From a virus: a stretch of 37,493 nt of DNA. The DNA lies in the IMG/VR virus record IMGVR_UViG_3300009169_000044, positions 1-37,493 of that record. One strand, given 5' to 3'. This document shows, piece by piece, positions 1 to 37,493 of this stretch. The position numbers and the translations under genes are program-made. Under the pieces are notes generated by a model. It did not search any database, had not been told where the DNA came from, and saw only the letters and a list, made by a program, of their open reading frames with translations. How positions within the stretch are numbered: the first letter of the stretch is position 1; every line of letters starts with the position of its first letter.

Positions 1-330
1 GGCTAGGGTCAACCCTTTAGGGCTACAGAACCAGTGCAGGAACTCATAGCCTGTTGCCATTGGACCCGCAGAATTGAAGTGCAGTTCGGCAGCGACATCG
101 ACTTTGAGTTCCTTCAGCCTTTTAGCGAGCCAAAACATTGCCGAGCTGTAGCTCTTCCCCTCATACTGATCAACTAAAACAGTCGAGTGACCAGATTCTT
201 CGATTAGTTCGCAAACGCGTTTAGCAAGAGGCTGGTTGAAAGCCCACTCCGAAACGCCGTCAGTATTCACCGCACCTTTATCTCCGGCGCGGCTATGGCC
301 GACGCAAATAGCTACTAGTTTTTCCGTCAT
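1..330 (-). CDS. N-acetylmuramoyl-L-alanine amidase (endolysin), C-terminus cut by window edge
   Basis: The first 110 residues are present; the rest lies beyond position 1. The protein starts MTEKLVAICVGHSRAG. In the Amidase_3 fold, which cleaves the bond between muramic acid and L-alanine in peptidoglycan, zinc is held by His, Glu and His. Matching residues are visible as H12 in VGHSRAGDKGA, E28 in GVSEWAFN and H84 in AELHFNSAG. There is no signal peptide, so it would need a holin or another release route. Its ATG overlaps the stop of the preceding small ORF as ATGA, which suggests translational coupling. Small membrane proteins lie just upstream, so this is the end of a lysis cassette. The family call is fairly secure; the C-terminal part cannot be judged. 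Confidence 0.85.
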   Translation of the reverse strand, partial: MTEKLVAICVGHSRAGDKGAVNTDGVSEWAFNQPLAKRVCELIEESGHSTVLVDQYEGKSYSSAMFWLAKRLKELKVDVAAELHFNSAGPMATGYEFLHWFCSPKGLTLA

Positions 331-557
331 TTCGAATTAATGTTTCCGATAATAATCGCCCGTTGGTAGCTATACTGGCTGTGAAACTTCTGGCCGCGAC
401 CTGCTAATTGACCCTCAACAAAATGGTATTGGGTGAGGGGTTTAAGTGTCACGGTCACCGGATCGTAGAGTGCGCTTTCGCTGGAGCCTTTGCGAGAGTC
501 GTTCCAACCGCAACTTACTGAAGCCATCACCAATACTAGCGAGCCTATCCAGTTCAT
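327..557 (-). CDS. Possible o-spanin-like small lipoprotein or exported protein, embedded
   Basis: A 76-residue reading frame beginning MNWIGSLVLVMASVSCG: a short hydrophobic segment ending in Cys16, followed by a hydrophilic tail. This resembles an outer-membrane spanin lipoprotein, but the residues before the Cys (S-V-S) are a weak lipobox. The frame begins inside the 72-residue coiled-coil gene (442-660) in another frame, the Rz/Rz1 type of arrangement, and ends with ATGA overlap on the amidase start. The frame stays open upstream to 656, but that longer form would start with a Ser/Arg-rich stretch, so I prefer the ATG at 557. No clear Shine-Dalgarno is seen. A chance overlapping frame remains possible. 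Confidence 0.45.
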   Translation of the reverse strand: MNWIGSLVLVMASVSCGWNDSRKGSSESALYDPVTVTLKPLTQYHFVEGQLAGRGQKFHSQYSYQRAIIIGNINSK

Positions 558-660
558 CTTCGATTTGATCCAACTCTGTCTCGCGCTGCCGAGACACCCA
601 TTCTGCATACGCATTGCACGCAGCAGTAAGAGCCGTGAGTAACGCGAGGAGGGCATTCAC
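442..660 (-). CDS. Small coiled-coil protein with N-terminal hydrophobic segment, possible i-spanin-like
   Basis: 72 residues starting at GTG directly after the TAA of the 51-residue membrane protein gene. Residues 1-18 are hydrophobic (MNALLALLTALTAACNAYA). The rest is highly charged and heptad-like (ETELDQIEDELDRLASIGD, then an Arg-rich tail), which predicts a helix or coiled coil. One N-terminal membrane helix plus a coiled coil is the layout of inner-membrane spanin subunits, though this protein is shorter than lambda Rz. It lies between a small membrane protein and the amidase, so a lysis role is likely. The function is inferred from layout and context, not from recognised homology. Confidence 0.6.
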   Translation of the reverse strand: MNALLALLTALTAACNAYAEWVSRQRETELDQIEDELDRLASIGDGFSKLRLERLSQRLQRKRTLRSGDRDT

Positions 661-816
661 TTATTTGGTTGAATCCGCAGCTTTAATCAGACCGACCCCT
701 GCTGTCACAGAAGTAATTAGAGCACCAATATCAAATGAGCCGCCCTTCAGAAAAGAGATAGCGGCAAAGCAAATAGCGGATATAATAGTAAGAACACCTA
801 GGGTAGTCGTCTTCAT
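661..816 (-). CDS. Small membrane protein, holin candidate
   Basis: A 51-residue protein read directly from the sequence: it begins MKTTTLGVLTIISAICFAAI and ends in GVGLIKAADSTK. It has two hydrophobic segments, about residues 5-23 and 30-45, separated by KGGSFD. Its stop codon touches the GTG of the next gene, and the amidase is two genes downstream. Size, two predicted membrane segments and position fit a small holin or holin-associated protein. The hydrophobicity and gene order are seen; the holin role is inferred. A hairpin (817-843) lies immediately before its ATG. Confidence 0.6.
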   Translation of the reverse strand: MKTTTLGVLTIISAICFAAISFLKGGSFDIGALITSVTAGVGLIKAADSTK

Positions 817-843
817 GGGTATAAGAATACGCTCTTATGACCC
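817..843 (-). promoter_or_regulatory. Hairpin directly upstream of the small membrane protein start
   Basis: GGGT-ATAAGA at 817-826 pairs with TCTTAT-(G)-ACCC at 833-843 around a 6-nt loop, with one bulged base. In the leftward transcript it would form just before the ATG at 816, so it could limit access to the start or mark an RNA end. No U-run follows. The structure is seen; its role is unknown. Confidence 0.35.
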
Positions 844-859
844 CCTAGTCAAGCGATTT

Positions 860-1177
860 TTACTGACGCTTCATCGAACGCTCAATGGCGATCACAAAAG
901 AATTACCCTTGGGCTCTTTTTCTTGGCCATACATTTTGCCTTTTCCGCCGCACTTATCGCAGCAGCCTTCTTCTTCGTAACCCTCCGATCCCTCCCCTGA
1001 TTCTTCCTCGTATTCTTCTGAGTTTTCGCTTTCGTTTTCCGGTGCGGTAACTGGTTGACCACCTAATTCTAGTGGCATAAGTTTACCACCCATAACGACG
1101 AACATGCCATCCAACTTAAACGGTTTAGTCTGGGCATCTTGGGGGAGTTTGAGGCCTTCAGGAATTGGGATGTGCAT
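860..1177 (-). CDS. Small acidic protein with CCxxC cluster
   Basis: 105 residues, function not recognised. The start MHIPIPEGLKLP and the central GGKLMPLELGG match the 87-residue protein encoded at 1346-1609 (LPIPEGLEIPEG and GGQLYPLAVGG), and both end in a basic ER/KxMK tail, so the two are paralogues. Residues about 50-75 are Glu/Ser-rich and very acidic, followed by CCDKCGGKGK, a short cysteine cluster that could bind a metal. The ATG overlaps the stop of the upstream membrane-protein gene by one base (TAATG), which suggests re-initiation or coupling. It lies between capsid and lysis genes, so it could be a minor virion or assembly protein, but this is a guess from position. Confidence 0.7.
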   Translation of the reverse strand: MHIPIPEGLKLPQDAQTKPFKLDGMFVVMGGKLMPLELGGQPVTAPENESENSEEYEEESGEGSEGYEEEGCCDKCGGKGKMYGQEKEPKGNSFVIAIERSMKRQ

Positions 1178-1344
1178 TAGTTTTTTTTTCTAATTACGTA
1201 AAATAAAGAGATAAGGCCGACGAGCAAGCCAACAAACAAAGAAGCCGTGCGTAAGTAGGCATCGAGTTGGTCTTGGAAAGAAACAATAACCCCCACAGCG
1301 GGAGCTACTGATCCAGTCACGGCATTAAAGCTACGCTCGAACAT
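1177..1344 (-). CDS. Small membrane protein, 55 aa, ends at an A9 tract
   Basis: 55 residues: MFERSFNAVTGSVAP at the start and a clear C-terminal hydrophobic segment (residues 34-50, ASLFVGLLVGLISLFYV), followed by IRKKN. Spacing is very tight: the upstream stop ends 1 nt before its ATG, and its own stop overlaps the next ATG as TAATG. A single C-terminal membrane helix with a basic end near lysis genes fits a holin-like or tail-anchored protein. Its last codons are AGA AAA AAA AAC TAA, and the downstream gene lies in the -1 frame (see findings). The ORF is well supported by packing; the function is not known. Confidence 0.6.
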   Translation of the reverse strand: MFERSFNAVTGSVAPAVGVIVSFQDQLDAYLRTASLFVGLLVGLISLFYVIRKKN

Positions 1345-1345
1345 C

Positions 1346-1609
1346 TTACATTTTAGGCTTTTTCATTGCCTTCTCGACAGCGGATGCAAAAGAATTTGGG
1401 CCCTCGGGCATCTCTTCTTCGGGCATCTCTTCTTCGGGCATCTCTTCTTCGGGCATTTCCTCTTCAGGAGCCTCAACATCAGGGAAGGCAATGCCGCCAA
1501 CCGCAAGTGGGTAAAGCTGCCCGCCGTCAACGGTGTACGTAGTTACGAGATCAAAGGTCTCGCCTTCTGGAATCTCAAGTCCTTCGGGAATAGGTAGGTA
1601 AGCAGGCAT
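1346..1609 (-). CDS. Small acidic protein with tandem PEEEM repeats
   Basis: 87 residues. The N-terminal part (LPIPEGLEIPEG, later DGGQLYPLAVGG) matches the 105-residue paralogue at 860-1177. The middle holds four tandem PEEEM pentapeptides, and the C-terminus (NSFASAVEKAMKKPKM) is basic and helical, like the paralogue's NSFVIAIERSMKRQ. Thus the two share ordered ends joined by a variable acidic linker. It is packed 2 nt after the 92-residue gene. No enzymatic motif is seen. A structural or assembly role is plausible because it lies in the capsid-lysis operon. Confidence 0.7.
   Translation of the reverse strand: MPAYLPIPEGLEIPEGETFDLVTTYTVDGGQLYPLAVGGIAFPDVEAPEEEMPEEEMPEEEMPEEEMPEGPNSFASAVEKAMKKPKM
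1406..1465 (-). repeat. Four tandem 15-bp units encoding PEEEM
   Basis: The plus-strand unit GGGCATCTCTTCTTC occurs three times without change (1406-1450), and a fourth copy (1451-1465) has two substitutions. The near identity suggests recent slippage expansion. The unit length of 15 nt keeps the reading frame. Confidence 0.9.
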
Positions 1610-1611
1610 AA

Positions 1612-1890
1612 TTACTTTTTGGTTGTGCGGTAAATCTTAAGCGCAAACTGATTCGGGGTCAAAGCTTCTGATCCCTCCTGACCCATAAGGTTGGTGATAG
1701 CTGCCATTTTCTGACCAACAACATCCAAAAAGCTTTTTTTTGGCTCAACTGCTGGCGACCCCTTAGGTGTAGCAGAAGCAGGGGCACCAATTTCTGGGTT
1801 GATATTGGGGTTCTTATTATACAGAGCCATTAGCTCTTCTCTGCTACGTTTAGGGGGAGCAGATGGTTTTTCTACTTTAATTTCAGCCAT
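1612..1890 (-). CDS. Hypothetical small protein in the capsid-lysis operon
   Basis: 92 residues, starting MAEIKVEKPSAPPKRSREEL. The N-terminal half is Pro/Lys-rich and probably disordered (PASATPKGSPAVEPKK). The C-terminal half (SFLDVVGQKMAAITNLMGQ and ALTPNQFALKIYRTTKK) looks helical. I do not recognise a family. It follows a structured intergenic region (1913-1989) and is packed 2 nt ahead of the next gene. A minor virion or assembly role would fit its position only. Confidence 0.65.
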   Translation of the reverse strand: MAEIKVEKPSAPPKRSREELMALYNKNPNINPEIGAPASATPKGSPAVEPKKSFLDVVGQKMAAITNLMGQEGSEALTPNQFALKIYRTTKK

Positions 1891-1912
1891 AAGTCAGGTG
1901 CGGAAAAGGAGT

Positions 1913-1989
1913 CCCCCCATCCTGTTTCAAGATGCCTGCTGTAAAGATACATGAGGCAAGAGTCGAGAAACAGGATAAGGGGTGGGGGG
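1913..1989 (-). promoter_or_regulatory. Long inverted repeat after the small structural gene
   Basis: CCCCCCATCCTGTTTC (1913-1928) pairs with GAAACAGGAT (1967-1976) and GGGGGG (1984-1989). The inner stem is a perfect 10 bp, and the outer C6/G6 stem is separated by an asymmetric bulge. It begins just 2 nt past the stop of the 140-residue gene in the leftward direction. It could be a transcript 3' end, a partial terminator or a structured leader for the 92-residue gene. No U-run follows. Confidence 0.5.
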
Positions 1990-1990
1990 T

Positions 1991-2413
1991 TTAGTGTGTG
2001 CGATACCAAGCAACACCGTCGCTAAGGTAACGAGCAGTTGCAGTAGTAAGGAGCGGCGTAGATGTCGCGCCAGCGGGGACCAGAGAAGTATAGAAGATAG
2101 CACCTGCGACAGTAGAAACGGTTGCTGTTCCAGATCCACCATTCATAATAATGATGTCACGAAGAGATCCAGAAGGTTCTGGGGCGGTAACAGTGCTCGT
2201 ACTACCACTTGCAATAAGGGTCAATCGAGCACTGACCACAATCGTTCCAGCGGCAGTAGATACTACATCAGCGGCGGAAACACCGTTGATCTGGTTCAAA
2301 GAAACCTTACGCACCTTGGACGAGCCGGAGCCAGTCAAGTCGTAGATTGGGAGCAGATCATCGCCGGAAGGCGTGAACGAAGCGAGAGTTGGGAGGTCGT
2401 CGAGAGTAGGCAT
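1991..2413 (-). CDS. Probable small structural protein, Thr/Ser/Ala-rich
   Basis: 140 residues. The start, MPTLDDLPTLASFTPSGDDL, is followed by a repetitive Ser/Thr/Val/Ala sequence rich in short beta-strand patterns (TIVVSARLTLIASGST, TATVSTVAGAIFYTS) and ends SDGVAWYRTH. Low charge and beta-rich composition resemble head decoration or fibre-like phage proteins. It lies directly downstream of the capsid gene, where decoration proteins often sit, separated by a strong hairpin. Family membership is not recognised, so decoration protein is an inference. Confidence 0.65.
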   Translation of the reverse strand: MPTLDDLPTLASFTPSGDDLLPIYDLTGSGSSKVRKVSLNQINGVSAADVVSTAAGTIVVSARLTLIASGSTSTVTAPEPSGSLRDIIIMNGGSGTATVSTVAGAIFYTSLVPAGATSTPLLTTATARYLSDGVAWYRTH

Positions 2414-2437
2414 CGTTTTAAGTAGTTAAAGGATGAA

Positions 2438-2471
2438 GCTAAGGGGCTCCCGATTAAGGAAGCCCCTTAGC
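2438..2471 (-). terminator. Strong hairpin downstream of the capsid gene
   Basis: GCTAAGGGGCT (2438-2448) and AGCCCCTTAGC (2461-2471) form a perfect 11-bp GC-rich stem, 9 nt past the stop codon of the major capsid gene in the leftward direction. No long U-run follows on the minus strand, so this may be an inefficient terminator or an mRNA-stabilising 3' structure that sets capsid expression above its downstream genes. Confidence 0.6.
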
Positions 2472-2480
2472 GTTTAGGGT

Positions 2481-3767
2481 TTAGGCAGCAGGAGTGGTGC
2501 TGGTCCGCTTGAAGAGGAACACATAACCAAACTCGGTTTTGATTGGCTTCGTAGCAGAGGCGAGAACGCCACGGAAGAAACCAATCGTGCCATCAGGATT
2601 GAGGTCAACCGAAGGGATGTTCTTCCAGTTGAACTTACCGCGATAGTTGACGGGGTCGAAGGTCAGACCGTTGGAGCCGCTGATTGGCTCGGGGATCTGG
2701 CTTTCCATGACATCCATGTGGAGCACGTAAGCGGCTTCATAGGTTGCGGTTTCGTATGCGGCATTGAGGGTGATGATACCGGAAGTAGCCGTATATGGTT
2801 GGACACGGGTGAGGGTGCCGGAACCGTCGTCGTCCGAGTGAGTGAACCGAGGGGCGAGATCGTCGATCAAGTGGTAGAAACCACGGAAGGACTTCTCGAT
2901 GCCCAACGGTGCAATCAGATCGCTGACCTTTGCATTGTTGTAGCGAACGTCGTCGCGGAATCCGGCTTCGGTTTGCAGCGCGTAGGATGCTTCCGAAGAG
3001 CAGACAAGGGCGAAGACAGGACGAGCGTTTTCACGACCGTAAGCGTTCGTGCCTGCGCCAGCGCGGACCAACTTGAAGTAGGCACTGTCAAGAACCTTGT
3101 TACTGATGTTGGCGGTAGGGGCGACGACAGTGGAACCAGCGGTGGCGGTACCTTCGTAAGCGGTCGAGGTGGTCGAAGCGGATGCAAGACACACAACAAG
3201 ATTGCCTGCAACCTTGTCATACTGATCGCGATAACGCTCTTCCCACGAATACTTCGTGGATTCCGTCATGGCATCCATGATGGCGCGAAGTTGTTCGGTG
3301 CGGTAAGCAGCGAAGCGGAGATCCTCGACATTGATCTTAGGCGACTCAACGGTAGCGCGTTCCAGCGAGTACTGCTTGAGTTGACGACCGAAGGCAAGGA
3401 AGCTTTTGCCGGAACCAGCACCAATGTTGGTGTCTTGTGCTCCGGTAAGGATCTGATCGAGGGTGCTGCCAGTAGCAATTGACTCAGCAGGGCTTGCACC
3501 AACACCAGTCCAAACCGAACTTCCGGCAAGCGTAGAGCCGTTAGCGGTGGTGGTTGGGAGCGCACGATCATAGATCAGCGTGCCGAGGGTGTAGCCCATT
3601 CCGTCAGGAAAGGCGGTTTGCTTGATGAGGTCCATCCACGGGGAGGTGTGGAGGGTACGACGATAGATGTCTTGACCGATACGGTTAGCCTCTTGAGTGA
3701 GGATGGTATCGATTGCGGTGGTCGAATTGGTTGGATTCGAAAAAGTTTGTCCAGCGTTTACAGCCAT
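2481..3767 (-). CDS. Major capsid protein
   Basis: 428 residues, beginning MAVNAGQTFSNPTNSTT. It is the right size for a phage coat protein, without signal peptide or enzymatic motif. The N-terminal stretch (ILTQEANRIGQDIYRRTLHT, then SPWMDLI) and the composition, with low Cys and many Gly/Ala/Thr, match capsid subunits seen next to a scaffold and portal. Neighbours are decisive: portal, scaffold-like gene, this gene, then a strong hairpin, the usual head-gene order. No Shine-Dalgarno is visible before the ATG; the leader is A/T-rich. Which capsid lineage (HK97-type or a subfamily) cannot be settled by eye. Confidence 0.8.
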   Translation of the reverse strand: MAVNAGQTFSNPTNSTTAIDTILTQEANRIGQDIYRRTLHTSPWMDLIKQTAFPDGMGYTLGTLIYDRALPTTTANGSTLAGSSVWTGVGASPAESIATGSTLDQILTGAQDTNIGAGSGKSFLAFGRQLKQYSLERATVESPKINVEDLRFAAYRTEQLRAIMDAMTESTKYSWEERYRDQYDKVAGNLVVCLASASTTSTAYEGTATAGSTVVAPTANISNKVLDSAYFKLVRAGAGTNAYGRENARPVFALVCSSEASYALQTEAGFRDDVRYNNAKVSDLIAPLGIEKSFRGFYHLIDDLAPRFTHSDDDGSGTLTRVQPYTATSGIITLNAAYETATYEAAYVLHMDVMESQIPEPISGSNGLTFDPVNYRGKFNWKNIPSVDLNPDGTIGFFRGVLASATKPIKTEFGYVFLFKRTSTTPAA

Positions 3768-3805
3768 AGGGGTGTTTAGTTAAGAAGTTAAAAGGGGTTG
3801 TTGAA

Positions 3806-3934
3806 TTAGAAAGAATACACGGTTGTCGCAGAAGCAGGCGACAGGCGCATAGGCCCAAGCTTCAAGTTGTCCTTTAGATCTACCCAACTACTAGAACCAA
3901 ATTCTCTCTTGCGAGACGGTATGGAGCAAACCAA
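3806..3934 (-). CDS. Possible very small ORF between scaffold and capsid
   Basis: An open frame of 42 codons with a TTG start, containing GSSSWVDLKDNLKLGPMR and ending SATTVYSF. Its composition looks coding rather than random, and it fills most of the gap between the scaffold hairpin and the capsid gene. There is no ATG and no Shine-Dalgarno, so it could equally be a gene remnant or untranslated leader. Low confidence. Confidence 0.2.
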   Translation of the reverse strand: MVCSIPSRKREFGSSSWVDLKDNLKLGPMRLSPASATTVYSF

Positions 3935-3962
3935 TAGTGTTGTAAAATTTCAGGTCGCAAGA

Positions 3963-4011
3963 AGCTTCGTATAAAACCAATTAGTTGTCAACTCAAATTT
4001 TATACGAAGCT
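3963..4011 (-). promoter_or_regulatory. Perfect 14-bp inverted repeat after the scaffold gene
   Basis: AGCTTCGTATAAAA (3963-3976) and TTTTATACGAAGCT (3998-4011) are perfect complements with a 21-nt loop, 11 nt past the scaffold stop in the leftward direction. The loop itself has a small inverted repeat (AGTT/AACT). No U-run follows on the minus strand. Roles considered are transcript end, processing site separating scaffold from capsid mRNA, or protein-binding operator. Confidence 0.5.
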
Positions 4012-4022
4012 ATAACTTTTAT

Positions 4023-5138
4023 TTAACCAAAGGCAGCAGCGACAGCATCGACAAAGGATTTGCCATCAAGTGCTGTGGGCGCAGAACTAGTATTCAGAGA
4101 CCCGCCACCAGCTTTAGGTGTTGATCGATCATAGTCTGCAAGACGAGAAGTAAGCACATCGATCTCTTTTTGGAGATTCATATATTGGCCAACCATCTTA
4201 GGCAGTAGCTTTGCGGCCATCGCTTGGTATGTGCTGTTTACATGATCAAGTGTGGCGGGATCAATCTGTGCTGCTTCTTTTGCAATCTGGTTCAAATCAA
4301 CGCCGTCGACGCCATTGAGGAATGCTACTTTGCTGCGTAGTTTGTCAGCAACCGCATTAGCGGCTTCCTGACGTTGCTGGACGCGCTGCACCAGTTCCGC
4401 TTTGTGGTGTTCCTGATCAAGAGCTTGGGCCTCTTGTAGGGCCTCCTGTGCGTTCTCTTGTAGCACACGGCGTTGCTCAAGGATTGGTTTTACTTCCTCG
4501 ATGATCTTGTAGATACGGAATTTATCGCGGTCGCTCGCGGCAGCAAGCAGTTCGGCAAGCTGTTCTTCTTGGGCTGTCTCATCGCTCATGGCGATAATGT
4601 CAAGCAGCCCGTTGCCGTCTACTTGATACTTCTCTGCAATAGCGTCGGCTTCAGTTACAAGGTTAAGCAGTGGCTGCTCGACCAAAGACTTGTATGCCTG
4701 ACTCTGTTCCAGATTCGAAACAATCATCTGTTGCTCGTATTGAGCAACACGATCCTGTAGGTTAGCGTATTCAGGATTATTGGCAAGGGCTTCAAGTTCT
4801 TGTAGGCGGCTAGCCTTCTGGGCCGTATCCTGCTCAAGTTCGTCCGCACGGGTCTTGTAGGTTTTCAACTCAGCCTTGAGTTCTTTAAACCGCCGCGCTG
4901 CCTGAGGGGTCCAGTCTTTTGCGTTGTCCTCAAAATCAAGGTCGGACAGTGGGTCGTTTGACTTAGGTGTCTCCGATGGGGCGGGGGCTTCTGCTTGTTC
5001 GGCAGGAACTTGGCTTTCGGCTTGTGGGTTATCTATCGAATCGAAAAACGAATCGAGGGACTCAACAAATCCACCGTTATTGGATGGTGTGGACTCCACT
5101 ACTGGAGATTCAACTGGTGCTGCTTCTGGTGCGCTCAT
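4023..5138 (-). CDS. Scaffolding-like protein
   Basis: 371 residues, acidic, Gln/Glu/Ala-rich. The N-terminal 80 residues are disordered (repeated Pro/Ser/Glu). The middle (about 85-330) is a long run of charged heptads consistent with extended coiled coil (KELKAELKTYKTRADELEQ and QRVQQRQEAANAVADKLRS). The C-terminus is short and hydrophobic (GKSFVDAVAAAFG). Phage scaffolds are typically helical, acidic and encoded between portal and major capsid genes, exactly this position. No protease signature is seen in it. The role is inferred from composition and gene order. A 14-bp inverted repeat follows the stop codon. Confidence 0.7.
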   Translation of the reverse strand: MSAPEAAPVESPVVESTPSNNGGFVESLDSFFDSIDNPQAESQVPAEQAEAPAPSETPKSNDPLSDLDFEDNAKDWTPQAARRFKELKAELKTYKTRADELEQDTAQKASRLQELEALANNPEYANLQDRVAQYEQQMIVSNLEQSQAYKSLVEQPLLNLVTEADAIAEKYQVDGNGLLDIIAMSDETAQEEQLAELLAAASDRDKFRIYKIIEEVKPILEQRRVLQENAQEALQEAQALDQEHHKAELVQRVQQRQEAANAVADKLRSKVAFLNGVDGVDLNQIAKEAAQIDPATLDHVNSTYQAMAAKLLPKMVGQYMNLQKEIDVLTSRLADYDRSTPKAGGGSLNTSSAPTALDGKSFVDAVAAAFG

Positions 5139-5154
5139 AATTTATGGTAGAGAA

Positions 5155-5445
5155 TTATTCGATATGTGACCATTCTTCTGGCACATTGTTTCGTGATGTC
5201 GGAGACTTAGTAAGTTTTTGTAGGTCTCGGTAGAAATCATTGTATCCGCCTAGCCAGCAGATGCGTTCGTTATTGCCGGAACTACCAACAATACTTGAGT
5301 AAGTCGGCTGTGCTGCATTGGTTAAGGTAGCACATGCAACTTGCAGGATAGGATCATCGAGGATCTCTCGGAGTCGGGTAATTGCGGCGATATCGTTAAA
5401 CCAATGCTCTAGCGGCTTCGGCACAGTAACTTTACGTGGAGGCAT
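5155..5445 (-). CDS. Hypothetical small protein between portal and scaffold
   Basis: 96 residues, with Trp/Tyr-rich, folded-looking sequence (MPPRKVTVPKPLEHWFNDI, later ERICWLGGYNDFYRDLQKL). There is no membrane segment or catalytic motif. It lies between the portal and scaffold genes in the same orientation, a place where small head-assembly or connector proteins are found. I do not recognise a named family. The ATG at 5445 is preceded by an AT-rich leader without Shine-Dalgarno. Confidence 0.7.
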   Translation of the reverse strand: MPPRKVTVPKPLEHWFNDIAAITRLREILDDPILQVACATLTNAAQPTYSSIVGSSGNNERICWLGGYNDFYRDLQKLTKSPTSRNNVPEEWSHIE

Positions 5446-5489
5446 ATGGATATAAAACCGTAAGCACTACGGTTTGTCAAATACTTTAT

Positions 5490-7742
5490 TTACTTTGTTA
5501 CGTTGCCGGAAAACTTCAAGGCCCGCTCTGCATCCTTCAATGCAAGGTCTTGGTCTGCCTTAGCCTGTTTGATCTGCATTTCGATCTGTGCTTTTTGTTG
5601 CGCGATCTGCATCTTGAGCTGGTGCTCCTGCATCTTCATCTCGGTCTGGGACGGGCCAGCTTGTTGCCCTTCTTGTGGTTGCCCCTCGGCCTGTCCGGCT
5701 TCCATAGCTTTGCGCTGCTCGGCCTGCAACTTACGGGTGAAGTTGGTGATGATCTCCTGTGCAATCTGCAACAGTTGTTTTGATTCAGCAATCTGCGCTT
5801 GAGCCGACGGATCGGACGAAAGGTATTGCAGGTGCTCGGAACAATGCTGGAACACGGCCTGAACCAACGGAAGGGCTTGCATCGGGTCCACTTCGCCGGA
5901 ATCAATTCCAGCCACAAGTTGTTGCAACAATGGATTGTGGATCCGCAAATGCATTCCGTGTAGCTCACTATCGAGAACGGCTACGGGTTGACCGGATTGC
6001 ATTGCTTGATTTTCGAGCATGGCGATCTTCGCGTCAACAGTCATTCGTGGCTCTGGATTTGCTGGCGCGTAGCGATCAACAAGGTCACGACCAACCCGTT
6101 CCGAAGTGATGTCGCGGATCAGATTGCGTCGGCCTACTTCATCGTAGCTCCCGGCAATTTGGTTAAGCTCACGGAGAGCAAGCAAGCGGTTGGCGGCGGA
6201 GCCAGCACCGATTGCCTTGACAGCGACAGTCTTATTGTGGTCAATTGATTTAATGACCTGCTCGGTTACGCCGCGCTCAGCACAACGGGCAAAAAAAGCC
6301 TTAGTGCGCTCATCGCGTCGAGGATTGCTCACAGCGCGTCTTACGACCTCTTTTAGTAGTCGGGCCCAGCTGGCGTAAAACAAATTGATTGTAGAGCCTG
6401 TCAGGCGCGAAGAAACGGCAAGGTCGTGTTCGGTCTGTAGGTTGTTGCGGTATGGGCTGCTTTGGTTGCCATACGTCGATACCAGATCAACATTGGCGGA
6501 AAGCTGGCCCTGTAGATCGTTCAGAGCCGGAATCATGTTCTGCGACAGATTCGGGGCGGCCTTCTCAATGACCTTCACGTTGGGTGAAAGAATCGAGTAG
6601 GGGCCATACATCGTGAACGACAGGTCTTCGAGTGCGCGCTGTGTCTCGGGCTGAATCATCACCGCGCCAGACATCATCGCGCTGTCGAGCATCTGGCAAC
6701 GGATACGGTTGCTCGTCTGGACATGGTTGAAGATGCGATGACCTAAACCGCGAACCGAATGGTATGTGCCGTTCGTGCCTACGCCGTAAGAGAACAACAC
6801 GTATGCTTGTTCGGGTTTCTCGAACATCCGCGTTTGCTTAAACATGAAGGACTTCGGAGTTTCTTCGGAGAACATCAGTAGTGAAACAGATCCATCAAAC
6901 TCACGGACCCACATATGCACAACCTGAACGGTGGTATTTTCAATGCCTGTATACAGGTCGTTGTTCTTCATCTCGCGCTGGGTACTCTCCCAGTCGGCGT
7001 AGGTATTGCTGCCATTACGACCGGAAGTGCGGGCATTCTTGACGATGACCCGTTTGACTTCCTCAACGTCCCAGCCCACCTTCTCGGCGGCTTCAGGGTT
7101 CTTGATGAAGGCATAGAGTTCGTGAAGCAGATACTGGCGACGGGCACAGGCTACTTCGATATACTCCTCGGACGCAGGGGTTTGCCTAGGAATGAGGAAG
7201 TCGCCCAATCCACATACACGAAACTTCCAACTGGTTGGGTCTTCGAAGTAGGCAACGCCGACTCCGTGTTTAGTGAACTCGGTGCACAGGCGAAGATAGC
7301 TGCTGTGGAACTCAGGCCACTCACGCAGCATCTGGGTAAGCTCCTCGGCAATAATGTCGTCAGAGTCTCGTCGCGAGGCTACTTCGCCTAGCTGTGTCTT
7401 GACGTTCATCAGCCTGTCTAGCGACGTGTAGAGGTCAACATATGCCGACATCGACACATCCAGATAGCGCTGGGCCTCGCCGAAGTTTAGATTGGTCCGG
7501 TTGCCTTGGCCCGTGGAATACAAAACACGTTGGTCATACGGGGGTGCGCCATCAAACATAGCGTCAGTGCGAGCGCGATTGCTTGACGCCTTCTCGTCAG
7601 CTTTTCGAAGAGTATCGTAGATTGAGCTTGCAGCTTTAACATCGCGAAGACGTGTTTCAGGTGGCGTTCCCGTTACAGGATCGAGATTAAGCAGGTCAAA
7701 CTCATTGAGACCGGAAGGAATAACGGGCGAATTTTGCGTCAC
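5490..7742 (-). CDS. Portal (head-to-tail connector) protein
   Basis: 750 residues starting at GTG (MTQNSPVIPSGLNEFDLL); the next Met in frame is far downstream. The length is at the upper range for portals. Typical portal-like content includes a helical region DAKAASSIY-type start, SAYVDLYTSL, FTKHGVGVAYFEDP, which resembles the portal wing where a strand pair follows a helix, and RIFNHVQTSNRIRCQMLD in the stem region. The C-terminal approximately 70 residues are Gln/Lys-rich and coiled-coil (MKMQEHQLKMQIAQQKAQI). It is first of the core head genes, ahead of scaffold and capsid. It would form the dodecameric ring for DNA packaging with the terminase. The portal call rests on length, layout and order. 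Confidence 0.75.
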   Translation of the reverse strand: MTQNSPVIPSGLNEFDLLNLDPVTGTPPETRLRDVKAASSIYDTLRKADEKASSNRARTDAMFDGAPPYDQRVLYSTGQGNRTNLNFGEAQRYLDVSMSAYVDLYTSLDRLMNVKTQLGEVASRRDSDDIIAEELTQMLREWPEFHSSYLRLCTEFTKHGVGVAYFEDPTSWKFRVCGLGDFLIPRQTPASEEYIEVACARRQYLLHELYAFIKNPEAAEKVGWDVEEVKRVIVKNARTSGRNGSNTYADWESTQREMKNNDLYTGIENTTVQVVHMWVREFDGSVSLLMFSEETPKSFMFKQTRMFEKPEQAYVLFSYGVGTNGTYHSVRGLGHRIFNHVQTSNRIRCQMLDSAMMSGAVMIQPETQRALEDLSFTMYGPYSILSPNVKVIEKAAPNLSQNMIPALNDLQGQLSANVDLVSTYGNQSSPYRNNLQTEHDLAVSSRLTGSTINLFYASWARLLKEVVRRAVSNPRRDERTKAFFARCAERGVTEQVIKSIDHNKTVAVKAIGAGSAANRLLALRELNQIAGSYDEVGRRNLIRDITSERVGRDLVDRYAPANPEPRMTVDAKIAMLENQAMQSGQPVAVLDSELHGMHLRIHNPLLQQLVAGIDSGEVDPMQALPLVQAVFQHCSEHLQYLSSDPSAQAQIAESKQLLQIAQEIITNFTRKLQAEQRKAMEAGQAEGQPQEGQQAGPSQTEMKMQEHQLKMQIAQQKAQIEMQIKQAKADQDLALKDAERALKFSGNVTK

Positions 7743-7775
7743 AGGAAGAAATAATAGAGACGTTTAATCTAAAAG

Positions 7776-8333
7776 TCAAGAAATTGTTTCCGCGTCACCG
7801 AAGATGCTATTGACGAGTTTCTTGATGGGCAAGCGACGACGCTTACCGTCATCGTCCGTAAGCTGCACACACCATTGATGGCCTCTCGGATGGATGACGG
7901 GAGTCACACGATGGGTCATCCCGGCAGTACGGCCTCTTGATGCAGGGTGGACTCGGAAGACGGTGCCGTCGAAGGCAATGGCATATTTTGAGTAGTTCGG
8001 GATTACGGTGAGTTCGGATGGGGTAGTCATGTCGAGAGGCAAAATAGGGGCAAAGGGTAGCTTGTCAATTTCTTTCTGAATTATTCTTCGGACTGGCTTG
8101 CGGCGACGGCGTATCGGAAACAGGTCAGAGACAAACCTCTCCTTCTTGGGTTTCTTATGTTTCACCCTAAGGTGGTTCTGCTCATGGTATTTCGTAGTCT
8201 GGGTAAGTCGGAGAATATCAAATCTCTCTCGCGAAACCCAATACTCCGAATTGCGACAAGTGTTCCGATAACCCCAGAACACAAAACCGTCCTCTCGCAC
8301 ATCGCCGTGTCGTAATCGCTTCGCTTCTTGCAT
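7776..8333 (-). CDS. NUMOD4-like DNA-binding protein without visible HNH motif
   Basis: 185 residues from the ATG at 8333. The frame extends to a TTG at 8369, but the ATG start MQEAKRLRHGDVREDGFVFW reads as a natural N-terminus. Residues about 10-55 form a short domain often seen in phage proteins (RLRHGDVREDG...FWGY). The middle is very basic (KHKKPKKER, IRRRRKPVRR). Residues about 120-180 (PNYSKYAIAFDGTVFRV through VQLTDDDGKRRRLPI and KKLVNSIFG) resemble the NUMOD4-type DNA-binding module of homing endonucleases. No HNH catalytic motif follows, so this may be a trimmed homing endonuclease or a regulator. It is the first gene of the leftward head operon. Confidence 0.6.
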   Translation of the reverse strand: MQEAKRLRHGDVREDGFVFWGYRNTCRNSEYWVSRERFDILRLTQTTKYHEQNHLRVKHKKPKKERFVSDLFPIRRRRKPVRRIIQKEIDKLPFAPILPLDMTTPSELTVIPNYSKYAIAFDGTVFRVHPASRGRTAGMTHRVTPVIHPRGHQWCVQLTDDDGKRRRLPIKKLVNSIFGDAETIS

Positions 8334-8432
8334 GGGCAAGATCGTAGGGCGGAACCCAAACCCCGTCAAGTATTTCGTTCAATTAAAATTACAATGTGAA
8401 TTAATGCTAGTGTATACTATATATATCTTTTC

Positions 8433-8558
8433 CCCTTTAGGTAATTCATATTAACTCAATAATTCAATTATTCAAAATTATATTGAATTATTGAATTATA
8501 TTGAATAACACTAGTTTGAGAAACTCTTCAGATTTTCCTCCCGTGTAGGAAAGTCCAT
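8433..8558. repeat. 126-bp duplicated element, copy A
   Basis: Matches 32153-32278 in the same orientation and with the same length. The left 34 bp (CCCTTTAGGTAATTCATATT onward) are identical, and the right 51 bp (ACACTAGTTTGAGAAACTCT onward) have about three differences, while the middle has diverged. Within it, TCAATAATTCAAT (8456-8468) pairs perfectly with ATTGAATTATTGA (8482-8494). Copy B keeps a shorter version of this stem although its loop differs. It lies about 100 bp upstream of the leftward head operon. Confidence 0.85.
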
Positions 8559-8698
8559 CCAAAACACCAAAAGTCCTCTCAAATAATTTCTGACTTACTA
8601 AATAGGGCCGAATCCTGAACCCTGAATCCTGAATCCGGTGGTGCGATTGCAGTCCGCGAGAGGCATGCTTTTCTGCTAGATACATGTTAGATCTAATA

Positions 8699-8733
8699 CA
8701 AAAAAGACGTGCGCCTATGTAGACGCACGCCCT
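8699..8733 (-). terminator. Leftward intrinsic terminator
   Basis: On the minus strand, CGTGCG and CGCACG form a 6-bp GC stem with a 10-nt loop (TCTACATAGG), followed within 2 nt by six T residues. This is the standard shape of a rho-independent terminator. It lies 85 bp past the stop of the small gene at 8819-9046 and would keep its transcript out of the head operon. Confidence 0.75.
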
Positions 8734-8818
8734 AAAAAGCAAGTTTAATCTTGCAATAATGCAACTTTTACCCCAACCAAGATACCGGATTATTCCATTA
8801 GGATACCGGATACAGGTT

Positions 8819-9046
8819 TCATGCGCCTTTAGCGCTGTCGTAGCGTAATTTCTTGCGCTCCAATAGGCTTTTTCTATTGGTCAGGTAGTATTCCCGCTGA
8901 TATTTTCGGATTTTATCTTGCTTTTCTGGGTTTAATTCTGCATCAAGCTCTCGTTTCCGGCGTAGATCGTCCTTTCTTGCACCATAATAGGCCTTTTGAT
9001 ACTCCTTACGTGCTTCCTTATTGCGTTTGTAGTAGCTGTCGTCCAT
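8819..9046 (-). CDS. Small charged protein with Tyr/Lys/Arg repeats
   Basis: 75 residues starting MDDSYYKRNKEARKEYQKAYY. The pattern of Lys/Arg/Glu with regularly placed Tyr recurs (KIRKYQREYYLTNRKSLLE), giving a highly charged helical protein. Similar Tyr-rich charged segments occur in small phage proteins and next to homing-type endonucleases, but I cannot assign a function. It is transcribed alone, with a probable promoter upstream (about 9066-9097) and a terminator downstream (8699-8733), so it is an independent transcription unit divergent from the plus-strand accessory block. Confidence 0.65.
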   Translation of the reverse strand: MDDSYYKRNKEARKEYQKAYYGARKDDLRRKRELDAELNPEKQDKIRKYQREYYLTNRKSLLERKKLRYDSAKGA

Positions 9047-9469
9047 ATGTTTTTCCGTAAAGGCTTATATTATTGTTGCAATATACCGATTCGTCAACCT
9101 CAATTATTTTTTTCTCTGGTGGTGTATACATATATACGTGCGCGTATAAAAACGCGACCCCTACCCGTAGCGTGCCTCCAATGCATGTATAATGTATGCT
9201 ATAACTTGTTACAACGTACATAATGCGGAATCCATAAATGTACATAAGTGACTGATATTCAATCACTTACATTTATTTACCTACCCTGATTCTTGAATAG
9301 GGGCGCAAAAGACTTCATTCTTGCCACAGGATACAGGGTGCAGGGTACAGGATATGAGTAGTGCAACGTGTCTAGGCGGGGAGCGTCCGTGCGATGAAAC
9401 CCCCATCGTGGTAAGGTTAATGCCGACAATCGGCGACAAACAAACAACACTAGAAAACAAACAAACGAT
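9047..9469. promoter_or_regulatory. Divergent intergenic control region
   Basis: No gene is supported here. It separates a leftward small gene from the rightward accessory block. Visible items are the leftward promoter candidate; an exact TATAAT at 9188-9193 without a good -35; a bulged inverted repeat AAATGT...AAGTGA / TCACTT-ACATTT at 9236-9274; a CAGGATACAGG-type repeat cluster at 9327-9353; and short hairpins in the leader of the next gene, including GCCGA-CAA-TCGGC at 9422-9434. The last 40 bp are an A/C-rich unstructured leader typical of this block. Confidence 0.5.
9066..9097 (-). promoter_or_regulatory. Candidate leftward promoter for the 75-aa gene
   Basis: On the minus strand TTGACG (plus-strand 9092-9097) is followed after 17 nt by AATAAT, or after 19 nt by TAATAT. 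Both are close to sigma70-type elements. The gene start is at 9046. This is a pattern match only. Confidence 0.4.
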
Positions 9470-9979
9470 ATGAAAACTAACAACACCTCCGTCACCTCCG
9501 CCGCTACCTCCGCCGCTACCATCCTTTGGACTTGCGTCGAGTCCTCGCATAACCTAGCTCTTGCCATTGCCACGCTTTGCCAGTCTTCCGGTGAGAAGTA
9601 TAAAGAAGCAGGTCAAGCTCTTGCTCTTGCTTGGTCGGAAATCAGCGGCGAAGTGAACGATTCACAAGCAACTAGGCACCTTGTCGAAGCGTGCTTTCAG
9701 ACGAGCATGGAAAGAAAGTCAGCTAGCAAGTTTCTAAATGGCGTCGGTCTCGTATCTAAGCAACGCATCGCCCAGCTTCTAAGCGTGGTTTATGATGGAG
9801 ATAAGACTAAAAACAATGGCAACAAATCCGAGAAGAGCGGTGAAGGGAAAAGTCAAGACGGTCTTGACAAGTCCGGTTTCACCTTCGAACAGATTCTTGC
9901 CGCGATCAAGTCCCTCCCATCTATCACGAAGGAGCAAGCCCAAATCGCCGCCGCTACCCTTGCAAGCAAGATTGCCTGA
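9470..9979 (+). CDS. Hypothetical protein, first gene of accessory block
   Basis: 169 residues, starting MKTNNTSVTSAATSAATILW. The N-terminal 100 residues are predicted helical (HNLALAIATLCQSSGEKYKE, RHLVEACFQTSMERKSASKF). A hydrophilic Lys/Gly/Ser linker (about 112-137) follows and then a short helical C-terminus (FEQILAAIKSLPS, IAAATLASKIA). The linker contains GKSQDGLDKSG, encoded by a copy of the palindrome that elsewhere follows stop codons, so the linker may have grown by insertion of that repeat. No family is recognised. The start lies after an A/C-rich leader without Shine-Dalgarno. Confidence 0.65.
   Translation: MKTNNTSVTSAATSAATILWTCVESSHNLALAIATLCQSSGEKYKEAGQALALAWSEISGEVNDSQATRHLVEACFQTSMERKSASKFLNGVGLVSKQRIAQLLSVVYDGDKTKNNGNKSEKSGEGKSQDGLDKSGFTFEQILAAIKSLPSITKEQAQIAAATLASKIA
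9851..9869. repeat. Palindrome copy 1, inside the first accessory gene
   Basis: AGTCAAGACGGTCTTGAC followed by A instead of T: a palindrome with one central base, matching the intergenic copies. It is the only copy inside a coding sequence and lies in the hydrophilic linker of the 169-residue protein. Confidence 0.85.
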
Positions 9980-9995
9980 ACCCTGCATCCTGCAT

Positions 9996-10032
9996 CCTGT
10001 ATCTGGCAAGTCCGACCCCTGCCGGATACAGG
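9996..10032 (+). terminator. Inverted repeat after the first accessory gene
   Basis: CCTGTATC-(T)-GGCA at 9996-10008 pairs with TGCC-(G)-GATACAGG ending at 10032, a stem of 8+4 bp with one mismatch. It is formed by two copies of the CCTGTATCC-type repeat in opposite orientation. It starts 17 nt past the stop codon. No U-run follows, so it is a transcript-end structure candidate only. Confidence 0.4.
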
Positions 10033-10057
10033 AATCAAACCTCTACCTAACTGAAAC

Positions 10058-10246
10058 ATGAAACAAGAATCCATTACTCAAGTCACCGCCGCCATTGCTT
10101 ACCTCATGGCGAAGAACCCATCCGCATTGCAGGCATTAGATAGCCCCATCCCCGTCATAGGGCGCGGCCTTTGCATCTGGCTTCCCGCCCGCCTTTCAAC
10201 CCTATCCTTTGACCTGCCAGCATTGTCGAAGAAAGCTCGTCTCTGA
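10058..10246 (+). CDS. Small hypothetical protein
   Basis: 62 residues: MKQESITQVTAAIAYLMAKN at the start, then a Leu/Pro-rich C-terminal half (GRGLCIWLPARLSTLSF, DLPALSKKARL). No function is recognised. Support comes from position (78 nt after the previous gene and just before a palindrome copy that begins 1 nt after its stop) and from the same order stop, palindrome, leader, ATG as its neighbours. Confidence 0.5.
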   Translation: MKQESITQVTAAIAYLMAKNPSALQALDSPIPVIGRGLCIWLPARLSTLSFDLPALSKKARL

Positions 10247-10247
10247 A

Positions 10248-10268
10248 AAGTCAAGACGGTCTTGACTT
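10248..10268. repeat. Palindrome copy 2 after a stop codon
   Basis: A perfect 21-bp palindrome with a central G: two 10-bp arms AAGTCAAGAC and GTCTTGACTT. It begins 1 nt past the TGA of the 62-residue gene. As RNA it would fold into an 8-9 bp stem with a tight loop. It is part of a longer composite repeat that recurs at 14156-14208. Confidence 0.9.
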
Positions 10269-10273
10269 TCCAA

Positions 10274-10289
10274 TGCGTAGCTTACCGCA
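10274..10289. repeat. TGCGTAGCTTACCGCA element, copy 1
   Basis: A 16-bp element with complementary ends (TGCG/CGCA) and inner TA/TA. It lies 33 nt upstream of the ATG of the next gene. Identical copies occur at 14182-14197 and 16646-16661, each also between a stop and the next start. Confidence 0.85.
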
Positions 10290-10321
10290 TAGTTGAAGCA
10301 CAAAACAAAATAAATAAACAT

Positions 10322-11815
10322 ATGAAAACACGTAAAGAATTGGAACAATTAATCGGCACGCAAGACTCTATTCCCACTAAGGTCTACGCTATTCTGCAAC
10401 AAGCTATCGGAGAGCATATCGAAGGCACTCTGAGGGCTGAGCAATTATTCCTGTATGATTCTTCAAGCGATAAGCTATCCCACTCGCTTGAGTGTCGTAA
10501 AAATAACGGCTCGGTTCTCAATTCCGTCTGCCATGAAGTCGTTACTCTAAAAGCTGGTTTGTTGTCCATCGAACTGACCATGCCACCAATTATGGAGGGG
10601 GGCAGGCCGCTTGAGCAAGCCGTAAACTCGTTGGGGGACCTTATGGCCTACGCCAACAATGCGAAGATCCGTTTGCCTTTCGACCCGCTAGACCCTAAAT
10701 CTGGCATCCAGTTTGTGTCACGGGATGACGTAACTGTCTATGCGGAGTATGGAAGAGCACGGTTTACCGACCCATCGAGAGTTGTGTCCTGCATCAATAA
10801 CTTCTTGAAGTATATGAACTTCCCCCCTATGCCGACGGTCAAGACAAACCCTATTCTTGCGGCCATTGAGTCGGCGCACAAGACGGCAGGATACAGTTGC
10901 GAGTGGCTGCATGAAGACGAGAACATCTCCGAGGTCTACAGTGGCGAAGACCCAGATGAGACTGGTTACACAAGTTGTATGTCAAGTAAACCACCGAGTT
11001 ACTTCGAGCTATACGATGATCTAGAACAAGATGGCAAGCTCACGCTTGTTCATCTGATCGACGGCGAGGGTATTAGGAAAGGCCGCGCACTGTGTTGGAT
11101 AGGAAATAATCCGAACGACTTCTATCTGGATAGGCTTTACATCCCTGAATATAACTCGGTGCAAGATCCTCTTGCACAAACTGCGTTCAAGGAGTTCTGT
11201 ATCTCCAACGGCATTACAAAAACCGTATTTGATAGAACGGCTGACGCATTAGGTCTTGAATTCAAGACCATCTCAATCCGGATGCCAAATTCAATATACA
11301 ATTATGGATATGCACCCTACGTTGACTCAATGTATCGTGTTTGTGATGACCAGAAGCTGCGGAATCATAGCGGCGGCGGGTACAGTACCGTTACGGAACT
11401 ACGTAGTACGGATGGATCGGTTGACGTTGAGCCAGAAGAGCCAGAAGGGATATACATCTGCCGTCACGGCGATACGTTTGATGAGGCAGAATGCGTAACA
11501 GTCCGAGACGGATCTTGGGAACTGGCACAAGATTGTGAGCTGCTAGAATCACACTACTACGGACGGGATACCTATGAGTTGGGGGGTGAGTGCGTCGAAA
11601 CTTACGACGGCCACTTTATCCTGCTGGAAGATTCAATCGAGTTACACGACGGCACCTATGCTCATGTAAATGAAGCGACACAACTCGACGCTGACACCGA
11701 CACCGAGCGCTATGCCCTTACCGAAAAATGCGAAAGGCTAAGCGATGGGCGGTGGGTGCTAGAAGTTGACAGGGAAAGACTCGAAGCAGAAATTGCCGCT
11801 GAAACCGAAGCCTGA
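10322..11815 (+). CDS. Phage protein with SCM/GRAxxW/DRxY motifs and C-terminal 14-residue repeats
   Basis: 497 residues from the ATG at 10322, which follows an A-rich leader; the frame is open slightly further upstream. The centre holds YTSCMSSKPPSYFELYDDL (S218-C219-M220), GRALCWIG (from residue 254) and LDRLYIPEY (D270-R271-x-Y273), a motif series I associate with an uncharacterised family of phage proteins. The C-terminus (about 385-497) consists of roughly seven tandem units of about 14 residues with the pattern aromatic, x, hydrophobic, x, x, acidic, Cys/Ser/Ala, ending in DG (for example TYELGGECVETYDG and RYALTEKCERLSDG). This looks like a small beta-repeat. The enzymatic role, if any, is unknown. 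A palindrome follows 3 nt past the stop. Confidence 0.75.
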   Translation: MKTRKELEQLIGTQDSIPTKVYAILQQAIGEHIEGTLRAEQLFLYDSSSDKLSHSLECRKNNGSVLNSVCHEVVTLKAGLLSIELTMPPIMEGGRPLEQAVNSLGDLMAYANNAKIRLPFDPLDPKSGIQFVSRDDVTVYAEYGRARFTDPSRVVSCINNFLKYMNFPPMPTVKTNPILAAIESAHKTAGYSCEWLHEDENISEVYSGEDPDETGYTSCMSSKPPSYFELYDDLEQDGKLTLVHLIDGEGIRKGRALCWIGNNPNDFYLDRLYIPEYNSVQDPLAQTAFKEFCISNGITKTVFDRTADALGLEFKTISIRMPNSIYNYGYAPYVDSMYRVCDDQKLRNHSGGGYSTVTELRSTDGSVDVEPEEPEGIYICRHGDTFDEAECVTVRDGSWELAQDCELLESHYYGRDTYELGGECVETYDGHFILLEDSIELHDGTYAHVNEATQLDADTDTERYALTEKCERLSDGRWVLEVDRERLEAEIAAETEA

Positions 11816-11818
11816 AAA

Positions 11819-11837
11819 AGTCAAGACCGTCTTGACT
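11819..11837. repeat. Palindrome copy 3 after a stop codon
   Basis: AGTCAAGACCGTCTTGACT: two perfect 9-bp arms around a central C. It begins 3 nt after the TGA of the 497-residue gene. It is followed by a TATAAT (11859-11864) just before the next ATG. Confidence 0.9.
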
Positions 11838-11867
11838 AAACCAATAACCGTTTAAGAATATAATAAT

Positions 11868-12926
11868 ATGAAAATCAATACACAACTACTACTTGCCACG
11901 TTCGCTATACAAAACCCCTCACGCAACCTCGCTTGCAATAACGAAGCGATGCGTGTGATTGAATCCCTTGCGCCGGATGACTGCATCGTTGTTAAGTCCA
12001 GCGGTAATATGATCATCCGCAAAGGGAATACATCTGGCACCCATCCAATGTATCTTGCCCACATGGATCAGGTGCATGACTATGCACCGTTCATGACATT
12101 ACATATCGATAATGATGTGCTGTCTGCATACGATGGCAATGGCAAGCAGTGCGGGACAGGCGGCGATGACAAGTGCGGCGTATACCTTGCACTTGAGATG
12201 CTGCATCGCTTACCCAACGTATCCTGTGTCTTTGTCCGCGACGAAGAAGTCGGGTGTTTGGGTTCCGGCATCGTGCCTATGGGTTGGTTTAACAATGCCG
12301 CGTTTGTCATCCAATCTGACCGCAACAATCGGACCTTCGACATCATCCGAGAAACCAACGGCATGAACTGCGCCAGTGATGGCTTTATGGATGCACTGCT
12401 TGCCCTTCCGGTAGCCTGTAAACATAACGAGGAGTCCGGTAGCGTTACTGATATCGGTGAGCTTGCCCGCCGCGACTTGCCTGTATCGTGTGTCAATATC
12501 TCATCCGGCTACCATAACCCGCATCAAGACACGGAAATTGTTCGCCTGTCCGAGCTAGCTATTGCTTGTGAGCTTGCCCTACAAGCGGGCTTGATCCACG
12601 GCGGCGTTGTGTGGGAACACACACCGACCAGCGCGTATGCAGCATACGCAACGGTCAGCCACTATAGCAGCTCTTACGGCAAACCCAGAACCGGAAGGGG
12701 GGCACTATACTGTGACTACCTCGATGACATCGACGATAAGTTCTACTCTGTCAATGAACTCGGTGATGTCAACCTCGGTAGCGTGTTTAAATCCACGCCT
12801 GAACGTGAACGTCTGATCACATTGCTGGAAGACTTTGGCTTTGACAGAACGTATGATATGCTAGAGAGCTTGGACACTGATGAACTAGAGGAGTGGGTTG
12901 GGTCCGAAGAGCTCTCCGTTATCTAA
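11868..12926 (+). CDS. M20/M28/M42-like zinc metallopeptidase
   Basis: 352 residues. All metal-binding positions of the di-zinc aminopeptidase/carboxypeptidase fold appear in order: H65 and D67 in YLAHMDQVHD, D100/D101 in GTGGDDKCGVYLALE (bridging Asp), E126-E127 in FVRDEEVGCLGSG (general base and ligand), D151 in VIQSDRNN, and H216 in SGYHNPHQDTE. The DGNGKQCGTGGDD stretch resembles peptidase T and related enzymes. These families remove N-terminal residues or cut small peptides; the phage substrate is unknown. The enzyme is cytoplasmic, with no signal peptide. The C-terminal 60 residues (ERLITLLEDFGFDRTYDML on) are acidic and extra. It lies in the block with a MoxR-type ATPase and a VWA protein, with palindromes on both sides. 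Confidence 0.8.
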   Translation: MKINTQLLLATFAIQNPSRNLACNNEAMRVIESLAPDDCIVVKSSGNMIIRKGNTSGTHPMYLAHMDQVHDYAPFMTLHIDNDVLSAYDGNGKQCGTGGDDKCGVYLALEMLHRLPNVSCVFVRDEEVGCLGSGIVPMGWFNNAAFVIQSDRNNRTFDIIRETNGMNCASDGFMDALLALPVACKHNEESGSVTDIGELARRDLPVSCVNISSGYHNPHQDTEIVRLSELAIACELALQAGLIHGGVVWEHTPTSAYAAYATVSHYSSSYGKPRTGRGALYCDYLDDIDDKFYSVNELGDVNLGSVFKSTPERERLITLLEDFGFDRTYDMLESLDTDELEEWVGSEELSVI

Positions 12927-12927
12927 A

Positions 12928-12946
12928 AGTAAAGACGGTCTTGACT
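12928..12946. repeat. Palindrome copy 4 after a stop codon, one mismatch
   Basis: AGTAAAGACGGTCTTGACT: one arm has A where the others have C, so the palindrome has one broken pair. It begins 2 nt past the TAA of the peptidase gene. A promoter-like sequence lies 33 nt further on. Confidence 0.85.
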
Positions 12947-12978
12947 AAACCAACATAAAAGTAATTGGAAATAAATTA

Positions 12979-13007
12979 TTGACAACAAAAGCAAACTGAA
13001 TTACAAA
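12979..13007 (+). promoter_or_regulatory. Candidate promoter for the ATPase gene
   Basis: TTGACA at 12979-12984, a 17-nt spacer and TACAAA at 13002-13007 match the sigma70 pattern well at -35 and at 4 of 6 positions at -10. It lies between palindrome copy 4 and the ATPase start (13063), so a new transcript could begin there. Sequence match only. Confidence 0.45.
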
Positions 13008-13062
13008 CCTTTCCGGCAGGGTTCTACCCCCTGCCAATACAACAAAACGAAACACGAATAAT

Positions 13063-14157
13063 ATGACAACGAACAACAACGCAATCAATCCAATCCGCCC
13101 ATCCGAACTGCTTCCCCTCGCTGAGGCCGCACTACTGGTGAACCGCTTCCTCATGATCGTCGGCTCTGGCGGTGCGGGCAAGACCTCGATGGTCTGCAAT
13201 GTATTAGGTCCAGCAATGGGCCGTGAGGTGTGGGACGTTAACCTTAACGGCCAAGGACCGCAAGAGACGGTCGGCTATCTGGTTCCTGACTCCGCCACAA
13301 GGGACGCATGGTTCTCTGCACCGGAGATCTGGCCGACCCTTGATCGAGTTGGTGACAAACCTATCCTCCTGTTCTTGGATGAGGTCAACGACTATGACCC
13401 ACAAGTTCGGGCTTTGCTCCGCTCCCTGTACCCTGCATCCGGTAACCGGAAGGTGGGTTCCCATACCCTCGGCACTAACGTCTTTGTAGTGTGTGCCACT
13501 AACCGCAGACAGGACGGCACTCGCTCCGCTGTGGAGGATGCCCCGTTCACTGAACGCTGTATCAAGGTGACGCTAGATCCCAACGTAGCCGACTGGCTTG
13601 ACTGGTATGACGGACAGCAAGAATTAGTGGCGAGTGGTTCACATGTTCCGGCATTCCTCCGCTTCGGCACGACAGGAGGTGACGGGTTGGATCACTTCAA
13701 CCCACCTGTCGTCATGCCATACGATGGTGCCCCGCATCCTTGTCCTCGGACATGGGAAGCAGTCGCCTTGCTTGAGCCCATCCGTAAATCAGCACAAGAC
13801 ATCTACCGCAAGGCGGTGAAGGGTAGCATCGGAGATCGTGCAGCCAGTGCGTTCTTCGGGTTCCTGCAACACGTTGACAAGCTGCCAGACATCGCCGCGC
13901 TTCGCAGCAATCCTGACGGGTTCACCGTGCCAAATGATCCGGCCTCACAGTTCGCTCTTGTCTCCGCTTGCCTGAGTCAGGCGACGAGAGGCGTGAAGGA
14001 CATCCCGATTGCGGTGCACAGTGGCGGGTTTGACTGGCTCGTTACCCTACTACTTAAATGCAGGGGAGACATCCGTGAGTTCGGTGCCCGCTCCGCTGAA
14101 CGTAGGGGCATCCCGCTTAGCGAACATCCAAAGTCCCATGCCTTGATCCTCGGATAA
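13063..14157 (+). CDS. MoxR-type AAA+ ATPase
   Basis: 364 residues. Walker A is GSGGAGKTS (34-42), Walker B is ILLFLDEVND with D106-E107, sensor 1 is N147 in VVCATNRRQ, and an Arg-rich region follows (DAPFTERCIKVTL), giving a likely arginine finger. The layout with an alpha helix plus LNGQGPQETVGYLVP after Walker A is like MoxR/AAA_5 ATPases, which act as hexameric remodelling machines with VWA-domain partners. The C-terminal 180 residues include a helical lid domain. The next genes encode a partner-like protein and a metallopeptidase-motif/VWA protein, which supports the MoxR assignment. The substrate is unknown. Confidence 0.8.
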   Translation: MTTNNNAINPIRPSELLPLAEAALLVNRFLMIVGSGGAGKTSMVCNVLGPAMGREVWDVNLNGQGPQETVGYLVPDSATRDAWFSAPEIWPTLDRVGDKPILLFLDEVNDYDPQVRALLRSLYPASGNRKVGSHTLGTNVFVVCATNRRQDGTRSAVEDAPFTERCIKVTLDPNVADWLDWYDGQQELVASGSHVPAFLRFGTTGGDGLDHFNPPVVMPYDGAPHPCPRTWEAVALLEPIRKSAQDIYRKAVKGSIGDRAASAFFGFLQHVDKLPDIAALRSNPDGFTVPNDPASQFALVSACLSQATRGVKDIPIAVHSGGFDWLVTLLLKCRGDIREFGARSAERRGIPLSEHPKSHALILG

Positions 14158-14176
14158 GTCAAGACCGTCTTGACTT
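14156..14176. repeat. Palindrome copy 5, overlapping the stop codon
   Basis: AAGTCAAGAC-C-GTCTTGACTT, 21 bp and perfectly symmetrical around a central C. It starts inside the TAA of the ATPase gene. Followed by TTCCA and the TGCGTAGC element, it repeats the composite arrangement seen at 10248-10289. Confidence 0.9.
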
Positions 14177-14181
14177 TCCAC

Positions 14182-14197
14182 TGCGTAGCTTACCGCA
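14182..14197. repeat. TGCGTAGCTTACCGCA element, copy 2
   Basis: Identical to the copy at 10274-10289, and at nearly the same distance (5 to 6 nt) from its palindrome. It lies 47 nt upstream of the next ATG (14244). Confidence 0.85.
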
Positions 14198-14243
14198 TAG
14201 TTGCAGCGTTCATTAACAATAAAACAAAATAGATAGTAACATT

Positions 14244-15125
14244 ATGACAACAAACAACACACCGTTAAACCTGAAGGTCGCTCAATCCCTTGTGCTCTGC
14301 CACTATGCGACGACAGCACCTGCAACCACCGCACTCAACCGCTCCGCTTCGGCCCGTGCAATCACATCAGCCGGAGCGGAGAAGGATGCGGCTCGCCTTT
14401 ACAATACCATCCTTGCCGCTAAGGGCACGGCGGTAGGTAAGGCGATCAGCTTGCAGCAGCGGACAGGTGTCGCGGTTCGCCGCTTCGGTATGCTCTGCCA
14501 GACTGGCGGGTTCTACCTCCGTGTGAAGGACGTAGGTGAAGTGCAGAACGTGTTCGATGATGCGATGGTGGAGCTGGATACAATCCGCGAGGACATCCTT
14601 GCTACGTATCCTGACCTGCTTAACATCATCAGAGGAAGACTTGCTGGATTTGCTAGCGAAGTTATTATCCCCACTGCAACGGAGGTGGCGAGCAAGTTCA
14701 CGATGCGCTTGTCCATCATCAATCGTCCGGTGTCCGTCAACGAAGCGGTGCTCACTGGCTTAACCGAGGAGGTAGCTAATCGGGTAAGAGCCGACAGCCA
14801 ACGCCAGATCGAGGATGATTTCCGTGCATCCCATGCGGGACCTGTTCGTGACCTGAAGAAAGTGATCGAGGACTTCACCGATGCGATGCGTAACGCCGAC
14901 CGCTTGCACCTGACGCAGTTCGATAAGCTGCGTGACGAAGCAAAGCGTGTGAAGAATCTAAACTTCCTTGACCTGCCGGAGATCGATGAGGTAGTAAGAC
15001 TCGCCGCCGATGCAGCGGCATCACCAATCGGGATACCGACAAAGGATGAGCGGGTAGTCATCGCCGCGAAAGCAGACAAGGCAATCAGCAAAGCAGACGA
15101 GACGCTCGCAGCCCTCGGCCTGTAA
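14244..15125 (+). CDS. Hypothetical helical protein, partner of ATPase/VWA genes (DUF3150-like?)
   Basis: 293 residues, mostly charged helices (DVGEVQNVFDDAMVELDTIR, RQIEDDFRASHAGPVRDLK, FTDAMRNADRLHLTQFDKL), no membrane segments and no catalytic motif. It sits between the MoxR-type ATPase and the metallopeptidase/VWA gene. A helical protein of unknown function in that spot resembles the DUF3150 family that I know from phage and bacterial ATPase/VWA clusters, but I cannot confirm membership by eye. It would be an adaptor or scaffold for the ATPase-VWA pair. The order and spacing support one operon. Confidence 0.65.
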   Translation: MTTNNTPLNLKVAQSLVLCHYATTAPATTALNRSASARAITSAGAEKDAARLYNTILAAKGTAVGKAISLQQRTGVAVRRFGMLCQTGGFYLRVKDVGEVQNVFDDAMVELDTIREDILATYPDLLNIIRGRLAGFASEVIIPTATEVASKFTMRLSIINRPVSVNEAVLTGLTEEVANRVRADSQRQIEDDFRASHAGPVRDLKKVIEDFTDAMRNADRLHLTQFDKLRDEAKRVKNLNFLDLPEIDEVVRLAADAAASPIGIPTKDERVVIAAKADKAISKADETLAALGL

Positions 15126-15190
15126 CCTACAGCGGGAGGTCCGACCCCTCCCCCCTCCCACCCAACCCAACCTAACCTAAATAAAAATAT

Positions 15191-16636
15191 ATGAAATCAA
15201 ATACAATAGATCCAACATCGTTTGACACAGACCACCCGCTTGCCGCTGCCATGCGTAGCGTCAGCCGCTACTGGTTCCTCTCATACAGTAAGCTCATGTC
15301 AATGGAATGGGAGTGGTCAACCGCTATCCCATACGGGGCAACGGATGGTCGCCGCCTGCTACTCAACAAGGAGGGCATCGCTAAGCTTTGCCGCCAACCC
15401 AATGCGTCGGGGCTCATCGCCTTCTTGCTAGTGCATGAGGCACTGCACGCCCTATTGGGTCACGGCTGGAGACTGAATAAGCTGAAGGACTCCACGCTTG
15501 CCAACATCGCAGCGGACTACGTCATCAATGCGATGATCGCAATGCGTAACCGTGAGCTCAAGCGGGAGGTGTTCCCCTTCATCGAAGGTGTGCTACTCGA
15601 CGAAGCCCTGTCCGGTGACAAGTCCGCTGAGCAACTCTACCGTGAGTTGACTAAGCCGCAACCCCCTGCCCCGCAGCCTGAGATTAACCCCAACCCAGAG
15701 CCCCAACCCCAAGACAGTAATGACCAACAGGACAACGATGAAAGTGACAGCGACGGAGACGCCCCATGCGACGGGGATAATGACGACGATTCGGATACAG
15801 ACAGAGGACCAACTCCTTCCGACAGTGCTGACGGTGGTGACGGAGATGCCGATCCCGACGGCGGAGCTGACGGACCTGATCAAGACGGCGGTGATTCGGA
15901 CGATGATGACCTATCCGACTTCGTAGGTACTGGCTCGCCAGACAACATCGAACCGGAAGCAGAGGATGGTGAGACACAAGCCGAAGCAATCGACAAGATT
16001 GAGGAGGACAACGACCGTATCCTAATAGCTGACGAGATCGATAGGAGACAACAAGCGAGCGGCGGATCTACCGGACAGCGTGTCGGTAGCCAGCGCAGCT
16101 ACGGCTCGACGTTAGGTTGGCCGGACCTACTGCGTGAGTGGCTCACCAATCGTTCACGCTGCGGATGGGATGCACCGTTCAATGCTCCGGTCTATTCCAC
16201 AACAGGAGTAGTGGGTGCAGGCAGACGCAACAAGAAGGCAGGCGAGATTGTACTAGTGCTTGATACCTCCGGCTCAATCGGACAGCGCACGTATGACCGC
16301 TTCCTGCAAGAGGCACAGTGCATCCTCGACGAGCTTAAGCCGGAGCGCCTGCACCTACTGTCTGTGTCCCATGTCGTAGCCGATGTCGTCTCACTTGAGA
16401 CAGGTGACACAGTGCCCGCCGAGCTGAAGGGTGGGGGTGGCACAGCGTTCAAGCCCGCCTTCGACTGGGTGCGCGACAACGTGGACGATATGGATGTCAT
16501 GGTATACCTGACTGACGGGTGGTCCTACGATCTAGCATCACTACCACAAGTGGAGTTCCCCCTGCTTTGGTTGACCACTCAGCGTTCCGTTGCTGACTTC
16601 AAGGTGGGCACTGCCCTCGCCATCTCCGAACTGTAA
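15191..16636 (+). CDS. Metallopeptidase-motif and VWA-domain protein
   Basis: 481 residues. The N-terminal domain has a zincin-like motif, LLVHEALHALLGH (H82, E83, H86, H91), followed by NIAADYVIN, as in DUF2201-type putative metallopeptidases. An Asp-rich, calcium-binding-like acidic linker spans about residues 175-245. The C-terminal VWA domain begins near EIVLVLDTSGSIG: MIDAS D358-T359-S360-G361-S362, T418 in GGGGTAFKPAF and D442 in MVYLTDGW, so all metal-contacting positions are kept. VWA proteins of this type are normally paired with MoxR ATPases, here two genes upstream. The peptidase activity is a motif-based inference. Confidence 0.8.
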   Translation: MKSNTIDPTSFDTDHPLAAAMRSVSRYWFLSYSKLMSMEWEWSTAIPYGATDGRRLLLNKEGIAKLCRQPNASGLIAFLLVHEALHALLGHGWRLNKLKDSTLANIAADYVINAMIAMRNRELKREVFPFIEGVLLDEALSGDKSAEQLYRELTKPQPPAPQPEINPNPEPQPQDSNDQQDNDESDSDGDAPCDGDNDDDSDTDRGPTPSDSADGGDGDADPDGGADGPDQDGGDSDDDDLSDFVGTGSPDNIEPEAEDGETQAEAIDKIEEDNDRILIADEIDRRQQASGGSTGQRVGSQRSYGSTLGWPDLLREWLTNRSRCGWDAPFNAPVYSTTGVVGAGRRNKKAGEIVLVLDTSGSIGQRTYDRFLQEAQCILDELKPERLHLLSVSHVVADVVSLETGDTVPAELKGGGGTAFKPAFDWVRDNVDDMDVMVYLTDGWSYDLASLPQVEFPLLWLTTQRSVADFKVGTALAISEL

Positions 16637-16645
16637 TCCCCTGAC

Positions 16646-16661
16646 TGCGTAGCTTACCGCA
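16646..16661. repeat. TGCGTAGCTTACCGCA element, copy 3
   Basis: Identical to copies at 10274 and 14182, 9 nt past the stop of the VWA gene and 35 nt before the next ATG. This copy has no palindrome upstream. Confidence 0.85.
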
Positions 16662-16695
16662 TAGCTGGAGCAACAACACTAAAAAATATAATACT

Positions 16696-17367
16696 ATGGA
16701 AAAACTTAAGAGAAACTTTGCAAATAAATATAAGATTAATGACGTAAAGCAAATCAGACAAGACGTACTGCAATGGCAGAGCGACATCTTAAATGGAGAT
16801 GACTCCGCTGTTCGCCTAACTGACTTTGTTATTGGTATGTATAAGCCGATGAAAGAAAAAAGTCATAGCGAACTAGACCCATTCGTTGTCAAGGTACAAG
16901 GCTATCAAGTTATATACATACGACGTGAGTCGGTAAGTGTGCTGTCAATATACTCCCCGCTAGCTAAGCTGCTGCTGGGTCAATGTGATCCGTTCAGCGA
17001 GTGTAATGGTTATGCTTCGCCGCTGATCAATACCTACTTAACATCTACACAGTATACAATTAAAGCAGTAGGCATAGACCCACTCGATGATGGCATGACG
17101 AAGCGACTAATGATTGCGGGTAGACAAGACAATTTGTTTATAGGCCTTTGCTATAATAGAAGGAACACTCCCGCATCCACCAATCTCATTAGATGGGTGT
17201 GTGATCGCATGACCATTGATGATCCCTTGCTCGCTACGGTAAAACTAATCAATTCATTTAATGTCGAGGAGCGTAAACGAATACTAGATGTATATGATAA
17301 CTACGGGACAATCGACACACTAGTGGGTGACGCGCTAATCCACCTTGACAAGTTCCGCACGCTCTGA
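16696..17367 (+). CDS. Hypothetical protein
   Basis: 223 residues, with no recognised motif. It begins MEKLKRNFANKYKINDVKQI and has a mixed alpha/beta-looking centre (DPFVVKVQGYQVIYIRRES, IAGRQDNLFIGLCYNRRNT). No membrane segment. Codons here are more A/T-rich than in the preceding VWA and ATPase genes. It is preceded by copy 3 of the TGCGTAGC element and an AT-rich leader without Shine-Dalgarno, so it probably belongs to the same expression unit. Confidence 0.65.
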   Translation: MEKLKRNFANKYKINDVKQIRQDVLQWQSDILNGDDSAVRLTDFVIGMYKPMKEKSHSELDPFVVKVQGYQVIYIRRESVSVLSIYSPLAKLLLGQCDPFSECNGYASPLINTYLTSTQYTIKAVGIDPLDDGMTKRLMIAGRQDNLFIGLCYNRRNTPASTNLIRWVCDRMTIDDPLLATVKLINSFNVEERKRILDVYDNYGTIDTLVGDALIHLDKFRTL

Positions 17368-17397
17368 TCCTATCAACTCTCACCCAACCATAACAAT

Positions 17398-17688
17398 ATG
17401 AACAACACAAAAACAAAGTACACCCAACTCGACGCAGGACACACAATCATTAACGTGTGCTGCGAAGATGGCAGACACGGCTTGACGGTAACGGCATACA
17501 TCAACGGGCTATCAGTCAAGTCCCCCGCATTGAAGCTAGCCCGTGTGGTGCGCGTCTTTATAGATACGGTCATCGCAGCCTGCGACTTCCCCGATGATGC
17601 GCATTCCGACAGCCACATGACTAGGCTTAACGATGAGCTTGAGTGCTACATCGACGGGGCTCTCAAGCTAGATGAGATTAATAACTAA
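17398..17688 (+). CDS. Hypothetical small protein
   Basis: 96 residues starting MNNTKTKYTQLDAGHTIINV. The middle (SVKSPALKLARVVRVFIDT, VIAACDFPDD) suggests a compact alpha/beta fold. No known family. ATG follows AT-rich CATAACAAT. It is transcribed in line with its neighbours, 30 nt after the preceding stop. Confidence 0.6.
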   Translation: MNNTKTKYTQLDAGHTIINVCCEDGRHGLTVTAYINGLSVKSPALKLARVVRVFIDTVIAACDFPDDAHSDSHMTRLNDELECYIDGALKLDEINN

Positions 17689-17701
17689 TAAATATTACAC
17701 A

Positions 17702-17926
17702 ATGAAAATAACGAAAGAACATAGAGCTAACTTTCAGATACACACCATTCCTGTATCTGATTCCGGTATGAAGCATACAGAATCCATGACCTGTAAATGT
17801 AAGCCTACTATTGCACTACATAACAAGACGTTTATTGTGGATCATAATATGGTGGGCAATGGTCCCGATGACTGGACTATTCACACAAAGAACTTCGGTT
17901 CCTTTACCTTGGAGGAAACACAATGA
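17702..17926 (+). CDS. Hypothetical small protein
   Basis: 74 residues from the ATG at 17702; the frame is open 30 nt further upstream, but that would overlap the previous gene's end. Sequence: MKITKEHRANFQIHTIPVSD at the start, a CKCKP segment (Cys-x-Cys) and WTIHTKNFGSFTLEETQ at the end. No function recognised. Its TGA overlaps the next ATG as ATGA. Confidence 0.6.
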   Translation: MKITKEHRANFQIHTIPVSDSGMKHTESMTCKCKPTIALHNKTFIVDHNMVGNGPDDWTIHTKNFGSFTLEETQ

Positions 17927-18108
17927 GTAAGAAGCTTGACTCGCTAGTATCTAAGATAGGTGGCAGGGCAATCAAGTCCCCTCACAAAGAGTTCTCCGAG
18001 AGAAGCCATATGCTGCGATGGTTCTATGAGCGTAACCTAAGTGAACTCAAGGCAATGCGTAAAGGGTTTGAACTTATGCTCGAACGCAAGACACAGAAAG
18101 GAGAGTAG
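17923..18108 (+). CDS. Hypothetical small basic helical protein
   Basis: 61 residues starting MSKKLDSLVSKIGGRAIKSP, very Lys/Arg-rich, with a helical end (RNLSELKAMRKGFELMLER). The ATG overlaps the preceding TGA (ATGA), and a strong Shine-Dalgarno (GGAGG) sits 7 nt upstream, so coupling plus SD is the likely start mode. No function recognised. Confidence 0.6.
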   Translation: MSKKLDSLVSKIGGRAIKSPHKEFSERSHMLRWFYERNLSELKAMRKGFELMLERKTQKGE

Positions 18109-18129
18109 ATCATGATGACTCTACTCTCC
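18100..18129. promoter_or_regulatory. Perfect 10-bp hairpin covering a Shine-Dalgarno and start
   Basis: GGAGAGTAGA (18100-18109) pairs perfectly with TCTACTCTCC (18120-18129); the loop TCATGATGAC contains two ATGs. On the plus strand it would hide the GGAG and the start of the 35-residue membrane ORF. On the minus strand it lies past the stop of the giant gene (18197) and could instead be a bidirectional transcript-end hairpin, as only a short T tract (TTT) follows there. Confidence 0.6.
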
Positions 18130-18219
18130 TTCCTGATTGTATTTATTATGGGCCCGCTCCCTATCTTGATTATCCTATGGCATCAAGTGTCAGATGTCAT
18201 TCGTCATAAGGGCCGTTGA
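18112..18219 (+). CDS. Possible 35-aa membrane protein
   Basis: MMTLLSFLIVFIMGPLPILI and then ILWHQVSDVIRHKGR: a single hydrophobic helix (about residues 4-23) with a basic C-terminus, ending TGA at 18219. It has a good Shine-Dalgarno (AAAGGAGAG), although this sits in the hairpin described above. It overlaps the 3' end of the convergent giant gene by 23 nt. It could be a real small membrane protein or a chance frame created by the hairpin; length alone does not decide. Confidence 0.4.
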   Translation: MMTLLSFLIVFIMGPLPILIILWHQVSDVIRHKGR

Positions 18220-21200
18220 CATAATACATAGACCCCTTGCGGTTGACTGATCTATTAATGCTTTGGATCTTCTGCATCGGGTCTTGCTCCTTAGCCTGCT
18301 GGGCATTGAAGTAAGTCTTTTGATTCCACTTATCGTTCGGTCTCCAAGCAATCCTGTATCCTTGATACGCCGACCCGATAGTGTCATCACTGAACTTATA
18401 GATCTTAGCCGACGCATACACCGACGACTCCTCGGAACCCATCGATACCATTGAACGCATGAAGCGATTCATCCTTCGTTGGGTTTCGTTGAGTCCGTCT
18501 TGGTGGCGATCAACAACCTCATCAATCTCTTTGTCTGTCTTGAACCTACCGCTTGTAAGTTCACCAATAGTAGAAACCGAATCGTCAAGTAGTCCTTTAA
18601 GATTACGGAACCCTCTACGCTCAATCTCCCCGAAGGTATTAGTCTTAGGGCGGGAGCCTAGGATTTCACCCCAGATAAGTTCTTCCGCATTCGTCTGGCC
18701 TTTACGTGTGATGTCAATGCCTTTTGCTAAGCCGGATGGGATCACAACACCCTTACCAAAGTGACCGAGAACCCGCATCATTACTGTATAGGAGTTATCG
18801 GTCTCCAGATAGATCGGTTGCCCTCTATCATTCTCATTATTTAAGATCTCGTCTACCGAAGTAGCGGCGATCTGAGTGCCAATCAAATCGTTGACAACAT
18901 AACTAGCGAGACGCGAACCATTGATTCCTTCTCCGGTTTTGAATCCTTCAGTGATGATACTGACAGCGTCCGTCAACTGGCTGTGCGGCAGGACATAGCT
19001 CATGTCAATCATCTGGACCTTGCCGCCCTTAAGAACTTGCGCCCTAATCTGATGTCCTCTTTGCCATTTAGGTAGCGACTCACGCAGTGCAGCCAACTCA
19101 ACCACTGTGAGTTCCCGCTCTTCTTCTTCCCCTCCGGTAAGAGCACGGAAGAAAGTTGTCATCAGTGTGCCAACAATAACGGGGGCCGCAGTAATGGTAG
19201 CCGTAAATCCTGCAAGCCGTTGTATCCCACGCCGTGCCATGACCCCGCCTTGTTTGATCTCCTCAAGAGCAAGCGGAACTGTGTTAAGCATAGTGCGGAA
19301 CACTTCCGATTTCCATCGTGCAAACGGAAGGAAGACCGCAGCCATTGGAGTCTTATTGAAAGACTTAACAATGTCGATTACTTGCGAGTGGCCTGCAAAG
19401 GTGAGCTTCACCTTGCGTGCCGCTGCTTCCTCCTGTGCCTCGACAGACATGGCATTACCGAAATGCTTTTGGATTATACCAAGTTCATAATAGTAAGCGT
19501 TGGCTTTGAACATCCCGTCGATAGCGCCATCGAGGGCCGCTAAGAAATCCGTCACCTTTGCGTAGCCGGAGTATGCCTTAGCCAGACCTCCAGTTATATA
19601 GCCCTCTGCTTTGAGTCGAGCAACAACGCCACCTGCATCCTTTGTGATGCGGGCCTCATCGACAGCCGTCATCAAAGCTTGGAGATCCTGCTCCGGTGTG
19701 GCAATCAAACCCCTAAGTAGATCTTGTGCAGCCCGCCCTTGGGACTGATCGTTAAGGACATTAAGCTGCACCAATCGAAGGATTGAATTGCGTTGGTCTT
19801 CCTCTGTGCCGAGGGCTGAGAACGCTCCGCTCCACGATTGTTTGATGGACTGCGAACCCTTAGCCGAGAACGGGTTCATTAGGATACCTTGAGCTGCGCT
19901 TAAGATGTAACCGCCGATGACGTTCCGTGGCCAGTAGCCGAGGCCGAGTTGGGTTTTCATTTGGATGGCAGCACCGCTCACACCCATGATTGTTCTACCC
20001 ACACTATTCATTATGCCTGTAGAGTTTGACTCTAAGCCTTTCATGTTTATGCCGAACATCTCATTGATAACTCCGGCAACCTTAGGGTCGAAGTAAAGAC
20101 CAGCAAGATCGCCTGTTGTCTTCGATGAACTTGCGGCGAATGATGTAATCCATCCCGCCTTTGCGTCCTTACTTGCAAGGCCTAGGTCAAGGGCAGTCTT
20201 TGCAAAGTCGGCTCTAAACTTATCGTTTGCGGACAACATCCCTACACGGAAAGCCGTGTTGACTGCATTGGCAAGGGGGTCTTCGATCTCACCTAAGAGT
20301 TCTCGGAATGTAGAATCAATATCCTTCTTCGGCTTAAACCGATTAAGGTCTTTGCGAATAGAGTCAATAGTCTGGCGGTCAACAGCAGACGTCATTGTCT
20401 CAAGGCTAGACAGATAGTTGTCTAGCTTTTTAAGGGTAAGTTCATCAACATCCCTCGACGTATACGGTTTACCGATCTTCTGGAACTCAGCTTCAGACTC
20501 TTCGTAGTATGCTGATGCTGCATTCATCCTAAGTTTATTGAAGTCAACGTCGTTGCCTTCGATCTTAATGATGCCGCCCATCTTTGCAGCCGCCGCCCAT
20601 CCTTCTGTATTGAAGAACTTGTATGCCCGTGTAAGGTAGACATCATTGGACTCATCGAATCCAATGCTACCCTTAAACTTATTGATATCCTTACGGAATA
20701 GAACGGCGCGGTCAACAAGTTCGTTGAACCCTGCATCCTTAATGTTCTGCTCTGCCGCTGCTTGCCTCTTGACAAACGCTTCGTTGAACCGAAGACGGCG
20801 CTCCCGCTTCAGCTTCTCACTGTGTTCAGCAACAAGATCAGCCTTGCGTCCTTCAGTTTCCGTGTCTGGGATAGTTGTTTCATAGGCAATTGACAAGTCC
20901 AGTATCTCTCTAAGATCTGCATCGGTAAGCGGAGGTGCCGTTGTTCCGAACAAGATCTTGATGTCTCCCATATCGACGCCACCCTTGAGTGCGTTGTCGC
21001 GAAGCTTAGGGAAATACTTAACCAAAGATTTAGATGCGGCGGTAATTTGATTCACCGTTCCACTACGCAGGTTAATAATATCCCGCAGCTGAGACGGCAG
21101 ATTATACAAACGCAGTCGCTCATTCATCGTATCCACCTTACCCTCATTGGAGGACATAACGGGGATTGCATAGGATACTTGATCATCAACAGGCGAGCCA

Positions 21201-24200
21201 TCGAGAGAGGCAAAGAAGTTTGCCGTGTCACCGAAGCGACCCTCTGCATAGAGGTCGGCGTTAAAGTCAATCGACTTACTCTTGTTGATCTTACGCAACG
21301 CACGCGCCGCAAAGGAGATGGATGCTGCCGTTTCGGTGGATGGGTATTCCACAAACCGTTGGCGTAGGCGAGTAACGAATGCTTTGATCGCATCAATTAC
21401 CGTGGAGAGTAGCGTACTATTTCCTTTGGTGGCCTTGATGATGTCCTCATATGTGCGACCGTTAGCGGCCTTCTCAACCTGCATCCTGATCCATTCATCG
21501 GCAATGCGTGAGTCAGACAGGATACCGGATTCCCGATCCGTCGCCACTGAGGTGCGGATCTCTTCGGCAGTAAGTCCAGATGTAGCATAGTATTCCTCCG
21601 CTACTTTTTGCAGTTGGTCTTCACTCAACTCAGAAGCAACGCGTTCAATTTGAGCAGGCGTGAATTCATTGAGTGCAGCAAAGTGTGCGACCTCATGGTT
21701 TACTAGACCTTTGATTCTTGCTTTAGCTGCGCTCTCGCTCAAGCCGTCAATAGCCGCTTGGAGATATGCTTCGTTGAAACGCATCACCGTCGGTTCACTA
21801 CGAGGGATGCCAGCAATACCTTTTATGTTTGCATCCATACGGAGACTAAATCCTTTTGGTAGTTGCCCCATAAGAATCTGTTCGTTGCTTAGCAGTGCTT
21901 CAGTTGGGGCTTTCGAAAGAAGCACATTAGAATTACTACGGAGTTGACCCTTAACCTTAGCAAACTCACGCAGGGCGCTCAGCCCTTCTTCGATCTTGTG
22001 TGAATCGAGTCGGAGGTTCCGTTCGGATTTAATGTTGAACGTGTTTGCTCCGGCGAACATCTGCGTGAAGTCGAGTAGCTCATCGAATGCGGATGCCATC
22101 TTCTTGTCAACAGCACCATAACCGAACAGCGCACGTAGCGACTCCCAGATGCGACTGAGTAGCGAGCGTTGTGCCGTCGGCGTTGCAGCCCTAATGAGTG
22201 ACTGGAACTCCGGCGCGGTAAGCGCGTGGGTGATGAACTCAAGATCGTCCGTAAGTGCTGTGGTAAACCCTTCAGTATCGAAGCCCATCTTCTCTGCCTG
22301 CACGGCAGTAAGATTGCGGAGTGACGCGATGCGCTGCACTGCTGCGATCTGCGCGGGCGTTTTCGGATTAGTCATCGTCTGGATTGTGACGGCGTGCAAG
22401 TATTCATGCAGCAAGACATCAACAACACCGCGACCGTTGTGGCCGGAGATGTTAATCACGACCAGATTGGACTTCGGCATGAACGCGCCAGCAAAGCGGA
22501 CATCGTTCATATCACCAATCGTAAACCGGACATTGCGGATAAGATCTACATTGGCCGTAAGCACGCCTGCAACCAACCGTTGCATCAAGGTGCCGGATTC
22601 TTGGATGTCACGCAGCGCAGCGATAACGGATGCCGGATCGTTACTGACAATGCCTAGACGTTTGATCTCCGCGTTGTTTACTTTGCGTGCTGTGGTGGCA
22701 AGCATGTCACCATCGGCTTCACTTAGGTAAACACCAACGGATTCTCTTGCCAGTTTTTTGGCATTAGACAAACGCGCCTTCTTGTCAACCTGTGTAGCTT
22801 TTTCCGGTAGTGGCTCAAGCTGTGTTGGGATAGCTCTCGTTCCCTTAGGTGTGAGTATCTCACCCTCAACAGGAGGTAGCCACCCCATATCAATAAGAGC
22901 ATTGGCAAGATCGAGCCCTTCAGGGGATGACTTAAGATCGCGTGCAAGCTTTACGCCCGCTTCCTTTTGGTAGTTGTTTAGTGCGTGACCTGCAAGATCA
23001 ATAAGTTCTACCTCATCCATATCCTCATTGAGGTTTGGTACAGATTTACTTACGATCTTGAATAGACTGTCGTACGCTTTGGCGTTTGTCCGTAGTGTCT
23101 CAGCCAGTTGATTAAGTGTAGAGGTATCCAATAGGCGGATAGCGGACTCGACCACATCGGAATTAGGATCGACCAGCGAGTTCATCACACCGTCATAATC
23201 TTCTTGTGAGACGGCACTGTTGCCGCGCACTTTGCTGTTGCGCCGGATCTCTGAGACTTGATATCGTTTAGCGGAATCACGTACTTGGGTTCTAAAAGGT
23301 TTAACCCCTATGCTCATAGCACCTGAAGTAACACTGTTATAAAGGTACGTTCCGTAATTAGTGAGTTCCCCTTCGGGAGACTGAGCGGTTTTACCGTAGA
23401 TCTTCTTAAGTGCGTCAGCAACATCTTTAATCGGCGGCGTTACTTGACCCTTGGACGTTGCCTCTTCAAGAATAATTTTAGGGATATTGATGTCGAACAG
23501 CGTAGCCGATGGGTTAAGTTGCTGTGCTTTAATGAGGCTGTTTTCAATTCTCTTTCCGAGCCCATATTCTTTTAGGCTATTGGCGTAAGCAACTTGTGCC
23601 ACACTCATAGCTTCCCGTCCTTTGTCTTCGCTAAGACCAAAAGAACTTGTGATTAGTCTTTCAAAGCTACCAAAAATACTTTTCCTAGTTTCTACACCTG
23701 CTGGTGTCGCAACATTTTGAGACTGGGATGCTGACATCATGTCATTCATGTATGTCTCAAAGGTATTGTTGGCTTTGTTTCTGGCCGAAGGGCCTGCGCC
23801 ATCTAGGAATTGTGGTGCTGGTTCGCGTAGTAGGTTACCCAAACTGGTCATCGCCTTCTTCGGGGTATATCCACTCTTGCCAACAAGGGAAACATCTCCG
23901 GCATTGCTTACTCCGGTATCATTTGGGTGCCTCCGTACATTGATAACCTCCAGCCCACCATTACCTGTAGGTCTGGTGTCAATTGACTTGTTAAGGGAGA
24001 AGCCTTTACTTGAGACAATAGATTTAGGGATAATGATTCTAAGCCCCTTGTCAATCTGCTGCATGGTAACGAGGGGGTTATTAGTAAACACACCTGCAAT
24101 AGGGGTCTTGTTGGTGTCCAAGACGACAGGGATATCAATATAACTACTGCCCGCCTTATCCATATTTGGAACTGGAACATTAGACTTTAATGTAGCTGTT

Positions 24201-27200
24201 CCTTCAGGCACAGGAATCAACGGGAAGTTTTCTGTGACAGCTTTGGATAGGCGTTGCTTGATCTCAGTGCTGTGTGCTTGGAACGGGATGCCGCTCACTG
24301 CTCTAGGGTCGTATCCATGCTCAGCAAAGTTACTAATCATGAAACCACCAGCAGTCCATTCGGTAAAGAGCTGAGCTTCAGTTGTATTTCGGAACAGTCC
24401 GCTTTTATACACAGCAAGCGGGGGTTGCTTACTTACATACGCAACAGGACCAACGCCTGCCTTCTCTTTAAACTTAGATTTTGCTACTGCTACTGCCGCT
24501 GCTTTCGCTGCTACGTCAGGCGACGGGCTCACCCTACCCTCCATAATATCAAGAAGATCGTCGGCGTTCCTTTGCTGATCCGTACGGACATCAACATCAG
24601 GGTCAGGACTACTAAGTTCTTTGATTTGGTTTTCGATTACGGAAGACTTATTGCCAACAAGAACGCGGGCTTGGTTGACACTATCGCGGAGACGCTTCAA
24701 AGAATCAAGGACGCTTGATGGCACTGCCCTTCCGGTTTCCTTAGCAGATGATATACGACCGTCCAGTTGTATCAGTTCAACTTCAAGAGATTCCAAAGTA
24801 GTAGAGCGGCCATCAGCATCGAAGACTGGAACGGTAGTCGCAAGTTCCGATAGTTCCTCTTGCAGTTTGGCAGCTGCCTCCGTTGGGTTCTCCTCGTTGT
24901 CTACAACAATAGCTGAGGGGAGAGGGGTAACCGGAACCTTCTTTCCTTTAGCTGGTTTCTTAGCTGCTGGTGTAGGAGCAGTAGGTTCTGTAATAAGAGG
25001 TAGCTCTTCGGAGATAACTTCAGGAGCAATAGCGGGTCCCTTAGCCGGTGTGAACTGAGCGACCCGAACGCGATCATAGATCGCTTGCATAGAGTTGAGG
25101 GAACTAAAGATTTCTTGTCGGGTTCCGCCGAGGACATCGTCAAGGTCGGAAGCAAATTTGTTTGCTGTATCAATACGGGTTTGTAGATCTGCGAAATATT
25201 CAGGAGCAAATGATTCAGCTACATTATTAATTGCTTCGGCAGAATAGCCTTGACGTGAAACATCAAGCAGGGCTAGGGCCAAGGGACTCTCCTTGATAAG
25301 CCCACTCACGAACGTACCCTCTTCCGTTTGTGGTTTTACCGGAGGCGCGATTCCCGTTTGCTCAGCATCGGCTAGGACAACTTCAGCGGGCGTAGCGGCT
25401 ACGTCCATCGGCTTGTCAGCGTCAACGCTAACTGGAATCACGGTATCTTTCTTGCCCTTCTTACCCTTAACGACAATAGGAGTCGGAGGTAAGATGACTG
25501 CGGTTGGATCTGCTACAGGAGTAGTAGTGGGTTCAACGACGGGTGGCTCATCGAATAAGCCGAGTTCAAGTTGTTGGATATTCTCAGGCTTGCTGACTTC
25601 CGCAAACTCAAGATTATAATAGCGCAAAGCATCTTCAATCTGACCTTTGTCGGTAAGGATAATATCGCTGAGGATATTCTCTTGCCCAATAAGACGTGCA
25701 TTCTTAATGCGAAGAACCGGAGCATCTGCCATATCTTGAGCGAGAGATACGTTCTCCGCTTCAGTTGGTAATGCAAACTGTTGTTTGTTCTTTGGGTTTG
25801 GTGCGACATAAGGAGTTCCTGCGGGGATAGATCCTCTATGCTCTCCGGTAGTCATCAACCGCTTACGGTCAAGTCGAACGCCAGACTTATCAATCGGTTG
25901 AAACTTATTGCCTACAACAAGATGGGTAACGCCGTCAGCTCTAGGCTCATCGAGATTTAGGTGTACTGCATCGCCCACGCGCTCAAGAGTTCCGCCATAA
26001 GAACCAACATAGGCACGCTCGCCCTCAAAGTCTGTGAGGAACCGAGTCGTCTCAGGCAACACCATCGAACGTGTATCTCCGATTGGCAACTCAGCTTGTC
26101 CCGTAGGCTCAAAGCTAATTGGTTTGTCTACATTTGTGACAACTTCTTCGAACTTAACTCGCTCTTCTTTTTGTTGCTGTGCTGCAATCTCAAGCTGCTT
26201 CTGTTCATTAGCTGCTGCTTGTGCGTCGTTAAGCTGACGTTGCAGAACTTCGGCAGTGGCGCTGCTTCCGGTCTTACGCAAATCGTTGGCTACCTTAGTA
26301 AGCACTGAAGCGCGTGCGTCGAGAGCGAGTGATATCTCAGATTGCTGAAGAGGTGATGCAAGCTGGGAAACAGAAGGAACGGCACCACCCAAGATTCCGC
26401 CCAAAGTAAAGGCGGTAAAGATTTGATTCACACGCTCGGAAAGCGGAGTGTTCTTATCCAGTGCGGCATCTTCAATGCGTCCTTGGATTGCAGTGTCGAG
26501 AGCTTCTTCAAAGCCCTCACCAATACCACCCTTAAGCACTGTGCTAAAATAGTTTTTATACTCACCACCAATGTGGCTACGAAGAACTTTTTTGAATGCT
26601 CCGTCGCTAAGTTTAGCTCCGGCATTTTCCAGATTTTCGTAAAGGAACTTGGCTTGTTTGTAGTTAAGCTCGCTAAGCGGAACCTTACGCACGTTAGTGG
26701 CCGTCTCGTCGGCAAGGGTAGCGGGGCGGAACTTACCAGTTGCAAGATCTTCAACACCACCTTTACCTAAGAAGCTCATGCCAGAGGTAATGACGGCAGT
26801 GCTTAGTCCAGCCGCAATACTATAACCAAAAGCATTCTGATGTTTCTCATCATGGCTCATGGTATCTGGCAGCTGCCCATAGATAGAACCATAAGTCGAA
26901 CTGGCAGACCGTGTGAACGTAGTGGCAAATAGGGGGACGAGTTGCTCAGCGCGTGATAGTTTGACAGCAAGATTATCACCGACATCTTTGAGCGCGTTAC
27001 TAACGAGAGACTCGCCGCCAGCCTTTGCCGCATCCTTAACCAATACGGCAGTCGTATCGTCAACCATAGACACGGCACCACGCAAAGCTTCGCGAGTAAC
27101 TGCTTTTACGCCACCACGAACAACACCTTTGGCTGCGGTATATGCACCTGTGGTTCCAATAGTAGCTAGGATGTCGGTTGCAACTTGGGGGATAGTATTG

Positions 27201-28711
27201 ATTAGTTGAAAGCCCAAGCCAAATTGGTCACCAAAAAGCTGAGCGTATTGTTCGCGGTCAGACTGTTCCTTATTCATGGCAACAAGTGCTTTAGTGGCAG
27301 GCTCAAAGCCCATCAAAGCACCGATGCCAGCAGGAAGTGTTGCGATAGCAGAGAAGGTGCTCATACCTAACTGTTGCAGTCGCTCCGACATACCGCTATA
27401 GTTTTGTGAATTGTTACCAACCCACTCCTCAACAAATTGCGCATCCGTCTTACCCGCAGCCTTAGCCTGTGCAAAGCTAGAAGCCGCTTCTCCGCTTTCA
27501 CCTAGAATAAGTTTCAGGATCTTCGGTGCTTCAGTTTCAAGAACAGCTTGACGGCTAATGGTAGCACGTTCTTTCTGATCGTCATTCAACGGAGATACAA
27601 GAAGGGCTTTCTCGAACTGATCCTTATTCCCAATAAGGGCGGGGCTGATGATAGGGGTGCCCAAGCTGTCCACGTCGATACCTGTCTCCGGTCTATCTGC
27701 GTTATACACGGGACCGGATTGGTGCTTAAGAAAATCCCCTAAGAACTTATTTACTTCGGTATTTGAGAACCTGCTTGTGATAGCCTTATTCTTTCCAATA
27801 AGTTCGGACGGTGTAGGCGCTTGTTCCTCAGGGTGTGAGAGGCCAAAGGCACTAGTAATAACATTAGACAGCGCGTCAAAGGGGAGAGCTACTGCCTCCT
27901 TGACGCCCTCAAAAATAGACTCGCCAACGGTCATCTGCGCCTCACGTTTGGACTCACGGATACGAGCGGTCTCTTGGTCAATAGAGCTACGAAGAGTGGG
28001 GTCTTTCTTAGCAAGCTCACGAATTGTGTTATCAAATACGCTATACCGTGTTCCCTCTGCGACAGTCGATTTGCCTCCATTGATGGGCGACATAAGACCT
28101 TTGACGCTGAGGAGATCAGAGGGGGCGATAGCCCCATTACTGATCAAAGAATCAAGTTCTCCGTTCAGGTTCTCTGGTTTGGTATCCGCTCCGGTGTAGA
28201 GCTGGCGACCACCTTCTTCTTCAATAGAAATAACACGATAGTCTCCTCTGTCAACGGCAGACAATCGGGCGCTCTTCACGGCATTCTTGTCCTCAAGATA
28301 GCCATCGATGACTCCTTGTAAGTCGCCGACTTTATCTGGCGATACCTGTTTAAGAGACAGATACTTTTGAATCGTCGGTGCTTTCTCTGAATACTCAGGG
28401 CTACCGTCAGCAAAATCAATCTGGTAGTGATCGAGGAGGAACTTCGCGTCGGCATCCTTATTCTGCATGGGTGTAATCAAACCCTGCATCTTCAGATTTC
28501 TATCGGCTTCTGGCTCGTCCTCTGCAATCAGACCATCGACAACAGCGCGATCATAGATTCCTTGTTGAATTTCCTGCTCACTATTTTCATCAAGCTGTCC
28601 ATTCTTATATGCATTAGTCCGAACATAATCGGCATACTGCTTGATCTTTTCAGATGGGTCGGCGGTGGCATTGGCTTCGGCCCATGCGTCAAACGGTTTA
28701 ATTTCCAGCAT
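18197..28711 (-). CDS. Giant virion-type protein, 3504 aa, with two HExxH motifs
   Basis: 3504 residues, starting MLEIKPFDAWAEANATADPS. This size, the run of disordered and helical regions, and the location with Ala-rich neighbours fit an internal virion or ejected protein. Hydrophobic segments appear near residues 447-467, 497-525, 2925-2950 and 3170-3195. Proline/Lys-rich linkers occur near 1050-1090 (PPVVEPTTTPVADP, KGKKGKKDTV) and 1240-1270. Two zincin-like motifs are present: VLLHEYLHAVT (H2102, E2103, H2106) and LVNHEVAHFAALNEF (H2339, E2340, H2343), 237 residues apart. No transglycosylase motif was recognised. The peptidase activity is inferred only from the motifs. Function of most of the length is unknown. 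Confidence 0.85.
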   Translation of the reverse strand: MLEIKPFDAWAEANATADPSEKIKQYADYVRTNAYKNGQLDENSEQEIQQGIYDRAVVDGLIAEDEPEADRNLKMQGLITPMQNKDADAKFLLDHYQIDFADGSPEYSEKAPTIQKYLSLKQVSPDKVGDLQGVIDGYLEDKNAVKSARLSAVDRGDYRVISIEEEGGRQLYTGADTKPENLNGELDSLISNGAIAPSDLLSVKGLMSPINGGKSTVAEGTRYSVFDNTIRELAKKDPTLRSSIDQETARIRESKREAQMTVGESIFEGVKEAVALPFDALSNVITSAFGLSHPEEQAPTPSELIGKNKAITSRFSNTEVNKFLGDFLKHQSGPVYNADRPETGIDVDSLGTPIISPALIGNKDQFEKALLVSPLNDDQKERATISRQAVLETEAPKILKLILGESGEAASSFAQAKAAGKTDAQFVEEWVGNNSQNYSGMSERLQQLGMSTFSAIATLPAGIGALMGFEPATKALVAMNKEQSDREQYAQLFGDQFGLGFQLINTIPQVATDILATIGTTGAYTAAKGVVRGGVKAVTREALRGAVSMVDDTTAVLVKDAAKAGGESLVSNALKDVGDNLAVKLSRAEQLVPLFATTFTRSASSTYGSIYGQLPDTMSHDEKHQNAFGYSIAAGLSTAVITSGMSFLGKGGVEDLATGKFRPATLADETATNVRKVPLSELNYKQAKFLYENLENAGAKLSDGAFKKVLRSHIGGEYKNYFSTVLKGGIGEGFEEALDTAIQGRIEDAALDKNTPLSERVNQIFTAFTLGGILGGAVPSVSQLASPLQQSEISLALDARASVLTKVANDLRKTGSSATAEVLQRQLNDAQAAANEQKQLEIAAQQQKEERVKFEEVVTNVDKPISFEPTGQAELPIGDTRSMVLPETTRFLTDFEGERAYVGSYGGTLERVGDAVHLNLDEPRADGVTHLVVGNKFQPIDKSGVRLDRKRLMTTGEHRGSIPAGTPYVAPNPKNKQQFALPTEAENVSLAQDMADAPVLRIKNARLIGQENILSDIILTDKGQIEDALRYYNLEFAEVSKPENIQQLELGLFDEPPVVEPTTTPVADPTAVILPPTPIVVKGKKGKKDTVIPVSVDADKPMDVAATPAEVVLADAEQTGIAPPVKPQTEEGTFVSGLIKESPLALALLDVSRQGYSAEAINNVAESFAPEYFADLQTRIDTANKFASDLDDVLGGTRQEIFSSLNSMQAIYDRVRVAQFTPAKGPAIAPEVISEELPLITEPTAPTPAAKKPAKGKKVPVTPLPSAIVVDNEENPTEAAAKLQEELSELATTVPVFDADGRSTTLESLEVELIQLDGRISSAKETGRAVPSSVLDSLKRLRDSVNQARVLVGNKSSVIENQIKELSSPDPDVDVRTDQQRNADDLLDIMEGRVSPSPDVAAKAAAVAVAKSKFKEKAGVGPVAYVSKQPPLAVYKSGLFRNTTEAQLFTEWTAGGFMISNFAEHGYDPRAVSGIPFQAHSTEIKQRLSKAVTENFPLIPVPEGTATLKSNVPVPNMDKAGSSYIDIPVVLDTNKTPIAGVFTNNPLVTMQQIDKGLRIIIPKSIVSSKGFSLNKSIDTRPTGNGGLEVINVRRHPNDTGVSNAGDVSLVGKSGYTPKKAMTSLGNLLREPAPQFLDGAGPSARNKANNTFETYMNDMMSASQSQNVATPAGVETRKSIFGSFERLITSSFGLSEDKGREAMSVAQVAYANSLKEYGLGKRIENSLIKAQQLNPSATLFDINIPKIILEEATSKGQVTPPIKDVADALKKIYGKTAQSPEGELTNYGTYLYNSVTSGAMSIGVKPFRTQVRDSAKRYQVSEIRRNSKVRGNSAVSQEDYDGVMNSLVDPNSDVVESAIRLLDTSTLNQLAETLRTNAKAYDSLFKIVSKSVPNLNEDMDEVELIDLAGHALNNYQKEAGVKLARDLKSSPEGLDLANALIDMGWLPPVEGEILTPKGTRAIPTQLEPLPEKATQVDKKARLSNAKKLARESVGVYLSEADGDMLATTARKVNNAEIKRLGIVSNDPASVIAALRDIQESGTLMQRLVAGVLTANVDLIRNVRFTIGDMNDVRFAGAFMPKSNLVVINISGHNGRGVVDVLLHEYLHAVTIQTMTNPKTPAQIAAVQRIASLRNLTAVQAEKMGFDTEGFTTALTDDLEFITHALTAPEFQSLIRAATPTAQRSLLSRIWESLRALFGYGAVDKKMASAFDELLDFTQMFAGANTFNIKSERNLRLDSHKIEEGLSALREFAKVKGQLRSNSNVLLSKAPTEALLSNEQILMGQLPKGFSLRMDANIKGIAGIPRSEPTVMRFNEAYLQAAIDGLSESAAKARIKGLVNHEVAHFAALNEFTPAQIERVASELSEDQLQKVAEEYYATSGLTAEEIRTSVATDRESGILSDSRIADEWIRMQVEKAANGRTYEDIIKATKGNSTLLSTVIDAIKAFVTRLRQRFVEYPSTETAASISFAARALRKINKSKSIDFNADLYAEGRFGDTANFFASLDGSPVDDQVSYAIPVMSSNEGKVDTMNERLRLYNLPSQLRDIINLRSGTVNQITAASKSLVKYFPKLRDNALKGGVDMGDIKILFGTTAPPLTDADLREILDLSIAYETTIPDTETEGRKADLVAEHSEKLKRERRLRFNEAFVKRQAAAEQNIKDAGFNELVDRAVLFRKDINKFKGSIGFDESNDVYLTRAYKFFNTEGWAAAAKMGGIIKIEGNDVDFNKLRMNAASAYYEESEAEFQKIGKPYTSRDVDELTLKKLDNYLSSLETMTSAVDRQTIDSIRKDLNRFKPKKDIDSTFRELLGEIEDPLANAVNTAFRVGMLSANDKFRADFAKTALDLGLASKDAKAGWITSFAASSSKTTGDLAGLYFDPKVAGVINEMFGINMKGLESNSTGIMNSVGRTIMGVSGAAIQMKTQLGLGYWPRNVIGGYILSAAQGILMNPFSAKGSQSIKQSWSGAFSALGTEEDQRNSILRLVQLNVLNDQSQGRAAQDLLRGLIATPEQDLQALMTAVDEARITKDAGGVVARLKAEGYITGGLAKAYSGYAKVTDFLAALDGAIDGMFKANAYYYELGIIQKHFGNAMSVEAQEEAAARKVKLTFAGHSQVIDIVKSFNKTPMAAVFLPFARWKSEVFRTMLNTVPLALEEIKQGGVMARRGIQRLAGFTATITAAPVIVGTLMTTFFRALTGGEEEERELTVVELAALRESLPKWQRGHQIRAQVLKGGKVQMIDMSYVLPHSQLTDAVSIITEGFKTGEGINGSRLASYVVNDLIGTQIAATSVDEILNNENDRGQPIYLETDNSYTVMMRVLGHFGKGVVIPSGLAKGIDITRKGQTNAEELIWGEILGSRPKTNTFGEIERRGFRNLKGLLDDSVSTIGELTSGRFKTDKEIDEVVDRHQDGLNETQRRMNRFMRSMVSMGSEESSVYASAKIYKFSDDTIGSAYQGYRIAWRPNDKWNQKTYFNAQQAKEQDPMQKIQSINRSVNRKGSMYYVNGPYDE

Positions 28712-28745
28712 TGTGGTAATTCAGTTGTATGTGTTTAGAGATTGT

Positions 28746-29762
28746 CTATTTAGACGGAGTAGTGAAAGATGAACGGAAAGAGGGGCGTGCAGGTTTTGCG
28801 GGTGCAGGCAACCGTGTACCAGATTGGATACCAATTGCGATACCTTGTCCAATAGTAAGTTGATCAATAGCGCTTCCGCCTTCGAACTTTTTCTGTTCTT
28901 CCGGCGTTCCAAATTGACCCACAAGAACATTTAGTGCTGCTTTAGTTGCGGGCTTTTCAAATTCGTTTGATGGCTTAGTTGGACCTAATGGGTTCTTAAC
29001 TAGCTTACCTTCGATAGCTACATCCAAGACTTTATTCAAACCAGCATACTGCTTCTGGAATTTATCCTGTGCGATTTTGGAATCTTGCTCCATTTGTTCC
29101 TTTAGCTGTTTGCCTGAATAAAGTCCGGCACCATAAATATCAATTGGCACATCCTCATTGGCTCCTAGTGGGCGTCCAATTTCTCCCTCGTACGCTGCGA
29201 GGTATCTTGGGTCGGCTCCAGCATTGAAGTAGTCGAGCTTAGTAACGCGATCTTTAGGTTGTGAGCTAAGGCTAGCATTGGCCGCATTAAGGGCATTGGC
29301 AACCGCAGGATTAACCGCAGCAACGCCAGCATACTTTACGCCTAGCTGACCGTAGATATCTTTTTTGGCAACAGAATCAAGCGTCGTATCTTTCATTACG
29401 GGATCAAGTTCCTCCTGCAATTTAGAAAGTTCACCAAACATATTCCGCTTACGGGCGGCATCCTCCCGCGCTTCTTCCAAGGTGAACTTAGCGGTCTCAA
29501 ACTGCATCTGTCTGGCCTTGATATCCATGCCTGCCTGCTCAACGGCGGCACGCTTCATGAAAGTTTGTTGCCCTTGTTCAACACTACTCTGTAGTAGTCC
29601 AGCCCTCATCAAAGGGCTAAGCTTAGTGTCTTGGGCTAACTCCTTAAAGTATTTTTGCTGGGAAGGCAGAAACTCTTTCTCGTAGGGTGTCGGCTCAACA
29701 GAAGCGGTACCTGCTACAGGTGCTTCGGTGTCCTCTAAAGAATCAAAATCGGAAAGAGCCAT
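28746..29762 (-). CDS. Coiled-coil virion-type protein
   Basis: 338 residues beginning MALSDFDSLEDTEAPVAGTA. The N-terminal part is acidic and Glu/Pro-rich. The centre is charged and helical (RQMQFETAKFTLEEAREDA and NMFGELSKLQEELDPVMKD), and the C-terminus is Pro/Ser-rich (SGTRLPAPAKPARPSFRSS). It lies 34 nt upstream of the giant gene and downstream of the Ala-rich 555-residue gene, all in one leftward operon. Likely an internal virion or tail-associated protein, inferred from composition and position. The ATG has an AT-rich leader. Confidence 0.7.
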   Translation of the reverse strand: MALSDFDSLEDTEAPVAGTASVEPTPYEKEFLPSQQKYFKELAQDTKLSPLMRAGLLQSSVEQGQQTFMKRAAVEQAGMDIKARQMQFETAKFTLEEAREDAARKRNMFGELSKLQEELDPVMKDTTLDSVAKKDIYGQLGVKYAGVAAVNPAVANALNAANASLSSQPKDRVTKLDYFNAGADPRYLAAYEGEIGRPLGANEDVPIDIYGAGLYSGKQLKEQMEQDSKIAQDKFQKQYAGLNKVLDVAIEGKLVKNPLGPTKPSNEFEKPATKAALNVLVGQFGTPEEQKKFEGGSAIDQLTIGQGIAIGIQSGTRLPAPAKPARPSFRSSFTTPSK

Positions 29763-29764
29763 AA

Positions 29765-31432
29765 TTATTTAGTTGCTTTACGAACGGCGGCCATTATTGC
29801 GGAGCGTTCTTTTTGTGCTAATTTTTGAAAGTCTTCGTCACTAACGATGTTACGTCGAGTTTCTAGCCTTTTATTGAACTCCTGTTCAGCTTTCCCCAAT
29901 GCGGCCTCAGCTTTTTTTGCAGCAGCTCCACTCTCAAGAGCTTGACCCGCTATAGCTCCAGCTGCGTATAGGGTTCCGACAGGATTAAAGAATCCTTGTG
30001 CCGCTCCCTTTCCGCTCAAAGTGGAACTACCACTAGCGGCCTGTTCTAGCTCAGCAATGCGCTGTTTGCGAAGATTTTCGTCAGTAGCAAGGCTACCCGC
30101 CTCAATACCCATTGAAGCCAGCTCAAGAATCCCTGAAGCTTTTCCGAGACCTTTAACCACTTTGCTACCTGAGATCTTCCTAAGTGCTTCCCCTGTTTTT
30201 GCGAGCTTACCGGAACGTGCTGAAATATTTGCGGCTTCAACAGCAATGTCACCCGACTTACCAGCGAGACCCATGACAGTTCCTTCAAGTGCGGCTTCAG
30301 CCTTCTTGGCTGCTGCGACTGCAGCATTAGCTCTTTCTTTGGCAAGCTTGGCATTTTTAATATAGTTTACCGGTTCAACCCTACCAGTTGCAACATCCCT
30401 AAGCCGTTTTAATTCATCTACGTTAGTAGCCACTTCAACTGGTGTGGTTAGCCCTTGCGCAACTTTTGACATACGCTCAGCAGCAAGTGCTTGCTGCTTG
30501 GCAATCTTAGCTGCCTCCGTCAATTCAGCAGAGCCTTTTAATGCAGTCTCAGCAGCAGCATCTATGGCACCACCAGCGACCGTTTTCTCCAGAGCTTTTT
30601 TTGCGGCATCTGCTGCTGCGGTCTCTGCGGCTTTTGCACCTACATCGAGTCCGGACTTTAACACTACACTCCCTACGGTGCCTATAGCAGCTGCTTTTCC
30701 AATTTCGCTTTCAGGCGCACCAGAAATTATTTCTGGTGCTTCAACTACAGTCTTAACAGCTGGTGCTGTATCCGTTGTTTTGGTTGGTTTTACAGGAGTC
30801 GTTTCGGGGATCTCAGTTGCGGCGGGAGTAGGCTTACTAGTTGGGGTCAATCCTGCGGTTGAGATCGATGGCGCCAAAGGCTCACTTAGACCCTTTGTAA
30901 TTCTTGCTTTTTCACTGACATCTTTAAGCAGTGACGCACTAGCTGCATTGATCTGCGCCTGTGCCTCTGCAGGACTCAAGCCCGCAGCGATAGCGGACTC
31001 AGTAGCCCGCATTTTTCCAGCCGGAGTAAGCAAGGCACTCTCCCCACCATAACCTTTACTAGTTTCGATTTGTGCTGCGAACTGTAGTGGGGTTTCAGCC
31101 AACGGAGCTTGACCTTTAAAACGGCGGATAAGTTGTCTGACACTTAGATCAGCCCTAACGCGTGGTGTCTCTATTCCTGTGGACGCTAAGCGTTTTTGCC
31201 TTTGTTCTTCATCGTAGGCCATCTTATCCAACCGAGGAGTAGATGACCCAAAACCGGAACCTTCAGCAGCCGCAGTTGCATCTGCTTCAGATACACCACC
31301 AGCGACAGCCGCATCGTAAATTCTCCTCTTTGCTTGTTCGTCCTCATATTGTTTTACGGCAGTAGCCGACGGGATATTAGTCCCGTATATTTCTTTTTTT
31401 GTAAGAGATCCTCTGTTCATTTCGGCGGCCAT
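29765..31432 (-). CDS. Ala-rich helical virion-type protein
   Basis: 555 residues from the ATG at 31432 (MAAEMNRGSLTKKEIYG). The frame is also open to a TTG at 31456, which would overlap the previous gene, so I prefer the ATG, which has the usual AT-rich leader. It is very Ala-rich with long low-complexity helices (AAVAAAKKAEAALEGTV, AKKALEKTVAGGAIDAA) and hydrophobic Ala/Gly patches (YAAGAIAGQALESG). Such composition resembles internal virion proteins ejected with DNA. It is followed within 2 nt by the 338-residue gene. Role inferred. Confidence 0.7.
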   Translation of the reverse strand: MAAEMNRGSLTKKEIYGTNIPSATAVKQYEDEQAKRRIYDAAVAGGVSEADATAAAEGSGFGSSTPRLDKMAYDEEQRQKRLASTGIETPRVRADLSVRQLIRRFKGQAPLAETPLQFAAQIETSKGYGGESALLTPAGKMRATESAIAAGLSPAEAQAQINAASASLLKDVSEKARITKGLSEPLAPSISTAGLTPTSKPTPAATEIPETTPVKPTKTTDTAPAVKTVVEAPEIISGAPESEIGKAAAIGTVGSVVLKSGLDVGAKAAETAAADAAKKALEKTVAGGAIDAAAETALKGSAELTEAAKIAKQQALAAERMSKVAQGLTTPVEVATNVDELKRLRDVATGRVEPVNYIKNAKLAKERANAAVAAAKKAEAALEGTVMGLAGKSGDIAVEAANISARSGKLAKTGEALRKISGSKVVKGLGKASGILELASMGIEAGSLATDENLRKQRIAELEQAASGSSTLSGKGAAQGFFNPVGTLYAAGAIAGQALESGAAAKKAEAALGKAEQEFNKRLETRRNIVSDEDFQKLAQKERSAIMAAVRKATK

Positions 31433-31449
31433 ATTTTTAATTATTGAAG

Positions 31450-31740
31450 TTACCAATTATGGTGGCAAACCCACCATTTAGGGGTTGTCTTATCTTTTGA
31501 TGCAGAGCAATTCATGCGAGATTTAAAATTAGCGCGACGTTTGGCGTCACCGTGTTGCAAGTAGTCTTCGTAGCCACGCTGCCCAAATTTAACTTTGGCG
31601 ACCTTAGAGCCATCCTTGGCGAGCACCACGTACTTCTTAGGATCTCCGGCAGGAGCCTTCTTGGGTTTATTGAATCCAGCAAAAAGTTCACCACGGTACT
31701 TAATCTTACCATCAGGGGTTCTTTTGAATTGAATCGACAC
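31450..31740 (-). CDS. Small basic phage protein with C-terminal Cys/Trp motif
   Basis: 96 residues with a GTG start (MSIQFKRTPDGKIKYRGELF). Rich in Lys/Arg; the C-terminus (QHGDAKRRANFKSRMNCSA, then TPKWWVCHHNW) has the pattern FGxxGYxDY...H.D..RR..FK.R..C......WW.C, which is recurrent in small phage proteins that I cannot name reliably. It is first in the leftward operon containing the giant gene, and its stop falls 18 nt before the ATG of the next gene. It could bind DNA or act in assembly. Confidence 0.7.
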   Translation of the reverse strand: MSIQFKRTPDGKIKYRGELFAGFNKPKKAPAGDPKKYVVLAKDGSKVAKVKFGQRGYEDYLQHGDAKRRANFKSRMNCSASKDKTTPKWWVCHHNW

Positions 31741-31796
31741 ACACGAAATCGTGCATCATTTAAAGTAGAAATGCAAGTATTTATTTTGGACTGGAC

Positions 31797-31862
31797 CCTG
31801 TATCCTGAATCCTATATGATCCATCAGTGGTCCCGAAAAGTGTTCAAATTGCAGGATACAGG
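31797..31862. repeat. Inverted pair of CCTGTATCCTG repeats
   Basis: CCTGTATCCTG (31797-31807) and CAGGATACAGG (31852-31862) are perfect complements, 44 bp apart. They straddle the start of the small plus-strand zincin-like gene, and the second copy encodes part of its N-terminus (AGYR). The pair could form a hairpin around the GTG at 31827. Confidence 0.7.
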
Positions 31863-32117
31863 ATTCCTATTCGCATTAAGGATCTGAGGGGGGAGTGCTA
31901 CGGACAGTATTTGCCCGAGGCAAAGGTAATCGAAATAGACAGGGAGACGGTCAAGAACAAGAAACTCCTTCGTGAGACGATACGCCACGAAATGGTTGAG
32001 GCCGCGTTGTTCATCTCGGGCATAAGTTGGAGCGAGTCATACGAGCAAGAGCCAATTGTTCGGGCACTCGACGAACTCTTCTGGCCCGCATGGGATAGGG
32101 TGTCCGGAAAGCTCTAA
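31827..32117 (+). CDS. Small zincin-like protein with altered metal site
   Basis: 96 residues, GTG start after a stop codon in frame, so the N-terminus is limited to here. ETIRHEMVEAALFISGISW contains HEMVE at residues 54-58: H54, E55, and E58 where an HExxH zincin would have His. Downstream SYEQEPIVRALDELFWPAW offers E75 as a possible third ligand. The layout matches small phage zincins. The Glu substitution may abolish or change metal binding. The first residues are encoded by a dispersed repeat sequence. It is a single gene on the plus strand within leftward virion genes. Confidence 0.65.
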   Translation: MVPKSVQIAGYRIPIRIKDLRGECYGQYLPEAKVIEIDRETVKNKKLLRETIRHEMVEAALFISGISWSESYEQEPIVRALDELFWPAWDRVSGKL

Positions 32118-32125
32118 CAGATTCC

Positions 32126-32161
32126 CCTAAAGGATACCCTATAAGTATTCTTCCCTTTAGG
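32126..32161. repeat. CCTAAAGG / CCTTTAGG inverted repeat
   Basis: A perfect 8-bp inverted repeat (32126-32133 and 32154-32161) with a 20-nt loop, overlapping the left end of copy B of the duplicated element. It lies between converging genes and may mark a transcript end. Confidence 0.5.
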
Positions 32162-32278
32162 TAATTCATATTAACTCAATAATTCATTTCTTTTTGATAC
32201 CCATAAATTATTGAATTATTATGAATTACACTAGTTTGAGAAACTCTTCAGATTTCCCTCCCGTGTAGAGAAGTCCAT
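32153..32278. repeat. 126-bp duplicated element, copy B
   Basis: Same orientation and length as copy A (8433-8558). It lies just downstream of the large terminase stop and after the plus-strand zincin-like gene. The stem TCAATAATT/AATTATTGA is kept (32176-32184 and 32206-32214) though the loop is rewritten. Its right part, read on the minus strand, starts 11 nt after the terminase stop. Confidence 0.85.
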
Positions 32279-32288
32279 TCTAAAGGGT

Positions 32289-34100
32289 TTAATCGTAAAT
32301 CATCTGTGAATGTTTAGACCTACTCACGACATCAAGGTCGCGTAGGGTGCGTGGTTGTCGCGCACCAAACAAGCCGTGCTCCGTTTTCTTAGGGGCATCA
32401 ACAGCAACCAATCCATGCCTCTGCCTTGCGAGATCAAGCGCGATAAATGCGGCGTCGGCAATGTCCGGTGACTGGCCTGACCTTTGTTTTAGTTCCGCCT
32501 TCGATTCGACTTTTACTTTTAGTGTGCCGGATTTCACCATGTCGTATCTGCGTGAGCACATTTCCTTTGCCAGCTCCGAATTAATTCCGCAAATCTGCTG
32601 AGTCCGCATAAACTCCTTACCCACAAACCAAAGTTCCGACACACGGTTGGTATACAGTTCTTCGCCAGTAAGCTGGCTGTTCATACTCACACGCCGATCC
32701 GAGGGTTTGCCGCCGAACTGCACACGCAAGAACTGGTCTGACCACTCGCCAGCCAATACGTCGCAGAAAGGTGAGCCAGCTCCCGTCGAGTCAATCGCTA
32801 CATTTTCCGGTTTAATACCCAACTTTAAACAGTGGTCTCGGATTTGGTGCACGATCTGGTATGTACGCGGAACTGCCTTATTAGTCGTGTCGTCATTTAG
32901 TGTAAAATAATTCTCAAACTTTAACCCGTATTGCCCATTAGCAAAAGAGCCAACCCTTGCAGTATACATCACTGTTCTGTCCCCCCCATTTGTGAAGGCC
33001 GGATCGACTCCTGCAATCAGAGTTGTAGATCCATTGAATTCCCACGCCTTAGTTGCACCCGACTTAATCATCTCAGCCTCGCCGTAGATACCCTCGTTCT
33101 CGTCTGAGTCGAAGAACACGGCACGAACCATTCGGTAATAGGCCCTGCTCGTCTCACCCAAGAGTGCTTTATCCTCCTCAATCTTTTCTATTGTAGGCAA
33201 GAACGGGTAAAGCGTCTGCCCCGCTAATATGTTGGGGCTGCGCTCACCATCGAGTCGGATATACTTACCACCCCATTTTGTAACCCACTCGTCGTCTACT
33301 TCGGGCGTAACTGAATCCCAACCATTTTCGGGTGTTGACCAGTCACCGAATGCGTCGAAGCGACTTGAAGGGTTACTTGCGCCTTTAAATTCGAAGCGCG
33401 GGTTTTTACTCAAGTTGGCGAGCGCGGCCTGTTTAATGGCGGGGCTAAGCTCACCCAACTCGTCACCAATTAGAATTACATGTTTTTGCTTAAGACCAAT
33501 AAACTTACCAATAGCCTCGCGTGTCCTGCTTTTTTCTGCTGCGATCAGAGACAGCCCTGCGCGGTCAAAGGTCTGCCCGTTCTCATCAACGTAGTTGGCG
33601 GAACCAATCGAGTCTCGAATATTAATTGGTGCCCCATCGATCACAGAGAGCAAAGAGATTACGGAACCCCACACCCGCTTACGTGCTTCTCGCAAAGTGG
33701 TTGAGGTCATCAGCACAAGGGTATCCCTCGGCGCGGCAAGCCAACTAATGATCCCGTATCCAGCAAGGGTGTGGGACTTACCGGAAGATGCAGCACCGCC
33801 GATAGCAAGATACTTGTTGTTGATACACTCATAGATGATCTTATCCGCCCAAGGGTGGCGTAAGAACATGTGCTCTGGCAAATCATCTCTGTTCCATAGT
33901 AGATCCGCAACTCGCCAGAAGTAGAACTCACGCGCTTTGGGTGATGAGTGGTTGGCAAAACCCCAGAGCAAAGCTGTAAGCGTGCTCGTGATCGGGATAA
34001 GGTAACCACCAACATCCATTTTCTTACTTACGGGATCAATCCTCGGCTCCAATACTGACGTAGTTACTTTGTTTGGATTTTGTTTTTTAGCTCGGCCCAT
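32289..34100 (-). CDS. terL: Terminase large subunit
   Basis: 603 residues. ATPase domain: Walker A GGAASSGKSH (about 101-110), Walker B VILIGDELGE with D213-E214, and coupling motif KGASNPSSRFD (about 239-249). Nuclease domain (RNase H-like): D366 in LIAGVDPAFTNGGDR, D437 in VAIDSTGAG, and D546/D549 in SPDIADAAFIALD. These acidic residues would coordinate the metal for cutting packaged DNA. Full length, no frameshift. It packs DNA through the portal. Unusually, the small-terminase-like gene lies divergently upstream rather than directly before it on the same strand. Confidence 0.93.
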   Translation of the reverse strand: MGRAKKQNPNKVTTSVLEPRIDPVSKKMDVGGYLIPITSTLTALLWGFANHSSPKAREFYFWRVADLLWNRDDLPEHMFLRHPWADKIIYECINNKYLAIGGAASSGKSHTLAGYGIISWLAAPRDTLVLMTSTTLREARKRVWGSVISLLSVIDGAPINIRDSIGSANYVDENGQTFDRAGLSLIAAEKSRTREAIGKFIGLKQKHVILIGDELGELSPAIKQAALANLSKNPRFEFKGASNPSSRFDAFGDWSTPENGWDSVTPEVDDEWVTKWGGKYIRLDGERSPNILAGQTLYPFLPTIEKIEEDKALLGETSRAYYRMVRAVFFDSDENEGIYGEAEMIKSGATKAWEFNGSTTLIAGVDPAFTNGGDRTVMYTARVGSFANGQYGLKFENYFTLNDDTTNKAVPRTYQIVHQIRDHCLKLGIKPENVAIDSTGAGSPFCDVLAGEWSDQFLRVQFGGKPSDRRVSMNSQLTGEELYTNRVSELWFVGKEFMRTQQICGINSELAKEMCSRRYDMVKSGTLKVKVESKAELKQRSGQSPDIADAAFIALDLARQRHGLVAVDAPKKTEHGLFGARQPRTLRDLDVVSRSKHSQMIYD

Positions 34101-34130
34101 ATGAGCGGAGGCTACTAAATTAAAAAAGGT

Positions 34131-34159
34131 TTGACAAGTAATTGTTTTTTGGTTTATCT
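34131..34159 (+). promoter_or_regulatory. Candidate promoter between the terminase genes
   Basis: A perfect TTGACA at 34131-34136 faces the small terminase gene. The -10 is poor: TTATCT with a 17-nt spacer, or TATCTC with 18. The predicted start would fall within about 10 nt of the ATG at 34169. Sequence match only. Confidence 0.35.
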
Positions 34160-34168
34160 CGACTCGTT

Positions 34169-34810
34169 ATGCCGAAGGATGCAGCTAAACCAAAAGTAAA
34201 AGCCAACAAAAAGGCTAAGTCTAAAACTCAAACGCTACGGGATGAGGCCACTGCTAAACGCCGTAGAGACGCTGAGATCAAGCAACGGTGCTTTGATCTC
34301 TACGCTTCCGGTTGGAAACAAGTTCGCATTGCCGAAGAACTCGGGGTAGGGGTCCACTCCATTTGTCGTTGGCTGCGCGATGCAAACAAGACGGTAAAGA
34401 ATGGCGATACTGAGGAAGAGACTGGACCAGCACCGGAACCATTCCAAAAGAATCTGGAAGAGGTCGCCGCCACTATCATCGAGGACTCAAGACTTTCCGC
34501 ACGCGATGAAGAGCAACAGGCTCTATTGGAAGTAGCGGAGAACCAAGCAAGCCCTTCCGATAAATATCAAGCCTACGTCGCGGCATCCGCAATTAAGATG
34601 CTACGGGACAATATGATGAATGTCAGAGGTCCGAGGACTGTGCGTGAACTATCTGAACTAGACCAACTAATCCGTCGCAACTTGGGCCTAAATCCTAAAG
34701 GCGGCAGCAATAGCGGTGGTGGTCTTTCAATCGACATCTCAATACTCAATAATGCCAAAGCAGCAAATGGCGGGTCGAGCGTCGTCGTCGAAGCGGAAGA
34801 AATCGAGTGA
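34169..34810 (+). CDS. Small-terminase-like DNA-binding protein
   Basis: 213 residues from the ATG at 34169; an upstream TTG at 34142 is open but less likely. The N-terminus is Lys/Arg-rich. A helix-turn-helix is visible at about 36-72 (IKQRCFDLYASGWKQVRIAE then GVGVHSICRWLRD). The C-terminal half is helical, with EVAATIIEDSRLSARDEE, SPSDKYQAYVAASAIKMLR and DQLIRRNLGLNP, and a Gly-rich tail. Length, HTH and helical oligomerisation region fit a small terminase subunit that recognises packaging sites. Position next to terL supports this. Alternative: a resolvase-type HTH regulator. Confidence 0.7.
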   Translation: MPKDAAKPKVKANKKAKSKTQTLRDEATAKRRRDAEIKQRCFDLYASGWKQVRIAEELGVGVHSICRWLRDANKTVKNGDTEEETGPAPEPFQKNLEEVAATIIEDSRLSARDEEQQALLEVAENQASPSDKYQAYVAASAIKMLRDNMMNVRGPRTVRELSELDQLIRRNLGLNPKGGSNSGGGLSIDISILNNAKAANGGSSVVVEAEEIE

Positions 34811-34838
34811 CTCATACTTAAATCATTACTGGTATTTT

Positions 34839-35342
34839 ATGAGTGATATACAAGTTATTATCGGAGTGGATAACGGCATAAGCGGTGGCCTCTGTGCCAT
34901 CAGCGGCTTCCATGGACTACTTCTTGATTCGATTGCAATGCCCATCGAAGAAACAAACGGTAAGTCTGAGGTTTGTGTCAGAGGTGTTTTACACTGGCTA
35001 GACCAATTCTCACCGTTGAGTACTTTAATTGCGATTGAGGAACCACTCAAACACGCGAAGTCCTCTCAGGCAATGAGATCCATGAGCATCTCCTTCGGCA
35101 AAATCTTAGGCCTTTGCGAGACGGTTAAGTATCCAGTATACAGGGTGCAGGTTAAGGAGTGGCAAGATATTCAACTAGGCAAGTGTCTCGCAAAAGGGCA
35201 GACCAAAGTAAAAGCCCTTGCCATAGCCAATAACCTGTGGCCCGACGAGAATTGGCTTGCCACAAGCCGAAGCCGGACTCCTCATGACGGAATGATTGAC
35301 GCAGCCTTAATTGCACACTACTATTTAAATTACAAAGTATGA
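34839..35342 (+). CDS. RuvC-like Holliday junction resolvase
   Basis: 167 residues from the ATG at 34839; the frame is open further upstream, but that would overlap the previous gene. Catalytic acidic residues are visible: D11 in VIIGVDNGISGG, E67/E68 in LIAIEEP, and D150 and D154 in HDGMIDAALIAHYY. This set matches RuvC-like nucleases (RNase H fold) that cut four-way junctions, for example before packaging. KGQTKVKALAIANNLWP is the typical helical region before the last motif. The TGA overlaps the next ATG. A CAGGATACAGG-like repeat occurs inside at about 35138-35153. Confidence 0.85.
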   Translation: MSDIQVIIGVDNGISGGLCAISGFHGLLLDSIAMPIEETNGKSEVCVRGVLHWLDQFSPLSTLIAIEEPLKHAKSSQAMRSMSISFGKILGLCETVKYPVYRVQVKEWQDIQLGKCLAKGQTKVKALAIANNLWPDENWLATSRSRTPHDGMIDAALIAHYYLNYKV

Positions 35343-35572
35343 ATAGATTCTACATCATTGACGCGCTTACCGCAATCCTTGAGGATATTCTAAACTACCG
35401 TCTCACATTCCCCTTCCGTGCAGAGTTTGAAGCTTTCTTTGAGCCGGATGAGTTTGAGGTGTTTCAGGATATGGTGATGCAAGAGTTTGATCTTGAGGAC
35501 ATTACGATAATTGAATCTGCTGAGACATTCAATGAATTGATTGTTCTCCTAGAGGGTGAATTATTTTATTGA
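35339..35572 (+). CDS. Small acidic hypothetical protein
   Basis: 77 residues starting MNRFYIIDALTAILEDILNY, very acidic with many Glu and Phe (EAFFEPDEFEVFQDMVMQE). The ATG overlaps the RuvC stop (ATGA), so it is translationally coupled. No family recognised. It might be a partner or inhibitor of the neighbouring nuclease, but nothing in the sequence proves it. Confidence 0.6.
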   Translation: MNRFYIIDALTAILEDILNYRLTFPFRAEFEAFFEPDEFEVFQDMVMQEFDLEDITIIESAETFNELIVLLEGELFY

Positions 35573-35603
35573 AAAATATTGACGGTCTGGCGTTTTTCAA
35601 GTA

Positions 35604-35630
35604 GTTGGTTGTTCGTAACACGAAACCAAC
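35604..35630 (+). promoter_or_regulatory. Hairpin just upstream of the coiled-coil gene
   Basis: GTTGGT...TTCGT (35604-35616) pairs with ACGAA...ACCAAC (35620-35630): 6+5 bp with a 2-nt bulge and an AAC loop. It ends 7 nt before the ATG at 35638. No U-run follows, so this is a possible start-site control hairpin. Confidence 0.35.
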
Positions 35631-35637
35631 CAGAACT

Positions 35638-36060
35638 ATGAAATACGAACGAACAACCGCCGCCTACCGAAAGTCGCGGCGAGATGACGCCGACAGAGTA
35701 GATGCGCTATTAGCCGAATGCGAAAAAATGGAGGATGAGATTGACGAGCTGGGAAACGAAATCATCGGCTGGGAAAACAAATGGGGTTGCGCGATTGAGG
35801 TGGCGGCTAGGGCTGAAAATGCGCTGGATGAAGCGCGGGAGTCTTTAGCTCGATGCCAATTGCGTAACCGGACTCTAGCTGATGCGCTGGGCGAAATAAT
35901 GCTGAGATGGGAGCGGACTAACGATGCGCTGTTTGCAGAACGCGCACTGGCGGATCGGTTGGCGTTGCGACTGCAACCACTACTGATCGCGACATGGCGG
36001 GAGACCCCACCCACTAAAGCAGAACTCGCCTTTGCCGCATGGGAGGAGGCGCGGAAGTGA
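35638..36060 (+). CDS. Coiled-coil hypothetical protein
   Basis: 140 residues from the ATG at 35638; the frame is open to 35605 but that region forms a hairpin. Strong heptad content (RVDALLAECEKMEDEIDEL, ALDEARESLARCQLRNRTL). The C-terminal end (TKAELAFAAWEEARK) is charged. Its TGA overlaps the next GTG. No family recognised. Likely in an operon with the following genes. Confidence 0.65.
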   Translation: MKYERTTAAYRKSRRDDADRVDALLAECEKMEDEIDELGNEIIGWENKWGCAIEVAARAENALDEARESLARCQLRNRTLADALGEIMLRWERTNDALFAERALADRLALRLQPLLIATWRETPPTKAELAFAAWEEARK

Positions 36061-36398
36061 CACCCGAACAACAAAGAATCACCATCGCGGAAGCGTGTGG
36101 GTGGGAGCCTTGCGAGCCAAGAATTTTTAGTTGGCAGAAACTATCGCACGCGTTCAAAAAAGACGGAGCATACTATGGCGGGCTCAACTCAATTCCCGAC
36201 TACTCCAACGACCTCAACGCGATGCACGAAGCAGAGAAGATGCTAACGGATCTAGATTTGTATCGAAGATTCCTCTACCTTGTCGTTCTTGAAGATCCAT
36301 CAAATACGTCAAATGAGCCAGCGTGGGCAACCGCTACTCAACGCGCAGAAGCTTTCCTCCGCACCATCGGAAAGTGGAAAGGAGAGGGCGATGAGTAA
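36057..36398 (+). CDS. Phage ABA sandwich domain-like protein
   Basis: 113 residues with a GTG start in overlap with the previous TGA, and a strong Shine-Dalgarno (GGAGGAGG) about 9 nt upstream. The signature TPEQQRITIAEACGW at the start and IPDYSNDLNAMHEAEKML in the middle match what I know of the phage ABA sandwich family (PF18066), a domain of unknown function found in many phages. The end (FLRTIGKWKGEGDE) is normal. The family identity is by recall of the motif, not a search. Confidence 0.7.
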   Translation: MTPEQQRITIAEACGWEPCEPRIFSWQKLSHAFKKDGAYYGGLNSIPDYSNDLNAMHEAEKMLTDLDLYRRFLYLVVLEDPSNTSNEPAWATATQRAEAFLRTIGKWKGEGDE

Positions 36399-36879
36399 AC
36401 TATTATCACACGAAAAGACTTACCTTAAAAAGTTAATCACTCATATTCCTAATGACTGCGAAGGTCGGCATTGCTGCGTCCATAACCCATCCCAGCACCA
36501 CATGAGGGAGTGGAAGATGAACTTCCGTTTCGATAAGGGTGTGATGGAGCGCATCTGTCCCGAGCATGGCGTAGGTCATCCTGATCCAGACGACGCTGCG
36601 TATTGGATTCGTGAAGGAAAACCAGAGATGACCATCCACGGCTGTTGCGGATGCTGCTTCAAAACACCCGACGTGAGTGACCAACAAACGCAATGCAGAG
36701 AACTAACAATACGTGATCTAGAAACCGAAGCTGGATTATTAAATAAAAATAATTTTGACAAACGTGTCAAATGGGTAAACGCTCTGCGCAACATTGTTGG
36801 CTTAAAGCTACCAAAGAATAAATCAGGTGTAGCACTAGTAAGTGACGTTGACTTGATTCTTGCATCAGATGAATATTGA
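36391..36879 (+). CDS. Cys/His-rich hypothetical protein
   Basis: 162 residues from the ATG at 36391, preceded by a strong Shine-Dalgarno (AAAGGAGAG) and overlapping the previous gene by 8 nt. Many Cys and His (CEGRHCCVHNPSQHH, RICPEHGVGHPDP, HGCCGCC) suggest one or more zinc-binding sites. The C-terminal half is charged (KRVKWVNALRNIVGLKLPK). No enzymatic motif is seen. The function is unknown; a zinc-stabilised regulator or nucleic-acid-binding protein would suit the composition. Confidence 0.65.
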   Translation: MSKLLSHEKTYLKKLITHIPNDCEGRHCCVHNPSQHHMREWKMNFRFDKGVMERICPEHGVGHPDPDDAAYWIREGKPEMTIHGCCGCCFKTPDVSDQQTQCRELTIRDLETEAGLLNKNNFDKRVKWVNALRNIVGLKLPKNKSGVALVSDVDLILASDEY

Positions 36880-36917
36880 TTAGCTGCGTTAGAAAAAATA
36901 AAATAAGTGACCTAAAT

Positions 36918-37493
36918 ATGATAACCATGATTAAATTTAAACCATTCCCAAAAATGGCTCGCCTTCGTCGCGACTGTATGATCACCGAAAAGATCGACGG
37001 TACAAACGCAAGCATCTACATCGGGCCTTACGAACCTCTAGACTCAAACTGTATTGGAATACAATACACGGAAAGTGTTCCGTTGGGTATGTGGGTCGGC
37101 TCTCGAAATCGCTGGCTTACTTTGACAGATGATAACTTCGGCTTTGCCAGATGGGCTTATGACCACACGGCAGATCTATTCGGATTAGGTGAGGGACACC
37201 ACTTCGGCGAGTGGTGGGGCAGCGGTATCCAGCGCAACTACGGCTTCAAGAACGGCGAGCGTTTCTTCTCGCTCTTCAATGCAGGACGATGGGTTGAACA
37301 TGACAAGCCAACTTATGTGATAGAGAACTCAAACCCCACAGCCCCGCAGAAATTTACTGAGCACGCACCTGCTTGCTGCAAAGTGGTTCCTATTCTTTAT
37401 GACGGTATTTTTGATACCGACATTGCACGGCTTACTATGTTCGATCTAAAGCGATTCGGTAGCGCAGCAGCCAAAGGATTCATGAACCCTGAA
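36918..37493 (+). CDS. RNA ligase (nucleotidyltransferase), C-terminus cut by window edge
   Basis: The first 192 residues are present. Motif I of the covalent nucleotidyltransferases is clear: ITEKIDGTNAS with K25 as the AMP-accepting lysine. GSRNRWLT and HHFGEWWGSGIQRNYG follow at positions expected for motifs III and IIIa. The latter part (KVVPILYDGIFD) is consistent with the RNA ligase/Rnl2-like domain. It would seal RNA ends with ATP, for example repairing tRNAs cut by host defences. The ATG at 36918 is chosen; an in-frame ATG at 36927 is also possible. The motif V lysine is not visible because the gene runs off the window. Confidence 0.8.
   Translation, partial: MITMIKFKPFPKMARLRRDCMITEKIDGTNASIYIGPYEPLDSNCIGIQYTESVPLGMWVGSRNRWLTLTDDNFGFARWAYDHTADLFGLGEGHHFGEWWGSGIQRNYGFKNGERFFSLFNAGRWVEHDKPTYVIENSNPTAPQKFTEHAPACCKVVPILYDGIFDTDIARLTMFDLKRFGSAAAKGFMNPE

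Follow-up and report, generated by a model that had tools for sequence, protein, structure and literature searches.

A three-gene MoxR-type ATPase, DUF3150-like and zincin/VWA cassette of a phage, shared with plasmids and bordered by an exchangeable peptidase gene

Do four adjacent, same-strand phage genes, encoding a zinc peptidase, an AAA+ ATPase, a helical protein and a protein with both HExxH and VWA features, make up one system? The genes lie in a 37,493-nt stretch of viral DNA (the window; IMG/VR record IMGVR_UViG_3300009169_000044), where an initial annotation had joined all four into a module. All four open reading frames were confirmed at the positions it gave, and the metal-site, Walker, sensor-1, HExxH and MIDAS residues it named are borne out by alignment. 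We find that the conserved unit is three genes, encoding a MoxR-type AAA+ ATPase, a DUF3150-like helical protein and a DUF2201 zincin-like/VWA protein, and not four. The features of the locus are as follows.

10322..11815, + strand: protein without a family match, companion of the peptidase and outside the cassette (present in all five peptidase-bearing relatives)
11868..12926, + strand: M42/M28-like zinc peptidase, an exchangeable neighbour judged to lie outside the cassette (Pfam, PHROG, ligands, co-occurrence)
12979..13011, + strand: promoter-like block TTGACA-N17-TACAAA inside the conserved TTGAC...ACTGAATTACA, immediately 5′ of the ATPase gene (consensus match)
13063..14157, + strand: MoxR/NorQ/midasin-type AAA+ ATPase, 364 aa, cassette component 1 (phrog_1297, PDB profile matches, motifs)
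13162..13185, + strand: Walker A GSGGAGKT, ATPase residues 34-41 (alignment; K40 invariant in 24 sequences)
13366..13383, + strand: Walker B LLFLDE, ATPase residues 102-107 (D106 invariant, E107 in at least 90%)
13501..13503, + strand: sensor-1 Asn147 (invariant in the alignment)
13747..13749, + strand: putative sensor-2 Arg229 in a PRTW motif (invariant in the alignment)
14244..15125, + strand: DUF3150-like helical protein, 293 aa, cassette component 2 (PF11348 below cut-off; homologues annotated DUF3150)
15191..16636, + strand: DUF2201 protein, 481 aa, with zincin-like domain, acidic linker and VWA domain, cassette component 3 (Pfam and model)
15434..15463, + strand: HExxHxxxxH, residues 82-91 of component 3 (H82, H86 and H91 invariant in 25 sequences)
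15680..15901, + strand: Asp/Glu-rich linker, residues 164-237, predicted disordered (pLDDT < 50, sequence)
16262..16276, + strand: MIDAS DxSxS, residues 358-362 (invariant in 25 sequences; T418 and D442 complete the MIDAS)

The ATPase matches phrog_1297 (E=2.9e-43), and a profile search against the PDB returned midasin as the best match (5e-45), with NorQ (8e-8) and CbbQ (9e-7) also found. These nearest solved relatives place it in the MoxR/NorQ/midasin group. A CobS-like match to phrog_249 is weak. Pfam searches with AAA_5 and AAA_3 gave only sub-threshold AAA matches for the window protein; among 24 homologues, AAA_5 is matched by 10 and AAA_3 by 4 (E up to 0.001). G37, G39, K40, D106, N147, R165 and R229 are invariant in 24 diverse homologues. 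R165 occupies the Arg-finger position and R229 lies in a 'PRxW' motif, which we take from knowledge of the MoxR family to be sensor 2; judged by position, the MoxR-type motif set (Walker A, Walker B, sensor-1 Asn, Arg finger, sensor-2 Arg) is complete. The promoter-like block 5′ of this gene is kept in most of 15 relatives, with the peptidase present or absent, and its match to the consensus makes it a candidate promoter for the cassette.

In the third component, DUF2201 and DUF2201_N both score above cut-off (PF09967, 1.7e-16, 60.9 bits against 26.4; PF13203, 2.4e-9, 37.6 bits against 23.2), and the two domains occur together in 25/25 homologues. Its motif reads H82-E83-x2-H86-x4-H91, with E83 kept in at least 90% of the 25 phage and bacterial homologues; D358, S360, S362, T418 and D442 are invariant across the same set. 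The VWA domain forms the C-terminal end of the protein, and the model matches the VWA fold of 3gxb (prob 1.00). The monomer model shows no long insertion like the NorD 'finger', so docking on the ATPase may differ. Proteolysis by the zincin-like domain is putative, and this VWA family is probably mislabelled as 'HNH endonuclease' in PHROG. A CobT-like match found for the cassette is weak. Membership of the ATPase and VWA proteins in MoxR/VWA families, expected from the initial annotation, is thus supported by the nearest solved relatives of the one and the Pfam domains of the other.

The helical protein proved a real third component of the set, as had been proposed. PF11348 (DUF3150) scores 15.5 bits against a cut-off of 24.9 in the window protein (E=0.011, below cut-off), is matched by 18/30 members of the family (best 1e-4), and is the annotation carried by homologues. 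The predicted model is mostly alpha-helical (pLDDT 80.6), and a PDB fold search with it returned no match at E < 0.001. Phage and plasmid versions recognize each other (HMM E 6e-10 to 3e-13; hhalign probability 98.4). Among named phages, tblastn detected no direct homologue and an HMM reached one in a Planktothrix phage only; gp569 of Phage G (E=0.26) was rejected. No paper on DUF3150 was found in the searchable literature.

Co-occurrence defines the unit. Every IMG/VR relative contig that reaches all three genes holds the full trio (23/23), comprising 16 relatives that extend over the trio (16/16 in the same order) and 7 more distant contigs; the order is kept in 22, and a single distant contig (L109) has it changed. 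In a Planktothrix/Synechococcus phage a MoxR ATPase, DUF3150 and a VWA-like protein also lie in one cluster. Bacterial loci retrieved through the VWA protein alone carry the full trio in 40/42 cases, the other 2 having only the ATPase and VWA protein. The helical protein is accompanied by the VWA protein on 41/42 plasmids, and the trio forms a cassette on 41 plasmids. A PRTRC cluster lies beside it in 34/42 plasmids, and a conjugation machine is often near (VirB4 ≤6 kb away in 23/42 genome loci). The helical gene is not universally needed, since the pair occurs without it in N4-like phages and in a small number of bacterial loci. All three cassette genes are under purifying selection (dN/dS 0.05-0.30) and so cannot be chance ORFs. 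What was observed directly is which genes belong together, how they are conserved and which catalytic motifs they encode; from the gene linkage we infer that the three proteins interact physically.

The peptidase behaves differently. It is assigned to the M42/M28/M20 zinc peptidases by a Pfam match just above cut-off (PF05343, 23.4 bits against 23.2) together with its metal ligands, and it matches phrog_4191 (E=2e-43). Its M20/M28/M42-type metal-site residues (H65/D67, D100-D101, E126-E127, D151, H219) align in five relatives; H219 is invariant, and H216 is Tyr in one of the five. We rejected it as a fourth component on co-occurrence. Among 11 informative contigs retrieved via the helical protein, 8 have the trio without it, as do all more distant contigs within the DNA fetched, and the 3 that have it each carry the 10322-11815 gene as well. 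In close relatives its slot is filled instead by a GGACT protein pair or a Gp88-like protein, and in Drulisvirus the peptidase is present and the trio absent. Between the same genomes it is more diverged than the trio, with synonymous sites saturated. The 10322-11815 protein has no family match and no phage match, and the ~510-aa protein upstream of the plasmid cassette shows no homology to it. The peptidase, found upstream of the trio in five related phages overall, is therefore an independent, exchangeable passenger. The shared cis repeats on which co-regulation of the four genes had been based do exist (5 junction palindromes where 0.01 would be expected, and a second element in 3 copies against an expected 0.07). 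They also flank unrelated genes and are lacking in several relatives; not being specific to the four genes, they were rejected as proof of co-regulation.

Pairs resembling the cassette are known. In group 2.2 jumbo phages, a MoxR AAA+ ATPase accompanies a vWA protein whose N-terminus carries a fused metallopeptidase domain; the available portion of PMC7824862 describes no third helical component and no plasmid occurrence, and the phages are of another lineage. N4 gp24/gp25 of the Schitoviridae (named in PMC2784036) are a homologous phrog_1297 ATPase and a DUF2201 protein (phrog_1314), genes of this type being adjacent in Erwinia phage S6; these are two genes only, with no DUF3150-like gene detected between them. 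Although our ATPase and VWA genes resemble those of Schitoviridae, we do not assume that the phage is N4-like, because its 3504-aa protein matches neither the N4 virion RNA polymerase nor any convincing solved structure. NorQ/NorD, CbbQ/CbbO and RavA/ViaA share a ring ATPase of the same clade, a VWA-MIDAS partner and a disordered linker, but here the partner's N-terminus is zincin-like, the helical part is a separate protein, the known target enzymes are absent and the monomer model has no obvious VWA finger. ATV p618/p892 are likewise a virus-encoded MoxR ATPase and VWA partner, but of an archaeal virus, with p618 a virion protein, no DUF3150 partner described and, according to PMC7824862, no metallopeptidase domain. 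MoxR-vWA ternary conflict systems (VMAP, iSTAND; PMC7159879) also combine ATPase, vWA and a third protein, whereas the third protein of the cassette has no VMAP or STAND match, no effector domain follows the VWA domain, and the cassette is not variable. Midasin (Rea1/Mdn1), whose MIDAS domain holds substrates according to PMC8837202, differs as a single giant eukaryotic protein of ribosome assembly. Jumbo phages thus provide a precedent for the ATPase and metallopeptidase-VWA pair; the searchable literature yielded none for the three-part form.

We consider it likely that the trio encodes a MoxR/VWA-type machine that uses ATP to remodel proteins, is possibly also proteolytic, and probably pulls on or clips a target protein. 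The mechanism of midasin and NorQ with their VWA partners is documented (PMC9976466, PMC13036017). The ATPase would form a ring on which the VWA protein docks as an adaptor, its MIDAS metal gripping an acidic residue of the target; ATP hydrolysis, transmitted through the flexible acidic linker, would strain or unfold the target, and the zincin-like domain, lying across the linker, would clip the presented protein or hold a metal for it. The helical protein may be a dedicated scaffold or target adaptor replacing the helical N-terminal part of ViaA/NorD-type partners. The target would be a protein important to phages and plasmids alike (a host factor, or one of replication, partition or defence), more likely intracellular than a virion protein, since the trio is also kept by plasmids, which form no virions; this argument presumes the same target in both. 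More speculatively, the ring ATPase, DUF3150 scaffold and zincin-VWA adaptor-protease might make up a three-part, ATP-fed machine for proteolysis or remodelling, of a class not described before; carried as one cassette by conjugative plasmids and by unrelated phages, it would clip or disarm a host protein with which either element has to contend.

A chaperone role in virion assembly or maturation, the ATPase and metallopeptidase-VWA protein folding, inserting or processing phage structural proteins, is conceivable but doubtful. Such a role has been suggested for this domain pair in jumbo phages of group 2.2 (PMC7824862), the ATV proteins function in virion tail development (PMC4124505), and in this lineage the block with the trio sits amid opposite-strand blocks that include terminase and a giant protein. 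Its presence on plasmids and genomic elements, none of which produce virions, nevertheless argues against a purely virion-assembly role, and the N4-like pair lies away from structural genes, immediately following the RNA polymerase genes or preceding those for replication.

A defence or counter-defence device, remodelling or clipping a host immunity protein or protecting the element against competitors, appears unlikely. Occurrence on both phages and conjugative plasmids would suit it, as would the two-gene form on pSYSA and a Sphaerotilus plasmid, which adjoins DUF262 genes and, on pSYSA, toxin-antitoxin-like genes. PADLOC, however, gave no convincing match (weak AAA-domain hits only), effector-type domains are lacking, unlike in MoxR-vWA conflict systems (PMC7159879), and in phages with the trio the cassette is core rather than variable.

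We regard as improbable that the trio loads metal or cofactor into a phage or host enzyme in the manner of CobS/CobT, BchI/BchD or NorQ/NorD. The ATPase clade, the VWA-MIDAS with acidic linker, NorQ among the solved relatives and the weak CobS-like and CobT-like matches fit such a chelatase, but neither a tetrapyrrole gene nor a large subunit of the CobN/BchH kind was recognised in the vicinity of the trio, whether in the window or in the annotated plasmids and phages, and the enzymes served would need to be common to phages and plasmids. Most improbable is a four-gene system in which peptidase and ATPase/VWA machine degrade host proteins or scavenge peptides: adjacency on one strand, common junction palindromes and the five phages with an upstream peptidase speak for it, but the co-occurrence and divergence of the peptidase contradict it, and the peptide scavenging suggested earlier has no direct evidence.

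These results set the peptidase apart as an unrelated neighbour of a well-conserved machine. They connect an unexplained gene pair of N4-like and jumbo phages with a cassette that large conjugative plasmids carry and that includes a conserved third component. Phages and plasmids thereby offer two independent genetic systems in which to seek the target.

The conserved unit comprises three genes, encoding a MoxR-type AAA+ ATPase, a helical protein and a VWA protein. Every long-enough contig among 17 IMG/VR relatives keeps this order (in one, L020, the helical ORF is broken), as do six more distant contigs. Another distant contig, L109, has the complete set in a different order, led by the helical gene, and the linkage is therefore not merely inherited order. 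MoxR ATPase, DUF3150 and VWA-like genes are also clustered in a freshwater cyanophage record outside the lineage (Pag-Yong1/MinM2).

13063-14157: MoxR-type ATPase
14244-15125: helical protein
15191-16636: VWA protein
9500-13063: exchangeable slot, corresponding to the region upstream of the ATPase gene in the relatives L002-L006, with contents that vary between relatives
18197-28711, minus strand: 3504-aa protein, in which HEYLH and HEVAH are two HExxH motifs
32289-34100: terminase (phrog_2)

The 37,493 bases are the entire IMG/VR record and also encode an Erf-like gene; together with the terminase and the 3504-aa protein, this makes the window probably a tailed-phage fragment. The 3504-aa protein has no match in Pfam and no convincing match in the PDB. 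Its relatives adjoin the trio in most related contigs.

A bacterial genome scan using the VWA protein as sole query returned 42 loci, 40 with all three genes and two with only the ATPase and VWA genes. The VWA protein is also encoded in 41 of the 42 plasmid records that have the helical protein. The helical gene was undetected in 13 further plasmid records with the VWA protein, mostly distant, two of which proved on inspection to be ATPase and VWA pairs. Both HMM and profile comparison show the helical proteins of phages and plasmids to be homologous. On pBMC401, pBB2 and Robbsia p3 a PRTRC cluster precedes the trio, which on pBMC401 and Robbsia p3 is followed by VirB11-B2-B3-B4 conjugation genes. 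PRTRC protein B is found on 34/42 plasmids with the helical protein, and VirB4 lies no more than 6 kb away in 23/42 genome loci. On the plasmids listed as L037, L084 and L086 the cassette adjoins the PRTRC cluster, and an uncharacterised protein of about 500 aa precedes it in 33/42 bacterial loci. Synechocystis pSYSA (L089) and L090 have a two-gene form, MoxR ATPase plus VWA-like, adjoining DUF262 genes and, on pSYSA, close to toxin-antitoxin-like genes.

The initial annotation had joined the trio and an M20/M28-like zinc peptidase (11868-12926) into one system under shared cis repeats. The four ORFs lie where it placed them and its motifs are correct and conserved. An alignment of 24 diverse ATPase homologues retains Walker A, Walker B, the sensor-1 Asn and two more key arginines; 25 VWA protein homologues retain HExxHxxxxH and the complete DxSxS-T-D MIDAS; and the peptidase keeps its M42/M28-type metal site. 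Strong purifying selection acts on the trio (dN/dS 0.05-0.30). The peptidase lies outside the conserved unit: of the contigs retrieved through the helical protein, 11 reach far enough upstream to be informative, and three of these encode it. All relatives with the peptidase (5/5) also have a homologue of its upstream neighbour (10322-11815). In the closest relatives other genes fill the slot: L003 and L004 encode a protein of 437-442 aa together with one of the GATase/GGACT type (PF06094, E = 1e-24), and L002 has a Gp88-like gene (PF17338). Within one genome pair the peptidase has diverged further than the trio, and Drulisvirus phages have peptidase relatives with no trio nearby. A promoter-like block, TTGAC...ACTGAATTACA, between the peptidase and ATPase genes is kept in most relatives, whether they have the peptidase or lack it; by this consensus match the trio therefore probably has its own transcript start.

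The proposed repeats are real and non-random, but several other genes have them downstream too, and many relatives lack them at these junctions.

9851, 10249, 11819, 12928, 14157: five near-perfect palindromes, AGTCAAGACnGTCTTGACT
10274, 14182, 16646: second junction element, TGCGTAGCTTACCGCAT
8607, 9975, 13425: short iterated repeats of the CCTGnAn type; one lies within the coding sequence of the ATPase

Four of the AGTCAAGACnGTCTTGACT palindromes are at gene ends and one is within the 9470-9979 ORF. They recur in close relatives (seven in L002) and may be operators, processing sites or terminators. The second element is also intergenic in several relatives.

The ATPase (phrog_1297, 2.9e-43) is assigned to the MoxR/NorQ/midasin group because a search with its profile picks out midasin, NorQ and CbbQ from proteins of known structure, although its single sequence falls below Pfam cut-offs. 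In the VWA protein both DUF2201_N and DUF2201 exceed the cut-off. AlphaFold models its N-terminal domain with confidence, followed by an Asp/Glu-rich linker that comes out as disordered and by a VWA domain that matches VWA structures with probability 1.00. This family is called 'HNH endonuclease' in PHROG 1314 and GenBank (NC_019514 gp036, NC_023719 gp576 and others), a label that the Pfam results suggest is mistaken. The middle protein is, by family matches, a helical relative of DUF3150: the window's copy alone matches weakly (E = 0.011), most family members (18/30) match DUF3150, and homologues in the databases are annotated as such. For its fold, the PDB yields no significant match.

The two-protein form is already known from jumbo phages (PMC7824862) and N4 (PMC2784036). 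The literature searched, which left out most subscription papers, neither mentions DUF3150 nor describes the three-gene form, an absence that is not proof.

In NorQ/NorD, the VWA partner is engaged by a ring ATPase. Its MIDAS metal is thought to bind the target through an acidic residue, while hydrolysis of ATP puts strain on the partner's linker (PMC9976466, PMC13036017). The ring-type ATPase, the MIDAS and the flexible acidic linker all recur in the trio, which adds a zincin-like domain on the linker's opposite side and a helical partner encoded as a protein of its own. Beyond gene content and motifs the mechanism is inferred; its most economical version is a remodelling machine that could also clip its target or hold metal for it, the helical protein serving either as scaffold or as target adaptor. 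For the two-protein form a role in virion assembly has been proposed (PMC7824862). That the three-gene form also resides on plasmids shifts the balance towards a shared target inside the cell for phages and plasmids alike, although the two could still act on different ones.
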